Assembly (NCBI RefSeq): GCF_019104765.1
Contig: NZ_JAHRXJ010000011.1
Span: forward strand, 124,001 to 188,000
Source: Synechococcus sp. HK05
GTDB taxonomy: Bacteria; Cyanobacteriota; Cyanobacteriia; PCC-6307; Cyanobiaceae
Length of the DNA: 64,000 nucleotides
Direction: 5' to 3'
A model generated the notes under the pieces. The model saw only the letters and a list, made by a program, of their open reading frames with translations, was not told the DNA's origin and made no database searches. Shown one piece after another: positions 1-64,000 of this stretch (position 1 is the first letter of the stretch; every line of letters starts with the position of its first letter). The position numbers were made by a program, and so were the translations under genes.

Positions 1-2
1 GG

Positions 3-794
3 CGCGCCCGCGTGGGGCTGGTGCTGGGCTGCGTGCAACGGCTGTTTGATCCCGGTGTGAACGCCGCCACGCTGGAGGTGCTCACGGCCAACGGCGTGGA
101 GGTGGTGATTCCGCCGAGCCAGGGGTGCTGCGGGGCCGTCACCCATCACCAGGGCGAACTGGAGCAGACCCGAGAACTGGCCAACGCCCTGATCGAAAGC
201 TTCCAAGCCGTGGTGGGTCCTGGCAAAGCGGCGGGGCCAGAGCCCCTCGATGCCGTGCTGGTGGCTGCCTCCGGCTGCGGCCACACCCTCAAGCACTACG
301 ACCGGCTGCTGGAGAGCGATCAGGGCGCGGCCTTTGCGTCCCAGGTGCGTGACGTTCACCAGTTCCTGGCGGAGCTGGGGCTCAGCGACGCCTTCCAGGC
401 CGGGCTCCAGCCACTCAGCCACAGCGATAGCCAGCCCGCCAGCGCCGACAACCCAGTGGTGGTGGCGTATCACGATGCCTGCCACATGCTCCACGGCCAA
501 GGCATCAGCGCCGAACCGCGCCAACTGCTGCGCGCCATTCCGCACCTGCAGCTGCGGGAAGCCACCGAAGCCGGCGTGTGCTGCGGCAGCGCTGGCATCT
601 ACAACCTGGTGCAACCCGAAGAGGCGGCAGCACTGGGCGCGATCAAGGCCGCCGATCTCACAAGCACCGGAGCTGACGTGGTGGCCAGCGCCAACATCGG
701 CTGCACGATGCAGCTGCGCCGGCACCTGCCGGCAGTGGCCGTGGCCCATCCAATCGAACTGCTGCATCGCAGCGCCTGCGGCGGCCAGGCTTGA
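3..794 (+). CDS. glcF: Glycolate dehydrogenase iron-sulfur subunit GlcF, 5' end outside window
   Basis: The reading frame is open from the first bases of the window, so this is the C-terminal ~263 residues of a longer protein; GlcF is usually 400-450 residues. It shows the two cysteine-rich CCG-type domains of GlcF/heterodisulfide-reductase-like subunits: GCCGAVTHHQG in the first, then YHDACHMLHGQG and CCGSAG in the second. These ligate Fe-S or haem-type cofactors that pass electrons from glycolate oxidation in photorespiration. The GTG at 12 lies inside the conserved GLVLGCVQR stretch and is unlikely to be the start. The next gene starts within its stop codon (TTGA overlap), so the two are probably co-transcribed. 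The partner subunit GlcE is at 5.3 kb rather than adjacent. Confidence 0.88.
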   Translation, partial: RARVGLVLGCVQRLFDPGVNAATLEVLTANGVEVVIPPSQGCCGAVTHHQGELEQTRELANALIESFQAVVGPGKAAGPEPLDAVLVAASGCGHTLKHYDRLLESDQGAAFASQVRDVHQFLAELGLSDAFQAGLQPLSHSDSQPASADNPVVVAYHDACHMLHGQGISAEPRQLLRAIPHLQLREATEAGVCCGSAGIYNLVQPEEAAALGAIKAADLTSTGADVVASANIGCTMQLRRHLPAVAVAHPIELLHRSACGGQA

Positions 795-2161
795 GCGATC
801 CAGCACCCACAGCCCCCCAGACGGGCAAGCTGCTGTCGGTGCTGGGTGTGGCCTTCGGCCTGGCGGGTTCCGTAGGCGGCACCATCGGCGCCGGCATCCT
901 GCGCACACCAGGGCTTGTGGCAGCCCAGCTGCACACACCAGCCCTGGCGCTGTTGGCCTGGCTGGTGGGAGGTCTTTATGCCCTGCTCGGCGCCATCTGC
1001 ATCGCTGAACTAGCGGCAAGCATGCCCAGAGCTGGCGGTTGGTATGTGTATGCCGAGCAGGCCTTCGGCCGGCGGGCCGGTTGGCTGGTGGGGTGGACTG
1101 ACTGGCTCGCTCACTGCATCGGCCTGGCCTGGGTGGCGACCACCGTGGGTGAGTTACTGGCGGACTGGCTGACAGCTGAGGTGGCCACAAACTGGCAGGG
1201 CCGAGCCTTAGCGCTGCTCGTGCTGGCCCTGTTCAGCGCCGTTCAGCTACTGGGAGTACGAGCCGGCGGCGCGAGCCAGGAGCTGCTCAGCCTGGTGAAA
1301 GCGGTCGCCTTTCTCAGCCTCGCTGCAGCCAGCTTTGTGCTGCCTGCGGCCGATCCTGTGGCCTCGGCCGCCGCGGATTCTGCTGGCCTGCTCAACCAGG
1401 GGCCGGCCCTGGCCATCGGAGCCGTGTTGGCCTTGCAGGCCGTGATCACCACCTTCGACGGCTGGGCGTCACCGGTGTATTTCGCTGAAGAATTCAGCGA
1501 CCCGAGCCGCGACCTGCCCCGATCCCTGATTGGCGGGGTGCTAGCCGTTCTGGCGCTCTATTTGTTGATCAACGCAGCTCTGCTGCATGTGCTGCCCATG
1601 CCTATACTCAGCCAGGCCAACCTGCCGGCTGCAGACGCCGCCCGCAGCCTGTTGGGCCAGCCCGGCGGGCAAGTGATCAGCGCTGTGGCCCTGATCTCAC
1701 TCCTTGGCCTCATCAACACCGTGGTAATGGCAGCGCCGCGCATCCTGTTTGGCCTGAGCCGCGATCAGCTGATGCCGGCAACGCTCAGTGGCGTAAACCC
1801 TGGCGGCACACCCACCGCCGCTCTGGTGCTCACCAGCGGCTTCGCCGGCCTGCTCGTGCTGGCGGGCTCCTTCGACCACCTGCTCGGCATGGGCGCCTTT
1901 CTCTACGTGGGCCTACCCCTCAGCGGGATCGCAGCCCAGCTGTGGTTGCGCCGCCAGCAACCGGAGCTGCCGCGGCCCTACTTGAGCTGGGGGTACCCCC
2001 TCACCCCCTGGCTCGTGGGAGCCGGATCGCTGGCCTTTCTGATCGGGGCCTTGGTGAGCGATACAGCCGACAGCCTTCTGGCCTTGGCGCTGGTGGGCTT
2101 GGGCGGGCTGTGCGGTGAAATCTGGCAACAACGCATGCGCTCAAAACAACCCAGCGCATGA
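791..2161 (+). CDS. APC-superfamily amino acid permease
   Basis: This is a 456-residue, highly hydrophobic protein with about 12 predicted membrane spans. The N-terminal GSVGGTIGAGILRTPG is the unwound-helix glycine motif of amino acid/polyamine/organocation transporters, which bind the substrate amino group there. The gene probably starts at a TTG that overlaps the glcF stop codon by 4 bases, indicating translational coupling. The substrate cannot be read from sequence. Coupling to glcF hints at an organic or amino acid linked to photorespiration, but that is inference from position only. The composition matches the GC-rich backbone. Confidence 0.82.
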   Translation: MSDPAPTAPQTGKLLSVLGVAFGLAGSVGGTIGAGILRTPGLVAAQLHTPALALLAWLVGGLYALLGAICIAELAASMPRAGGWYVYAEQAFGRRAGWLVGWTDWLAHCIGLAWVATTVGELLADWLTAEVATNWQGRALALLVLALFSAVQLLGVRAGGASQELLSLVKAVAFLSLAAASFVLPAADPVASAAADSAGLLNQGPALAIGAVLALQAVITTFDGWASPVYFAEEFSDPSRDLPRSLIGGVLAVLALYLLINAALLHVLPMPILSQANLPAADAARSLLGQPGGQVISAVALISLLGLINTVVMAAPRILFGLSRDQLMPATLSGVNPGGTPTAALVLTSGFAGLLVLAGSFDHLLGMGAFLYVGLPLSGIAAQLWLRRQQPELPRPYLSWGYPLTPWLVGAGSLAFLIGALVSDTADSLLALALVGLGGLCGEIWQQRMRSKQPSA

Positions 2162-2198
2162 GCCGTATTGTGCATCCATTCCAGGCAGCACAGGATTC

Positions 2199-3287
2199 AT
2201 GACCCGTCTTCTTTTGCACATTGGGCACCCGAAGACAGGCACCACCGCTCTGCAATCTGTTTTATCTGCGAACGCAAAAAAACTACTGGATGAAGCTTCC
2301 ATCCTTTACCCAACGCGCACCACTCCATCGGAGTACAAACACGCTTTTGCCATCCCCTGGCTTCTCGGCCTTGAGAATGAAGCGATTCGCAGACGCGGCC
2401 GCTGTAAAAACGAACACCTGAAAAAGCTCTCGCAACGGTACTGGGAATCCCTTGTCCAAGAGATCAGAGATACCAGACCCGAGCATCTCATCCTGAGCGC
2501 TGAAGGCTTCTGGATCCTCCGCAAAGCCAGCGAAGAGAAGATTGGCTTCTTCCGCGAAGCTATTCAGAGCATCGCCAGTGAAGTCAGCGTCGCGGGATAC
2601 CTGAAAAGCCCAGCCTCGTACTTCACATCAATGATCAACCAGAAGCTGAGGAACTATCGCGAAGTTTTCCTACCGCGCCCAAACTATTACCGCAGCGCAA
2701 TTCAAGCCTGGGAGAGCGTTGGCTTCAATCACTATAGCTGGCGCATCTTTGACCGCAGCCAACTCAGCAATGGCGACATCATCGACGACTTCTGCACCCA
2801 TCACCTACCTCCCACATTCCAAGCAGAATCACTGAACCGCGAGGGCGTCGAACAAGCCAACTCGAGCGTGTCCAACGAAGCCCTTATTATTCTGGAAGAA
2901 CTCGTTCAAGAGCGGCCGATTCTGCGAGAGAATATCTACGACCACCGGCGATCCAAGGTGGTCGATATCCTGCGTGATGCCGATCGATCCGTGGGAGGCC
3001 AGTGCAGGCCGTCACTCACAGAGCAGGCCAAAGCGTCGATCATCCGACGCTCCCATGATCTTGATTGGCTACGGGAGCGGGGTCTCAACTTCCCTGATGT
3101 GGATCCAGTCCTGATCAACACAGCACCGCGAGAGGACGATCCGGAGTGCTTTACATGCATCGCTGACTATTGCCCCATCAACGCGGAGCGACTCGGCGCG
3201 CTGCGCTCGGTTTCGGCGAGGAGGATCGACGCACTTTTCAATCCAAAAACCCGCAGGCTTTGGCCGCTTTTCAGCAATAAAAAGTAG
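2199..3287 (+). CDS. Sulfotransferase-like P-loop protein
   Basis: The 362-residue protein begins MTRLLLHIGHPKTGTTALQ. GHPKTGTT is the 5'-phosphosulfate-binding loop of PAPS-dependent sulfotransferases. An upstream in-frame start at 2115 exists, but it would lie inside the permease gene and place 28 non-conserved residues before this motif, so 2199 is preferred. The reaction would be sulfation of a glycan, lipid or small molecule; no acceptor specificity can be seen. It is somewhat less GC-rich than its neighbours, and it ends 8 bases from the convergent DUF1400 gene. Such genes are commonly accessory in cyanobacteria, so it may be acquired. Confidence 0.7.
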   Translation: MTRLLLHIGHPKTGTTALQSVLSANAKKLLDEASILYPTRTTPSEYKHAFAIPWLLGLENEAIRRRGRCKNEHLKKLSQRYWESLVQEIRDTRPEHLILSAEGFWILRKASEEKIGFFREAIQSIASEVSVAGYLKSPASYFTSMINQKLRNYREVFLPRPNYYRSAIQAWESVGFNHYSWRIFDRSQLSNGDIIDDFCTHHLPPTFQAESLNREGVEQANSSVSNEALIILEELVQERPILRENIYDHRRSKVVDILRDADRSVGGQCRPSLTEQAKASIIRRSHDLDWLRERGLNFPDVDPVLINTAPREDDPECFTCIADYCPINAERLGALRSVSARRIDALFNPKTRRLWPLFSNKK

Positions 3288-3295
3288 TTCGCAAA

Positions 3296-3925
3296 TTAGC
3301 GCTTCTGCACGCGGTCAAAAGCCTGGTCAACAGCACTACTAACAGCATCAGCCTGAATGCATGCAGGCAAAAAATAAAACCACGACAGCAGCGACGTGCA
3401 TTGCCTCGGATCTTCACACCGAGTTACTGCACAAACGTTTTGCACCCCATCAAAGTCCCGATATCCCCGGGTCAGTCTGAAGTCTGTTGGCAGTGCCGCC
3501 ATGATCCCGGCAGCCGAGATCACACCATCGCGAGCATCAGCCAAGATCGCCGAGCGAAGCGCGGTCGGCGCATAACGCCTCAGAGACGCAAACGGGGTAT
3601 AGCTGCGCGTCTGATTGCGCAACCAGATCACACCTGGCTCGCTACTTAAAAACGTCGAGACCGCCCCAAGATCAACGGGATACTCCTTCACGAAGGCTGC
3701 GCGGAGTTCATCCTTCGTCCATCCCGAACGAGCAATCAGCTGACCCAGACCCCGATCAGCCACCACACCTGTTTGCACAAACTGGCGAAAGGCGGCGGGC
3801 GACGTACTCCAGACAGCACCCGCTGTACTGCTGCGAACGGGTGTCGTTCGCTCATTCGCCTTCACTGAAACGCCCGTGAGGAGAACGCCAACGCAAGCCA
3901 CCACGACAAGAGCGCGATTCAGCAC
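3296..3925 (-). CDS. DUF1400 (alpha/beta hydrolase-associated) secreted protein
   Basis: This 209-residue protein has a clear signal peptide (MLNRALVVVACVGVLLTGVSVKA) from a GTG start. Residues ~45-150 resemble the DUF1400 module: a stretch around FVQTGVVADRGLGQLIARSGWT, then FLSSEPGVIWL and LRSAILADARDGVISAAGIM. In cyanobacteria that module precedes an alpha/beta hydrolase domain, but no GxSxG nucleophile elbow follows here, so only the accessory domain is present. Four cysteines near the C-terminus could form disulfides in the periplasm. The function is unknown. Confidence 0.6.
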   Translation of the reverse strand: MLNRALVVVACVGVLLTGVSVKANERTTPVRSSTAGAVWSTSPAAFRQFVQTGVVADRGLGQLIARSGWTKDELRAAFVKEYPVDLGAVSTFLSSEPGVIWLRNQTRSYTPFASLRRYAPTALRSAILADARDGVISAAGIMAALPTDFRLTRGYRDFDGVQNVCAVTRCEDPRQCTSLLSWFYFLPACIQADAVSSAVDQAFDRVQKR

Positions 3926-3966
3926 AGGCTTTGTGCGACACAGGGACCAGCGTGCCAGGAGTGCTC

Positions 3967-5328
3967 TCAGAGCGCCAGCTCAGTGCCGACCAGCTGCCAG
4001 GCCTGCCGCAACGTACCCGCATCTCCAAGGTTTCCAGGAAAGGTGATCACCGGCAAATCCCCCGCCAGCACCACCGATAGCCCCGGCAACAGCTGCCCCT
4101 GCAGCTCCACCGAGGCCTGATCCAGCCCATCGGCCAGCAACGTGTGCGTGGTGATGCCGCCCTTGCTGATGATCAGCCCGAGTTCAGGGGCCAGGGCCGC
4201 CGCCAAACGCGCCATCAACGCCGCCAACTCCTGACCGAGGCGCCGACGCTCCTGAGCAGAAGCACAGGCCAATTCACCACGGCTGGTGAACAACACCGGC
4301 GTTAGGCCCTGCTCCAAACATCGGCGCAATTCCGCCAGCCAGCTTTGCTCCAGAGACCCGAGCAGCTCGCGAGGCACCGGCCCATCCAGCACCCGCGCCA
4401 AGGTCTTCACCGGCAGCTCCATCCCGCGGCAACCCGGCTCCTGCAACAGCTGCTCGAGCTGCTGATCCGCCAGCGGCACGTGCGAACCCACCATCACCAA
4501 AACCGGCAGCGGCGCACCGCTCTGATCCCGGCGGCGCAGCTCCGCCAAGCCGGCGGCATCCAAGGGCTGCGGCGGCAGTGGCACCAACCCATTGATCAGG
4601 CTGGCCGCCGTCTGCAGCAACAACCGCCGCGGCCGCGCTGAGGACGAATCGCTCACCGCCCAGATGGCGGCACCGAGGGATTCCAGCTGCGCCGGTTGCT
4701 CCGCATCCAAGGCCACCACCTGATGATCGTGCAGGTCTGCTAACCGGGCGCGCAGGCTCTCGGGAGGCCCCTCCAGATCGGCCAGATCGATCCGCTCCAC
4801 CGCCGCCGCTGGAATACGCCCAGCTGTTTTCTCCTCGACCCACTCAGCCAAATCACTGCTGCGGAAGCCGAAGAGGCGGTCGCGGGCAAAGGCCGTGGTG
4901 TGCACCGGTTCCCCGTGCAAGTAGTGCACGCCGCCGCGGGTGGTCCGCCCACCGGGCAAGAAGGCGGGGGCCAGCAAGGTGGCATCGAACGGCCCCAGCT
5001 CCTCGGCGATCGCATCCACCTCCACGGGGAAGTGCCCCCGCAAGGTGGAATCCCCACGGCTCACGATCAACCAGCGATCCAGCTCACCTGCAGCGGCGCG
5101 TTCCTCAAGCACCAGCCGCAGCGCCCGGCAGATCTCCCGTACCCGCTCCCGGGCCGCTTCAGGCTCCAGGGCCCGGGTGTTGGCCAACACGAAAAGCAAC
5201 GGCGAGGGATGGCGCAGACCCTGCCGCAGGCTGTCCGGGTCCCAGCGCAGCAGCAGCGGCGCGCTATGCACCGTCTGCGACCCCGTGGGGTCGTCATCCA
5301 ACACGATGACTTTGCGCCGCTCTGCCAT
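3967..5328 (-). CDS. Four-carbon acid sugar kinase family protein (DUF1537)
   Basis: The 453-residue protein starts MAERRKVIVLDDDPTGSQT. VLDDDPTGS is the N-terminal signature of the DUF1537/YgbK fold, whose members phosphorylate tetronate-type acid sugars (for example 3-oxo-tetronate or threonate). The C-terminal nucleotide-binding domain has the typical LIISKGGITTHTLL and a terminal VITFPGNLGDAGTL. Length fits the family (about 420-450). I chose 5328 because extending to 5484 adds 52 low-complexity residues before the signature. The start lies only 14 bases from the start of divergent glcE. The exact substrate is not assignable. Confidence 0.82.
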   Translation of the reverse strand: MAERRKVIVLDDDPTGSQTVHSAPLLLRWDPDSLRQGLRHPSPLLFVLANTRALEPEAARERVREICRALRLVLEERAAAGELDRWLIVSRGDSTLRGHFPVEVDAIAEELGPFDATLLAPAFLPGGRTTRGGVHYLHGEPVHTTAFARDRLFGFRSSDLAEWVEEKTAGRIPAAAVERIDLADLEGPPESLRARLADLHDHQVVALDAEQPAQLESLGAAIWAVSDSSSARPRRLLLQTAASLINGLVPLPPQPLDAAGLAELRRRDQSGAPLPVLVMVGSHVPLADQQLEQLLQEPGCRGMELPVKTLARVLDGPVPRELLGSLEQSWLAELRRCLEQGLTPVLFTSRGELACASAQERRRLGQELAALMARLAAALAPELGLIISKGGITTHTLLADGLDQASVELQGQLLPGLSVVLAGDLPVITFPGNLGDAGTLRQAWQLVGTELAL

Positions 5329-5342
5329 GGCACCATCGTGCC

Positions 5343-6539
5343 GTGATCTGCCCTGAGCCCAGCGAGCTGCAGGAGCTGGTGCGGGACTGGCATCAGCAGG
5401 CCTTGCCCTGGCTCGCCGCCGGCAGTTGCAGCCGTTTGCAGTGGGGCGCGCCGGTGCTGCCCGGCAGTGGGGAAAGCGAACCACGCGTGCTCAGCACGCG
5501 CAAGCTCAACCAACTCGTTGAGCACTGCGCCGGCGATTTCACGGTGACGGTGCAAGCGGGGATGCCCCTGCAAACCCTGCAAGAAGAGCTGAGGGCAGCG
5601 GGCCAATGGCTGGCCATCGACTGGCCCTGGGGCAGTGGCCCCAACGGCGAAGCCAGCGGCACGGTGGGGGGCTTGGTGGCCCGGGGCCTGGCCGGGGGCC
5701 TACGCCAGCGCTATATGGGGGTGCGCGACCAGCTGATCGGTCTCAGCCTGCTGCGGGCCGATGGCACGGCCGCCAAAGCAGGCGGCAAGGTGGTGAAGAA
5801 CGTGGCCGGCTACGACCTGATGCGCCTGTTCTGCGGCAGCTGGGGCAGCCTCGGCCTGATCACTCAGCTCACCCTGCGCACCTATCCCTTGCCTCGGCAT
5901 CGCCGCGGCCTGCTGGTGCAAGGCCCCCTGGAGAACCTCGAGCAGCTGCGACGCCGTTGCCTCCAGGCTCCGCTGATGCCCCAGCGACTCGACTGGTGGA
6001 GCGCAGCGCTCGCTGGCCATGGTCAACCGGCCCTGCTGCTCGCCCTCGCCAGCGTGAGCAGCGCCGCCATCACCGATCAGCTCAGCCAGCATTGCGAGGC
6101 GGCGGCGGCACTCGGCCTGGAGGTGCAGGGCTTGGATGCCGATGTCCTGCTGGAGCTGGAAAGCCAGAGCCGCCAGGGCAGCGGCGCCTGGCTCCTGCAA
6201 CTGGGCGTGAAGCCCGCCTCGGCGGCGGCCCTTCTGGCGGATCCTGCCTTGAACGGGGTGGCCTGCTGCTTGGCGGCGGGGCCCGGCCTGGGCGTGGCCT
6301 GGGCTGAAGCCGCCACCCTGCCCAGCTACCGGGTGGAGCAGCTGCGGCAGCGCTGCCGTGCCCTGGGCGGCCAGCTGAGTGTGCTGCTGCAGCCGGCGAG
6401 TGCAAACCCGCCCCTGCCCTGCTGGGAAGCCAGTCCCGCTTCCGCCGTGATCGAAGCGCTGAAACGGGAATTCGATCCGTTGCAACAACTGGCCCGCGGC
6501 CGGCTGCCGGGGGTGGTTCAGACCACTGTTAGCCGGTAG
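5343..6539 (+). CDS. glcE: Glycolate dehydrogenase FAD-binding subunit GlcE
   Basis: This 398-residue FAD_binding_4 (VAO-type) oxidoreductase has a GTG start. The FAD site is seen in GSGPNGEASGTVGGLVARG and in KAGGKVVKNVAGYDLMRLF, which is characteristic of GlcE. With GlcD and GlcF it oxidises photorespiratory glycolate to glyoxylate, passing electrons to the quinone pool. It is slightly longer than typical GlcE (~350). The gene converges on the aldose epimerase with a 22-base overlap of the 3' ends. glcF is 4.5 kb upstream, separated by four genes. Confidence 0.85.
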   Translation: MICPEPSELQELVRDWHQQALPWLAAGSCSRLQWGAPVLPGSGESEPRVLSTRKLNQLVEHCAGDFTVTVQAGMPLQTLQEELRAAGQWLAIDWPWGSGPNGEASGTVGGLVARGLAGGLRQRYMGVRDQLIGLSLLRADGTAAKAGGKVVKNVAGYDLMRLFCGSWGSLGLITQLTLRTYPLPRHRRGLLVQGPLENLEQLRRRCLQAPLMPQRLDWWSAALAGHGQPALLLALASVSSAAITDQLSQHCEAAAALGLEVQGLDADVLLELESQSRQGSGAWLLQLGVKPASAAALLADPALNGVACCLAAGPGLGVAWAEAATLPSYRVEQLRQRCRALGGQLSVLLQPASANPPLPCWEASPASAVIEALKREFDPLQQLARGRLPGVVQTTVSR

Positions 6540-7375
6540 CGACAGCGAAGTTCGCAGCGTTCACCGGGCAGCAGGTGCTGTCCCAGCTCGCCGCGGGGTG
6601 CACTCCAGGGCTCAAGGCAGAGCATCGGCCTGGGCGGATCGCTCCACAACACGGCATGGACGAAGGGCGGCTGCATCTGCAGCTCCACAGCGGTGCCATC
6701 ACCGGTGCACACCTGAGGCCCTGAACCAGCAGCGCCGAGGCATTCCACCCGCAGGTCCACGCCCTGCTCCAGCCGGGCCAGCTGGTCGGCCGTGGCTGCC
6801 TCGGCAGCTGTGAGGTGATCCCAACACTGCTCAGGCACGCCATCCACCCGGGCCTGAGCGAGGCTTTCCACCTGCAGATAGGGGTGCAGGCCCAGGGCAA
6901 ACGGCATCGGCCCAGCGTCTGCCGCACCGGTCCGGTGTTCCACCACCGCTCGAATCGCCAGCGCATCGGGCTCGAGCTGATAGTCGAGGCTCAGTTGAAA
7001 CCGAAAGGGATAGGCGCTGTGGGTGGCGGGACTATCGCTGAGGGTGAGGCGAATCCCATCGCCAGCCTCCAGCGCCGCAAGGTCCCAGGGCAAATCCCGC
7101 GCAAAGCCGTGCTGCGCCATCGGGAACGAACCCTGAGGCAACACCAACTGATTGCCCGGCAGGTTCCCGCACACGGGAAAGAGCACCGGGATGCCACCGC
7201 GCACGCTCTTGCTGGGATCCGCAAAACGCTCGGCATCGAAATACAGCCGCTCCTCGCCGCCGCAGCGCCAACCCACCACCAAACCACCCCGTTCGGGCAC
7301 CACCCGCAGCTGATCGCCGCTGGCCGCCGTTAACACCCAATGGGGAAAGGGAGCATCGTGGCGGGTGAGGGTCAT
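6518..7375 (-). CDS. Aldose 1-epimerase (galactose mutarotase) family protein
   Basis: The 285-residue protein starts MTLTRHDAPFP. It has the beta-sandwich mutarotase pattern, with RGGIPVLFPVCGNL near residue 65, MAQHGFARDLPW, and the catalytic-region motifs FALGLHPYL and LCLEPWSAPRGELG. The family interconverts anomers of hexoses or hexose-6-phosphates (YeaD/GalM-like). Its ATG overlaps the stop of the upstream hydrolase gene (ATGA), so the two are translationally coupled. The longer reading to 7525 runs into that gene and is rejected. Confidence 0.83.
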   Translation of the reverse strand: MTLTRHDAPFPHWVLTAASGDQLRVVPERGGLVVGWRCGGEERLYFDAERFADPSKSVRGGIPVLFPVCGNLPGNQLVLPQGSFPMAQHGFARDLPWDLAALEAGDGIRLTLSDSPATHSAYPFRFQLSLDYQLEPDALAIRAVVEHRTGAADAGPMPFALGLHPYLQVESLAQARVDGVPEQCWDHLTAAEAATADQLARLEQGVDLRVECLGAAGSGPQVCTGDGTAVELQMQPPFVHAVLWSDPPRPMLCLEPWSAPRGELGQHLLPGERCELRCRYRLTVV

Positions 7376-8253
7376 GGGAGCGTGGCCAGCCACTCCACCA
7401 TGGCCCGGTTCACCTGATCCGGCACCTCGTCGTGGGGGCAATGGCCGGCTTGGAGCACCACCTCGGTGGTGTTGGCCGGGGCATGGCGCTGGAAAGCACC
7501 GCGACGACCGGCGGCATTGATCCACGGGTCGCGAATCCCCCAGAGCAGCAGCAGCGGGGCCTGCAGCTGTGCAAACAGCTCATCAAGGGGCTGGCCGCGG
7601 GGAATATCGAACACGGTGCGGAACACCCCGAAGGCACCAGGGTCGCGGCTCGGCCGCAGGATCGACTCGACCAACGCGTCGTCCACGTTGGTGGGGTCGA
7701 TGTACACCTGCTTGAGAGTGCGGCGCACATTGCCGGGGCGGCGCATGTTCTCGAAGAGCAGCCGCTGCAGGATTGGGCTCTTGAGCAAAGCGCTGCCGAT
7801 GGTGCGGCGGGTGATCGCACCCCAGCCCTTCGGTTCACCCTGCTCATCGGAGAAGGGGCCGGCTGCATTCAGCAAGGCCACGCCGGCGCACTGATCGCCC
7901 AACGCGGCCCCGGCCGCCAGGGCCGCGTAACCGCCGAGAGAATTGCCCACCAGCACCGTGGGCCGGCCGATGCGCTCGTGCACGTAGGCCACCAGCTGAT
8001 TGCGCCACAGCGCACCGCCGTAGCGGGGGCCTGCGGGCTTCGCACTGCGGCCGAAGCCCAGCAAATCGAGGGCGTGCACCTCGTAGTGCTCGGCAAGCAC
8101 GGGGATGTTGAAGCGCCAGTGGTCGGTGGACGCCCCGAAGCCATGCACCAAAAGAATCGCGGGGCCCTGGGTCGCGCCCTCGGGCTCACGGCTAAGGCTG
8201 TGGATCGGATGGCCCTCAAAGGACCACGCCGCTGCAACGGTCACCGGCAACAC
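7372..8253 (-). CDS. Alpha/beta-fold hydrolase
   Basis: This is a 293-residue canonical alpha/beta hydrolase. It has the oxyanion motif LLVHGFGASTDHW, the nucleophile elbow GNSLGG (Ser in GxSxG), an acid candidate in LLLWGIRDPW and a His in QAGHCPHDEVP. The likely start is GTG. Cyanobacterial relatives are often annotated as chlorophyllase- or haloperoxidase-like, but the substrate is not determinable. It is the first gene of a two-gene unit with the mutarotase. Confidence 0.83.
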   Translation of the reverse strand: MLPVTVAAAWSFEGHPIHSLSREPEGATQGPAILLVHGFGASTDHWRFNIPVLAEHYEVHALDLLGFGRSAKPAGPRYGGALWRNQLVAYVHERIGRPTVLVGNSLGGYAALAAGAALGDQCAGVALLNAAGPFSDEQGEPKGWGAITRRTIGSALLKSPILQRLLFENMRRPGNVRRTLKQVYIDPTNVDDALVESILRPSRDPGAFGVFRTVFDIPRGQPLDELFAQLQAPLLLLWGIRDPWINAAGRRGAFQRHAPANTTEVVLQAGHCPHDEVPDQVNRAMVEWLATLP

Positions 8254-8299
8254 CTGGCTGGGTGGTGGATGCTAGGGAGACCTTCCCCGCCGGCTGCTG

Positions 8300-8608
8300 G
8301 TGCCCGACTGGATTCCCGAAAGCTGGGCCCTGCTGCTGCCCGGCACCGCGCTGTGGGCCCTGGCGGTGTACTTACCGCTGAGTGCCCCGCTCAGCCACCT
8401 CGAAGAGGCTCTGGCGGCAGGGCCACTGGATGAGAGCAGCCAGCTGGTGGCCCTGGTGGTGAGCAGCCTGCTGCTGGCCCTGGGCGCTGGGGCTGTGATC
8501 AACCTGGCCCTGGGCTGGGCTCTAGGCCCGGGCTGGGGCACAAGCCTGGGCCTCGTGGCGGCGCTCTACGGACTGTTCTGGGGGTTGGCCGCCAGCCGCA
8601 ACGAGTAG
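8300..8608 (+). CDS. Small membrane protein of unknown function
   Basis: A 102-residue protein with a GTG start and at least three hydrophobic segments (residues ~10-27, ~48-68 and ~75-95). There is no recognised motif. It is divergent from the hydrolase gene (46-base gap) and converges on the methyltransferase-like gene 5 bases away. The frame fits the local GC-rich coding pattern, and I consider it a real picocyanobacterial hypothetical. Confidence 0.5.
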   Translation: MPDWIPESWALLLPGTALWALAVYLPLSAPLSHLEEALAAGPLDESSQLVALVVSSLLLALGAGAVINLALGWALGPGWGTSLGLVAALYGLFWGLAASRNE

Positions 8609-8613
8609 ACGGT

Positions 8614-9165
8614 TCAACACCGCCAGTCCAGCCAAGGCAATCCGGGGATGATCGCCGGGGTCGATGCCCGATAGGCCACGTACTCCGGGTGCACAACCAG
8701 CAGCATCCGCTCCTCTCGCCGGGCCTTGCCACCCAACACGGCGCAGAGCCCGAACAGCAGCGCCAGGTGCAACAGGCTGCCGAGGGCCAGCACCACCCCC
8801 AGCGAGCAGAGCAACACGGCCTGATACAGCGGATGGCGGCAGCGCCCGTAAGCGCCGCTGGTGATCAAGGCAGCGCCAGGTTTGGGATCCGGCAAAGGCG
8901 TGAGGCTGGACCCCAGCCGCCAAAAGGCCTGGGCCGCCAACAGCAGGCCCACCACAAACAGCAAGGCGCCAGCCAAAGCCACCGGCAGCGGCCAGGCGTA
9001 CCCCCAGCTGCCCGGCGCCGGCCAGGGGGGTAACAGATGGGCCGCGATCAGCAGCATCTGCGCGAGCAGCCACCATTCGCCGTGGCGGTTGTCAAACCAA
9101 CCGCCCCAGCTGAATTGCCAGCCTTTAAGTGGGGATTTCGGCGAGGGGGTCGAGGTCGGGTCCAT
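8614..9165 (-). CDS. Isoprenylcysteine carboxyl methyltransferase (ICMT)/PEMT-like membrane protein
   Basis: 183 residues with four to five membrane helices. The C-terminal half carries the ICMT/phospholipid methyltransferase pattern: GAYGRCRHPLYQAVLL, then REERMLLVVHPEYVAYRAST and IIPGLP. In this family the region binds S-adenosylmethionine at the membrane face. The substrate in cyanobacteria is unknown. Its start overlaps the 3' end of the antiporter gene by 41 bases in the same direction, so a shared transcript is likely. Confidence 0.75.
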   Translation of the reverse strand: MDPTSTPSPKSPLKGWQFSWGGWFDNRHGEWWLLAQMLLIAAHLLPPWPAPGSWGYAWPLPVALAGALLFVVGLLLAAQAFWRLGSSLTPLPDPKPGAALITSGAYGRCRHPLYQAVLLCSLGVVLALGSLLHLALLFGLCAVLGGKARREERMLLVVHPEYVAYRASTPAIIPGLPWLDWRC

Positions 9166-10462
9166 CGCTCTTGCCAGCCAACACCAGTCTGAGCAGCACC
9201 GGCGCCAGGAAGGTGGTGCCGATCACCATCAACAAAATGGCGGCCTCAAGAGCAGGGCTGAGCAGCTTCGCCTGGGTGCCAAGGCCCAGGAAGATCAAGC
9301 CCACTTCGCCGCGGGGCATCATCCCTAAGCCCACCACCAGGCGCTGGGTGGGTTGGTTGGAGAGGAAGCACCAGCCCGCCACCACCTTGCCGGCGATGGC
9401 CACCACCAGCAGGAAGGCGGCCACCACCAAGCCTGGGCGGTTGGCGGGATCGAGGGGGTTGAGCACCGAGAGATCCATGCCGGTGCCGATCAACACAAAG
9501 AAAATCGTGGCGAACAGCGCCACCACAGGCTTCACCGCGGCTTCGATCGCGTGGCTGTGGTTCGACTTGCTCAGGATCAAGCCGGCCGCAAACGCGCCCA
9601 GCGCCGCCTCAAGACCGATGGCGGTGGCGGCGAAGCAGCAGAGGGTGAGCACCACGAAGGAGGCAACCACCACATCACCGGGGGCCTTGAGCCGATCAAT
9701 CACCCAATCGAAGCCAGGCGCCGCAGTGCGACTCAGGCCGATGGCCGCCACCACAAACACCACCGCGGCGGCCACCAGCTTGAGGATCGGGCCGACCTCC
9801 AGGCTGCCGCCACCGGCGAGGCTCACCACCACCGCGAGGATCACGATGCCGAGGATGTCGTCGAGCACGGCGGCGCCAATCACAATTTGGCCCTCGCGCG
9901 AGCGCAGCATCTTCAGCTCGCCAAACACGCTGGCGGTGATGCCGATGCTCGTGGCCGTCATCGAGGCCCCGGCAAACACCGCCGGGATCACCTCCACGTG
10001 AAACAGGCCCATCAGGCCAGCGGTGCCCAGGGCGAAGGGCAGCACCACCCCTGCCACAGCCACCGTGGTGGCCTGGGTACCCACCGCCACCAGCTCATCG
10101 AGATCACTCTCAAGCCCTGTGAGGAAGAGCAGCGCAAACAGTCCGAGGGTGGCCACGGTCTGCAGCGAGGGGAAGGTTTCGGCGTAGAGGTGCGTGACCA
10201 CATCCGGCGGCACATCCGCCAGCGAGCCCACCAGCTGCAACAGGCCCTGGCTCACAGCGGCCTGGGTTTCCGGCGGAACGATCAGATGCAGGCCGGAGGC
10301 ACCAATGATCACACCAGCGACCAGCTCCCCAAGGATCGTGGGCAGCTGCCAGCGCACGAGCAGCTCAGCCAGCAACCTGGCGGCCACAAAAATCACCAGG
10401 AAGCGGCCAACCCCGATCAGGGTTTCAGCCACCTCGAGCTGGTGCGCTCCGATCTCCGGCAT
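9125..10462 (-). CDS. CPA2-family cation:proton antiporter
   Basis: The 445-residue protein starts MPEIGAHQLEVAETLIGVG and has about 12-13 membrane helices of Na+/H+-exchanger (KefB/NapA) type. Recognisable CPA2 features are LPTILGELVAGVIIGASGLHL, FLTGLESDLDEL, ASMTATSIGITASVFGEL and VLDDILGIVILAV (the Asp-Asp ion site). The family exchanges Na+ or K+ for H+ across the plasma or thylakoid membrane. The extended reading to 10735 is rejected because conservation begins at 10462. There is no TrkA-N domain at the C-terminus. Confidence 0.85.
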   Translation of the reverse strand: MPEIGAHQLEVAETLIGVGRFLVIFVAARLLAELLVRWQLPTILGELVAGVIIGASGLHLIVPPETQAAVSQGLLQLVGSLADVPPDVVTHLYAETFPSLQTVATLGLFALLFLTGLESDLDELVAVGTQATTVAVAGVVLPFALGTAGLMGLFHVEVIPAVFAGASMTATSIGITASVFGELKMLRSREGQIVIGAAVLDDILGIVILAVVVSLAGGGSLEVGPILKLVAAAVVFVVAAIGLSRTAAPGFDWVIDRLKAPGDVVVASFVVLTLCCFAATAIGLEAALGAFAAGLILSKSNHSHAIEAAVKPVVALFATIFFVLIGTGMDLSVLNPLDPANRPGLVVAAFLLVVAIAGKVVAGWCFLSNQPTQRLVVGLGMMPRGEVGLIFLGLGTQAKLLSPALEAAILLMVIGTTFLAPVLLRLVLAGKSDGPDLDPLAEIPT

Positions 10463-10558
10463 CAACGACGTGGGCAATTCCGCACGAGAGTCTCGCCCTG
10501 CCGGGCTACGCCCTGTGACAACGGCTACGTTCCGCGAAGAGCCTGAGGGTGCCTCCCC

Positions 10559-12985
10559 ATGACCCTGAGCCCAGCCAACACAGCGGCTGCCATCTCCAAC
10601 GAGCAGCTTGAGCGGATCGATGCCTGGTGGCGCGCCGCCAACTATCTGGCGGTGGGGATGATCTACCTCCAGGACAACCCGCTGCTCAGCGAGCCGCTGC
10701 GGCCCGAACACATCAAGAACCGCCTTCTGGGCCACTGGGGCTCAAGCCCGGGCCAGGCCTTCATCTGGGCCCACGCCAACCGGCTGATCCGCGAGCACAA
10801 CCTCGACATGATCTATTTGTCGGGGCCAGGGCACGGGGCACCGGGGGTGCTCGGACCCACCTATCTCGATGGCTCCTACTCGGAGATCTACCCCGACAAA
10901 TCGCAGGATGCGACTGGGCTCCAGCGGTTTTTCAAGCAGTTTTCCTTCCCCGGCCACATCGGCAGCCACTGCACCCCGGAAACCCCCGGCTCCATCCATG
11001 AGGGAGGCGAACTGGGTTACGTGCTCTCGCACGCCTGCGGCGCCGTGTTCGACAACCCCGATCTGATCGCCCTGGCCTGCGTGGGCGATGGCGAAGCGGA
11101 AACCGGCCCGCTGGCCACCAGCTGGCACATCAACAAGTTCCTCAACCCGATCAGCGATGGCGCCGTGCTGCCGGTGCTGCACCTGAACGGCTACAAGATC
11201 GCCAACCCCACCCTGCTGGCGCGGATCCCGCGGGAGGAGCTGGCCAGTTTGCTGCGGGGCTACGGCTGGGAGCCCCTGTTTGTGGAGGGGAGTGAGCCGA
11301 TGGCGATGCACGCCGCCATGGCCTCCGCCATGGACCACGCCATCGGCCGCATCCAAGCCATTCAGACCGAAGCACGCCGCAGCGGCGAAGCCCAACGGCC
11401 CCACTGGCCGATGCTCGTGTTGCGCTCCCCCAAAGGCTGGACCGGTCCTGCCGCCCTGGGCGACAAGAAGCTGGAGGGGTTCTGGCGGGCCCACCAGGTG
11501 CCCCTGCCCAACCCCCGCCACGACAGCGCCCAGCTGCAGCAGCTGGAGGGCTGGCTGAAGAGCTACCGGCCCTGGGAGCTGTTCGATGAAGAGGGCAGGC
11601 TCAAGCCCGAGCTCCAGGCCCTCTCACCGCAGGGCAACCGCCGGATGGGCTCCAATCCCCATGCCAATGGCGGTCTGTTGCGGCGCAAGCTGCAGCTGCC
11701 TGCCATCGCCAACTACGCCGTGGCGGTGCCCAAGCCGGGCAGCGTGCAGCACGAGAACACGGCGGTGCTCGGCGAACTCCTGCGGGATGCGATTGGCCTG
11801 AACCCCGATTCACTGCGGGTGTTCGGCCCGGATGAAACCGCCTCCAACCGCCTGCAGGCGATCTACGAGCAAAGCAAAAAGGTGTGGATGGAGGACTTCC
11901 TGCCGGAAGACCTCAACGGCAGCGAGCTCTCCCGCAGCGGCCGCGTGGTGGAAATGCTCAGCGAGCACACACTGGTGGGAATGATGGAGGGTTATCTGCT
12001 CACCGGCCGTTACGGCTTCTTCCACACCTACGAGGCCTTCGCCCATGTGATCGCCTCGATGTTCAACCAGCACGCCAAGTGGTTGGAGAGCTGCCTGCAT
12101 CACGCCCCCTGGCGCGCGCCGATCGCCCCCTGGACGTGTCTGATCTCCTCCACCGTGTGGCGGCAAGACCACAACGGCTTCACCCACCAGGATCCCGGCT
12201 TCATCGATCTGGCGGGCAACAAGAGCGGCGATGTGGTGCGGGTCTACCTCCCCGCCGATGCAAATGCACTGCTGGCGGTGGCTGAAGAGGCGCTGGTGGA
12301 GCCAAATGTGTGCAACATCATCGTGAGCGATAAGCAGAAGCACCTGCAGTACCTCACCCTGGAGCAGGCCCGTGCCCATGTGGCCAAGGGGATCGGCCTG
12401 TGGAGCTGGGCAAGCAACGACCACAACGGCCATGAGCCCGATGAACCCGATGTGGTGATGGCCTGCGCCGGAGACATCCCCACCAAGGAAACGTTGGCGG
12501 CGGTGCAAATCCTGCGACGCGAGATCCCAAGCCTGAAGGTGCGCGTGCTGAATGTGGTGAAACTCTTCGCCCTCACCCAGCCCAGCGAGCACCCCCACGG
12601 CCTCAGTGATCGTGATTTCGACACACTGTTCACCACCGACCGACCGGTGATCTTCAACTTCCACGGTTACCCGTGGCTGATCCACCGCCTCACCTACCGC
12701 CGCACCAACCACGGCAACTTCCACGTGCGCGGATACAAGGAGAAGGGCAACATCAACACCCCGCTCGAGCTGGCGATGAACAACCAGATCGACCGCTTCA
12801 ATCTGGTGATCGATGTGATTGACCGTGTACCGGGGTTAGGGTCACGCGCCGCCCATGTGAAAGAGCAGATGAAGGAGGCGATCCTCGCCAATCGGCGCTA
12901 TGCCCATGAGCACGGCATGGATGCCCCCGCCATCACTGATTGGCAATGGACCGCCACCGATCGCAACTGCCAGGAGGCCAACTGA
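10559..12985 (+). CDS. xfp: Xylulose-5-phosphate/fructose-6-phosphate phosphoketolase
   Basis: This is an 808-residue thiamine-diphosphate enzyme of full family length. Key motifs are the N-terminal [52 protein letters not shown] and the ThDP/Mg motif [11 protein letters not shown]. The enzyme cleaves xylulose-5-P or fructose-6-P with phosphate to acetyl-phosphate plus a shorter aldose phosphate. The stop overlaps the glgP start by one base (TGATG), and ackA follows, so the product acetyl-phosphate can feed acetate kinase from the same transcript. Confidence 0.95.
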
Positions 12986-15510
12986 TGCACGAGCCCCAAC
13001 CCCGCCACCTGCAGCTGCCCACCCCGGGTTGCTACGCCGACCCCGACCGCAGCGGCCTCAGCGCCGATGACGTGTTCGACGGCATGGCCGAACACCTCTT
13101 CTACACCCTCGGAAAGCTCGCCCCCACCGCCAGTCGCCACGACCTCTACCTGGCCCTGAGCCACGCCGTGCGCGACCGGCTGATGACCCGCTATCTGGCG
13201 GGCATCGAAGCGATCAACGCCACCCCCACCCGCGTGGTGGCCTACCTCTCGGCCGAATTCCTGATTGGCCCGCAGCTGGGCAACAACCTGCTGATGCTCG
13301 GCATCCAGGAGGCAGCCGAAGAAGCCCTGCGGCGCTTCGGCATCGAACGGCTCGACGAAATCCTCGAAGTGGAAGAGGAGCCCGGCCTGGGCAATGGCGG
13401 CCTCGGGCGCCTGGCGGCCTGCTTCATGGAATCGCTGGCCAGCCTCGAGATCCCGGCCACCGGCTACGGCATCCGCTACGAGTTCGGGATCTTCGATCAG
13501 CTGATCCGCGATGGCTGGCAGGTGGAGATCACCGATAAATGGCTCAAGGGGGGGTGGCCCTGGGAAATCCCCCACCCGGATCAGGCCTGTTTCGTGGGCT
13601 TCGGCGGCCGCACCGAGAGCTACCGCGATGAACGCGGCAACTACCGCGTGCGCTGGATCCCGGAGGAACATGCCATCGGTGTGCCCCACGACGTGCCGGT
13701 GCTCGGCTACCGCGTGAACACCTGCGACCGGCTGCGGCTCTGGCGGGCCGATGCCAGCGAGAGCTTCGATTTCTATGCCTTCAACATCGGCGACTACTAC
13801 GGCGCCGTGGAAGAGAAGGTGGGCAGCGAGACCCTCTCCAAGGTGCTCTATCCCAACGACGGCACCGATGAGGGCCGCCGCCTGCGCCTGAAGCAGCAGC
13901 ACTTCTTCGTGAGCTGCTCCCTGCAAGACATGCTGCGCAACCTCGACCAGCGGGGCATCCCCGTGCACGAGTTCCCCGATCACTGGGCGGTGCAGCTCAA
14001 CGACACCCACCCGGCGATCGCGGTGGCCGAACTGATGCGGCTGCTGATCGACGACAAGCACCTGGAGTGGGATCAGGCCTGGGACATCACCAGCCGCTCA
14101 CTCGCTTACACCAACCACACCCTGTTGCCGGAAGCCCTGGAGAAATGGGGCCTGCCGTTGTTCGGCTCGTTGCTGCCCCGCCACCTGGAGCTGATCTACG
14201 AGATCAACCGCCGCTTCCTGCAAACCGTGCGCCTGAAGTATCCGGGCAACGAAGCACTGCTGCGCAAGGTGTCGATCATTGATGAGGAGGGCAGCAAGGC
14301 CGTGCGAATGGCCAACCTGGCCACGGTGGCCTCCCACCACGTGAACGGCGTGGCGGCCCTGCACAGCGAACTGGTGCGCACCAAGCTGCTGCCGGAATTC
14401 GCGGCGCTCTGGCCCGAGAAATTCACCAATGTGACCAATGGCGTCACCCCCCGCCGTTGGGTAGCCCTGGCGAATCCAGCCCTGCGCCAGCTGCTGGCCG
14501 AAACCATCGGCGAGGGCTGGGTTGCCGATCTCGATCAACTGCGCCAGCTGGAGCAATACCAGAACGACAGCAGCTTCCTGGAGCGCTGGGAGCAGACCAA
14601 GCTCGCCAGCAAACGCCACCTGGCCAGCTACATCCACCGCCAGAGTGGCCTGCTGGTGGATCCCGCCTCACTGTTTGATGTGCAGGTGAAGCGCATCCAC
14701 GAATACAAGCGTCAACACCTCAACGCCCTGCAGGTGATCGCCCACTACCTGCGCATCAAAAACGGCCAGGCCGAAGGCATGGCGCCGCGCACGGTGATCT
14801 TCGGCGGCAAGGCAGCGCCGGGTTACTACATGGCGAAGCTGATCATCCGCTTCCTCAACGGCATCGCCGAAACGGTGAACGCCGATCCCGACATGGATGG
14901 GCGCCTGCGGGTGGTGTTCCTGCCGGATTACAACGTGAAGCTGGGGGAACGGGTGTATCCGGCCTCCGATCTCTCCGAGCAGATCTCCACCGCCGGCCTG
15001 GAGGCCTCCGGCACCGGCAACATGAAATTCGCCATGAATGGCGCCCTCACGATCGGCACACTCGATGGCGCCAATGTGGAGATCCGCGAGCAGGTGGGCG
15101 CCGACAACTTCTTCCTGTTTGGCATGACCGAAACGGAAGTGACCGCTCTTCACACCGAGGGCTATCGCCCCTGGGAGCTGATCGCCCAACAACCCGAGCT
15201 GCGCGAAGTGCTCAAGCTGGTGGAGCAGGGCCACTTCAGCAACGGCGATGGTGATCTATTCCGGCCACTGCTGGAAAACCTCACCGGCCGCGATCCCTTC
15301 TTCGTGCTGGCGGATTTTGCGGATTATCTGCGGGTGCAGCAGCAGGTGAGCCAGGCCTGGGCCGATCGCAACGCCTGGAACCGCATGTCGCTACTGAACA
15401 GCGCCCGCACCGGCTTCTTCTCCTCAGATCGCTCGATCCGCGACTACGCCGAGCGGATCTGGAAGGCGGAAAGCTTCCCGGTAACGATCACCTGCAACCT
15501 CGACGAGTAG
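12985..15510 (+). CDS. glgP: Glycogen/alpha-glucan phosphorylase
   Basis: The 841-residue protein starts [12 protein letters not shown]; a GGAGG ribosome site lies just upstream and the ATG overlaps the xfp stop by one base. Family hallmarks include VAYLSAEFLIGPQLGNNL, EPGLGNGGLGRLAACF, VQLNDTHPAIAVAELMR and the pyridoxal-phosphate lysine in EASGTGNMKFAMNGA. It releases glucose-1-phosphate from glycogen. Placement between phosphoketolase and acetate kinase suggests a role in dark or fermentative glycogen breakdown. Confidence 0.95.
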   Translation: MHEPQPRHLQLPTPGCYADPDRSGLSADDVFDGMAEHLFYTLGKLAPTASRHDLYLALSHAVRDRLMTRYLAGIEAINATPTRVVAYLSAEFLIGPQLGNNLLMLGIQEAAEEALRRFGIERLDEILEVEEEPGLGNGGLGRLAACFMESLASLEIPATGYGIRYEFGIFDQLIRDGWQVEITDKWLKGGWPWEIPHPDQACFVGFGGRTESYRDERGNYRVRWIPEEHAIGVPHDVPVLGYRVNTCDRLRLWRADASESFDFYAFNIGDYYGAVEEKVGSETLSKVLYPNDGTDEGRRLRLKQQHFFVSCSLQDMLRNLDQRGIPVHEFPDHWAVQLNDTHPAIAVAELMRLLIDDKHLEWDQAWDITSRSLAYTNHTLLPEALEKWGLPLFGSLLPRHLELIYEINRRFLQTVRLKYPGNEALLRKVSIIDEEGSKAVRMANLATVASHHVNGVAALHSELVRTKLLPEFAALWPEKFTNVTNGVTPRRWVALANPALRQLLAETIGEGWVADLDQLRQLEQYQNDSSFLERWEQTKLASKRHLASYIHRQSGLLVDPASLFDVQVKRIHEYKRQHLNALQVIAHYLRIKNGQAEGMAPRTVIFGGKAAPGYYMAKLIIRFLNGIAETVNADPDMDGRLRVVFLPDYNVKLGERVYPASDLSEQISTAGLEASGTGNMKFAMNGALTIGTLDGANVEIREQVGADNFFLFGMTETEVTALHTEGYRPWELIAQQPELREVLKLVEQGHFSNGDGDLFRPLLENLTGRDPFFVLADFADYLRVQQQVSQAWADRNAWNRMSLLNSARTGFFSSDRSIRDYAERIWKAESFPVTITCNLDE

Positions 15511-15517
15511 AGCCGCA

Positions 15518-16552
15518 ATGCTGCTGGTGCTCAATGTGGGCAGCTCCAGCCTCAAGGCCGCCGTGCTCACCGCCACGGCGGCCAGCGCCTGCGAACACTG
15601 GCGCGCCGAAGCGGATCGGCAGGGCCCACTGGCGGAGCAACTCAGCCAGTGGCTGGCGCCCCAGCTGGAACCCTGGCGGCCCCAGCTCCAGGCAGCCGGC
15701 CATCGGGTGGTGCATGGCGGTGAGGCGTTCACCGCCACCACCCGGGTGACGCCCGCGGTGTTGGAGCAGCTGGATGCGATCTCGGCCCTTGCCCCACTGC
15801 ACAATCCGCCGGCCCTGGAGGCGATCCGCTGGCTGCAGGCCTGGCAGCCACAACTCCCCCAGTGGGCCTGTTTCGACACGGCCTTCCACGCCAGCCTGCC
15901 CCCAGAAGCCAGCACCTACGCCATCCCCACCGCCTGGCGGCAACAGGGCTGCCGCCGCTATGGCTTCCATGGCCTCAATCACCAGCATGTGGCCGAGGCC
16001 GTGGCCTGCCCACGATTGATCAGCGCCCATCTCGGGGCGGGCTGCTCCCTGGCCGCCGTGCGCGATGGCCGCAGCATCGACACCACCATGGGCTTCACCC
16101 CGCTGGAGGGGCTGGTGATGGCCAGCCGCAGCGGCAGTGTCGACCCTGGCTTGCTGCTGCATCTGCAACGCCAGGGCCTGAGCCTGGAGGACCTGGATCA
16201 AGGGCTGAATCGCCAGAGCGGCCTGCTGGGGCTATCGGAGCTGAGCGGTGATTGGCGCCAGCTGCGCTCAGCCGCAGGGGCGGGTCATCACGGCGCTCGG
16301 CTCGCACTCGCGGTGTTCCTGCACCGGTTGCGGCGCGAGATCGGAGCGATGGCCGCCAGCCTGGGGGGCGTGGATCAGATCGCCCTGAGCGGCGGCATCG
16401 GCGCCCACGACGATCAACTCCTCGAAGAGCTCAAAGCCACCCTGAGCTGGCTGGGTCCCGTGGGCTGGCTGCGCGTACCCGCCGATGAAGAGGGCATGAT
16501 CGCCCGACTGATCAGCCGGGCAGATCCGGTGTTTGGTGCAGGAGGCGGTTGA
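15518..16552 (+). CDS. ackA: Acetate kinase
   Basis: 344 residues with the ASKHA-fold motifs NVGSSSLKAAVL, HRVVHGGEAF, YGFHGLNHQHVAE, SAHLGAGCSL, and the C-terminal ALSGGIGAHDD (SGGIGENS in most relatives). It converts acetyl-phosphate plus ADP to acetate plus ATP. It is about 50 residues shorter than typical AckA (~400), apparently by shortened loops rather than truncation, since both ends are conserved. It begins 7 bases after glgP and its 3' end overlaps the convergent small gene by 41 bases. Confidence 0.88.
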   Translation: MLLVLNVGSSSLKAAVLTATAASACEHWRAEADRQGPLAEQLSQWLAPQLEPWRPQLQAAGHRVVHGGEAFTATTRVTPAVLEQLDAISALAPLHNPPALEAIRWLQAWQPQLPQWACFDTAFHASLPPEASTYAIPTAWRQQGCRRYGFHGLNHQHVAEAVACPRLISAHLGAGCSLAAVRDGRSIDTTMGFTPLEGLVMASRSGSVDPGLLLHLQRQGLSLEDLDQGLNRQSGLLGLSELSGDWRQLRSAAGAGHHGARLALAVFLHRLRREIGAMAASLGGVDQIALSGGIGAHDDQLLEELKATLSWLGPVGWLRVPADEEGMIARLISRADPVFGAGGG

Positions 16553-16964
16553 GCCGCAGCCGATCGGCATTGAGTGGATCGGGAGCCAGCTCACCCGCCA
16601 GCTCACGGAAGGTTTGCTCCACGGCTTCGGGCACGCGCACATCAAAGATGCGCTCCATCAGGGCCTCGATCGAAAACAGATGGGCGTTGATGTTTTCGAG
16701 GTCGGCGATGGCCTGTTGCATCGCGTCTTGCTCAGCGGGCTCGGCGGGGCCACCAGCAGCGGCGGCAGGGGCCACGGCGTTCTCCGCGTCGCCATGGGTT
16801 TTCTGCAGTTCTTCGAGGGCGCGACCGGCCAGGGTGCGAAATGACTGCAACGCAGCCCAGCTGAGCTCCTGCTGCTGCCGCAGGGTGGGGTTCTCCCGGA
16901 TCAGACGGTCGTGCTCCCGGTAGAAGCGCTGGCAGTCAGGGCATTGGCAGGGCTCTTCCGGCAC
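16512..16964 (-). CDS. Conserved small cyanobacterial protein, unknown function
   Basis: 150 residues. The N-terminus has a compact cysteine cluster (CQCPDC) that could bind a metal. The middle is Ala/Pro-rich (residues ~65-80) and the C-terminal half is helical and acidic (IEALMERIFDVRVPEAVEQTFRELAGEL). There is no recognised domain. Its 3' end overlaps the ackA 3' end by 41 bases on the opposite strand. Confidence 0.55.
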   Translation of the reverse strand: MPEEPCQCPDCQRFYREHDRLIRENPTLRQQQELSWAALQSFRTLAGRALEELQKTHGDAENAVAPAAAAGGPAEPAEQDAMQQAIADLENINAHLFSIEALMERIFDVRVPEAVEQTFRELAGELAPDPLNADRLRLNRLLHQTPDLPG

Positions 16965-17000
16965 CGCAGTCCCCTTGGCGTTTCACTGCCCATCATGGCA

Positions 17001-17318
17001 TCAAGCAGCGCGGTAATCCTCGCAGGCGCCATCAGGATCATCGCTGGCACCAGGGATGGGGATTTCAATCGAACTCACCACCTGAATCACATCCCGCAGG
17101 CGCATGGAGTCGGCAAACCAGGCCATGGCCTGATCGGTATCGCCATCGGCCACTGCCTCATTGGCGCTGTCTTCATGGGCCTCCGCCAGCAGGGCCAACC
17201 AGCACAGGCAACGGGCCTGAATCACCGAAAGATCCAGCCCATCGGGCAGGTTTTCAACGATCTGCTCGCTTTCCTGTTGCACCAACAGCCTCAGCCGGAG
17301 ATCATGCAGCTGTGCCAT
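17001..17318 (-). CDS. Small acidic protein, unknown function
   Basis: 105 residues, acidic, largely helical (QARCLCWLALLAEAHEDSANEAV). No family is recognised. It lies 36 bases downstream of the previous small gene on the same strand and may share its transcript. Coding status is supported by the frame's amino-acid composition and by tight fit between neighbours. Confidence 0.45.
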   Translation of the reverse strand: MAQLHDLRLRLLVQQESEQIVENLPDGLDLSVIQARCLCWLALLAEAHEDSANEAVADGDTDQAMAWFADSMRLRDVIQVVSSIEIPIPGASDDPDGACEDYRAA

Positions 17319-17413
17319 GGGCTCGTGGCGACTGCGGCCACGCTAGCGGCAGCGGCCTGATTCGCCATCCCGCTACCCGTAGTGCTGGATACCGAGTGGA
17401 GGATCCGGGCTAC

Positions 17414-17486
<73 letters not shown>

Positions 17487-17516
17487 ATGCGGACAAGCCC
17501 GCATCGGCATTATGGG

Positions 17517-17904
17517 TGCTGAAAGCAGGCGAGGTGATCGCGACCGGCGCCCGCGTCGGTTGAGGAAAGTCCGGGCTCCCCAATGGCCAGGCTTGCTGGG
17601 TAACGCCCAGTGCGGGTGACCGTGAGGAGAGTGCCACAGAAACACACCGCCGATGGCGGGGGCTCGCCCCCGATCAGGCAAGGGTGCAAAGGTGCGGTAA
17701 GAGCGCACCAGCAGCATCGAGAGGTGCTGGCTCGGTAAACCCCGGCTAGGAGCAAGGCCCAGGGACAACGGTTGGCCATGACACCCGTCCCGCTTCAAGC
17801 GCGCCGCTCGAGGCCACCGGTAACGGTGGTCCCAGACAGATGATCACCCCCGGAGCGCTTCGGCACTTCGGAGAACAGAACCCGGCTTACGTCCTGCTTT
17901 CACC
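17517..17904 (+). ncRNA. rnpB: RNase P RNA (bacterial type A)
   Basis: Conserved region I, GAGGAAAGTCCGGGC, is at 17562-17576. The conserved region V element ACAGAACCCGGCTTAC is at 17875-17890. The terminal P1 helix is formed by GAAAGCAGG (17521-17529) and CCTGCTTTC (17893-17901), which are exact complements. Internal elements such as GGTAAGAGCGCACC and the CACCGGTAACGGTGG hairpin also fit. The product is the catalytic RNA that matures tRNA 5' ends. Ends are set from P1 and are approximate by a few bases. Confidence 0.95.
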
Positions 17905-17938
17905 CCTTCAGCAGCACTTCCATTCGCGCCCAGAACCG

Positions 17939-19366
17939 ATGCCGATGCCTTCCTCGGTGCACCCATCTAGGCGGCCGTTTGTCATCCTTTCGGTTCTCTA
18001 CACCGCGGTGCTGTTCAGCTCCACCGCCTGGCAGCACTACCTCCTGGGGTCCCAGGTGTGGGATCTAGGAATCTTCGAGCAGTTCAACTGGCTGATCGCC
18101 AACGGTGGCCTTAACCAGATCAGCAGCCTGCGCAACATCACCCCCCTGCAGGACCACTTCTCCCTGCTGCTGCTCCCGATCGCGCTGGTCTACAAGCTCT
18201 CGCCCAACGCCTACACGCTGCTGGGGCTGCAATCGCTCGCCATTGGCTGCATGCCCGCATTGGCGGCAGATCTCTGCCTGCGCAAAGGGGTGAATCGGGG
18301 CCTCACCTGGGCCCTGGCGCTCGCCATCGTGCTCTCCCCCTACGGCTTCCTGGTGAATCGCGGTGACTTCCACTCCGATGTGCTCACCCTGCCGCTGATG
18401 CTGGTGGCGATCCGCGAGGCAGATCAACCCAGGCGCTGGCTCTACTACCCCTGCCTGCTGCTCACCCTGTTCGCTAAGAACGCCCAGGCGCTGTTCGGCA
18501 TCGGGCTCGGTCTCTACGCCCTCGCCAAAGGACAACGCAACCGAGCCGCCATTACCCTGGCGCTCTCGCTGGGGTGGTGGTTCCTGGCCACGGAGATGTC
18601 ATCAGCGGGTGGCGATCACGTGGGCATCCGCCTGGCCTATCTAGGCGACAGCAAGCTGGAGATCCTCACCACCCTGCTCACCAGGCCCTGGGTGGTGTTG
18701 CACGAGTCTTCACCGGATTCGATCCTGCTCTACAGCCTCGGGCTGACACTGCCTTTCCTGGCGCTGCTGGGGCGCGCTTCCTGGAGGGCACTGTTGGGGT
18801 GTTCGCCGATCTATCTCACCAACATCATTTCGGCCTCAAGCATCCAGCGGGAACTCAACCACCACTACTCAATTGGCATCCTTGCCTTTCTGATCGGCGC
18901 CTGCATCGATGCCCTGGCCCAGAGCAACCAGGCGTCGCTGCTGCGTAGAAAACGCGTGCTGTTCGCCACCATGCTGTTGGGTGTCGCCGCCTTCCTGGGC
19001 TATGGCCGTGTGTCGTATTTCAGCAGCCGCTACCTGCCGCGTTTGCAGGAGGCACGCGATTTCCAACAGGCCAAACAGCAGATCGGGCCCAACGACTCCG
19101 TGCTCACCATCGCCAACTACGCCGCCCACATGGCGGGCCGCTCCCGCATCGAGCAAATAGAGAAACCCGGCTACGGCGCCGTCAGCCAGTACGACTGGAT
19201 CGTGCTGCCCGCTCCAGAGATCCCGATCAACATCGGCGGCAAGCTGCGGCCGGTACGGCGATCCAAAATCGGGGGAACCGTGGCTCAGATCCGCCGCCAA
19301 GCAGAAGCCGCTGGCATGAACTGCCGAGCTGCCAATCCGTCGATCGTGCTCTGCTCCAAGGGCTGA
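17939..19366 (+). CDS. DUF2079 polytopic membrane protein (GT-C-like)
   Basis: 475 residues from the ATG at 17939; the frame extends upstream to 17840, but that lies inside rnpB. There are roughly ten hydrophobic segments. The N-terminal luminal/periplasmic signature VWDLGIFEQFNW and PLQDHFSLLLLPIALVY (conserved DxG and DHF) matches DUF2079, a family related to GT-C glycosyltransferases such as ArnT/PMT. The hydrophilic C-terminal ~110 residues may be periplasmic. The substrate is unknown. Confidence 0.72.
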   Translation: MPMPSSVHPSRRPFVILSVLYTAVLFSSTAWQHYLLGSQVWDLGIFEQFNWLIANGGLNQISSLRNITPLQDHFSLLLLPIALVYKLSPNAYTLLGLQSLAIGCMPALAADLCLRKGVNRGLTWALALAIVLSPYGFLVNRGDFHSDVLTLPLMLVAIREADQPRRWLYYPCLLLTLFAKNAQALFGIGLGLYALAKGQRNRAAITLALSLGWWFLATEMSSAGGDHVGIRLAYLGDSKLEILTTLLTRPWVVLHESSPDSILLYSLGLTLPFLALLGRASWRALLGCSPIYLTNIISASSIQRELNHHYSIGILAFLIGACIDALAQSNQASLLRRKRVLFATMLLGVAAFLGYGRVSYFSSRYLPRLQEARDFQQAKQQIGPNDSVLTIANYAAHMAGRSRIEQIEKPGYGAVSQYDWIVLPAPEIPINIGGKLRPVRRSKIGGTVAQIRRQAEAAGMNCRAANPSIVLCSKG

Positions 19367-19372
19367 ACCGCC

Positions 19373-20116
19373 ATGCCCCACGCCCTCCCCGAAGCCCGCG
19401 TCTGCCAGTTGCAGCAGCTGCTCACGCGTTTGGGGCTCGAAGCCGATGCCGCCCCCTTCCAGCACGCCGATGGAGCGGGCCTAGCAGCCCTGGATGAAGC
19501 GTTAACGCACACCTCAGCGGGCCTGGCACGCAACCACGAACAGCTGGAATTCCTGGGGGATGCAGTGCTGCGCCTGGCCGCCAGCGAATACATCGAACGC
19601 CACCACGCCGCTCTGGCGGTGGGGGAGCGCTCGGCGCTGCGCTCCCATCTGGTGAGTGATCGCTGGCTGGCAGAGGTGGGGCAGAGCGCTGGCATCAGCG
19701 AGGCTCTGCGCATCGGCAGCAAGGCCGGCGGTGACACCACCGCAGCAGCCACCTTGCGAGCCGAGGCCACCGAAGCGCTGATTGGCGCGCTGTACAAGGC
19801 CTGCGGTTCCCTGGAGCCAATTCACCGCTGGCTTACACCCATCTGGGAGCGCACCAGCCAGGCGGTGCTGAGCGATCCCCATCGAGGCAACAGCAAATCA
19901 GCCCTCCAGGAGTGGAGCCAGGCCAAGGGCCTGGGGTTGCCGAGATACCACACGGAAGAGCGCAGCCAAAGCCATGGTGATCCAGAACGCTTCCAATGCC
20001 GCGTGAACCTTGATGGCTGGGTGTCAGCGGAAGGAAGGGGTCGGTCGAGGCGAGAGGCCGAGCAGCAGGCTGCCCGCGCAGCACTGCAGGCGCTCAAGCC
20101 TGCTCGAGGATCTTGA
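19373..20116 (+). CDS. rnc: Ribonuclease III
   Basis: 247 residues with the RNase III signature [15 protein letters not shown] near residue 58, an upstream LDEALTHTS, and a C-terminal double-stranded-RNA-binding domain ([21 protein letters not shown], then [16 protein letters not shown]). It processes rRNA precursors and structured mRNAs. It begins 6 bases after the DUF2079 gene. The 3' end overlaps ndhS on the other strand by 23 bases. Confidence 0.93.
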
Positions 20117-20276
20117 GCGGCATGGTCACCAGCTTGTCCCAGTTGCCGCCTTCAAACAGCACGGCGGCATTGCGGCCACTGATGCGCTGCACGAAGCCCT
20201 GGTAGCCGTTGTAAATCGACGTGGCATCGCGCACCACCACGGTGGAGCCCGGCAGGATCGGCAGGGAATCAGCCAT
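20094..20276 (-). CDS. ndhS: NDH-1 subunit S (DUF3252, SH3-like)
   Basis: 60 residues. It matches the small SH3-like cyanobacterial Ndh[22 protein letters not shown], then [19 protein letters not shown]. NdhS forms part of the ferredoxin-docking site of the photosynthetic NDH-1 complex in cyclic electron flow. Shorter than Synechocystis NdhS but typical of picocyanobacterial copies. Convergent with rnc, overlapping 23 bases. Confidence 0.82.
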
Positions 20277-20330
20277 GGGTGCGGCACGGGTGCGGGGCCA
20301 TTATCGAGGCTGACGGTGCGGCATGGGCCT

Positions 20331-20966
20331 ATGGCCGAGGAGCAAGAGCTGCTGGTGGTTGGTCGCGTGGTGGCCGCCCAAGGGCTGCGGGGCGAACTGC
20401 GCGTGAATCCCCTCAGCGACTTCCCCGAACGCTTCACCCGCCCCGGTGTCCGCTGGCTGCGCCCTGTACAGGGGCGACGCAACGAAACGGCCGTGTCCAC
20501 GCAGGTGGAGCTGCTGAGCGGCCGTCAGCTTCCGGGGAAGGAGCTGTTTGTGATTCGCCTCGAGGGGGTGAACGACCGCAGCAGCGCGGAGGTCCTGGTG
20601 GGCCAGGAGCTGTTGGTGCCGGCAGCGGATCGCCCCAAGCTGGCCCGCGGCGAATTCCACCTGCTGGATCTGGTGGGCCTGGAGGTGCGGCTCCTGGAGG
20701 CCACAGATGCCACCAGCGGCCAGCCATCCGGGCGTTGCATCGGCACCGTGAAAGACCTGATCCACGCCGGCAACGATCTGCTGGAGGTGGAGCCGTGCGG
20801 CGATGGTGCGCCGCTGTGGATTCCTTTTGTGGAAGCGATCGTGCCTGTGGTGGAACTGGAGGCGGGCTGGATCGGGATCACCCCGCCGCCGGGCTTGCTG
20901 GAGCTGGGCGCCAACACCGGGCCTGATGCGGCTGATGCGACCGACTCCGACAGCGACCAGGGGTGA
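20331..20966 (+). CDS. rimM: Ribosome maturation factor RimM
   Basis: 211 residues from ATG 20331. The N-terminal RimM domain has [29 protein letters not shown]. The C-terminal PRC-barrel contains [13 protein letters not shown] and [22 protein letters not shown]. It assists 16S 3'-major-domain assembly on the 30S subunit. It is longer than usual (~170-180) because of insertions and an acidic tail ending [10 protein letters not shown]. The reading back to 20010 is antisense to ndhS and rejected. Confidence 0.92.
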
Positions 20967-20983
20967 GATCAGGTCAGCTCCCT

Positions 20984-21026
20984 ACTGTCCGAAACAACGA
21001 ACAGTCCGTACAGAATTCTGGACAGT
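20984..21026. promoter_or_regulatory. Inverted-repeat cluster upstream of mannose-1-phosphate guanylyltransferase
   Basis: ACTGTCC (20984-20990) and GGACAGT (21020-21026) are exact inverted copies, with a further ACAGTCC at 21001-21007 between them. A perfect 10-base palindrome, CAGAATTCTG (21011-21020), abuts the right arm. This sits in the 141-base gap before the 21,108 gene. It could be an operator or part of a rimM terminator, but no T-run follows. The regulator is unknown. Confidence 0.4.
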
Positions 21027-21107
21027 GCGGGAGATGCCTTGGCTGTCAACCGGCCTTGGGTTGGAATAGCGGCACGCACAGACGCCGCCGCTGCGCCCAG
21101 CCCGCCC

Positions 21108-22580
21108 ATGACCGCACTCGTTCCTGTGATCCTCTGCGGCGGCACCGGCACCCGGCTCTGGCCCCTTTCGCGCGCCACCTATCCCAAGCAGTACTGGGCG
21201 CTAGCGGGCGAGGGCGACGAAACATTGCTGCAGCAGACCCATCAACGGCTTGAGGGCATTGCCGCTCTACAGCCACCGCTGCTGATCTGCAATGAAGACC
21301 ACCGCTTCATCGTGGCCGAACAGATGCGCCAGATCGGCGTGGAGCCGGCCGCGATCCTGCTGGAGCCGATGGGCCGCAACACCGCGCCGGCGGTAGCGGT
21401 GGCAGCCCTGCAGGCCACCACCCACGGCGACGACCCTCTGCTGCTGGTGCTCGCCGCCGACCACGTGATTCAGAACGCCGCCGGCTTCCGCGCGGCGGTG
21501 GAAGCGGGGATGGCTGCCGCAGAAGCCGGCCAGCTGGTGACCTTCGGCATCGTGCCCACCGCCCCGGAAACGGGCTACGGCTACATCGAGGCCGCCGAAC
21601 CACTCCACACAGCCGACAACGGCAATCCGGCGCCTCTGCAACCGGTGCCGATCGCCCGCTTCGTGGAGAAGCCCGACCGCGCCACCGCCGAACAGTTCTT
21701 GGCCAGCGGCCGCTTCACCTGGAACAGCGGCATGTTCCTGTTCAAGGCCAGCGCGATCCTGGCGGAACTGGAGCGGCTGGCACCGGAGGTGGTGAGCGCC
21801 TGCCGATCCGCTCTCGAGCACGACAGCGAAGACCTCGATTTCCTGCGGCTCGAGCGCGAAGCCTTCGCCGCCTGCCCAAATGTGGCCATCGATGTGGCCG
21901 TGATGGAGCGCACCGACCGCGGCGCCGTGCTGCCGCTCAACGCCGGCTGGAGCGATGTGGGCAGCTGGAGTGCCCTCTGGGAAACCGCGGAACAGGACGC
22001 CGACGGCAACGTGCTGCGCGGCCGCGTGATCTCCGAAGCCAGCAGCAACTGCTACCTGCGCAGCGAACACCGCCTGGTGGTGGGCCTGGGCGTGGACAAC
22101 CTGGTGGTGGTGGAAACCGACGACGTGGTGCTCGTCGCCCATCGCGACCGCGCCCAGGACGTGAAGACGATCGTGGGGCTACTGGAACGGGAAGGCGCCC
22201 GCGAGAGCAAGGCCCATCGCCGCATTTACCGCCCCTGGGGCAGCTACGACGGCATTACCGAGGGCGAGCGCTGGCAGGTGAAAAAGATCGTGGTGAACCC
22301 CGGTGCCAGCCTCTCGCTGCAAATGCACCACCACCGCGCCGAACACTGGATCGTGGTGAGCGGAACCGCGCTGGTGGAAAAAGATGGCGTGGAAGAACTG
22401 ATCGGTGAAAACCAGAGCACCTACATCCCTTTGGGCTGCAAGCACCGCCTCTCCAACCCGGGGCGGATCCCTGTGGAACTGATCGAGGTGCAGAGCGGCC
22501 CCTATCTCGGCGAAGACGACATCCGCCGCTTCGACGACCGCTACGGCCGCAGCGATTCGGCACGCCAATATGCGCACTAA
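21108..22580 (+). CDS. Mannose-1-phosphate guanylyltransferase / mannose-6-phosphate isomerase (type II)
   Basis: 490 residues starting MTALVPVILCGGTGTRLWPLSR, the nucleotidyltransferase P-loop. The GT-A core continues with LLEPMGRNTAPAVAVAAL and FVEKPD. A C-terminal cupin of PMI type follows (RPWGSYDGI, SLQMHHHRAEHWIVVSGTA, YIPLGCKHRLSNPG). The enzyme makes GDP-mannose from mannose-1-P, and the cupin may also isomerise fructose-6-P to mannose-6-P. Products feed LPS and other surface glycans. Confidence 0.93.
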   Translation: MTALVPVILCGGTGTRLWPLSRATYPKQYWALAGEGDETLLQQTHQRLEGIAALQPPLLICNEDHRFIVAEQMRQIGVEPAAILLEPMGRNTAPAVAVAALQATTHGDDPLLLVLAADHVIQNAAGFRAAVEAGMAAAEAGQLVTFGIVPTAPETGYGYIEAAEPLHTADNGNPAPLQPVPIARFVEKPDRATAEQFLASGRFTWNSGMFLFKASAILAELERLAPEVVSACRSALEHDSEDLDFLRLEREAFAACPNVAIDVAVMERTDRGAVLPLNAGWSDVGSWSALWETAEQDADGNVLRGRVISEASSNCYLRSEHRLVVGLGVDNLVVVETDDVVLVAHRDRAQDVKTIVGLLEREGARESKAHRRIYRPWGSYDGITEGERWQVKKIVVNPGASLSLQMHHHRAEHWIVVSGTALVEKDGVEELIGENQSTYIPLGCKHRLSNPGRIPVELIEVQSGPYLGEDDIRRFDDRYGRSDSARQYAH

Positions 22581-22588
22581 AATGCGCA
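22571..22588. promoter_or_regulatory. Palindromic candidate operator of the VapBC pair
   Basis: Two copies of the self-complementary hexamer TGCGCA (22571-22576 and 22583-22588), separated by CTAAAA, lie 18 bases before the antitoxin ATG. The left copy overlaps the stop of the upstream gene. VapB-type antitoxins commonly autoregulate by binding such paired palindromes; the assignment here is by position and symmetry only. Confidence 0.45.
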
Positions 22589-22606
22589 CACGTGCGATCG
22601 AACGTG

Positions 22607-22846
22607 ATGAGGACCACGCTAGAGCTACCGGACCCCTTGTTTGCGCGCCTGAAGGCGAGGGCAGCCACTGAGCGCCTCACCCTCAAACAGCTGCTGCGCC
22701 ACTTTGTGGAACAAGGACTGAATGACCGCGCGGCAAAGCCCAGCGAGCGGCGTTCTCGAGCTACGTTGCCCCAGATACAAGGCCCCCTCCCGATCGCGGC
22801 GGACAAGCTCAGCAACGCAGGCCTGTTCGAACTCCTGGACTCGTGA
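22607..22846 (+). CDS. VapB-like antitoxin
   Basis: 79 residues (MRTTLELPDPLFARLK...). The N-terminal beta strand and helices resemble ribbon-helix-helix/VapB DNA-binding domains (TLELPDPLFARLKARAA, LTLKQLLRHFVEQGL). The C-terminal half would wrap the toxin. A GTG at 22592 could add five residues. Its stop overlaps the toxin's GTG start by 4 bases, the usual toxin-antitoxin coupling. Confidence 0.7.
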   Translation: MRTTLELPDPLFARLKARAATERLTLKQLLRHFVEQGLNDRAAKPSERRSRATLPQIQGPLPIAADKLSNAGLFELLDS

Positions 22847-23277
22847 ACAGGGCAGTCGATCTACCAGATCTCAATGTCTGGCTGGCGTTGGCCTGCTCAC
22901 AGCACAGCCATCACCAAGAGGCCGTGCGCTACTGGGAGCAACTGGCTTCCCCACAGGTTGTGTTCTGCACGGTCACGGCGTTGGGACTTGTGCGCTTGGT
23001 GTGCCAACCCAAGGTGATGGGCTCAGCCGCCATGACCGCGGCTGCAGCCTCAAAGCTCCTGGAGGCCTTTTGCAGGCAACCAGGTGTTGAGCTCGCTGTG
23101 ACCGAGCAGAGTGAGTGGGAGGTGTTTCACCAGTTACTGCGCACTGGCGATCTACCCGCTCGGCTGTGCACCGATGCCTACTTGGCGGGGCTCGCGATCA
23201 GCGAGGGCTGGCGACTGGTGAGTTTTGATCGGGATTTCGAACGCTTCGCACCGCTGGATTGGTTGCGCTTGGGTTAG
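22843..23277 (+). CDS. PIN-domain ribonuclease toxin (VapC-like)
   Basis: 144 residues. The PIN acidic residues are visible: DLPDLNVWLAL (first Asp), a Glu/Asp in the middle, LCTDAYLAGLA and the late VSFDRDFERF. VapC toxins cleave tRNA or rRNA and are neutralised by the upstream antitoxin. The GTG start overlaps the antitoxin stop. It converges on glmS with a 13-base gap. The pair sits in ordinary backbone DNA and is not associated with a mobile element. Confidence 0.78.
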   Translation: MNRAVDLPDLNVWLALACSQHSHHQEAVRYWEQLASPQVVFCTVTALGLVRLVCQPKVMGSAAMTAAAASKLLEAFCRQPGVELAVTEQSEWEVFHQLLRTGDLPARLCTDAYLAGLAISEGWRLVSFDRDFERFAPLDWLRLG

Positions 23278-23290
23278 ACGCCTTTCGCCC

Positions 23291-25183
<1,893 letters not shown>

Positions 25184-25199
25184 ACCGCCTGATGCCTAC

Positions 25200-25226
25200 A
25201 AAAAAAGCCCGGCTTGGGCCGGGCTT
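25200..25226 (-). terminator. Rho-independent terminator of psaC
   Basis: A perfect 9-bp stem, AAGCCCGGC/GCCGGGCTT with TTGG loop (25205-25226), is followed on the minus strand by a run of U residues (plus-strand A-run 25200-25206). It ends 16 bases before the glmS start codon. Confidence 0.88.
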
Positions 25227-25246
25227 GAGCTTATGGGAGCCGAAAC

Positions 25247-25561
<315 letters not shown>

Positions 25562-25621
25562 TCATACGTCTAAGGGCGGTTTCAGGTGGCCCCGTAGGAT
25601 GCGGCGTCCGCCACACCGGCC

Positions 25622-25864
25622 ATGTCCCAGGAAGCGATCTTCGAGAAAGTCCGCTCGATCGTTGTCGAGCAGCTGAGCGTCGACGCCGGCGAAGTGAAGC
25701 CTGAATCCAACTTCCAGAACGATCTGGGCGCTGACTCGCTCGATACCGTCGAGCTGGTGATGGCGCTGGAAGAAGCCTTCGACATCGAAATCCCCGACGA
25801 GGCTGCTGAAGGCATCGCCACCGTGGGCGACGCCGTGAAGTACATCCAGGACAAGCAGGCCTGA
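25622..25864 (+). CDS. acpP: Acyl carrier protein
   Basis: 80 residues, acidic, with the phosphopantetheine serine in [17 protein letters not shown]. It carries acyl chains in fatty-acid synthesis. It is followed after 11 bases by fabF, a classic acpP-fabF operon, and then tkt. Confidence 0.97.
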
Positions 25865-25875
25865 GGAACTGATTG

Positions 25876-27123
25876 ATGGTGGAGGGACTCCGCCGCGTCG
25901 TCGTCACCGGTCTCGGCGCGGTCACACCGATCGGCAACACCGTTGCTTCCTATTGGGAAGGCTTGAGCACAGGGCGCAATGGGGTGGCCGGGATCACCCT
26001 GTTCGACCCCTCCGCTCACGCCTGCCGTTTTGCCGCTGAGGTGAAGGATTTCGATCCCTCCGCCTACATCGAGCCCAAGGAGGCCAAGCGCTGGGACCGG
26101 TTCTGCCAGTTCGGCGTCGTGGCCGCCAAGCAGGCCGTGGCCCAGGCCGGCCTCACGATCGATGACAGCAATGCCCATCGCGTCGGCACAGCGATCGGTT
26201 CCGGCGTGGGCGGTCTGCTGATGATGGAAACCCAGGCCCATGTGCTGGCCGACAAGGGGCCATCGCGGGTGAGCCCGTTCACCGTGCCGATGATGATTCC
26301 GAACATGGCCACTGGCCTGACGGCCATCGCCATCGGCGCCAAGGGCCCCAGCACGGCTGTCGCCACGGCTTGTGCCGCGGGCTCCAACGCCATTGGCGAT
26401 GCGTTCCGCCTGATTCAGCTGGGCCATGCCGACGCCATGATCTGCGGTGGCGCCGAATCGGCCATCACACCTCTGGGGGTGGCCGGCTTTGCCAGCGCCA
26501 AGGCCCTGTCGTTCCGCAACGACGACCCCGCCACCGCCAGCCGCCCCTTTGATGCCGAGCGCGATGGCTTTGTGATCGGCGAAGGCGCCGGTGTGCTGGT
26601 GCTCGAAAGCCTGGAGCACGCACAGGCCCGCGGCGCCGAGATCCTGGCGGAGATCGTGGGCTACGGCATGACTTGCGACGCCCACCACATCACCTCCCCC
26701 TCACCTGGTGGCGTGGGCGGGGCCGAAGCGATGCGCCTGGCGCTGCGCGATGCGCGCCTTGATGCGGATGCGGTGGATTACGTGAATGCCCATGGCACCA
26801 GCACCCCCGCCAACGACCTCAACGAAACCTCAGCGATCAAAGCCTCCCTCGGCAAACGAGCGCTGCAGATTCCAGTGAGCTCCACCAAGTCGATGACCGG
26901 CCACCTGCTAGGCGGCAGCGGCGGCATTGAAGCCGTGGCCGCTGTGCTCGCGATGGAACACAGCCTGGTGCCGCCTACGATCAACTATCAAAATCCGGAT
27001 CCTGCATGTGATCTGGATGTCGTTCCCAATCAAGCCCGGGAACAGAAACTGGATGTGGTGCTGTCCAACTCCTTTGGATTCGGCGGCCACAACGTCTGTC
27101 TGGCGTTCCGCCGGATGAACTGA
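25876..27123 (+). CDS. fabF: 3-oxoacyl-ACP synthase II (KAS II)
   Basis: 415 residues starting [20 protein letters not shown]. The Cys-His-His triad lies in [29 protein letters not shown] and [13 protein letters not shown]. It elongates acyl-ACP with malonyl-ACP. The ATG at 25876 is preferred over an in-frame TTG three bases earlier. Confidence 0.96.
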
Positions 27124-27182
27124 CTCCCCAGTTCACCGCGGTTTTTTCCGCTCCTCACACCTTCTCCTTACCCGTAAGCCCC

Positions 27183-29198
27183 ATGGTCGCCGCACCCGTC
27201 GCTGGAACTCAGTCCGTCGACTCCCTCTGCATCAACAGCATCCGCTTCCTGGCGGTCGACGCGATCAACAAGAGCAACTCGGGCCACCCGGGCCTGCCGA
27301 TGGGTTGCGCGCCCATGGCCTACACGCTTTGGGACAAGTTCCTCAAGCACAACCCCAAGAATCCCAAGTGGTTCAACCGCGACCGCTTCGTGCTCTCGGC
27401 CGGTCACGGCTGCATGCTGCTCTACGCGCTGCTGCACCTCACCGGCTACGACTCGGTGACCATCGACGACATTAAGCAGTTCCGTCAGTGGGGCTCCAAG
27501 ACTCCCGGTCACCCCGAGACCTTCGAAACCGCCGGTGTGGAAGTGACCACCGGTCCTCTGGGTCAGGGCATCGCCAACGCTGTGGGTCTGGCCATGGCCG
27601 AAGCCCATCTGGCTGCCAGGTTCAACAAGCCCGATTGCACGCTCGTTGATCACACCACCTACGTGATCATGGGCGACGGCTGCCACCAGGAAGGGGTGAG
27701 CGGTGAAGCCGCCTCCCTGGCCGGCCACCTGGGCTTGGGCAAGCTGATCGCGCTGTACGACGACAACCACATCACCATCGACGGAAACACCAACGTTTCC
27801 TTCACCGAGGATGTGCTCAAGCGCTACGAGGCCTACGGCTGGCACACCATCCACGTGCAGGACGGCAACACCGACCTGGCCGGTATTGCCCGCGCCATTG
27901 AGGAAGCCAAGAGCGTCACCGATCGCCCGTCGATGATCAAGGTGACCACCACCATCGGCTACGGCTCCCCCAACAAAGCCAACACCGCCGGTGTGCACGG
28001 TGCTGCCCTGGGCGCTGATGAAGCCGCCCTCACCCGCAAGAACCTGGGTTGGGAGTACGGCGAATTCGAAGTGCCACAGGCTTCTTACGACCAGTGGCGC
28101 CAGGCGATCGAGCGTGGTGCTGCCGCCGAAGCCGCCTGGAACGCCACCCTGGCCGACTACCGCGCCAAGTACCCCACCGAAGCCGCTCAGTTCGAGCGTC
28201 AGCTGCGTGGTGAACTGCCCCAGGGCTGGGATGCCAACCTCCCCAGCTACAGCGCCGACGACAAAGGCCTGGCCACCCGCCAGCACTCCTACAACTGCCT
28301 CAACGCCATCGGCCCCAACCTGCCGGAGCTGATCGGTGGTTCCGCTGACCTCACCCACTCCAACCTCACCGACATCAAGGGCGAGGGTGGTTTCCAGAAG
28401 GGCGCCGAAGCCAACCGCTATCTGCACTTCGGTGTGCGCGAGCACGCCATGGGCTCGATCCTCAACGGCCTCGCTTATCACGGCAGCGGCCTGGTGCCCT
28501 ACGGCGGCACCTTCGCTGTGTTTGCCGGCTACATGCTGGGTGCCATGCGCCTCTCGGCCCTGAGCGAGCTGGGTGTGATCTATGTGCTCACCCACGACTC
28601 CATCGGTCTGGGTGAAGACGGCCCCACCCACCAGCCGATCGAAACCCTGGCCAGCCTGCGCTCGATCCCCAACATGCTGGTGATGCGCCCCGGCGATGGC
28701 AATGAAACCAGTGGTGCCTACAAGGTGGCCGTGGCCAACCGTCACCGCCCCACCGTGCTGTTCCTCAGCCGTCAGGCGATGGCCAACCAGGCCAACTCCA
28801 ATGCCGATCACGTGGCCAAGGGTGGTTACATCCTCGAAGACAGCAACGGTGCGCCCGATCTGATCCTGATCGGCACCGGCACCGAGCTCGACCTCTGCGT
28901 GAAGGCCGCCGCCCAGCTGCGCGCTGAAGGCAAGAACGTGCGCGTGGTGTCGATGCCCTGTGTGGAGCTGTTCGAAGAGCAGGACGCCGCCTACCGCGAG
29001 AGCGTGCTGCCCGCCGCCTGCCGCAAGCGCCTGGTGGTGGAAGCCTCCAGCAGCTTCGGCTGGCACAAGTACACCGGCTTCGAAGGCGACACCGTGTCGA
29101 TCGATCGCTTCGGTGCTTCCGCTCCTGGCCCGCTGCTCATGGAGAAGTTCGGCTTCACCGTGGACAACGTGGTGGCGAAAGCAAAAGCCCTGAAGTGA
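27183..29198 (+). CDS. tkt: Transketolase
   Basis: 671 residues. The ThDP domain shows [36 protein letters not shown] and [20 protein letters not shown]; the pyrimidine domain shows [16 protein letters not shown] and [18 protein letters not shown]. It acts in the Calvin cycle and pentose-phosphate pathway, and it supplies xylulose-5-P, a substrate of the phosphoketolase encoded here. A long opposite-strand open frame (27168-29066) is a codon-bias shadow. This gene is the left boundary of the accessory island. Confidence 0.97.
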
Positions 29199-29236
29199 GG
29201 TTGAAATTCCAGGAGTAGCCCTTCGAAAGACGTCAG

Positions 29237-29266
29237 AAAGCCTTTGCCGCTCAGCATAGGCTTTTT
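29237..29266 (+). terminator. Rho-independent terminator of tkt
   Basis: AAAGCCT (29237-29243) pairs with AGGCTTT (29258-29264) and is followed by further T residues. It lies 39 bases after the tkt stop and separates backbone transcription from the island. Confidence 0.7.
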
Positions 29267-30132
29267 AAAACGCACAGAAGAGGACTAAGCAGGAAAAGAA
29301 GCCTTGCAGAGCGAAAGAAAAAGACGATGCGTCAGCAGAAAAGACATACATATGAAAATTTCCTTAGGCACCAAGGAGAAACCAACTTCACAAAGGCATA
29401 GACAGAATAAACGAAAAGGCAGACTGGGCTAGAAGTAAATCAGGAAAAGGAACAGTAGATACAATCTAACGCCTGAGGCGATCCAAAAGATAAGCGAAGA
29501 AAAAAACAGCCCTGGGACATAGGAATGTGGATAGTGGAAATAACCCTAGATTTGGGCAAGAGAATACGAAAGGCTACAGCGGGAGCCTTTACTGGAGCGC
29601 GAGAAATGCTGGAAGAGGCGAGATTGCGAGATTATGTAAGTGGAAGCAATTAAACAGCGTGCGCGAGAGGGATTGGGGCAAGGAGTATGAATTGCTTCAG
29701 CTGCATGACTCGGTAGATGCATAATGAGATGGCCTACATTGCTTCAATCAGCAATAAGTACTTTGAGAGATGCGTATTGGGGAGAGGCTAGACAGGCTCG
29801 AATATATACATAAACGGAGGACGCTCTTAAGGTTGCTGAAATCAGCGGTCTGTAGCAGGCTATGTCATACGTAGGAGGACTTAAGAGGGAATACAGACAG
29901 GGACGCGAAGATAAGCGAAGGGATGAGATAGTCACTACACAAGAAGTATAGAGGGCCAAGGAGAGATCACGGAGGCAAGACTCAAGATATTGAGGTGAGG
30001 GCTGTGGAAGGGGTGCTGGGGGGGGATATGGGGTGAGACAAAGGAGTCAGCAGGACGTTAGATTCACGATGCTGAGAAGGGAAAGAAATATTGCTCTGAA
30101 GACAATGCCGCTAAAACGAAACGATACCAGAT
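29267..30132. other. Gene-less purine-rich DNA at the left end of the island
   Basis: This 866-base stretch has no frame I would call a gene. The + strand is strongly purine-rich; the row 29,281-29,340 is 45/60 A+G by hand count. Short open frames (for example 29527-29724 +, 29744-29959 -) have no family-like sequence. An 8-base G-run lies near 30,018. There are no obvious repeats, tRNA or att-like duplication. It could be decayed coding DNA or untranslated sequence shaped by strand bias. Confidence 0.6.
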
Positions 30133-31443
30133 TTAAGAGGTATGCAGCTGGTTGGAAATAGAGGCAAGGAGAGGCTTGCCGTCAGATGTCAGTTGGAGAG
30201 CTTTTCTGAGCATTGAAATGGCAGACAAGGCACGAGGAACATGGGTTGGACATCCGAAACTTTCGAGGTAAGCCAACAGAGAGAGCCTAAGTTCATAGAC
30301 CGTTCCAACAAGTGAACGGAGAAACCTGTCAAATATTTGATCACCAACATAATTACCACTCACAAGAGAAAGCAGCATGCGGTCAATGGCCCGGTATATA
30401 TACCGAGCTTCTGTCAGATACGAAGGGCGACAGTTTTGGTCCCCGAGGGGCTGAATAACGGAGATAGATTTGAACAACTTAGCAGCCTCCGAAAGAAGCC
30501 TATCGAGGGTAGGCGCAGTAACGGAACGGAAGACTCTGTCTGTGTCGCTGGCTAAGGCTTCTGCGTATCCGAACATAACCAGTTCAAAAGACCTGGCGCA
30601 GGGTATTTGAGATAAATAGCAGAAGTGGCTGACATGAAAAAAGGGAGACAGGCCACGATCAGTACGATGTGAGACGAGCCATGAGATGTTGCCTCCCTTT
30701 TCGGATCTGCTCAGGCGGTTGTCATAGTCATGAGAATCTCTTTGGATTACAGGAACATTAAGGATACCGTAGGACACGGAATGCTCAGAATGAAATTGAA
30801 GTTGCTGATAGACAAGCGAATAGACATACTCTGGATAGTGATAGGAGAGAATTGTCGCTAAGACGTCACGTCTATAAATATGGCTGCCAATATAAGCGGC
30901 CCAGTCGAGTGGTCCCAAGGCATTGAGAATAGAGGAATAAGACGAACGAGCAATAGAAGATGGATTGGAAATGGCATTGAAGAGATTACTGGCACTATTT
31001 AGATGCGCAGAGTTAGTAGTAAAGAGGCTTGGGGCTTTCAGAATATCCCCTGAAGAGCTATATCCAATATTAGATGCACCGATTGCAAGGACGTCAAAGC
31101 CTGAATGCCTCATGGCTTCAACAACACGCGCTAAGAGCTTTAGGTCGACGAAGTCAGTTTCACCGAGGATGAGGATGTAGTCGCCAAGCCCATTGATAAC
31201 AAGCTTGATTCTTGATAAGTTCTCTTCGCAGCTGAGAAGATACCGATCAGATCTAACGCAGTTAATGCGTACTCGATCATTAGGATTCGCAGTGAAATCA
31301 TGCATAGCGGGGTTATTAAGCAGAAATGTGCAATCGACAGTTACTGACGCATCATCAACAAGGATGAACTCTTGTAGTTGACGGTAAACAGGCGTATCTG
31401 CAGGGTTGCCAACGCAGGGAATAACAAGAGAAATATTCAGCAC
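30133..31443 (-). CDS. GT2-like protein of an unrecognised family (paralogue A)
   Basis: 436 residues. The N-terminus SLVIPC (residues 5-10) and the ILVDDASV stretch resemble the start of GT2 (GT-A fold) glycosyltransferases. Residues ~72-100 read CEENLSRI...ILILGETDFVD, and residues 177-192 read GPLDWAAYIGSHIYRR followed by VYQQL. All of these are matched in the protein at 49,559-50,902, so the two are homologues. A sugar-transfer role in surface glycan assembly is inferred from fold and context only. The gene is AT-rich and Ser/Leu-rich, because its coding strand is the pyrimidine-rich one. No close neighbour shares its strand. Confidence 0.65.
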   Translation of the reverse strand: MLNISLVIPCVGNPADTPVYRQLQEFILVDDASVTVDCTFLLNNPAMHDFTANPNDRVRINCVRSDRYLLSCEENLSRIKLVINGLGDYILILGETDFVDLKLLARVVEAMRHSGFDVLAIGASNIGYSSSGDILKAPSLFTTNSAHLNSASNLFNAISNPSSIARSSYSSILNALGPLDWAAYIGSHIYRRDVLATILSYHYPEYVYSLVYQQLQFHSEHSVSYGILNVPVIQRDSHDYDNRLSRSEKGGNISWLVSHRTDRGLSPFFHVSHFCYLSQIPCARSFELVMFGYAEALASDTDRVFRSVTAPTLDRLLSEAAKLFKSISVIQPLGDQNCRPSYLTEARYIYRAIDRMLLSLVSGNYVGDQIFDRFLRSLVGTVYELRLSLLAYLESFGCPTHVPRALSAISMLRKALQLTSDGKPLLASISNQLHTS

Positions 31444-31496
31444 TGGACTTAAGCGAAATTAAAGCAATCCTAGCAAAGGGAGGCATGGGTCATTAT

Positions 31497-32552
31497 CTAG
31501 TTGTGTGTTCTAATCAGGTCATTCAGAAACCCGCAACAGTCGGAGCTGCTGAATGGGGGTGCGGCCAGCCAGGGCCATATGACACCTGCGGCCGTTATAG
31601 ATCGCCAGATAGCGCGGTAGCCAGTGGTTCCGTTCGGTTGAGGTCTGAAAGGCCATCGAGTACGCCCACTCCACCAGCAGGGTCTTGATGAACCGCTCGG
31701 CTTTGCCGTTTGTTCGTGGGGTGTATGGCCTGGTGCGTTTCGGGATCAGGCCCAGTGCGCTGCAGGCTTCTCGCCAGGGTTTTGAGCGGTAGGCGCTGCC
31801 GTTATCGGAGAGCACTCTCTTGCAGCTGATCCCCTGACCATCGAACCAGGCCACGGCTCGCAGCAGAAAACCCACCGTGGTTGCTTGCTTCTCATCCGGC
31901 AGCACCTCGACGTAAGCCAGTCGCGTGGCGTCGTCGATGGCCACATGGGCCTTCTCATAACCCGCACCACGGGAGGAGCCCAGGCGTCGATCTCCGGTGA
32001 TCCGGTGACCGACGCGCTCAAAGCGGGCGAGCTGTTTGGTGTCGACGTGGATCATGTCGCCTGGCCGTGCCCACTGGTACCGGCGCACAGGCTCTGCAGG
32101 CTGGAGGTTCTTGAGCCGGCCGAGACCCTGGGCCTTGAGCACCCGGCCCACGGTGGAAAGCGGGGCCGCCAACACCCTGGCCACTCTTCTGAGTGTGCAG
32201 CGCTCATGGCGGAGGTCAACGGCGCGTTGCAGTTGCTGTGGATCGAGCGTCCGCCGCTGGGTGCGGCGAACACTGCGTCGATCCACCAGTGCAGCAGCAC
32301 CGCCTGCGCGGTAGCGCGCCAGCCACTTGTAGGCGCTGCGGACGCTGATCCCAGCCTGGGCAGCCAGCGTTGGGAGCGGCAGATGCTCCTCAATGTGTCG
32401 ACGCAGCAACCGTTCACGGCCGAGGGGTGTCAGCCGAGCATTCGGGTGGGTATGCATGGGTTGTGAGGTCAGTGGGTCGGAGGTGACACCCGGACCATGA
32501 CGACCTCACACCCCTTTGTCAGCTGAACAACCTGCTGGGACTACACAACTAG
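31497..32552 (-). mobile_element. Complete IS481-family insertion sequence
   Basis: The element spans 31501-32548, bounded on both sides by CTAG (31497-31500 and 32549-32552). The ends are imperfect inverted repeats. Starting from CTAG, the left end and the reverse complement of the right end agree at 23 of 30 positions by hand alignment, including the first ten bases CTAGTTGTGT. IS481-type elements are known to prefer CTAG-centred targets, so CTAG is probably the duplicated target core. It lies between paralogue A and the rfbS-like gene. Confidence 0.85.
31519..32457 (-). CDS. IS481-family transposase
   Basis: 312 residues, apparently intact. The N-terminal helix-turn-helix (LAAQAGISVRSAYKWLARYR) is followed by an rve/DDE integrase core with acidic residues in DMIHVDTKQLARF, VLSDNGSAYRS and TNGKAERFIKTLL. 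The C-terminus has the usual YNGRRCHMALAGRTPIQ. High GC compared with the flanking island DNA suggests recent transposition from a GC-rich background. Confidence 0.93.
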   Translation of the reverse strand: MHTHPNARLTPLGRERLLRRHIEEHLPLPTLAAQAGISVRSAYKWLARYRAGGAAALVDRRSVRRTQRRTLDPQQLQRAVDLRHERCTLRRVARVLAAPLSTVGRVLKAQGLGRLKNLQPAEPVRRYQWARPGDMIHVDTKQLARFERVGHRITGDRRLGSSRGAGYEKAHVAIDDATRLAYVEVLPDEKQATTVGFLLRAVAWFDGQGISCKRVLSDNGSAYRSKPWREACSALGLIPKRTRPYTPRTNGKAERFIKTLLVEWAYSMAFQTSTERNHWLPRYLAIYNGRRCHMALAGRTPIQQLRLLRVSE

Positions 32553-32745
32553 CCAGAGAGGGCGAAAAAGAACTAATTTAACCTGCGTTATCATGCGCTT
32601 GTACAAGAAGCATTTCTGCTCCGGCAGCAACGAGGATCCGCGAGGGATTGCTTAAAGGGCGAAGCTTATGAATATTGTGCCTATAAAAGCGGGCAAAGGG
32701 AACTTAGGCACATGTATACTAGTGCTTAACAGACTGAGACAAGGC

Positions 32746-33657
32746 ATGAGAATAGCAATAACTGGTGGAACAGGATTTCTCGGAAGAGCTCTGACAGATT
32801 ACTTAGCAAAGCATAAATCAAACGAGTTATACTTGCTTTGCCGGAAACAAAGCATGTGGAAGGCAGGCAACATGGCAAAAGAGAATGTTAACGTAGTAGA
32901 CATAAAGGATGCCGAAGTCGTATTGAAAAGCGCAAGGGATGTATGCCTGATACATTGCGCCACGGACTATGGCAGGGGAAATGGGAGTGCAACGGAAATG
33001 GTAGAGGCGAACCTGATAATGCCATTGTGGCTGCTGGAACAGATGGTTAAATACCAGCCCAATGGTATCTTTATCAATACGGACACCATATTAGACAAGA
33101 GAGTTTCGGATTATTCACTAAGCAAATCGCAGTTCAGAGAGTGGATAAAAAAGAGATGCGATAGGCTAAAAATAGCCAACGTAGCACTTGAGCATTTCTA
33201 TGGGGCAAGGGATAATCCTGGCAAGTTCACATCTTATGTATTCGAGTCCCTGATAACGGGTCGACCCTACATTGAATTAACAGAGGGATTACAGAAAAGG
33301 GACTTCATATACATTGATGATGTGGTATCGGCTTTCGTAGCGATAATGGATTGCGCAACGAAGGAGAAGGAATGCGGATATAGGCACTATGAAGTAGGAG
33401 CCGGTGCATCGATACCTGTAAGACAGTTTGTCATGCAAGCGAAGAAAATATTTCAAAATACAGAGACTGACCTTCAATTTGGGACTCTTCCAATGAGGGC
33501 AAACGAGGTAATGGATGTAAGGGTTGACACTAGACCATTAGAAGCATTAGGCTGGAAGCCTAAATACACAGTAGACAGTGGCATAGCAAAGACATATAGA
33601 GAAATGCGTGAATACAGGGCAAGCCATGGCTTAAAGCTAGATCTAGAGAGTATGTGA
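32746..33657 (+). CDS. rfbS: CDP-paratose synthase-like SDR (RfbS/RfbJ type)
   Basis: 303 residues from MRIAITGGTGFLGRALTDYL; the longer frame to 32668 adds non-conserved residues before the NAD(P) loop. The SDR Tyr-Lys pair is YSLSK. Several stretches resemble Salmonella RfbS as I recall it: EANLIMPLWLLE, VALEHFYGARDNPGKFTSY and LTEGLQKRDFIYIDDVVSAF. RfbS reduces the C4 keto group of CDP-4-keto-3,6-dideoxyglucose to give CDP-paratose; the related RfbJ makes CDP-abequose. Its substrate would be the product of RfbFGH, encoded 5 kb away. It is AT-rich with A-rich coding strand, unlike the rfbFGH operon, so it was probably acquired separately. Reductase stereochemistry cannot be told by eye. Confidence 0.75.
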   Translation: MRIAITGGTGFLGRALTDYLAKHKSNELYLLCRKQSMWKAGNMAKENVNVVDIKDAEVVLKSARDVCLIHCATDYGRGNGSATEMVEANLIMPLWLLEQMVKYQPNGIFINTDTILDKRVSDYSLSKSQFREWIKKRCDRLKIANVALEHFYGARDNPGKFTSYVFESLITGRPYIELTEGLQKRDFIYIDDVVSAFVAIMDCATKEKECGYRHYEVGAGASIPVRQFVMQAKKIFQNTETDLQFGTLPMRANEVMDVRVDTRPLEALGWKPKYTVDSGIAKTYREMREYRASHGLKLDLESM

Positions 33658-35215
33658 TTGAAGCGATGCAAAACCCAGAGGCGATGAGTTCTAATGCGAG
33701 TGCATAGGGATAACAGAATCAGCTCGGGAATGTTGACCTGGGTCCAGTAAAGACCATCTTTAGGAGTGTGCGCCGGTAGTCTTGGAAGAGATGGTGATTG
33801 CGATCTGATTAGTTTGCAGTATAAAGAGATGGTTGCCAAGAGGTAATTCAAAAACAGAATGAAAAAGGCCAACAGGGGAGACCAAGGGCAGAGAAGTACA
33901 TGTTCTACACAGCAGAAAGGAAGTTGACTCAGAAAGATAAGACGAATTGAGGATACAGATCAAGAACAGCTACGACAGCAAGTGGGTGAAAGTAAAAAGA
34001 GGATGTGATTAGGGATCGTCCGTCAAGAAGCCTGCGTACGGGAGAGGGTGTAAAGAGGAGTAGGATTGATCAAATGTGAGCGAGAAGGCAATTCTGACAA
34101 GAAAGAAATGTTGAAGAGTGAGGGAAGGGTGGTTTCAGATAAAGATGTATGGAGATAAAACCAAGTTCGTTATATCTTGAAGGAAAATAGAGAATTACTA
34201 TGTCAGGCCAACGAAAGATTTAGTCTAAGCGGGCATGAACTGGGTAGGAAGGAGCTCGGTAGTCTCAGCACACACGTTCTGGACACAACGCTCTGCGCGA
34301 GATAAGCAGATGGTGGGATTGCATGTGAGTGATCAGACTTACATGATACAAAAAAGAATAAGAACGGCTACAGAGATGACAAATCAGCCTAAGATATCAT
34401 GAGCATTTTTGGATTCGGCGAAGGTATTTGACAGCAGTGGCATAGGTAGCCGGAAAGGATTGTGGTGAATAGTGGTAGTTGTAGCGAAGAGAAAGGGAAA
34501 ATGTTGTTGGAGCACGTAATAGAAGACTTTTAGCCCATATAGATATAGAAGCTGAAGATAGTGCAGATCTGCTTGAGGGAAGGACCAAAGAGATTAGGCC
34601 GGCGAAGATATAGATATTAACGTGGAAAAGCCGATTTATGCGGGTGATATGAGAGAGGGAAGCAAATGACACGAAGAATTGCATCAAGAGAAAAGCGATT
34701 AACTTAGAGATTAATCGGCAAAGAAAATCGGAGGTATCGCTATAGGCTAAAGGGCACAACTGGAATCAGTCCATAGGTGTATCAGTGGGTATAGTCCAAA
34801 GAAGGGGCCAATGGGAAGATATTAGGCAAATAAGAGACAAGATAGCTTAAGAATGCGTAACATTTAGAGACACAAGGAAACGCGAAGATCAGATCAAGTA
34901 GTTAGATCAACAAAAGCATGAATAGAAACGAAAAGGAGTAGGCAGCTAAGTTCGAATAGAAGAATGTGAAATGAAGCCTAGTGATAGCTGGGCACCAATT
35001 AGACGATCACAACTCCACCAAACCCACAACCGCATACAACCGTAGATGCATAGTGAGGGTTGTTTAGTAAGTTCAGGCTGCATGGTGTTGATTGATGCAA
35101 TGCACGAGATAACTTGGATAGTACAGAGAGAAAATACAGCGTCGATTTGTTGAACACAAGCTGTACATAAGGATAAGTTGAAGAAGGGGAAGCAGTGTGG
35201 TTATAAGGACTAGAT
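33658..35215. other. Long gene-less purine-rich stretch between rfbS-like and rfbE-like genes
   Basis: 1,558 bases without a convincing gene. The row 33,841-33,900 is 46/60 purine and 43% GC by hand count. The longest frames are on the minus strand (34397-34759, 34999-35250); their hydrophobic Leu/Ser/Ile-rich translation is what a pyrimidine-rich strand yields by chance. I saw no repeat array, hairpin series or transposase remnant. Genuine decayed genes cannot be excluded. Confidence 0.6.
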
Positions 35216-36238
35216 TCAGGTAGAAGGTGGGACAGAGCTGAGAAGCTCACTCAGACCTTGATCAATACTGATACTTGGCTGCCAACCGAATGTGTTACTT
35301 GCGCAATGATTAAGCGATATAAAGACTCGCTGATCGGATATACGCGCAGGAATATAGTCAATGTTAAGCTCTTGGTGATCCACGCCAAGATGTTTACAAG
35401 CTAAACGAAGTAACTCGAGGATGCTGAGGCTATTATTAAAGGAGCCTCCGACGTTTGCTGTGACTGAGGGACACTTACCGGTAGCGGCTAGCTCATACAG
35501 AGTGCAAACATCTTCCACATGTAGGATGTCGCGAACTTGCTTTCCGTTTCCGCTGATGGTAAAGCGATGCGCAGGGTTAGACTTAGCAAGGGTTACTTGA
35601 GACAGAAACCAACCCACCCAACCTTGATCATAAGAGGCTTTTTGACCTAGACCATAGATAGTAGAATGTCGAAAGCAATAAGTGTGGAGGCCGTAGATTC
35701 GAGCATAATCATTAGTATACTGGTCAGCCGCACCTTTTGAACATCCATAAGGGGATGAGAAATCAAGTGGAAGAGACTCATCAAATCCTTCCGGATAATT
35801 AGAGCAGATATATCTTGTTTCAGTTTCACGATATTCAATCCATTCGAGATCTCCATAGACTTTATTGGTAGAGGCATAAATAAATAATGAACTGGGAGAC
35901 TGGGTTCTTACTGCCTCGAGAAGACGTAATGTGGAATAGGCATTGCAGTTAAAGTCGTACAATGGATTGTTAATGGACTTGGTCATTGCAACCTGTCCGG
36001 CCAAATGGAAAATGGCAGAAATATCGGAATTGATAAAAGCTAGATCAAGTGTTGAAATGTCGCCAAGTATGAATCTGAAATTGCAAAGACTCTCCGGCAT
36101 CTCTTGGATAAAGGATAGGTTTGCGGCAGAGCCAGGTCGATAGAGGTTATCAATTCCTATAACATAACAACCCCTTTTGAGCAGTCTTTTGGTCAGAGTA
36201 GATCCAACAAAACCGCAACAACCGGTAACAATATACAT
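35216..36238 (-). CDS. rfbE: CDP-tyvelose 2-epimerase (CDP-paratose 2-epimerase)
   Basis: 340 residues starting MYIVTGCCGFVGSTLTKRLL (NAD loop GxxGFVG); the frame to 36343 adds an unconserved leader. The match to RfbE is close: HLAGQVAMTKSINNPLYDF, STNKVYGDLEWIEYRETETR, LDFSSPYGCSKGAADQY (Tyr-Lys pair), YDQGWVGWF and ISGNGKQVRDILHVEDV. RfbE epimerises C2 of CDP-paratose to CDP-tyvelose, a 3,6-dideoxyhexose of O-antigens. It is AT-rich and faces away from the rfbS-like gene. Together with rfbF, G, H and S it completes the pathway within this window. Confidence 0.88.
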   Translation of the reverse strand: MYIVTGCCGFVGSTLTKRLLKRGCYVIGIDNLYRPGSAANLSFIQEMPESLCNFRFILGDISTLDLAFINSDISAIFHLAGQVAMTKSINNPLYDFNCNAYSTLRLLEAVRTQSPSSLFIYASTNKVYGDLEWIEYRETETRYICSNYPEGFDESLPLDFSSPYGCSKGAADQYTNDYARIYGLHTYCFRHSTIYGLGQKASYDQGWVGWFLSQVTLAKSNPAHRFTISGNGKQVRDILHVEDVCTLYELAATGKCPSVTANVGGSFNNSLSILELLRLACKHLGVDHQELNIDYIPARISDQRVFISLNHCASNTFGWQPSISIDQGLSELLSSVPPST

Positions 36239-36971
36239 TGCGGAAAAGAAGTTTGATATTACATAGTAGCATAGGCATTGGGAATGGTCATAGCAGCAAG
36301 GGATTGCGGAAAAAGCAAGAAGCTTGCTTAGGAGGCAATACAATGTCTAATAGGGATGCACATAGGTCGTGGTAGAGAGGATTACCTTAGGCTTGTAATG
36401 TGCCGGATATAGGATACGGGCAAATGGTCTGCTTGTGGTCGCCGTGGTACAAGTTCTTAACGATGAGGCACGGATGGTCATCTTAAGACAACGTCTAACT
36501 CGAAAAGTGCACACTCTCAGATCCTGATGCAATGGATTGATATAAGTGGGCGGCAACGAAGCATTGAACGGTCATAGATAGCTCATCGAGGTTGCCGGAA
36601 TCTGTGGAAATATCCATCACAATGCCTTTGCTGTAATTAACCACACACTCGAGGATCACAGACTATTGCATCAAACTGCAGACTTCCAACAAGATGGCAA
36701 TAGCGGTCCTTTCCTTACACATACTGGCGATCGAGATAGCCATTAGCTCCAGATTCTTGTGATTATTATTGGTCATGATGATCATCTGAGCACTTGCGGA
36801 CTTATCTGCAATAATCAACTAAGAAGGGCTCTCTCTTGAGGCCAAAGAAGCCATTCACTCGGCTAACAGTCAGGGGCTGGCATTGTGAATCTGACTGACA
36901 TGACTCCCTTCTGTCCGACGACAAGCAGGTTGAGGGGCGCTTTGCATCAATGAATTGTTACCCGTTTTAAA
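36239..36971. other. Intergenic stretch with no identifiable gene
   Basis: About 730 bases between rfbE and transposase debris. The purine bias of the block to the left fades here. A minus-strand open stretch around 36,490-36,660 translates to protein-like sequence (containing NLDELSMTVQCFVAAHLYQS) but matches nothing I recognise. No RNA or repeat is seen. Confidence 0.5.
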
Positions 36972-37224
36972 TGATGCCTTGTAACATCTTTTCTGCAGTC
37001 TCTGGCTTGGTTTCTGGTCGCTGTGCTGCGCTCTCCAGGCACTCCTGCACCCTGGCTATGCGCCAATCCCTGATCCGTCGCTGCAGGGTGCGTTTGTGCT
37101 GATGCCCATAGCGCTCTGGATCCAGTGCGATCAGCCGCTACAGGAGCTGCTTGCTGCCCACGTCTGCTTCTGCTTCCAACCACTGGGGGATGAGATCGGC
37201 ATGGGCCTCAAAGGGATCAACGCG
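36972..37224 (-). pseudogene. IS21 IstA N-terminal fragment, interrupted
   Basis: On the minus strand the translation runs VDPFEAHADLIPQWLE, then KQLL, an in-frame TAG, then RLIALDPERYGHQHKRTLQ and RRIRDWRIARVQECLESAAQ. This matches the N-terminal helical region of IS21-family IstA transposases (PF..., then RTLQRR(I/V)xxWR). The TAG probably replaces a CAG Gln codon. It is high in GC and not functional. Confidence 0.65.
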
Positions 37225-37227
37225 GCT

Positions 37228-37469
37228 GCGGCGACCCTGCCGCGGCGTGGCCCATGAAAACGGGATCGTCAAGGCAACGCACGGCCATGTGAAACGGGGC
37301 TGGAGCAGCAGCGGATCCTGAGCGGCAGGGACGATTTCGAGGAACCCGCCGAATAGGGCAAATTGCATGCCGAGATGTTCAGCGCCTCAACGCCCTGCGC
37401 CGGCGGCGGTATGAGCAGGAGGTGAAATACCTCTCAGCGTTGCCGGCCTTCCACTTTGCAGACTACGAG
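37228..37469 (+). pseudogene. IS21 IstA core fragment, frameshifted and inverted relative to the N-terminal piece
   Basis: The plus strand reads GVAHENGIVKATHGHVKR, then after a frameshift GLEQQRILSGRDDFEEPAE, a stop, and in a third frame RLNALRRRRYEQEVKYLSAL and PAFHFADYE. This is the IstA pattern of (N/E)NGxVExxHxHLK, RGSRDF and LxxLPxxRLADY. At least two frameshifts are present. It is head-to-head with the N-terminal fragment, so an inversion has occurred. Confidence 0.65.
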
Positions 37470-37601
37470 CTGCTGACGATGTGGGTAGGGACCGCTGGAC
37501 TGAACGCCACCGAGATCAGTGCCTACTGCCGGGAGCGGGGTCTGTACCCGGAGCAGGTGAAGCGGTGGCGTTCAACCCAGTGGTCTCGAGAGCCACAGTG
37601 A
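37470..37601 (+). pseudogene. IS3-type OrfA fragment fused to the IstA remnant
   Basis: The frame of the IstA piece continues without a break into LLTMWVGTAGLNATEISAYC and RERGLYPEQVKRWRSTQWS, which is typical of IS3-family OrfA proteins (EISxYCRxRGLYPEQVxxWR). A TGA at 37599 ends it. The join at about 37,470 is therefore a chimera of two unrelated transposase genes. Confidence 0.6.
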
Positions 37602-38430
37602 ACTTGTAAACAGCCCCGAAGCCATCAGGCCATTCTCGGATGCCGGCACCACCTCTCTTTGCAACCTCAAGGCCTTCCTCAAGTTGTAGAGAGTCACGAC
37701 GTGAACGCTCAGCTATGCTGTGACCTGGTTCAAACTCTACCGGTGCGGCGGGCCTGTCCGCCTTCTCGCGTCAGCCTTGAGGGCCTCGCTGTAGTGACGC
37801 GTTGCTGTGCTCTATGAAGCCCCGTTAGTGATCTAAATGAAGAAGCATCAACTTTGCTGTCAAGAGAGGGGGGGGGGTGACAGCCCTAACTTTGCGAGGG
37901 TGAATAATCGGATTCAGATGAAAGGTTCCACAAAAAGACCGGATGGTCTCCAGGACTGAAGGAGTTTTTTCCTCAAAGCGTGTCACTCTGCAGAAATACC
38001 TGCATTCCTGACATAAGGGAGTAAAATAGATTAATTCAGCAGATCTAGCCCCAAATACCTGCGATATCAGAAAAAAGACAGGCATGTTTCACGCTGCTTT
38101 ACATGGACTAGTCTTACACACCCAATACACCGGGAAGAATCAGAACATGGCTCACGTAGATTATACTGAGCCGTCGTACGCCACAGGGAGGCGCACTGAC
38201 GGTAGCCCTTAGTGGTGAATCCGCGCTTACAGCAAAACTTTGCAGACCTTGAAGCCGATCACAACAGCTGACTCACAATAGATGGTCCAGCAGCGCTTCG
38301 ATTGCAAGCGGCACAGGTGCAATCGATGTTAAGATGGATTGGTGTCCTAACGAAGCGACATGGTGAACTAACTCTTGTTATCACTTCGGAAGAGTCAAAA
38401 CCCGATTACACCATTTATTGATACGCAACC
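37602..38430. other. Intergenic DNA upstream of the rfb operon
   Basis: 829 bases without a gene. It contains a 10-base G homopolymer (37868-37877). An imperfect match to the enterobacterial ops/JUMPstart core (GACGGTAGCCC, 38198-38208) is probably chance. The promoter of the rfbF operon is expected in the last ~150 bases, but no clear box is visible. Confidence 0.5.
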
Positions 38431-39201
38431 ATGAAGGCAGTAATTCTTGCCGGAGGCCTGGGAACTCGCATTTCCGAGGAGACAGGTAGTCGTCCAAAGC
38501 CAATGATCGAAATAGGCGGAATGCCAATTCTTTGGCACATCCTCAAGATCTATAGCCACTTCGGCATTAAAGATTTCATTATCTGCTGTGGCTACAAAGG
38601 GTACGTGATCAAGGAATACTTTGCCAACTATTTTCTACACTCTAGCGATGTAACTTTTGACATGACCGATAATACTATGAAAGTGCATAGTCGCAAAGCC
38701 GAACCCTGGAAGGTAACGCTCGTGGATACTGGCGAAGCAACCCTCACCGGGGGACGCTTGCGAAGAGTACGCGAACATCTTGATGATGAAGCCTTCTGCT
38801 TCACGTACGGCGATGGCGTTGCCGACGTTAATATTTCTGCTCTAACCGCTTTTCATAAAGCCGAAGGTCGCAAGGCCACCCTGACGGCCGTCCAGCCTCC
38901 CGGACGTTTCGGCTCACTCGCTTTTGAGCGCGGTCGGGTTTTGTCATTCGAAGAGAAGCCACAAGGCGATGGCAACTGGATCAATGGTGGTTTTTTTGTC
39001 TTAGAGCCTTCAGTGATTGATCTTGTAGATGGTGATCAATGCACCTGGGAGCAGCAACCACTTCAAACCTTGGCTGAGAGTGGTGAACTTTCCGCATACC
39101 ATCACGAAGGATTCTGGCAGCCTATGGATACGCTGAGGGATAAAACACTGCTAGAGGATCTCTGGAAGCGAAATCAGGCTCCTTGGAAATTCTGGGGCTG
39201 A
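38431..39201 (+). CDS. rfbF: Glucose-1-phosphate cytidylyltransferase
   Basis: 256 residues, family length. The nucleotidyltransferase loop is [20 protein letters not shown] and PKPMIEIGG; specificity motifs [31 protein letters not shown] and [10 protein letters not shown] are those of CTP-dependent RfbF. It makes CDP-glucose, the entry to all CDP-3,6-dideoxyhexoses. It is the first gene of a run continuing through at least the TPP enzyme with gaps of 4 bases or less, and it is less AT-rich than the block to its left. Confidence 0.94.
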
Positions 39202-39205
39202 GCGG

Positions 39206-40306
39206 ATGACGAGCATACAGTCGTTTTCTCATTCCGATCGCCAGTTTTGGCACAGCCAAAAAGTGTTGCTGACGGGTCATACAGGCTTCAAAGGGAGCTG
39301 GCTAGCTTTCTGGCTCAAGGAGCTGGGTGCTCAAGTCACCGGGGTAGCGTTGGAACAAGAAGGGCGCCCCAACCTCTTCGATCAGCTCCAGCTGAAGCGG
39401 CTGATTGACCATCGCGTAGGAGATATTCGAGATCCTGATTTACTGAAAGCGATTGTGAATGAAACACAACCCACCGTTGTGTTTCACCTTGCCGCGCAAC
39501 CATTGGTTCGGCATAGCTACGAAGAGCCGGTGGCCACCTGGAGCACGAACGTGATGGGGACCATTCATCTGCTTGAGGCTCTCCGGCTACTCGATCAGCC
39601 CTGCAGCACGGTGCTAATCACCACAGACAAGGTGTATCGAAACAACGAGTGGGTCTATGGCTACCGCGAGAACGACCCCCTCGGTGGGCATGATCCCTAC
39701 AGCAGCAGCAAGGCGGCCGCGGAGATCGCCATCGCCAGCTGGCGCTCCAGTTTTTGCGGCACGGCTCCCCATCAAACGCCGCATCTACGCGTTGCCAGCG
39801 CGCGTGCCGGAAACGTAATCGGTGGTGGCGATTGGGCCCAAGATCGAATCGTTCCTGATGCGATGCGTGCCCTCAGCCGAGGCGAAGCCATTGTGGTTCG
39901 CAACCCGAGAGCCACTCGCCCCTGGCAACACGTTCTGGAACCTCTCGGGGGCTATCTACAGCTGGCCGAGTACTTGTCCACATCCGCAGAGTACTCTAGT
40001 GCATTCAATTTCGGTCCGCACCTCGAGGCGAACCGCCCAGTACGTGAGCTGGTTGAAGAGGCACTGCGCCACTGGCCCGGAGCTTGGCACGACCAGAGTG
40101 ATCCCCATGCCTTGCATGAGGCCAGTCGTCTAAATTTGGTGATCGACAAAGCCCATCACCAATTAGGATGGGCTCCCCGTTGGGACTTTGCGACAACGGT
40201 AGAGCGCACCATTAACTGGTACCGACGCGTTCAGGACGGGCAGGCTTCTGCCCTTGAATGCTGCCGGGACGATCTGGCTGCTTTCCTCACCCCCTCTCCT
40301 GCGTGA
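39206..40306 (+). CDS. rfbG: CDP-glucose 4,6-dehydratase
   Basis: 366 residues. The SDR loop is LLTGHTGFKGSWLAFWL; the active site TTDKVYRNNEWVYGYRENDP is the diagnostic RfbG variant, and YSSSKAAAEI supplies Tyr-Lys. NVIGGGDWAQDRIVPD and RPWQHVLEPLGGYL complete the signature. It converts CDP-glucose to CDP-4-keto-6-deoxyglucose. It starts 4 bases after rfbF; its TGA overlaps the rfbH GTG (GTGA). Confidence 0.94.
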   Translation: MTSIQSFSHSDRQFWHSQKVLLTGHTGFKGSWLAFWLKELGAQVTGVALEQEGRPNLFDQLQLKRLIDHRVGDIRDPDLLKAIVNETQPTVVFHLAAQPLVRHSYEEPVATWSTNVMGTIHLLEALRLLDQPCSTVLITTDKVYRNNEWVYGYRENDPLGGHDPYSSSKAAAEIAIASWRSSFCGTAPHQTPHLRVASARAGNVIGGGDWAQDRIVPDAMRALSRGEAIVVRNPRATRPWQHVLEPLGGYLQLAEYLSTSAEYSSAFNFGPHLEANRPVRELVEEALRHWPGAWHDQSDPHALHEASRLNLVIDKAHHQLGWAPRWDFATTVERTINWYRRVQDGQASALECCRDDLAAFLTPSPA

Positions 40307-41817
40307 CATCCCTCACAGAGCTCAAAAGCCAGATCCTCAGCCTCACCCGCGATTATGCCCGACAGGCCCATGCGGCCTACCGCCCGGCTGCGGATCCGAC
40401 TCGTTCCCCGTGGACCCAAGGGAGCCCGATTCCTTACGCCGGGCGTGTGTTCACGGAGACCGAGGTGGAGGCAGCCGTATCCGCCACTCTCGATTTCTGG
40501 CTCACACTGGGCTCAGAAGGCGCCGCCATGGAGCAGGAGCTGGCCGCCTTCTTGGGCATTCGCCACTCTCTGCTTGTTAATTCAGGTTCCAGCGCGAACC
40601 TGGTAGCAATCTCGGCACTCACCTCGGCCAAGCTGCCAGAAGAACGCCGGATCAAGCCCGGTGATGAAGTGATCACGGTTGCGGCGGGCTTTCCCACAAC
40701 GGTGGCCCCGATCGTGCAGGTGGGTGCCGTGCCTGTATTCATTGATGCTGATCCAATAACCGGCAATGCGCGCTGCGATCAGCTAGAGGCGGCCTACATC
40801 GCAGGTAAAACCAAGGCCGTGATGATGGCCCACGCCTTGGGCAACCCCTTCGATCTGTCTGCCACCCTGGCCTTCTGCCAGAAGTACAACCTCTGGTTGG
40901 TGGAGGACAACTGCGACGCCCTTGGTTGCAGCTACTCGATGCCACGGCCGCTGGCCGAGAGCCTGGGCTTCAACGAAAACAGCCCTGGCCTTGATGATGG
41001 GCCGGATCGTGTTGTTCGCTGGACGGGGACCTGGGGCGACATCAGCACCCAGAGCTTCTACCCGCCGCACCACCTCACCATGGGTGAGGGCGGCGCAGTG
41101 AACATCGTGCGCGATCAGAAACTCAAGGTAATCGCCGAGAGCTTTCGCGACTGGGGCCGGGACTGCTGGTGCCCTAGTGGCATCGACAACACCTGCAATA
41201 AGCGCTTCGGCTGGCAGCTGGGAGAGTTGCCTGAGGGATACGACCACAAGTACACCTACAGTCACTTGGGCTTCAATCTCAAGCCGCTGGATCCTCAGGC
41301 GGCTATCGGCCGGGTGCAGTTGCGGCGCTTACCAGAGTTCATTGAGGCCCGCAAGCAGAACTGGGAGACGTTGCGCCGGGGCCTGTCGGCTCAGGAGGAC
41401 GTCTTGGAATTCGCCCTGCCCACCCATGCAACCCACTGGGATCCGGAACAGGGCTTCTGCTGGGATAGCAGCGGTTGCCGCACCGATTGCTCCTGGTTTG
41501 GCTTCAAGATCGCCGTGAAACCAGGGGCGGCTTTCAGCCGTACGCAGCTGGCTCAAGAATTGGATCGCAACCTCATTGGCAACCGCATGCTTTTCGGCGG
41601 TAACCTGTTACGCCAACCAGCCTTTGTGCAGCTGCTCCATGATAATTCAGCAGCCTTACGAGTGGTAGGGGAGATGGAGGGCTCTGACGAAATTATGAAA
41701 AATACGCTTTTTCTTGGAACTTATCCGGGGTTGACGCAGGCAATGCTGACCAAGGAAGTGGAAACGATACAGACCTTCGCCCACAGCTTTTGCACGACTG
41801 GTAAACCTGTCTTTTAA
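40303..41817 (+). CDS. rfbH: CDP-4-keto-6-deoxyglucose 3-dehydrase (E1)
   Basis: 504 residues from a GTG overlapping the rfbG stop. This is a DegT/DnrJ-fold protein in which the usual PLP lysine is replaced by His in SFYPPHHLTMGEGGAV, the hallmark of the PMP-dependent E1 enzymes. The 2Fe-2S ligands appear as CWCPSGIDNTC (C-x-C-x7-C), with a further Cys upstream in EDNCDALG. It removes the 3-hydroxyl to give CDP-4-keto-3,6-dideoxyglucose after reduction by a reductase partner (AscD/E3 type), which is not in the window. It is longer than the ~437-residue Yersinia and Salmonella forms because of an N-terminal extension and an insert near residues 215-240. Confidence 0.93.
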   Translation: MTSLTELKSQILSLTRDYARQAHAAYRPAADPTRSPWTQGSPIPYAGRVFTETEVEAAVSATLDFWLTLGSEGAAMEQELAAFLGIRHSLLVNSGSSANLVAISALTSAKLPEERRIKPGDEVITVAAGFPTTVAPIVQVGAVPVFIDADPITGNARCDQLEAAYIAGKTKAVMMAHALGNPFDLSATLAFCQKYNLWLVEDNCDALGCSYSMPRPLAESLGFNENSPGLDDGPDRVVRWTGTWGDISTQSFYPPHHLTMGEGGAVNIVRDQKLKVIAESFRDWGRDCWCPSGIDNTCNKRFGWQLGELPEGYDHKYTYSHLGFNLKPLDPQAAIGRVQLRRLPEFIEARKQNWETLRRGLSAQEDVLEFALPTHATHWDPEQGFCWDSSGCRTDCSWFGFKIAVKPGAAFSRTQLAQELDRNLIGNRMLFGGNLLRQPAFVQLLHDNSAALRVVGEMEGSDEIMKNTLFLGTYPGLTQAMLTKEVETIQTFAHSFCTTGKPVF

Positions 41818-41820
41818 TTC

Positions 41821-42930
41821 ATGATCGACGAGAAGCTGCTGATCTTTGGGGCCGGCTCACATGCACGCAAGCTGGCTGACTCCCTCCGTCGCAGAGGGGA
41901 TAATGTGCTTGGTTTCGTTACTACTCACCAATCCGCCCTCAAAGAATTAGAAGGGCTTCCCGTGTTCACCTGGGAAACTGTGCCACATTACCTACGAGGT
42001 CAGTGCCCGATTGCCTGCGGCATCTTTAATCGGTCTGATGCCTATGACCAACTTGCTAAGACAATCCGGGCCAACGGCTTTAGCCGCATTCTCTGGCCTT
42101 GGGATTACTATCCTTACCTACACCACGATCTGGGCTGGTGTTACTGGCTCGATCCAAATCCCAGGCCGCCTTCTGCCTGGCGACAAGATTCAGATTACCA
42201 AGAAATTGTATCCAACCTGGCAGATTCTGAGAGCAGGAAAACACTCGACCGCATCCTGGCCTTCCGTTCGGGTAGCGATCTTGAATTCGCCTCATACACA
42301 AGCCACGAGACTCAATACTTCAATCCCCTTACGCTAGGCGCTCTGAATCCAGGAAAGCCAGTCTCTTTTCTCGATGTGGGCGCTTATAATGGCGATACAC
42401 TCGAGTCGCTGATCCAATATGCTGAAGTTACCAAAGCAGTACTGATTGAACCTGACCCAGACAACTTGAATCTACTCAGCCTAAATCTGGATCGCCTGAC
42501 TCGTCTTCATCAAGGCTTAAACCCTTATGTATTACCGGTTGGGGCGGGCGCTGAACATTGCTCGCTGAGCCTGTCTGGAGAGGGAGAGGCCACAACGGTC
42601 AGCATCAATGGTGACACCGACAGCAGAACAACCCGCTTCGCCACAATCACACCGATCGACAGCATCATGCCTGCTGAGTGTTTTGATTTTATCAAGGTCG
42701 ATGTTGAAGGACACGATCTACAAGCCTTGCGAGGCATGCGAGAACTCTTGCACAGATCTCATGCTGTCCTCGCTATCTCTCTTTACCACCGCCCCTTAGA
42801 TGTCGTGCATTTACCGCTGGCTGTGATCGATCTTCTAGATGGCATTCCCTATGAATATTTTATACGCCAGCACATGCATAACTCCTTCGATACTGTATTT
42901 TATGCGATTCCAGGAAGAGTGAAGCGATGA
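41821..42930 (+). CDS. FkbM-family methyltransferase with N-terminal PglD-like Rossmann domain
   Basis: 369 residues. Residues ~1-90 (LLIFGAGSHARKLADSLRRR, then GLPVFTW) resemble the nucleotide-binding N-terminus of PglD-type proteins. The C-terminal half is an FkbM SAM methyltransferase: VSFLDVGAYNGDTLESL (SAM loop), VLIEPDPDN, then DFIKVDVEGHDLQALRGM. It probably O-methylates a sugar of the glycan made by this operon. It starts 3 bases after rfbH and its stop overlaps the next start (ATGA). The two-domain arrangement may tie methylation to nucleotide-sugar handling. Confidence 0.82.
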   Translation: MIDEKLLIFGAGSHARKLADSLRRRGDNVLGFVTTHQSALKELEGLPVFTWETVPHYLRGQCPIACGIFNRSDAYDQLAKTIRANGFSRILWPWDYYPYLHHDLGWCYWLDPNPRPPSAWRQDSDYQEIVSNLADSESRKTLDRILAFRSGSDLEFASYTSHETQYFNPLTLGALNPGKPVSFLDVGAYNGDTLESLIQYAEVTKAVLIEPDPDNLNLLSLNLDRLTRLHQGLNPYVLPVGAGAEHCSLSLSGEGEATTVSINGDTDSRTTRFATITPIDSIMPAECFDFIKVDVEGHDLQALRGMRELLHRSHAVLAISLYHRPLDVVHLPLAVIDLLDGIPYEYFIRQHMHNSFDTVFYAIPGRVKR

Positions 42931-44771
42931 AAGTATCTGACTACGTTGCTCAGCGGCTGTCATTGCTTGGCATTAGAAGGTGTTTTTCAGTGACGGGTGG
43001 AGGTGCGATGCATCTCAATGACAGTTTTGGCGAAGCCAACGGGATTGCCTGCACCTATCTACACCATGAGCAAGCCTGCGCTATTGCAGCAGAGGGTTAT
43101 GCACGTATTACAGGAAAACCGGCCGTTGTGAATGTCACCTCGGGGCCCGGAGCAATTAACGCACTCAATGGTGTTTTTGGCGCTTTCACAGACTCGATTC
43201 CGATGATTATAGTTTCAGGCCAAGTAAAAACCGAAACTCTACTCGAAAGAGTTGGCACTCTTCCGCTGCGTCAACTCGGAGACCAGGAGGCCCGATCCGA
43301 AGCTTACATCCCAGCTTTTGTAAAATCATTTCAATCTCTCCGCACTGCCGAGGAATGCATTGCGGCAATTGATCGTGCAATCCGATTGACCTCAAGCGGA
43401 CGACCTGGTCCATGTTGGATTGAGATCCCCGTGGACATTCAGGGAAGCCGCTCTGCGTTGCTAAAGGACAACCTTCAGCAGCCCTTGCTCCATACAGCCC
43501 CGCAAGACCATGTCTCCACAGTTTCCGAAAAAGATCTGGCTGACTTCACCCACTTGCTGAGGCAGTCAAAGCGTCCCTTACTACTTCTGGGGACCGGTGT
43601 ACGCCTTTCGGGAGCACAAAAAGAAGTACTGCAGTTCGCCGAATCTCTTCAGCTTCCCATCGTCACTGCTTGGACCCATGACATCATTGATAATAACCAC
43701 GAACTATTCATTGGCCGCCCTGGCACCATCGGGACGCGACCCGGCAACTTTGCAGTTCAGACTTGCGATCTGTTGATTGTTCTTGGCTCTCGCCTAAATA
43801 TCCGTCAAGTAAGCTATAACTGGGCAGCATTTGCCAGTCACGCATCTGTTGTTATGGTTGATATCGATGAAGCCGAACTTAAAAAGCCTTACCTAGATAT
43901 CACATTGTCTATCCAAGCTGATATAAGGCATTTCATCACAGCAGCACAAGCATATCTGGCGACTTCATCACCCAACATCGCTTCTGAACAATCCTTAGGG
44001 CAGCGCCGCCAATGGGTTTCAAGGTTGCGCACAGTTGCTCTTGATCATGCTGCAACCGCAGCGGACTATCGGCAGCCTCCGTTGGGGAGCGGCATCAACC
44101 CATACCATTTCATTTTTGCGCTGGCACGTCATCTGAAGGGTCATGAACGCATCATCTGTGGGGACGCGACGGCCTGCATTGTTCCTTTTCAGATCCTTCC
44201 GCTACGTGACAAGCAGCGCATGTTCAGCAATAGTGGGTGCGCTTCTATGGGCTACGACCTTCCTGCTGGGATCGGAGCTGCCTTGGCGGCTCAGGATACT
44301 GGTGAGAGAGGATCTACAGTTGTGTTGGCAGGTGATGGCTCGTTGATGATGAATATCCAGGAACTGCAGACTCTGGCTGCTTCCAACCTTGATCTGCTGC
44401 TTTTTATTCTGGATAACAATGGTTATCTTTCGATTAAGCAGACCCAGTCCAACTTCTTTGGGCGTGAGCATGGGGCCTCGCCTGCCTCTGGTGTTACATT
44501 TCCCGACTTTGCCCGTGTGGCCGAAGCTTTCGGTCTGCCAGTTACCTTGCTAAACGATTACGGTGAGATTGAAAATACCCTGACGAATATATTACACGAG
44601 ACGAGTGGTCCCCGTGTGTGCGTGGTCAAGCTCTATGAAGAACAAGAATTCGAACCACGCTTAAAGTCTAAAATTGTTGACGGTGTTATCCATACCCCCG
44701 AACTCGATGATATGTTTCCACATCTGCCTATCGAAAAGCTAGACTCAATACGCGCTTATCTACTCAGGTAG
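42927..44771 (+). CDS. Acetolactate-synthase-like ThDP enzyme (YerE-like candidate)
   Basis: 614 residues with the three-domain ThDP fold. The catalytic Glu is in YLHHEQACAIAAEGYAR; TSGPGAINALNGVFGAF follows; the ThDP/Mg motif VLAGDGSLMMN plus downstream LDNNG is near residue 470. True acetolactate synthases serve amino-acid synthesis. Its position directly after rfbFGH recalls YerE of Yersinia, a ThDP enzyme that transfers a two-carbon acetyl unit to CDP-4-keto-3,6-dideoxyglucose to build the branched sugar yersiniose. That role is inference; no YerF-type reductase is identified. Its start overlaps the FkbM stop by 4 bases. Confidence 0.78.
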   Translation: MKVSDYVAQRLSLLGIRRCFSVTGGGAMHLNDSFGEANGIACTYLHHEQACAIAAEGYARITGKPAVVNVTSGPGAINALNGVFGAFTDSIPMIIVSGQVKTETLLERVGTLPLRQLGDQEARSEAYIPAFVKSFQSLRTAEECIAAIDRAIRLTSSGRPGPCWIEIPVDIQGSRSALLKDNLQQPLLHTAPQDHVSTVSEKDLADFTHLLRQSKRPLLLLGTGVRLSGAQKEVLQFAESLQLPIVTAWTHDIIDNNHELFIGRPGTIGTRPGNFAVQTCDLLIVLGSRLNIRQVSYNWAAFASHASVVMVDIDEAELKKPYLDITLSIQADIRHFITAAQAYLATSSPNIASEQSLGQRRQWVSRLRTVALDHAATAADYRQPPLGSGINPYHFIFALARHLKGHERIICGDATACIVPFQILPLRDKQRMFSNSGCASMGYDLPAGIGAALAAQDTGERGSTVVLAGDGSLMMNIQELQTLAASNLDLLLFILDNNGYLSIKQTQSNFFGREHGASPASGVTFPDFARVAEAFGLPVTLLNDYGEIENTLTNILHETSGPRVCVVKLYEEQEFEPRLKSKIVDGVIHTPELDDMFPHLPIEKLDSIRAYLLR

Positions 44772-44805
44772 CTTCCAAACCTTTCAGTCGCCCGGACTTC
44801 CTACT

Positions 44806-45915
44806 GTGATCTCCCCCTCTGACCGTTTCATCTTTGAAAATCTCTTCGTATTAGAGCTTGCAAACAACCACTGGGGAAACCTAGACCGAGGTCTAAAGAT
44901 TATTCGTGACTTTGCAACGGTTGCTCGTGTGAATTCGGTTCGCACGGCAATCAAACTACAGTTCCGTGACGTGGACAGTTTTGTACACCCGACTTTCAAG
45001 GGATATTCCGAGTCTCGATATATTAAGAAGACAGAGGCAACTAAGTTGTCCATCGATGAGTTCAAGGCCCTAATCGATGAAGTTGTGAAATGTGGCTGCG
45101 TTCCCATGGCAACTCCTTTTGACGAAGCTTCTGTTGATCTATGCGATACGTTTAATCTTCCCATTATCAAGATTGCCAGCTCAGACATCGCTACATGGCC
45201 CTTGCTTGAGCGTGTGGCGAAGCTTCGTAAGCCTGTAATCATCTCTACAGGGGGTGCTTTTGATAAAACTATTGATGAATGCGTTCGCTTCTTCGAGAAT
45301 CGCAGTATACCTTTAGCGATTAATCACTGTGTCTCTCTTTACCCATCGCAGGACTGTGAGCTGGAGCTCAATCAGATCGATTACCTTCGTGAGCGCTTCC
45401 CTACTCATGTAATCGGCTTTTCTACCCATGAAATGACGGACTGGCAAAGCTCAATGCTGATCAGCTATGCCAAAGGCGCACGTACCTGGGAGCGCCATAT
45501 TGATATTGATCATGATGGTGTCCCCGTAAGTCCTTACTGTTCTCTGCCACATCAAATTGATAGTTGGTTCAGAGCTTATCACAAGGCCGTTGAAATGTGT
45601 GGCGGCCCAAGTAATGGAAGGCGGAACATCACGGAGAAAGAGCGCCGCTACCTTGATGAACTAGTTCGTGGGATTTATGCCCGCCGCGACTTACCTGCGG
45701 GGTATGTATTCAACTCGGAGACTTTCGATGAAGACTTCTACCTAGCGATCCCATTGCACAAAGGACAACTTTCCTGCCGAGAAGTGATTAATGGGGAGAA
45801 GTTAGTTAAGGCAATTTTCACGGATGACATGCTTCTAGTGGACCATATTGACGGCCCCTACAACGAAAACCCCGTGTTGCGCCAGTTTATCCTCGACCGA
45901 GGCATTCAAGTCTAG
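44806..45915 (+). CDS. NeuB-family (nonulosonate/sialic acid synthase-like) protein with SAF domain
   Basis: 369 residues from a GTG. The TIM-barrel NeuB part shows FVLELANNHWGNLDRGLKII, CVPMATPFDEASVDL, IKIASSDI, KPVIISTGGAF, and VIGFSTHEM. A C-terminal antifreeze/SAF domain is present (AIPLHKGQLSCREVINGEKL). Family members condense phosphoenolpyruvate with a hexosamine or sugar to form a nine-carbon ulosonic acid. No NeuA-type CMP transferase or NeuC is in the island, so the substrate may differ. It begins 34 bases after the ThDP gene. Confidence 0.82.
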   Translation: MISPSDRFIFENLFVLELANNHWGNLDRGLKIIRDFATVARVNSVRTAIKLQFRDVDSFVHPTFKGYSESRYIKKTEATKLSIDEFKALIDEVVKCGCVPMATPFDEASVDLCDTFNLPIIKIASSDIATWPLLERVAKLRKPVIISTGGAFDKTIDECVRFFENRSIPLAINHCVSLYPSQDCELELNQIDYLRERFPTHVIGFSTHEMTDWQSSMLISYAKGARTWERHIDIDHDGVPVSPYCSLPHQIDSWFRAYHKAVEMCGGPSNGRRNITEKERRYLDELVRGIYARRDLPAGYVFNSETFDEDFYLAIPLHKGQLSCREVINGEKLVKAIFTDDMLLVDHIDGPYNENPVLRQFILDRGIQV

Positions 45916-45951
45916 TTTATCACTCTTGTGATTACCGGTTCTAATATCTAG

Positions 45952-46917
45952 ATGAATATTTTGCTGACGGGTGGGACTGGTTTTTTTGGGAAGGCGCTGG
46001 TCCCCTGGCTTTTGTCCATGTTCTCCGCTACAGGATCAACGATCACAATTTTAAGCAGGAATCCCGAGTCTTTTCTGAGGCGAAATCCTCAATTCTATAA
46101 ACACCAAAGTCTACGGATCCACGAAGGCGACATTCTACATATTGATTCTTTACCTCAATCTGATTCTTTCTCCCATATTATTCACGCCGCGACCGATTCT
46201 ACATTTGGCCCATCACTTACGCCGCGAGAGCGTTTTGATCAGATCGTCATCGGAACTCGTAATTTGCTTGACTTTTCGGTCAGCAATCGAGCCCAACGAT
46301 TCCTTTATGTAAGTTCTGGGGCAATCTATGGTCCTCAGCCAGAGGGCTTGCAGGGTTTTCCTGAGGATTGGATCGGAAGTCCCGTCATCTCTAATCCCGC
46401 CAATGCGTATGGCGTAGGCAAACTAGCTGCGGAGCATCTCTGCCATATTTACCGTTCGATGTATGAACTGGAAGTGGTAATCGCCCGTTGCTTCGCCTTC
46501 GTGGGGCGAGACCTCCCGCTTGACGTGCATTTCGCGATCGGTAATTTCATTCGCGATGCTCTCTTTGAAAAAGCGATCAGAGTATTTGGCGATGGTTCGG
46601 CAGTCCGAAGCTACCTTGATCAGGATGATCTAGCTCATTGGCTTACAACCATACTCACGGATGGTCGCAACGGTGAAGCCTACAATGTTGGATCCGATGA
46701 AGCAGTAAGCATTCGCGAATTGGCCAATCTCGTGCGTGACCTTGTGGCTCCAGAAAAACCAGTTATCATCGAAGGGGATATTCGTCTCTCCAGCACCCGG
46801 AATCGTTACGTGCCAGACATCAGCAAGGCACGTAAGGAGCTTTTCCTTAATGTGGGTGTTCCTCTTTCCCAGGCGATCCTCAACACTGCTGCTGCTCACA
46901 TCCAACACGAATGCTGA
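45952..46917 (+). CDS. NAD-dependent epimerase/dehydratase (extended SDR)
   Basis: 321 residues. NAD loop NILLTGGTGFFGKALVPWLL; catalytic YVSSGAIYG and YGVGKLAAEHL (Tyr-Lys); VIARCFAFVGRDLPLDVHFA and FGDGSAVRSYLDQDDLAHWL place it near GDP/dTDP-hexose dehydratases, reductases and epimerases. The substrate is probably a nucleotide sugar from this operon; it could be the ketoreductase for a YerE-type product. It overlaps the HAD gene by 7 bases. Confidence 0.8.
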   Translation: MNILLTGGTGFFGKALVPWLLSMFSATGSTITILSRNPESFLRRNPQFYKHQSLRIHEGDILHIDSLPQSDSFSHIIHAATDSTFGPSLTPRERFDQIVIGTRNLLDFSVSNRAQRFLYVSSGAIYGPQPEGLQGFPEDWIGSPVISNPANAYGVGKLAAEHLCHIYRSMYELEVVIARCFAFVGRDLPLDVHFAIGNFIRDALFEKAIRVFGDGSAVRSYLDQDDLAHWLTTILTDGRNGEAYNVGSDEAVSIRELANLVRDLVAPEKPVIIEGDIRLSSTRNRYVPDISKARKELFLNVGVPLSQAILNTAAAHIQHEC

Positions 46918-47654
46918 GAATGCCAATATCCGCCACCCCATTGAAAAACAGGCAAACTGCAGTGCTCTTTGATCTGGATGGTACGTTAGTGAATTCATCA
47001 GCAGGAATTCTGGCTAGTCTTGATTATGCGTTCCGAGCGAATGGGACGTCACCAATAGCTGCACTCACAGATCTCATGGTTGGTCCGCCGCTGCATGAGA
47101 TCGTCGAGTCCTTATGTCCAGAGATATTACCGTCAGGAATAGACATGATTATTGAGTCGTTCAAAGCTCATTACGACTCCATCGGTTACTTACAAACGAC
47201 ACCGTACGACGGGATAAATCAAATGCTAAATCGGCTCTTAGATGCGGGAATAATACTGGCTATTGTCACCAACAAACGTGCTCATCCAACAGAGCTAATT
47301 TTAGATCAGCTAGGATGGAACGACTGCTTTTCATACGTGTACTGTCCAGACTCTTTTCAGCCCACCCCTTCGCACAGAAAATCTGGATTGCTCCGGAAGA
47401 TTATGCACGATAATGGGATTAACCCGCCAGATTGTGTCTACGTCGGAGACCGCAAGGAAGACTGGCATTCGGCCCGCGCAAATAACATACGTTTTGGATG
47501 GGTGGAATGGGGATACTGCATACAGAAGCCTGATTTTGATGATAATTCCTTCGTGCTTACAGTACCTGATGAGGAGATCATCCTCGACGCCATATGGAAC
47601 GCTCCCGAACTCCGAAGAGAATCACTTGATGGAGGTGGCAAGCTCAATCAATAA
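46911..47654 (+). CDS. HAD-superfamily phosphatase (phosphoglycolate phosphatase-like)
   Basis: 247 residues from ATG 46911 (46920 is also possible). HAD motifs: I FDLDGTLVNSSAG, II IVTNKR, III within HRKSGLLRKIM, and IV VYVGDRKEDWHSARAN. A cap domain lies between I and II. In an operon with a NeuB-type synthase it may dephosphorylate the ulosonate phosphate product or a sugar phosphate precursor. It is the last gene of the operon. Codon use is more AT-rich than upstream. Confidence 0.8.
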   Translation: MLRMPISATPLKNRQTAVLFDLDGTLVNSSAGILASLDYAFRANGTSPIAALTDLMVGPPLHEIVESLCPEILPSGIDMIIESFKAHYDSIGYLQTTPYDGINQMLNRLLDAGIILAIVTNKRAHPTELILDQLGWNDCFSYVYCPDSFQPTPSHRKSGLLRKIMHDNGINPPDCVYVGDRKEDWHSARANNIRFGWVEWGYCIQKPDFDDNSFVLTVPDEEIILDAIWNAPELRRESLDGGGKLNQ

Positions 47655-47971
47655 ATAAGGTGTTGAGGGTCACGAAATGTGGTTGGCTCTGGAGGCCAAG
47701 CATCTTCTTACAATCGTTATACAGATCGAATTGAGTCACAGTGCCAAATCATACCGTATATGACGTTCTCAAGAGGGTTTTGACTTTGTAATACAGACTT
47801 GGCGACAGGAAATGGGGCTAGAATTAATGATGGCTTTCAGCAGACCATGCAGCTGGGCACGGGATGCCACGAGGACTTGGTTTGGTTTCGCAGCCCCACG
47901 TTCCCATGGCTACATGCTCACCCATTGAGCTGAGACCCGTTCTTTTGCAAGGGGTCTCGCAGTTGTGTCGG
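47655..47971. other. Spacer after the rfb operon
   Basis: 317 bases with no gene or recognisable terminator. From about 47,860 the GC content rises to that of the transposase debris that follows. Confidence 0.4.
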
Positions 47972-48106
47972 TCAGTCAGGATCGCCGGTTCTGGCGGCGA
48001 CGTGGAGGGAATCGACCATCACCTTGGCCGCCTCATCCCGCGACAAGGTCACCAGGAGCTGGCGCCACAACTGCCGCCAGCGGTCGGTCGGGAGCAGGTC
48101 GTTCTG
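47972..48106 (-). pseudogene. IS21 IstA C-terminal-like fragment
   Basis: On the minus strand the frame reads QNDLLPTDRWRQLWRQLLVT, then LSRDEAAKVMVDSLHVAARTG and a stop. This resembles the C-terminal zone of IstA transposases (LWxxLxxxxxRxxAxxxMVDxLxLA). Only about 45 codons remain, directly next to the end of the IS3 element. It may come from the same kind of IS21 element as the debris at 37.0-37.5 kb. Confidence 0.5.
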
Positions 48107-48119
48107 AGGTGGGTGCCTC

Positions 48120-49289
48120 TTATTGGACAGTTCCGGCCCCTGAAAACGTTAACCCTGGGCAGGAGGAACAGGATTGAGCCTCAGTGTAGACCTCGTGGGG
48201 AGTTCTGCCTCCCAGAGCGCTGTGTGGCCTTACATGGCAGTACCTCCAGAGGAAGCGGGCCAGGCTGATCTCAGCGTGCCAACCATCGCTATAGGCGTGC
48301 AAGTACACCTCCTCGTACTTGACTGTGCGCCATAGCCGTTCCACCAGAATGTTTTCGTAGCAGCGTATCCTTCCTGACCGGCTGAACTTGATCTCCTCGG
48401 CCTGCAGCCTTGCCACGAAGTCGCCAGAGGTGAATTGGCAGCCCTGGTCGGAATGGAAGATCTCTGGTTTGCGATCCCATGCCAACGCCATCTCCGGGGC
48501 ATCGAGACAGAACTCCGTGTCAAGGCTGGTGGAAAGCTTCCAGATGAGCACGTTTCTGGAGAACAGATCCACGATCGCCAGCAGGTAGAGGAATCCCTTC
48601 TGCAGCGGGATATAGGTGATATCGGTAGCACAGACCTGATCCACAGCCATGAACGTGCTGACATCCACAAGGCAGGGAAACCGCTCGGATGGATTTCCTG
48701 GGACTGTGTTTCGGGGCTTCTGGTAGATCGCCCGTAAACCCAAGCGGCGCATTAGGTTTCGCACCCGGTCACGAGTGATCGGGATTCCTTCTCTGGCCAG
48801 GTAGTCCACTATCCGGCGACTACCCCTGCAGGGATCCTCCAGGTATATAGCGTCGATACTGGCCATGATCCGTAGTGTCGATGCCCGCAACGGCATGGGC
48901 CTGTAATACAGCGTGGATCTGGGTAGGCCCAGAAGCGCACATTGGCGGCTGACGCTGATCGTGGGGTGCTCGTGATCGACCAGCTTGCGCAGTTCACGGG
49001 CATCAGAGCAGCTGAGATTTGTTTTGAGCCACTCCAGCTCCATCTGCAGCTTGCCGATCTGCTGGAACAGCTCTGCCTGCTTGGCCTGCCCTTCCTCCTT
49101 GTCCTTACTCTTCTTGCCCCTGGTGAACAGTTCGCTGGCACCGTCCAGCAGCTGACGCTTCCACTGACTCACCTGAATTGGGTGGATGGCGTGGTCGGCG
49201 GCGATCTCTTGGATCGTTTTGGGGCCACTGATCGCCTCCATGGCGACACGGGCCTTGAACTCGGGGCTGTGGGTGCGGCGCTTGCTCAT
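48120..49289 (-). CDS. IS3-family transposase, OrfA and OrfB in a single frame
   Basis: 389 residues. Residues 1-90 are OrfA-like (HTH in SPEFKARVAMEAI and HPIQVSQWKRQLLDGA, then a leucine-zipper region). Residues ~95-380 are OrfB with DDE residues in ATDITYIPL, FHSDQGCQF and NILVERLWRTVKYEEV. Most IS3 elements need a -1 frameshift between OrfA and OrfB, but here one frame covers both. It appears intact, although the last residues run past the proposed left IS end. Confidence 0.9.
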   Translation of the reverse strand: MSKRRTHSPEFKARVAMEAISGPKTIQEIAADHAIHPIQVSQWKRQLLDGASELFTRGKKSKDKEEGQAKQAELFQQIGKLQMELEWLKTNLSCSDARELRKLVDHEHPTISVSRQCALLGLPRSTLYYRPMPLRASTLRIMASIDAIYLEDPCRGSRRIVDYLAREGIPITRDRVRNLMRRLGLRAIYQKPRNTVPGNPSERFPCLVDVSTFMAVDQVCATDITYIPLQKGFLYLLAIVDLFSRNVLIWKLSTSLDTEFCLDAPEMALAWDRKPEIFHSDQGCQFTSGDFVARLQAEEIKFSRSGRIRCYENILVERLWRTVKYEEVYLHAYSDGWHAEISLARFLWRYCHVRPHSALGGRTPHEVYTEAQSCSSCPGLTFSGAGTVQ

Positions 49290-49365
49290 CGGTGGGAGCC
49301 CCGATCAGGGGCGGCACCCCGCCTCAGAGGTTAACGATCGGGCCTGTCCAGAAAAACCAGTCCAC
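48124..49365 (-). mobile_element. IS3-family insertion sequence
   Basis: The ends are proposed from TGGACAG at 48124 and its partner GTCCA ending at 49365 (reverse complement begins TGGACTGGTTTTTCTGGACAG, the style of IS3-group termini). Total length is 1,242 bases, usual for IS3. The inverted repeats are imperfect, and I could not find a matching 3-4 base target duplication, so the ends are provisional. Confidence 0.7.
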
Positions 49366-49558
49366 CTTAGTTATTGGATCGAGTAGCAATGTAGACCAAT
49401 ATGCAAAAGCAGAACTAATCCAATACTGGAGGGACCCTCAAGCTATAGCCACTAAGTAGCCGCCAAGGATTGCCGCCTTCCATGCAAGCGTCCCGGCAAT
49501 GCATATAACACTTGTGCCAGTATGCTAGCATGACCTTAACAGCAATGGTAGCAAAAGA

Positions 49559-50902
49559 ATGTTTGACTTATCTATTGTGGTTCCGACCACGAAGGCCGAT
49601 GGACACATAGGCTTCTGGCAGGATTTAAAAGGTGGGGCACTTAAAGACAGCTCTCTTCGAATACAGATAGTGGGACTGATAAATCTGCAAAGAGGTGACA
49701 GAGCCGGAAAGAGAATAGAACTCGAAATCGAAGGAAAGCATCAACTTGTCAAGGCGTATTCTACCAATTTTGCCCCGACATGCGAAGACAACCTGGCCCG
49801 CCTATTAGATTTTATAGGCATCCTTGGGAATCATATTATCATAATTGGAGATCATGACATTATACAGTGGGATTATATACCGTCGTTACTCCAGGTTTTC
49901 GATCAAGCAGATCCGAAACCTGCAGCCATTGGCATAGGAGTCCTGTTGCAAGAAGAAAAACCCGATGGAAGTTATATACGCATACATACACTGCCTGGGC
50001 TCAAGAGTGTGGAGTCAAACTCATTATTAGAAAGGACCCTGCAGAGGTTAGGATCTGGGCAGTCATTTCCACTATCAGCTGGTTACCCCGCACTCGTCGC
50101 ACAATATGGACCTATGGACTGGGCAGCATTCATCGGGAACCATATCTTCACGCGAAACCATCTTTCGCGAATATTGAGTTTCAGGTTTACTTCTGCACTA
50201 TATCGTCATGTTTACCAACAACTCAGCGCTAGCTACGCCAGCACTGCCTCCTACGCGGTCTTTGCGCTACCCGTCGTAATACGCAGATCTCGTCAGTTTT
50301 TTTATTCTGATAATGATACTGACAAAGAGAACGTACATAACTATAGATTTGAACAGTATCAAGGAGGAATTGGGCGATCAGCAGAGTTTCAATTGGCGCA
50401 TCTTGATTCTCTGATAAGAGTTCCAGAGCCCCTATCTAGGCTTGTGCTCTGTTCTCGAGCAGTAGGAATCACTAGATCAGAAGACGGAATATTATTGTAC
50501 AAGCAAGCACCATTTTGGCAAAAATCATTAGCTTGGTGCGTAAAAGGACTCCAACTATCCGCTGGTGGAGAGAGCTTCCATCTTAAAGAAGCAACGACCG
50601 CATGCTTTGCCCAGCAAGATATCAGAATAATTATGGACTACTTAAGCTTCGCAAGTGAACTGTATGATAAGGTCTTAGTTGAGATGGGATTAATCCCCAA
50701 CAACTCAGAGTCTCGAGCGTGTTTCAATAAAGCTCTCCACTATCTTGGGATAGCTAATCAGGGCATGAATTATAATGAATATGCTTTGGACGCTGCCTTT
50801 TTCATTAACGAGTTGCTCGAAATGTCAAAGAGCCATTGCGACTTTGGCACAATCCCAACTCGAGCCTACAGTGCATATATATTAAATGGTAAACAGCCTT
50901 GA
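49559..50902 (+). CDS. GT2-like protein of an unrecognised family (paralogue B)
   Basis: 447 residues. Homologous to paralogue A at 30,133-31,443. SIVVPT at residues 5-10 is the GT2-like start; residues 75-102 read CEDNLARL...IIIIGDHDII, where the D-x-D could be the GT-A metal site; residues 184-199 read GPMDWAAFIGNHIFTR, followed by ILSFRF and VYQQL. Both proteins then share an SY-containing strand ending in PV. The C-terminal ~180 residues are helical and diverge. Likely a glycosyltransferase of surface polysaccharide synthesis; this is inference. It is AT-rich. Confidence 0.65.
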   Translation: MFDLSIVVPTTKADGHIGFWQDLKGGALKDSSLRIQIVGLINLQRGDRAGKRIELEIEGKHQLVKAYSTNFAPTCEDNLARLLDFIGILGNHIIIIGDHDIIQWDYIPSLLQVFDQADPKPAAIGIGVLLQEEKPDGSYIRIHTLPGLKSVESNSLLERTLQRLGSGQSFPLSAGYPALVAQYGPMDWAAFIGNHIFTRNHLSRILSFRFTSALYRHVYQQLSASYASTASYAVFALPVVIRRSRQFFYSDNDTDKENVHNYRFEQYQGGIGRSAEFQLAHLDSLIRVPEPLSRLVLCSRAVGITRSEDGILLYKQAPFWQKSLAWCVKGLQLSAGGESFHLKEATTACFAQQDIRIIMDYLSFASELYDKVLVEMGLIPNNSESRACFNKALHYLGIANQGMNYNEYALDAAFFINELLEMSKSHCDFGTIPTRAYSAYILNGKQP

Positions 50903-51221
50903 TGAACAGTGAACATTCAGAGGATCGGGAAGCATCTACATTATCTAGAGAGTTTATCACGAACTGATTACTTCCTAAACGTGAGATTACTTGTTGTTCA
51001 TGCGACTTCACCCATTCACTTTTAACAATCGGATAGGATTGTAGGCTGTACAATTAACACTCATACCAATAGGGACAGGCAAAAGGGAAGCAGTCACAAA
51101 GGTCTTCATCTAAATCTGGTGTATATATGTATTCCGAACAATAATTAGAAGTGTCGGCATCTATTGGGCTGGGGGAAAGCAAGTAAACAGATTATGAGCA
51201 AAGCACTTTAGGAATATGAAG
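50903..51221. other. AT-rich spacer, no gene seen
   Basis: 319 bases between the convergent paralogue B and the gene downstream of thiC. A small minus-strand frame (50805-51053) overlaps paralogue B and has no support. No clear terminator hairpin was found. Confidence 0.45.
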
Positions 51222-52067
51222 TCAGTCAAAATAGCCTGACGGGGCTTTTGGAAAGAAATGAGCTGGATTAATAACATTTTTCTGCATAGCCCACTTTGCA
51301 AATTCGAAAAATTGCTCTTTTCTATTTCCTTTGAAATGAAGCATATATTTTATTTCGAGGAACGTGGAATACGTCGTCTCTTCAAAGGGTTCACCGTAGG
51401 TTTGTCCCCACTTATCAAAACTCCAGTCAGACTTCTTTGAAGGGAAATAGTCTTGTGGGGTCAAGAACCAAGGATCGGCTGGTAACGCTGTAACAAATGG
51501 GGCTCTCGGCGCAATAAATGGCTCTCCATTGAATACGTGATATGGAGGGATACCAAGAACGTTAGCCCAAGATAGTTGATCAGCCCACCCATCCATGATC
51601 ACATTTGGCATGAAACGATGTGTACTGAGAAAGTGATCAAATAGAGTCCGTATCTTTAGTCGGTCATCATCATCAGAAGGATTTACATAGATAAAGTCGG
51701 AGCAATACGGCATTGCCAGATTAAACCTATAGTTTGTTACTACAGGAGAGGCGGCAAGTGCGTTGTCAAGACTGTTAAGAATCAGAACGTCTCTGCCGGT
51801 AAAGATCGTAGGGACGGTAAAAAAACTTGATGCCACGTATTCCTTAAGGAATACTGCTCTTGCAAGAGCAAAGGGCATAGAATCGAATGGAAACTTAATG
51901 AGATTAACTGTTGGCCTTAGAAAATCGGGGATATCACCGGAAGAAGCACAGAATATTTGAATATCGGGGTAAACTCGCCTGGCAAAAAGGGCGAGAAAAG
52001 CGACATATCTAAGATCCGCCTCGTAGTCACTTCCAGGGAGGGGGTTGCAATACGTAACGAGCCTCAT
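51222..52067 (-). CDS. Putative glycosyltransferase-like protein, unknown family
   Basis: 281 residues, no family recognised. The N-terminus MRLVTYCNPLPGSDYEADLR and FLALFARRVYPDIQIFC is alternating strand and helix; TGRDVLILNSLD and VIMDGWADQLSW resemble, loosely, the donor-site and acceptor-site patterns of GT-A-type sugar transferases. The gene is AT-rich, in contrast to thiC. Its ATG lies 3 bases beyond the thiC stop on the same strand (AAAAGG ribosome site inside thiC), so it is probably translated from the thiC transcript. Confidence 0.55.
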   Translation of the reverse strand: MRLVTYCNPLPGSDYEADLRYVAFLALFARRVYPDIQIFCASSGDIPDFLRPTVNLIKFPFDSMPFALARAVFLKEYVASSFFTVPTIFTGRDVLILNSLDNALAASPVVTNYRFNLAMPYCSDFIYVNPSDDDDRLKIRTLFDHFLSTHRFMPNVIMDGWADQLSWANVLGIPPYHVFNGEPFIAPRAPFVTALPADPWFLTPQDYFPSKKSDWSFDKWGQTYGEPFEETTYSTFLEIKYMLHFKGNRKEQFFEFAKWAMQKNVINPAHFFPKAPSGYFD

Positions 52068-52070
52068 CAG

Positions 52071-53441
<1,371 letters not shown>

Positions 53442-53508
53442 CTACGGCGAAAGGTGATTCGGCCGGATCAACCGGCGGATACGGGGCGCAGCCTGAGGTT
53501 CTCGTCTC

Positions 53509-53596
53509 ACTTCCCTGCGCCGGCATGACCCGGATCAGGTTCGGAGGGTTTGATCTCAGCCCCTGGGCAGGGGCACCCCTAGTGACCTGCTCAACC
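53509..53596 (-). promoter_or_regulatory. TPP riboswitch (THI element) of thiC
   Basis: On the minus strand the conserved aptamer is plain: GGGGTGCC in the first helix, GGCTGAGATCAAACCCTCC, then GAACCTGATCCGGGTCATGC and the closing CGGCGCAGGGAAG. It ends ~73 bases before the thiC ATG. It binds thiamine diphosphate and represses expression. The tkt, phosphoketolase and YerE-like enzymes encoded here are themselves ThDP-dependent. Confidence 0.95.
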
Positions 53597-53794
53597 TAGC
53601 AAGCGTCAAGGCGAAGGAACCCATGCTCCAGCGCCATGGCAGGGAGAGGCACTGGCCGCATCAAGCCGGTCACAGGCGTTTATAGCCCTCTGCCTAGATC
53701 ACCACACTCACCCTCTGATCCGGCGCGGTTCATTCTCGATAGAACCATAAGATGGGTACAACTCTTTCAAACTGGGTTACTACACGCCTGCCGG

Positions 53795-54958
53795 ATGGAC
53801 CCTCTGCGCAACCCCTTCGCGCCTGGTGCGGGAACCAGGCCACCTGAGCTCGCAGGGCGGGATACGCTACTGGCGCAAGCACAACTAGCTCTGCAACGCA
53901 TCAGGCTCGGGCGCTCCGAAAAAAGCCAGATGCTGCTGGGATTGCGAGGTGTCGGCAAAACCGTTCTTCTCAACCGGTTCGCCGAGCTGGCAGAGGTCTT
54001 GGGCTACGAACACGTGCAGCTGGAGGCGCCTGAGGGCAGGCCTTTGGCGAGCTACCTCGCACCGGCCCTGAAGACCATCCTGCTGAGGTTGGATCGCATG
54101 GAACAGGATCACGTCTGGGCGGGCGAAGCCATGGCAGCCCTGCGTGGCTTTGCCAGCGCCTTCAACGTGAGCCTGGGCGACGTGAAGATCGGATTGAGCA
54201 AGCCGGCCCGTGCAGACAGCGGCAATCTGGAAGTGGATCTTCCCGAGCTGCTGGTCGCCACTGCACAGGCAGCCAAAGCGGCTGACACATCCGTGGCCGT
54301 GTTGATCGATGAGGTGCACTACCTCACGGAAGACGAACTAAAGGGATTGATCGTGGCCCTCCATCGTGTGGTGCAACGCGGCCTGCCGTTGATCCTGTTC
54401 GGGGCCGGCCTGCCCCAACTGGCCGCCCTCGCTGGCGATGCGAAATGGTATGCCGAACGCCTGTTCGATTTCCCGGCCGTGGCTGCCCTCTCACCGGATG
54501 CCGCTGCGCAGGCCATCCAAGATCCAATCCAAGAGGAAGACGCCGAGATTGACGCCGATGCCCTCGCTGAGATCGTGAGCCTTACACAGGGCTATCCCTA
54601 TTTCCTACAGGAATGGGGCAAACACACCTGGACCGCAGCACAGGGCCCAAGAATCAGCTTGGCGGATGTCAACGAAGCCAGCGATCATGCCCGTGATGCG
54701 CTGGACCGCAGTTTTTTCCGGGTTCGCTTTGACCGCCTCACCCCGAGAGAACAGGACTATCTCCACGCCATGGCACAACTCGGCCCTGGCCCCCACCGCT
54801 CCGGAGCAATCGCCGAACAAATGCAACTGCGCGTGGAGCGCACGGGACCCCTGCGCAGTGGGCTCATCCGCAAAGGGATGATCTGGAGCCCCTCCCATGG
54901 CATGACGGCCTTCACGGTGCCGATGTTTGACACCTTTATGCGACGAGCCATGGACTGA
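53795..54958 (+). CDS. AAA-family ATPase, ORC/STAND-like, orphan
   Basis: 387 residues from MDPLRNPFAPGAGTRPPELAGRD. Walker A GLRGVGKT, Walker B VAVLIDEVHYL, a sensor-1-like LPLILFGAGLPQL, then a C-terminal winged-helix region (LTPREQDYLHAMAQLG; IRKGMIWSPSHGMTAFTVPMF). Related ATP-binding proteins occur sporadically in bacteria and on plasmids, with unknown roles. The frame can extend to 53636, but that leader is not domain-like. No partner gene is adjacent. Confidence 0.75.
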   Translation: MDPLRNPFAPGAGTRPPELAGRDTLLAQAQLALQRIRLGRSEKSQMLLGLRGVGKTVLLNRFAELAEVLGYEHVQLEAPEGRPLASYLAPALKTILLRLDRMEQDHVWAGEAMAALRGFASAFNVSLGDVKIGLSKPARADSGNLEVDLPELLVATAQAAKAADTSVAVLIDEVHYLTEDELKGLIVALHRVVQRGLPLILFGAGLPQLAALAGDAKWYAERLFDFPAVAALSPDAAAQAIQDPIQEEDAEIDADALAEIVSLTQGYPYFLQEWGKHTWTAAQGPRISLADVNEASDHARDALDRSFFRVRFDRLTPREQDYLHAMAQLGPGPHRSGAIAEQMQLRVERTGPLRSGLIRKGMIWSPSHGMTAFTVPMFDTFMRRAMD

Positions 54959-55147
54959 AGACACCCAAGCTTGGATTCACTCACAAGGCGTTCGAAGACA
55001 TACCGCTTCGCTCCGGCGACGCTGGTGAGCAGCTCATTGAAACACCGCAAAGTGCTCTGGTGAGCCTTGGCACAGCGGCTTTGTTGGGTAAACAAGTCTA
55101 ACCAATAGACCTGTCGAGTAGAGTTTTAGTAGAAATGCTGGCTCGTA

Positions 55148-57175
55148 ATGGCTGGATTTGGTCAGTCAAAGCAACGCAACGAATCCAAACCAAGCACCAA
55201 GCAACTCCAGACGCTTGTGGAGGAAGCAGTACGGCTTCACAAGGCTGGCCAGATCGACGAAGCCGAGACCCTCTACCTGCAGGCCCTGAACAGCGGGCTG
55301 GAACACGAAATCATCCTGTCCAATCTTGGTGTTATTTATAAACGCACGAATCAGGTCGACAAAGCAATTGAGATTTACAAACGAGCCATTTCTGTCAATC
55401 CTAAATTCGCTGACGCCCACGCAAATCTAGGGGGATTACTCCAAGAAAAGGGACAGCACGATGCAGCACTGCAAAGCCTGCATCAGGCCATTCAGCTTAA
55501 TCCTCGACACGCAGTTGCCTTCAGCAACCTCGCACTGGCACTGCAAGCAACAGGCAGACATCAAGAAGCCATCAACAGTGCAGTGCAAGCAGTTCAAATC
55601 AATCCGAACCTAGCCTCAACCCGCACCAATTTAGGCACAGTTCTTAAAGGGCAGGGTCAACTGGAACAGGCTGCAGCCGCCACGCAAGAGGCCATCAAGC
55701 TGGATTCAAGCTACATTCCTGCTTACGTGAGCCTGGGAGTGATTTACAAGGAGCTTGGACATCTAGACGAAGCCCTGGCGGTGATCCATAAAGCCAGAAC
55801 CCTGAAACCCGACTACGCCCCCACTTGCATTGCGATGGGGAGCATCCTCCAAGAAAGAGGCCAGCTCGAGGAGGCCATTCGCGCAACCAGGCAGGCCATT
55901 GAAATTGATCCTTCTAACGCTGTTGCCTATGTAAATTTGGGCATTATGCTGCAAAGCAATGACCAGCTAACTGAAGCAGTTAAAGTCACTGAAAGTGCAA
56001 TCAACTTAGACCCGCGCAATGCCATGGCTTGGCGCAGCCTCGGCGCTATTTGCCGGGACAAAGGCGATATGGAACCCGCCCTTACGGCGACAAGCACGTC
56101 GATCAAGCTGAATCCGAACGATTCAGTTGCCTACATGAATCTAGGCTGCATTTATGCCGAACTGTGTGAGCATGAAAAAGCTGAGCGGTACTACGAGAAG
56201 GCATTGGAGATGGATCCGGATTACGTCGCAACTCAAGTAAATCTCTCGCAGTGCCAGCTTCTTCGGCATGACTACGAGAATGGGTGGAAAAACTATAGCA
56301 ACCGCAAGGAGAAAACCACCATTCACGTGGGCAGCGCAGAATCCAAAAGAATGGATCAAATTGGGATTGATTCCACCAAGAACATTCTGATCGCAGGTGA
56401 ACAAGGCATTGGCGATCAAATTCTTTTCGCATCACTCCTCAACGACATACAGCCAAGATGCAAAAAAGCTTATGTCACCGTTGATACACGACTTCTCCCG
56501 ATTGTGAGGCGATCTTTTTCTGGCAATATTGAATTCTATCCCAATAACGTTAACCTTCCCAATCTTCCGGTTGAAGATTTTATTTCCATGGGAGACCTTG
56601 GCGCACTGGTCAGGAAAGACAAGAGCTCTTTCAAGGCGCAGCCTACTCAGTTTTTCACCGCAGATGTGCAGCGTGTCAAGGAAATTTCTTTCCACCTCAG
56701 AAATCAATCTAACCAAAAGATTATAGGCTTAAGCTGGCATTCGACAGGCTCACGCTATTTCAATAGAAATAAGTGTATCGCGATGGATATTCTGGCGCCA
56801 GCTTTGGCCGCATGCAACATCGATGCCGTAAAGCTCCAATATGGGGACTGCGCGAATGACGTGACTTCCGCAAGAGATCGACACAACCTCACGATTCAGG
56901 AGGTGCCTGATTTGGATGTCACCAATGACATCGATGGATTAGCCGCCTTGATCACTGCATGCGACGCGGTGGTGACCATTTCCAACGTCACAGCCCACTT
57001 AGCAGCAGCCCTTGGCAAACCAACACATTTGCTTGCCCCAGCTTCACCCCACTTCTACTGGGGCCTCGATGGCCCCACAACAGTCTGGTACCCAACTGTC
57101 AGAATTTACCGGCAGACCAAAAATGGTGACTGGACACCCGCGTTGAAACAACTTTCCAAGGCACTGCAACAGTAA
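55148..57175 (+). CDS. TPR-repeat protein with C-terminal GT9/GT41-like glycosyltransferase domain
   Basis: 675 residues. About ten 34-residue TPR units fill residues ~15-365 (repeated patterns such as HANLGGLLQEKGQHDAALQS and VAYVNLGIMLQSNDQL). Residues ~400-675 form a GT-B-like domain: ILIAGEQGIGDQILFASLLN, IIGLSWHSTGSR, and the acceptor/donor motif VVTISNVTAHLAAALGKPTH. Such fusions glycosylate proteins or lipids. Lower GC than the backbone suggests horizontal origin. The adjacent kds genes fit a surface-glycan context. Confidence 0.78.
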   Translation: MAGFGQSKQRNESKPSTKQLQTLVEEAVRLHKAGQIDEAETLYLQALNSGLEHEIILSNLGVIYKRTNQVDKAIEIYKRAISVNPKFADAHANLGGLLQEKGQHDAALQSLHQAIQLNPRHAVAFSNLALALQATGRHQEAINSAVQAVQINPNLASTRTNLGTVLKGQGQLEQAAAATQEAIKLDSSYIPAYVSLGVIYKELGHLDEALAVIHKARTLKPDYAPTCIAMGSILQERGQLEEAIRATRQAIEIDPSNAVAYVNLGIMLQSNDQLTEAVKVTESAINLDPRNAMAWRSLGAICRDKGDMEPALTATSTSIKLNPNDSVAYMNLGCIYAELCEHEKAERYYEKALEMDPDYVATQVNLSQCQLLRHDYENGWKNYSNRKEKTTIHVGSAESKRMDQIGIDSTKNILIAGEQGIGDQILFASLLNDIQPRCKKAYVTVDTRLLPIVRRSFSGNIEFYPNNVNLPNLPVEDFISMGDLGALVRKDKSSFKAQPTQFFTADVQRVKEISFHLRNQSNQKIIGLSWHSTGSRYFNRNKCIAMDILAPALAACNIDAVKLQYGDCANDVTSARDRHNLTIQEVPDLDVTNDIDGLAALITACDAVVTISNVTAHLAAALGKPTHLLAPASPHFYWGLDGPTTVWYPTVRIYRQTKNGDWTPALKQLSKALQQ

Positions 57176-57217
57176 ACCTTTCTGTCAAGATTCCCAGAAA
57201 CAATGGCACCTAGCGAC

Positions 57218-58027
57218 TTAAATCACGCTAAGAGCAGGAGAAGAGCCCACAGCCTCACGTACGGCCAGCAACTGCTTCAGCAGAGCTTCCAAGCGATGCA
57301 AAGGCACCATATTGGGGCCGTCACTCAGAGCGTTGTCAGGGTCGGGGTGCACCTCCAAAAACAGGCCATCCACACCCACGGCCATCGCGGCGCGGGCTAG
57401 CGGCGCTACAAATTCACGCTGCCCGCCGCTGCTTGTGCCGCGGCCACCCGGTTGTTGCACCGAATGGGTGGCATCAAAGATCACGGGGCAGCCCAGGGCC
57501 TGCAGCTGCGGTAAACCGCGGTAATCCACCACAAGGGTGTTGTAGCCAAAGCTACTGCCCCGCTCCGTGAGCCAGAGGTTCTCCACATCGGCATCACGCA
57601 GTTTCTGCACCACCTGAGCCATATCCCACGGGGCCAGGAACTGGCCCTTTTTCACATTGATCGTTTTGCCGGTGCCTCGCACGGCATCCGCTGCGGCCAG
57701 GAGTAGATCGGTCTGGCGACAGAGAAATGCAGGGATCTGCAGCACATCCACCACCTCGGCCACCGGAGCCGCCTGGTGGCTTTCGTGAATGTCGGTGAGG
57801 ACTGGGAGCCCCAGGCCCTGCTTCACGTCCGCCAGCACGGCCAGCCCCCCCTCCACACCGGGGCCGCGGAAGGAGCCGCCGGAGCTGCGGTTGGCCTTAT
57901 CAAAGCTGGCCTTGAAGATGTAGCGGATCCCTAGGCGATCGGTGAGGGCCTTCACCTGCCCAGCCACCTCAAGCGCCAGCTCTCGACTTTCGATCACGCA
58001 AGGGCCGGCGATCAAGGTGAAGCTCAT
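57218..58027 (-). CDS. kdsA: 2-dehydro-3-deoxyphosphooctonate (Kdo-8-P) aldolase
   Basis: 269 residues starting [20 protein letters not shown]. Motifs: [63 protein letters not shown] and [14 protein letters not shown]. It condenses phosphoenolpyruvate with arabinose-5-phosphate. It lacks a GTG extension to 58072 in conservation. The four Kdo genes kdsA, kdsB, kdsC, kdsD all lie within 4.5 kb. Confidence 0.96.
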
Positions 58028-58190
58028 GACGCAAAAGAGCAGAAAGCAGTGAGCCGATCCTGGCGCAACCAAGCACCGGCAAACCGTCCGGGATTGCTTA
58101 CAGACTGAACAGAACCCTGGAGGCCCTCAACCCAAGACACCGACAGCGTAAAACCAGCTGCAGACAACGTTATGAAAGCCAGAAAACCCC

Positions 58191-58637
58191 ATGCAGAGCT
58201 GTGGTGTCTGCGATCTGCACAGCGCTTCAGAGGCCCGGCAGCGCTATGAGATCAGTCGCTCGCCGCTATGGATCCTGCGGCATCATCCCGATCCTGCGCC
58301 GTTTGCTGGCTGGTTGTTGCTGGATGCAAGGCGTCACATCGGCGGACCGATCCAGTTCTCTGCCCAGGAAGCCGCGGCGTGGGGGCTGGCTGTGCAGCGA
58401 GCGGCCCAACTGGTGGAGGCACTCACGGGCTGTGATCGCGTGTATGCGATCGCCTTCGGAGAAGGGGCGCGCCACCTGCATCTCCACCTGATCCCACGCT
58501 TTGGCTCCGAGCCCGCAAGCGAAGCTTGGAAGGTGGCGGATCTCTGTAGGGCCGTGCAGGCCGGCCAGCGGCCAGCGGCATCGCCCGATGCCGTGCGAAA
58601 CCTGGTGGAGCGTGCCAGGCAAGCACATCTAGCTTAG
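58191..58637 (+). CDS. HIT-family nucleotide-binding protein
   Basis: 148 residues. The histidine triad is seen in ARHLHLHLIPRFG. An N-terminal CGVCDLH is a possible zinc knuckle as in some HIT hydrolases. Members hydrolyse nucleotide-sugar or AMP conjugates. It lies 4 bases before the glycosyltransferase gene, as the first gene of a three-gene run ending in kdsB. Confidence 0.78.
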   Translation: MQSCGVCDLHSASEARQRYEISRSPLWILRHHPDPAPFAGWLLLDARRHIGGPIQFSAQEAAAWGLAVQRAAQLVEALTGCDRVYAIAFGEGARHLHLHLIPRFGSEPASEAWKVADLCRAVQAGQRPAASPDAVRNLVERARQAHLA

Positions 58638-58641
58638 GTCT

Positions 58642-59340
58642 ATGACCAAGCCGATCCCGATCTTCATCGGTGTGGACCCCCGCGAGCGGGCCGCCACCAA
58701 CGTGCTGATCGACAGCCTGTACCAGCACAGCAGCACACCGCTGGCGATCACGCCTCTACTCACCCCGCAGCTGGAAGCGCAGGGTCTCTACTGGCGACCC
58801 CGCGACCCGAAACAGAGCACCGCCTTCTCCTTCACCCGTTTTCTGGTGCCCCATCTGATGGGCTACCAGGGCTGGGCCATTTTCATGGACTGCGACATGC
58901 TCGCCCGCGGCAACATCGCTGATCTCTGGGCCCTACGCGATGAGCAGTTCGCCGTGCAGTGTGTGCAGCACGATCACGTGCCCGGCGAAACAGTGAAGTT
59001 CCTCGGAGAAGTGCAGAGCGCCTACCCCAAGAAAAACTGGAGCTCGCTGATGCTGCTCAACTGCGGCCGCTGCACCGCGCTCACGCCCGAGTTTGTGAAC
59101 ACGGCCACGGGCCTGGAGCTCCACCGCTTCCACTGGCTCGCCGGGGATCACGAGATCGGCGCGGTGCCCGAGGGCTGGAACCACCTGGTGGCTGTGCAGG
59201 ATGCCGCTCAAGCCGAGGAAGCCCCACTCCTCCATTGGACTCTGGGCGGCCCCTGGTTCCAAGCGCAGCGCACCATGGGCGGTGCGCTGGCCGCCGAATG
59301 GTTCGTGGCCCGTGATCAAGCCTTTCGCTTGTTTGAGTGA
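58642..59340 (+). CDS. GT8-like glycosyltransferase
   Basis: 232 residues. IPIFIGVDPRERAATNVLIDSL at the N-terminus and AIFMDCDMLARGNIADLW (the D-x-D metal site) fit a GT-A, GT8-like enzyme. SLMLLNCGRC and WLAGDHEIGAVPEGWNHL are typical downstream motifs of that group. It probably adds a sugar to LPS or another glycan; its donor is unknown. Its stop overlaps kdsB by one base (TGATG). Confidence 0.72.
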   Translation: MTKPIPIFIGVDPRERAATNVLIDSLYQHSSTPLAITPLLTPQLEAQGLYWRPRDPKQSTAFSFTRFLVPHLMGYQGWAIFMDCDMLARGNIADLWALRDEQFAVQCVQHDHVPGETVKFLGEVQSAYPKKNWSSLMLLNCGRCTALTPEFVNTATGLELHRFHWLAGDHEIGAVPEGWNHLVAVQDAAQAEEAPLLHWTLGGPWFQAQRTMGGALAAEWFVARDQAFRLFE

Positions 59341-60113
59341 TGCACTGCGTTGTGGCCGTTCCCGCCCGGCTGGAATCCAGCCGCCTGCCCGGCAAGGTGC
59401 TGGCCGATATCGGCGGCCAGCCGATGCTGCAGAGAGTGCTGAAGCGCTGCGCCCAAGCCGCCTCACCGGCCGCAGTGGTGCTCTGTACCGACAGCCCAGA
59501 TCTGATCGAACGCGCCGCCATCTGGGGCTTTGAAGCCCTACTCACCAGTCCCAGCTGTGAATCCGGCAGCGAACGGATCGCCTCCGTGGCCGATCAGCTG
59601 GTGGCCCGTGGTGGCGGCAGCAGCGAAGACACCCTGATCATCAACGTGCAGGGCGATCAGCCCTTCATCGATTCTGCCGTGATCGATGCGATGGCTGCCG
59701 AATTCGCCCACCGCACGCCGACGCCCGAGGTGCTCACGCCTGTGTATCGGATGGGTGCAGACAAGGTGCACAACCCCAATGTGGTGAAAACTCTGCTGGC
59801 CGCTGATGGCCGGGCCCTCTACTTCTCCCGCTCCGCCATCCCCCACGTACGCGGCGTGGATCCGGTCGACTGGCACGCCCACACCACCTACTGGGGGCAT
59901 GTGGGCCTCTACGGCTACCGAGCCGATGTGCTGATGCGCTGGAACCAGCTGCCCCACTCACCGCTGGAGCACACCGAGAAGCTCGAGCAGCTGCGCCTGA
60001 TCGAGGCCGGCATCCAGATCGGCACCTTCCCAGTGGAGGGCGAATCTCTCTCCGTGGACACCGCCGAGCAACTGGAACAGGCACGGTCTATCGCCATCAC
60101 AGACGTGCTGTAG
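59340..60113 (+). CDS. kdsB: CMP-Kdo synthetase (3-deoxy-manno-octulosonate cytidylyltransferase)
   Basis: 257 residues starting MHCVVAVPARLESSRLPGKVL. Conserved NVQGDQPFID, VKTLLAADGRALYFSRSAIP, HVGLYGYRADVL and LEQLRLIEAGIQI match KdsB. It activates Kdo as CMP-Kdo. The upstream one-codon GTG extension is not favoured. It converges with kdsC. Confidence 0.95.
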   Translation: MHCVVAVPARLESSRLPGKVLADIGGQPMLQRVLKRCAQAASPAAVVLCTDSPDLIERAAIWGFEALLTSPSCESGSERIASVADQLVARGGGSSEDTLIINVQGDQPFIDSAVIDAMAAEFAHRTPTPEVLTPVYRMGADKVHNPNVVKTLLAADGRALYFSRSAIPHVRGVDPVDWHAHTTYWGHVGLYGYRADVLMRWNQLPHSPLEHTEKLEQLRLIEAGIQIGTFPVEGESLSVDTAEQLEQARSIAITDVL

Positions 60114-60117
60114 CGCT

Positions 60118-60669
60118 TTAATCGTTGCGATCGCGCCAGCCCTCGCGGCTGAGCTGCGCCCACAGCCCCCGCGCCTGCAGGAGGCGCTCCGCCAGCTCGC
60201 GCACCGCACCATGGCCGCCGTTGCGGCGCAGCACCGCATCAGCGCGGCGACGCAACGGTGCCGCCGCATCAGCCGTGGCCACCAGCAGCCCCACGGCGCC
60301 CTGCAGCGCCAGGTCGTTCACATCGTCGCCCACAAACACAATCTGCTCGGCGGTCACCCCTAGCTGCTGACGCAAGCCAGCCAGGGCCACCGGTTTGTCC
60401 TTTGCGCCCACCAGACAGTGGCGGATGCCCAGCTGCTGCGCGCGCACCTCAGTGGCGCCGCCGCGGCCGCCGCTGAGAAAAGCCACCTCCAGGCCGGCGT
60501 GCTGCAGCAGCCGGATGCCAAGGCCATCGCGCACATCAAAACGCTTGATCAGCTCACCCTCCGGCCCGTACCAGAGGCCGCCATCGGTGAGCACCCCGTC
60601 CACATCGAGCACCACCACCTGCATCGCCGCGAGCCGCCGGCGCAGTCGCCACCAGGTGAGCCTGCGCAT
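60118..60669 (-). CDS. kdsC: Kdo-8-phosphate phosphatase
   Basis: 183 residues, HAD fold without cap. VVVLDVDGVLTDGGLWYG (motif I), KRFDVRDGLGIRLLQHAGLE, FLSGGRGGATEVRAQQLGI, KPVALAGLRQQL and VFVGDDVNDLALQGAVG are KdsC hallmarks. It dephosphorylates Kdo-8-P. It follows kdsD with a one-base overlap (TGATG). Confidence 0.93.
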   Translation of the reverse strand: MRRLTWWRLRRRLAAMQVVVLDVDGVLTDGGLWYGPEGELIKRFDVRDGLGIRLLQHAGLEVAFLSGGRGGATEVRAQQLGIRHCLVGAKDKPVALAGLRQQLGVTAEQIVFVGDDVNDLALQGAVGLLVATADAAAPLRRRADAVLRRNGGHGAVRELAERLLQARGLWAQLSREGWRDRND

Positions 60670-61655
60670 CAGGCCAGCCCCGCCTGCACCAGATCGTGTA
60701 ACCGCAACAATCCCTGCATCCGGTTCTGCTCATCCACCACCGGGAGCACGCCAATCGCCTTGCGACGATTGCGCTCCATGCGTTCAATCGCCTCAATCGC
60801 CAGGGTGGATTCCAACACCGTGATGGGATCTTCCGTCATCAGATCCGCCGCCGTGAGGCGGCTCCACTGTTCGGCGCCATGGGTCTGCAAAGCCCGGCGC
60901 AGATCACCATCGGTGATCAGGCCATGGATGCGGGTGATCTCTCCATCACGGCCAACCCAACAAGCCCCCACACCGTCGGCGGTGAGGTGAGCAATCACTT
61001 CCGGGAGCGAGGTATCGACGCGAAGCGGCACAAGACGACTTACCGGCACCATCAAATCCGCTGCCGTGAGTGTGAGTTGCTTCCCCAGCGAACCGGCTGG
61101 GTGGTTCAACGCAAAATCCTCCGGCGACACCCCGCGCCGCTCCATCCACACAGCCGCCAGCGCATCGCCGATCGCCATCGCGACAGCCGTACTGGCCGTG
61201 GGGGCCAGGTTCAGTGGACACACCTCTCGATCCACCGAGCCATCCAACACCGCATCGCATCCACGGGCGAGGGTTGAGGTCACACGACCCACCAGGGCAA
61301 TCCGGGCCGTGCCGCGGCGTCTCAAGTGGGGAAGGATCTGCAGCAACTCATCCGTTTCACCGCTATTCGAGAGCAGCAAAGCCACATCTTCTGGGGCCAC
61401 AACGCCTAGATCACCATGCAAGGCATCCACCGGGTTGAGGTAGATCGCCATCAGTCCAATGGAGGCGAAGGTGGCGGCGATCTTGCGCGCCACGATGCCG
61501 CTCTTCCCAACCCCAGTGATCACCAACTTGCCGCGCTGACTGGCACAGGCATCGAGCAATGCCAACGCGGCTTCCACTTGGTCAGCCGGCAAACGCTTCG
61601 CCGCCGCTGCGATGGCTGCCGCTTCCTCCTCTAGGCAACGGGTCAGCGCTGACAT
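60669..61655 (-). CDS. kdsD: Arabinose-5-phosphate isomerase (KdsD/KpsF)
   Basis: 328 residues. SIS domain with GKLVITGVGKSGIVARKIAA, HGDLGVVAPEDVALLLSNSG and AVAMAIGDALAAVWMERRG. Two CBS domains at the C-terminus (DLMVPVSRLVPLRVDTSLPE; DLMTEDPITVLESTLAIEAI). It converts ribulose-5-P to arabinose-5-P, the first Kdo step. The family length is exact. Confidence 0.95.
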   Translation of the reverse strand: MSALTRCLEEEAAAIAAAAKRLPADQVEAALALLDACASQRGKLVITGVGKSGIVARKIAATFASIGLMAIYLNPVDALHGDLGVVAPEDVALLLSNSGETDELLQILPHLRRRGTARIALVGRVTSTLARGCDAVLDGSVDREVCPLNLAPTASTAVAMAIGDALAAVWMERRGVSPEDFALNHPAGSLGKQLTLTAADLMVPVSRLVPLRVDTSLPEVIAHLTADGVGACWVGRDGEITRIHGLITDGDLRRALQTHGAEQWSRLTAADLMTEDPITVLESTLAIEAIERMERNRRKAIGVLPVVDEQNRMQGLLRLHDLVQAGLA

Positions 61656-61732
61656 CAGAACGGATGGACTAGTGACTCAAGCGACTGTATGGCGTTGCTC
61701 TTTCAACAGTCGCTTGCGCTCGGTGGTGCGCC

Positions 61733-62323
61733 TCAATGCTGAAGGCCGTTCAGGGCTGCCCCCACCACGCGATGGTCAGCGTCCTGCAGGAGGCGGCGCA
61801 GTTCAACGCGGGCTTGCTCTGCGGCGACAGAAGCAAGATCAGCTTCACGCACCAAACGGCCCAAGATCTCAGCTCCTCCCACCCTCACCGTGCCATCCGC
61901 ATCGGCGATTGCCAGCTGGGCCAGCCGCAGCAGCTGTTCCGGCTGCACCTCCGGGTGCTCCGCCACCGCAGAGAGCACGCTGCAACGCAGCAGCCACTCC
62001 TGTTCCCGCTCAAAGGCTGCCAGCACCAAGGGCCAAGCCTGCTCAAAGCCATGGCTCACCAAGGCGTTCGCCGCCTCGGCCCGCACCGCCACCTCCGGAT
62101 CGTGCTGCAGGGCATGAACCAAGGGCTCCCAACCCGCCGGCGTGGGCTTGTGGCCCAGGCCTGAACAGCTCAGCTGGCGCAGCAGCATGTCGCTCTGTTG
62201 CAGCCCCAGGAGCAAGAGGGGTTCAGCCTGTTCGGGGGTGGCGTCCACGAGGCTGGCGAGGGCAGGGCGAGCCCGGCCGGGGTTATCGGAAGCGATCGCC
62301 TCACGCAGAGCGTCGAAATCCAT
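61733..62323 (-). CDS. HEAT-repeat protein
   Basis: 196 residues, largely paired helices. Repeats such as ALQHDPEVAVRAEAANALVS, EWLLRCSVLSAVAEHPEVQP and AIADADGTVRVGGAEILGRL fit HEAT/PBS-lyase type. In cyanobacteria these include phycobilin lyase subunits and NblB-like proteins, but no chromophore site can be assigned. It is convergent with nothing and lies alone, 77 bases from kdsD. Confidence 0.7.
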   Translation of the reverse strand: MDFDALREAIASDNPGRARPALASLVDATPEQAEPLLLLGLQQSDMLLRQLSCSGLGHKPTPAGWEPLVHALQHDPEVAVRAEAANALVSHGFEQAWPLVLAAFEREQEWLLRCSVLSAVAEHPEVQPEQLLRLAQLAIADADGTVRVGGAEILGRLVREADLASVAAEQARVELRRLLQDADHRVVGAALNGLQH

Positions 62324-62362
62324 CGGAGCGTGCTGGAGGAACAGGGCGCACTTCAGTTTGGG

Positions 62363-62587
62363 TCAGCACTCACCGCGCTGATCCTGCAGGGCATTGAGCA
62401 GCGCCCGCCGCCGCCGCCGGCGGCTCAACGCGCTCTGTACCAACAACGCCACACCGATCACCAGGGCCGGCAGGGCCTGCAGCCGATCGGAGCCCTGCCG
62501 CAAGGCCAGGCCCACCAGACCCACCAGGATCAAAAGCGGCGTGGCCAGAGCGAGCAGATCGCGGCTCATCGGTGAGCGAGAGCCCAT
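62363..62587 (-). CDS. DUF3188 small membrane protein
   Basis: 74 residues starting MGSRSPMSRDLLALATPLLI. Two hydrophobic segments and a polybasic stretch (SRRRRRRALLNAL) after the second. The pattern LLILVG, GSDRLQALPAL fits the cyanobacterial DUF3188. The ATG overlaps the amidohydrolase stop (TAATG). Function unknown. Confidence 0.65.
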   Translation of the reverse strand: MGSRSPMSRDLLALATPLLILVGLVGLALRQGSDRLQALPALVIGVALLVQSALSRRRRRRALLNALQDQRGEC

Positions 62588-63762
62588 TAGCGGCGGGCCT
62601 CCATCCAGCGCAGCAGGCTGGCGCTGAGCACCTCCACACCAACGGCGAGACAACGCTCATCCGGCCGGAAGGTGCTGCTGTGCAGTGGCGTGCAGCCCTC
62701 AGGCCCGGCCACCCCCAGCCGAAACATCGTGGCGCGGGTGCCCTGCTGCAGTTCAGCGAAATCCTCGGCCCCCAGCGACGGCTGCTCCAACCACTGCACC
62801 TGCTCCCGCCCCAACAGATCGGTGGCGGCATCGGCCACCAGCTGGGTGAGCTCAGGATCGTTGTGCACCGGTGGCGAGATGCAGCGGTAGCGCACACGGG
62901 CCTCACCGCCGTAGCCGGCGCAGATCGCCTTCACGGTGTCTTCAATCCAGCCGGGCAGCTGGGCATGCAGCTCCAGATCCAGGCAGCGCACTGTGCCCAA
63001 CAGCCGCACGTGATCGGCGATCACGTTGAAGGCCTTGCCGCCTTCGATGCGCCCAAAACTCACCACCACCGGGTGCAGGGCATCCAGCCGGCGGCTGATC
63101 GCCTCCTGGAGCCCGCTCACCACCCGTGCCGCAATCCAGATCGCATCGGTGCTCTGGTGGGGGCGCGCCCCATGCCCCCCTTCGCCAAGCACCTCCACCT
63201 CCAGCTCACCCGCCGCAGCCGTGAGACTGCCGCTGCGCACGCCGATGCTGCCCGCCGCCAGGCTGGGAAACACATGCACACCGAACAGGGCCTCCACCCC
63301 CTCCATGGCCCCATCAGCACGCATCCAGGCGGCACCCTGGGCCGTTTCCTCAGCGGGCTGAAACAGCAGGCGCACCCGGGCTGAAAGCTGATCGGCCAGG
63401 GGGGCCAGGATCCGCGCCACCCCCAGCCCAACGGTGGTGTGGATGTCGTGGCCGCAGGCGTGCATCAGGCCCTGATGCACCGAGGCGTAGGGCACACCGC
63501 TGCGCTCCTCCACCGGCAAAGCATCGAGATCCACCCGCAGGGCCACCACCGGGGCGCTTTCGGGCCCCAGCTCCGCCAGCACCCCCGTGCGCCCCACACC
63601 CTCCTGCACGCGCCAGCCGAGGCCACGTAGCTCACCAGCCACCAGCGCAGCGGTTTGATGCTCGTTGCCGCTCAGCTCGGGATGGGCATGCAGATGGCGG
63701 CGGATCGCTACCAGCTCAGGCAGCTGTGCGGCCACGGCCGCCTGGAGCTGCGCTGCATTCAT
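62587..63762 (-). CDS. M20-family amidohydrolase (IAA-amino-acid/hippurate hydrolase-like)
   Basis: 391 residues. Metal and catalytic motifs: AIRRHLHAHPELSGNE, VALRVDLDALPVEE, MHACGHDIHTTVGLG, FQPAEETAQGA, and a late SLGAEDFAELQQG. It hydrolyses amide or N-acyl bonds with a di-zinc or manganese centre. It overlaps both neighbours (ATGA upstream, TAATG downstream), showing a three-gene unit. Substrate unknown. Confidence 0.88.
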   Translation of the reverse strand: MNAAQLQAAVAAQLPELVAIRRHLHAHPELSGNEHQTAALVAGELRGLGWRVQEGVGRTGVLAELGPESAPVVALRVDLDALPVEERSGVPYASVHQGLMHACGHDIHTTVGLGVARILAPLADQLSARVRLLFQPAEETAQGAAWMRADGAMEGVEALFGVHVFPSLAAGSIGVRSGSLTAAAGELEVEVLGEGGHGARPHQSTDAIWIAARVVSGLQEAISRRLDALHPVVVSFGRIEGGKAFNVIADHVRLLGTVRCLDLELHAQLPGWIEDTVKAICAGYGGEARVRYRCISPPVHNDPELTQLVADAATDLLGREQVQWLEQPSLGAEDFAELQQGTRATMFRLGVAGPEGCTPLHSSTFRPDERCLAVGVEVLSASLLRWMEARR

Positions 63763-64000
63763 CCGTTGCTGAGGGCGAGGAAATCGCTGAGAGCCTGCAC
63801 CGGCTCAGGGGGCCAGCGCCGAATCTCCAGCAACCATTCTGGCTGCCGGTAGCGCGGATCGAGCCCTGAGGCCGAAGCCCAGTGGCTTTCCGCCTCTCCC
63901 CGGGCTCCCCGCCGCCAAAGCAGGGCCGTGAGACCAGCGCGCGCATCGGCAAACAAGGGATAGCGCCTGATCAGCCGGCGCAACTCCGCCTCCGCCTGAT
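63759..64000 (-). CDS. TPR-like protein, C-terminal part, 5' end outside window
   Basis: The frame is open to the right edge (…QAEAELRRLIRRYPLFADARAG), so the TTG at 63983 is unlikely to be the start. About 80 residues are seen, with TPR-like spacing (RRGARGEAESHWASASGLDP). Its stop overlaps the amidohydrolase start by 4 bases. Confidence 0.6.
   Translation of the reverse strand, partial: QAEAELRRLIRRYPLFADARAGLTALLWRRGARGEAESHWASASGLDPRYRQPEWLLEIRRWPPEPVQALSDFLALSNG

Follow-up and report, generated by a model that had tools for sequence, protein, structure and literature searches.

P0001, a gene for a ThDP enzyme, was analysed within a 64,000-nucleotide stretch of the Synechococcus sp. HK05 genome (contig NZ_JAHRXJ010000011.1, positions 124,001 to 188,000), here called the window. 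The ORF at 42927-44771 on the plus strand is complete, starts with ATG and encodes 614 amino acids. It is the fifth gene of an eight-gene operon, rfbF-rfbG-rfbH-FkbM-ThDP-NeuB-like-SDR-HAD, whose genes are tightly packed, either overlapping or spaced by no more than about 37 bases; the reading frames of FkbM and P0001 overlap in the 4 bases ATGA (42927-42930), which hold the stop of the one and the start of the other. The original prediction had placed a ThDP gene here, downstream of rfbH and the FkbM gene, and this is borne out by the complete ORF, its three ThDP domains and upstream models that score above their cut-offs. The genes it listed are all present, but its list ended one gene early, and the NeuB-like, SDR and HAD genes downstream change the interpretation. 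The features of the locus are as follows.

35216-36343, minus strand: CDP-tyvelose 2-epimerase (RfbE)-like ORF (1orr, E 4e-95; 9rl0, E 6e-98)
38431-39201, plus strand: rfbF, glucose-1-phosphate cytidylyltransferase (TIGR02623, 479 bits against a cut-off of 300)
39206-40306, plus strand: rfbG, CDP-glucose 4,6-dehydratase (TIGR02622, 498 against a cut-off of 278)
40258-41817, plus strand: rfbH, CDP-4-keto-6-deoxyglucose 3-dehydrase (NF011936, 629 against a cut-off of 423)
41821-42930, plus strand: FkbM-domain protein (TIGR01444 and PF05050, C-terminal FkbM methyltransferase domain)
42927-44771, plus strand: P0001, YerE-like ThDP enzyme (PF02776, PF00205, PF02775; top match JanthE)
44806-45915, plus strand: NeuB-like PEP-dependent ulosonic acid synthase, GTG start (PF03102; fold; subfamily alignment)
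45952-46917, plus strand: SDR-family NAD(P)-dependent enzyme (PF01370)
46911-47654, plus strand: HAD phosphatase, phosphoglycolate-phosphatase-like (PF13419)

The NF011936 match begins at RfbH residue 19, and the true start may lie after the first codons of the ORF; in the RfbE-like ORF, homology starts at residue 36. RfbF, RfbG and RfbH are expected to make CDP-4-keto-3,6-dideoxyglucose, the RfbH step needing a reductase as well, and the RfbE-like epimerase is an alternative use of the CDP-sugar made by RfbFGH. The proposed RfbFGH context, with a branch point towards tyvelose, is confirmed by these assignments. The FkbM-domain protein, whose N-terminal part weakly matches the NeuD-like model TIGR03570, is a possible sugar O-methyltransferase, and its gene is the one feature that suggests the O-methylation originally proposed for the sugar. 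Transposase-like ORFs are found in the window at 31519-32457 and 48120-49289.

P0001 carries all three domains of ThDP enzymes and retains the catalytic Glu48 and the ThDP motif GDG at residues 469-471. Its nearest NCBIfam models are acetolactate synthases, at 287 bits against a cut-off of 738, and it scores below every AHAS cut-off. The genome encodes a separate IlvB on another contig, 32% identical to P0001. Phylogenetic analysis used 28 rows, including 12 AHAS (from this genome, E. coli and other genomes), with PpYerE and JanthE as YerE-like references. The 12 AHAS made up one side of the tree (support 100), opposite P0001, which fell together with PpYerE and JanthE; a constraint grouping P0001 with AHAS cost 118 log units and was rejected (p-AU 1.2e-33). 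The tree thus rejects P0001 as a biosynthetic AHAS (IlvB), in agreement with the earlier view that an acetolactate synthase homologue is out of place for amino-acid synthesis at this locus; the clustering with IlvB that had been named as evidence against that view did not appear.

The top solved structures by sequence are JanthE of Janthinobacterium sp. HH01 (8rph, E 4e-97, or 5e-175 with a profile; identified by its PDB title and PMC12188165) and 5ahk. The latter we take to be PpYerE, of yersiniose type, from its PDB title (Pseudomonas protegens) and from the existence of a PpYerE structure (PMC12247030). JanthE was likewise the top fold match of the AlphaFold model of P0001 (pLDDT 88.1; TM 0.87-0.88). 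Because this nearest solved structure is a characterised YerE-like enzyme, the predicted assignment of P0001 as a YerE-like branching enzyme is supported, and genes for a deoxy-keto nucleotide sugar, rfbFGH, accompany it directly upstream. A YerE-like function is well supported, with catalysis predicted from sequence and model.

P0001 and JanthE (8rph, 8rpi, 8rpj) share a GYLxIKxTQ region and a C-terminal extension, but the GDG motif, D119 and S502 of P0001 are replaced in JanthE by CDG, V121 and M, and the JanthE clade is separate from that of P0001. PpYerE lies on the P0001 side of the tree relative to AHAS, yet outside the P0001 clade, and has the AHAS-like residues F, M and D at P0001 positions D119, S502 and N291. 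Residues around the expected pocket of P0001 differ from both AHAS and PpYerE: D119 is F in both, S502 sits where AHAS, PpYerE and JanthE have M or L, and T506 is W in the IlvB of the same genome. D119 may touch donor hydroxyls, the model being weak in this region (pLDDT < 50 at 115-119). The FAD-holding residues Y268 and P293 of JanthE correspond to I268 and R293 in P0001. In AHAS the arginine at the R293 position presumably binds the second of the two keto acids; R293 was dropped as a diagnostic residue since AHAS, PpYerE and most relatives retain it.

The gene immediately downstream of P0001 encodes a NeuB barrel (PF03102) with an SAF-like C-terminal part, and its fold matches 3g8r, NeuB and PseI, followed by KDO8P and DAHP synthases. 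It shares with NeuB/PseI/SpsE (3g8r, 1xuu, 8h2c) both the fold and the PEP/metal residues, conserved here as E17, K50, K122, H208 and H231, with roles assigned by analogy with NmNeuB. Unlike NeuB and PseI, it is linked to a ThDP enzyme, scores far below the equivalog cut-offs (110 bits against 400 for NeuB and 340 for PseI), and has Ile at the site of NmNeuB Arg314, marked by the structures 4ipi (R314A) and 4ipj (R314K). Arg314 of NmNeuB recognises the N-acetyl group; because Ile replaces it, the protein is probably not a sialic-acid-type synthase. A sialic-acid-type residue as the end product is disfavoured by this substitution and by the operon, in which the CMP-sugar synthetase that would go with an activated ulosonic acid residue was not seen. 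NeuB-type synthases produce 3-deoxy-2-ulosonic acids. The closest solved structures of the SDR protein are epimerases and decarboxylases, and some 30 of the ThDP loci contain an SDR gene related to it. In 6/6 close cyanobacterial loci the NeuB-like gene is followed shortly by a HAD gene, which in the window, one of the six, comes after the SDR gene.

To compare gene neighbourhoods, relatives of P0001 were gathered from GTDB genomes (80), viral contigs (12) and cyanobacterial regions (20), neighbouring ORFs were clustered and HMMs were built; counts refer to a non-redundant set of 78 loci, each flanked by 3 kb or more on both sides. Next to the ThDP gene, members of three families that are not homologous to one another turn up repeatedly: NeuB-like (PF03102), HpcH/HpaI-like (PF03328) and HMGL-like (PF00682). 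The HMGL and HpcH partners are assigned at superfamily level only, which counts against the reading of them as donor-makers. These partners are nearly mutually exclusive. A single family was present at 64 loci and two at only 2, against 15.9 expected, while 12 loci had none, against 27.8 expected; a count of double partners as low as 2 was reached in 0 of 20,000 shuffles. Partner type changes at least 13 times on the ThDP tree, which has long branches (own_L003, PpYerE) and two AHAS only. Exchange is also seen between close relatives: in cyanobacteria, L125 has HpcH and L126 has NeuB, and in two other genomes L071 has HpcH and L039 has NeuB, with ThDP enzymes 71-72% identical within each pair. 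Such a distribution is what genes of equivalent function, free to replace one another, would show. All three partners, like the DmpF+DmpG and PanB genes of some loci that lack them, belong to families able to make 4-hydroxy-2-oxo acids, the donor type that ErwE prefers. Of the 66 loci that have a partner, 59 combine D119 with S502, as do 5 of the 12 that have none (Fisher p 6e-4, uncorrected for relatedness). Co-occurrence itself cannot separate donor synthesis from another shared role.

The 12 loci without a partner were examined post hoc. L129 and L011, relatives of JanthE that fall in its clade on the ThDP tree, carry not NeuB but acetaldehyde dehydrogenase DmpF (TIGR03215) and 4-hydroxy-2-oxovalerate aldolase DmpG (TIGR03217), both above cut-off, and L013 has a weak HMGL match similar to theirs. 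L007 has PanB, with its equivalog (TIGR00222) above cut-off. The known product of DmpF and DmpG is a 4-hydroxy-2-oxo acid, as is ketopantoate, the product of PanB. HpcH is present at a greater distance in L062 and L066, a weak HMGL match adjoins the ThDP gene in L095, a remote NeuB is found in L128, and L130 has an aminotransferase, which might supply a 2-oxo acid. Examined in this way, the exceptions point in the same direction as the neighbour rule; L028, L091 and L140, with full context, showed no candidate donor-maker, which counts against a long branch.

As a control, 20 cyanobacterial rfbH loci were taken from genomes without a strong ThDP match. One proved to be ThDP-positive and also contained HpcH; the other 19 lacked a ThDP gene, a NeuB-like gene and HpcH alike. 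In cyanobacteria, NeuB or HpcH was found at 16/21 loci with the ThDP gene and 0/19 without it (Fisher 3e-7), and the partners therefore go with the ThDP gene and not with rfbFGH. In most of the ThDP-less loci an SDR gene comes after rfbH, often with another SDR resembling RfbG/RfbE, probably representing the tyvelose route. At one of these 19 loci an HMGL-like gene lies about 6 kb away. In the reverse test, which started from the close NeuB subfamily in cyanobacteria (77-79% identity, the locus of P0001 included), the ThDP gene was present at 5/5 loci that are uncut; a sixth is cut by a contig end and was left out of the count. Three remote NeuB loci were without the ThDP gene.

YerE-like enzymes branch CDP-4-keto-3,6-dideoxyglucose (review PMC12247030) and differ in their donors. 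YpYerE, which has the acceptor proposed for P0001, uses pyruvate, whereas pyruvate is not used by ErwE, whose preferred donors are 4-hydroxy-2-oxo acids, and the donor preference of MMAR_2332 is similar to that of ErwE (PMC12247030). JanthE accepts 4-hydroxy-2-oxovalerate in vitro (PMC12188165); that it takes pyruvate in vitro too was counted against a long branch. ErwE (Pectobacterium atrosepticum, erwiniose) and MMAR_2332 (Mycobacterium marinum, caryophyllose) are, like P0001, YerE-like ThDP enzymes, a likeness drawn from their descriptions, and ErwE, combining CDP-4-keto-3,6-dideoxyglucose with 4-hydroxy-2-oxo acids, serves as a functional model for P0001. In the literature searched, no NeuB-type donor-maker was described for ErwE or MMAR_2332, and that on M. 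marinum made no mention of a donor-maker. Caryophyllose is 3,6-dideoxy-4-C-[D-altro-1,3,4,5-tetrahydroxyhexyl]-D-xylo-hexopyranose (PMC5706390). By our own derivation, this structure fits a 3,6-dideoxy-4-ketohexose joined to the acyl group of a decarboxylated 3,7-dideoxy-2-heptulosonate, with the new ketone reduced.

On balance, we consider that the operon probably encodes a variant of the YerE-like pathway leading to a long-branched sugar of the caryophyllose/erwiniose type. The NeuB-like enzyme would condense PEP with an aldose or aldose phosphate to give a 3-deoxy-2-ulosonic acid (a 4-hydroxy-2-oxo acid), from which the HAD phosphatase would strip any phosphate. P0001 would then decarboxylate this acid and add the resulting acyl anion to the C4 ketone of the CDP-sugar, so that C4 becomes a tertiary alcohol bearing a polyhydroxylated acyl group, and the SDR would reduce the ketone of the branch. 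The end product, with a chain length not readable from sequence, would be a caryophyllose/erwiniose-type sugar, possibly O-methylated by the FkbM protein and probably destined for LPS. We predict a long, hydroxyl-rich branch rather than an acetyl group because the neighbouring gene probably makes the side chain. What the analysis shows directly is the identity of the genes, their operon, the family to which P0001 belongs, and the exclusivity and swapping of the partners; donor, acceptor and product, like the parts played by the SDR, HAD and FkbM proteins, are deduced from these. Given the donors of ErwE-type enzymes, the structure of caryophyllose and the products of NeuB, the simplest reading is that the NeuB-like and HAD proteins supply the acid, P0001 transfers the acyl group and the SDR carries out the reduction.

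The yersiniose-like product with a pyruvate-derived acetyl branch put forward in the original prediction is less likely than a long branch, and is probably wrong: the conserved partner genes, among them the adjoining NeuB-like gene, point to a custom 4-hydroxy-2-oxo acid donor, and the pocket residues D119, S502 and T506 differ from AHAS and PpYerE. With such a product, P0001 would catalyse the classical YerE reaction, the acetyl branch would be reduced to a yersiniose-like sugar, and the NeuB-like and HAD proteins would provide a ulosonic acid as another residue of the same polysaccharide. In its favour, YpYerE joins pyruvate to this CDP-sugar (PMC12247030), rfbFGH fit the reaction, and the downstream SDR could be the YerF-type reductase. 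Independent pathways would not, however, explain why NeuB, HpcH and HMGL are swapped beside the ThDP gene, or why NeuB and HpcH are absent from rfbFGH loci that lack it; in addition, D119, S502 and T506 are unlike PpYerE, and the CMP-sugar synthetase that a separate residue would call for was not seen in the operon. We regard this alternative as unlikely.

Less probable still is that the ThDP and NeuB-like enzymes form one pathway acting on another ketone acceptor, or as a lyase, with rfbFGH serving the tyvelose branch only. The window does contain the RfbE-like epimerase, and 18/78 ThDP loci are without rfbF or rfbH within about 10 kb, which also counts against the preferred reading. Yet many flanks are short, rfbF or rfbH lies close to the ThDP gene at the other 60/78 loci, spread over many phyla, and at this locus the ThDP gene, the NeuB-like gene and rfbFGH share one operon. 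As for a biosynthetic or catabolic acetolactate synthase present in the cluster by chance, the shared superfamily and the nearest NCBIfam models are in its favour, although the score is far under cut-off; the rejected AHAS grouping, the separate IlvB and the occurrence of P0001 relatives in a single genome of the genus leave this explanation with almost no weight.

The preferred reading of a long-branched sugar, taken together with the neighbourhood data, extends to a wider proposal, which we favour by a smaller degree: that YerE-like branching enzymes form cassettes with an interchangeable donor-maker (NeuB-type, HpcH/HpaI, HMGL, DmpFG or PanB), the NeuB product being decarboxylated to a carbon branch instead of being kept as a sugar acid. 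Neither a NeuB-type donor-maker nor the cassette rule was found in the literature searched, and the partner idea may be partly known. If correct, the partner gene would tell which branch to expect in many bacterial surface sugars that are as yet unknown; where the neighbour makes the donor, the branch could be forecast from the genome and the forecast checked in vitro using two or three proteins. Sialic-acid-synthase-like genes would gain a new role in making the donor of a carbon branch, and the genes annotated as 'acetolactate synthase' or 'sialic acid synthase' in surface-sugar clusters across many phyla would be accounted for. The enzymes would also be of use for making chiral tertiary alcohols.

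The distribution of P0001 was also surveyed. No relatives were found in plasmids (tblastn, E 1e-60) or in E. coli genomes (blastn). The genome that holds the window is 2.53 Mb long and 99.97% complete, and its gene content suggests a picocyanobacterium; a relative in the genome G063 is 61% identical to P0001. At E 1e-70 relatives were found in 1/13 genomes of the genus and in 30/299 of the order; the locus is patchily distributed and probably mobile.

P0001, the 614-residue YerE-like ThDP enzyme of the window, was compared with its relatives, and in this set two residues co-occurred with a linked gene proposed to supply the branch-donor 2-oxo acid:
about 43281-43283, D119 of P0001
about 44430-44432, S502 of P0001
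D119/S502 is a possible sequence mark of hydroxylated donors.

Neighbouring genes point to the branch donor at three related loci (locus-internal coordinates):
L007, 4920-7551, viral contig, directly consecutive rfbH-like gene, YerE-like gene and PanB equivalog
L129, 6436-11112, JanthE-clade ThDP gene accompanied by a gene for acetaldehyde dehydrogenase and one for 4-hydroxy-2-oxovalerate aldolase
L011, 4986-8598, the same three kinds of gene
Because the PanB (ketopantoate hydroxymethyltransferase) equivalog lies immediately 3' of the YerE-like gene in L007, a dimethylated or other hydroxymethyl-type donor is suggested there. From the dehydrogenase and aldolase genes beside the JanthE-clade ThDP genes, we predict an erwiniose-type branch for the L129 and L011 sugars, in a marine-type cyanobacterium and viral contigs.

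SAR11_0527, an 'acetolactate synthase' among the sugar genes of SAR11 hypervariable region 2, was filed under amino-acid metabolism (PMC2217521); it may likewise be a misnamed branching enzyme of the same kind as P0001.

The window cluster is flanked as follows:
30133-31443 (-), cluster-flanking protein
31519-32457 (-), transposase-like ORF
48120-49289 (-), transposase-like ORF, other side
49559-50902 (+), cluster-flanking protein
The transposase-like ORFs on both sides, together with the presence of a P0001 relative in just one of 13 genomes of the host genus, suggest a mobile surface-sugar island. Judged by eye, the two flanking proteins resemble each other; that at 49559-50902 had no match in Pfam or NCBIfam.

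A 3-dehydroquinate-synthase-like cyclase and an SDR form a linked pair common to many related loci, whose sugar could conceivably have a carbocyclic part:
L122, 11402-15771, pair plus sugar-kinase-like gene
L126, 4184-9211, pair plus sugar-kinase-like gene
L132, 7967-12431, pair

In L128, the 614-residue ORF at 4335-6176 (-) is a fusion of two parts, a NeuB domain and a TIM barrel of xylose-isomerase-like type. Close to this ORF lies a diverged ThDP gene.
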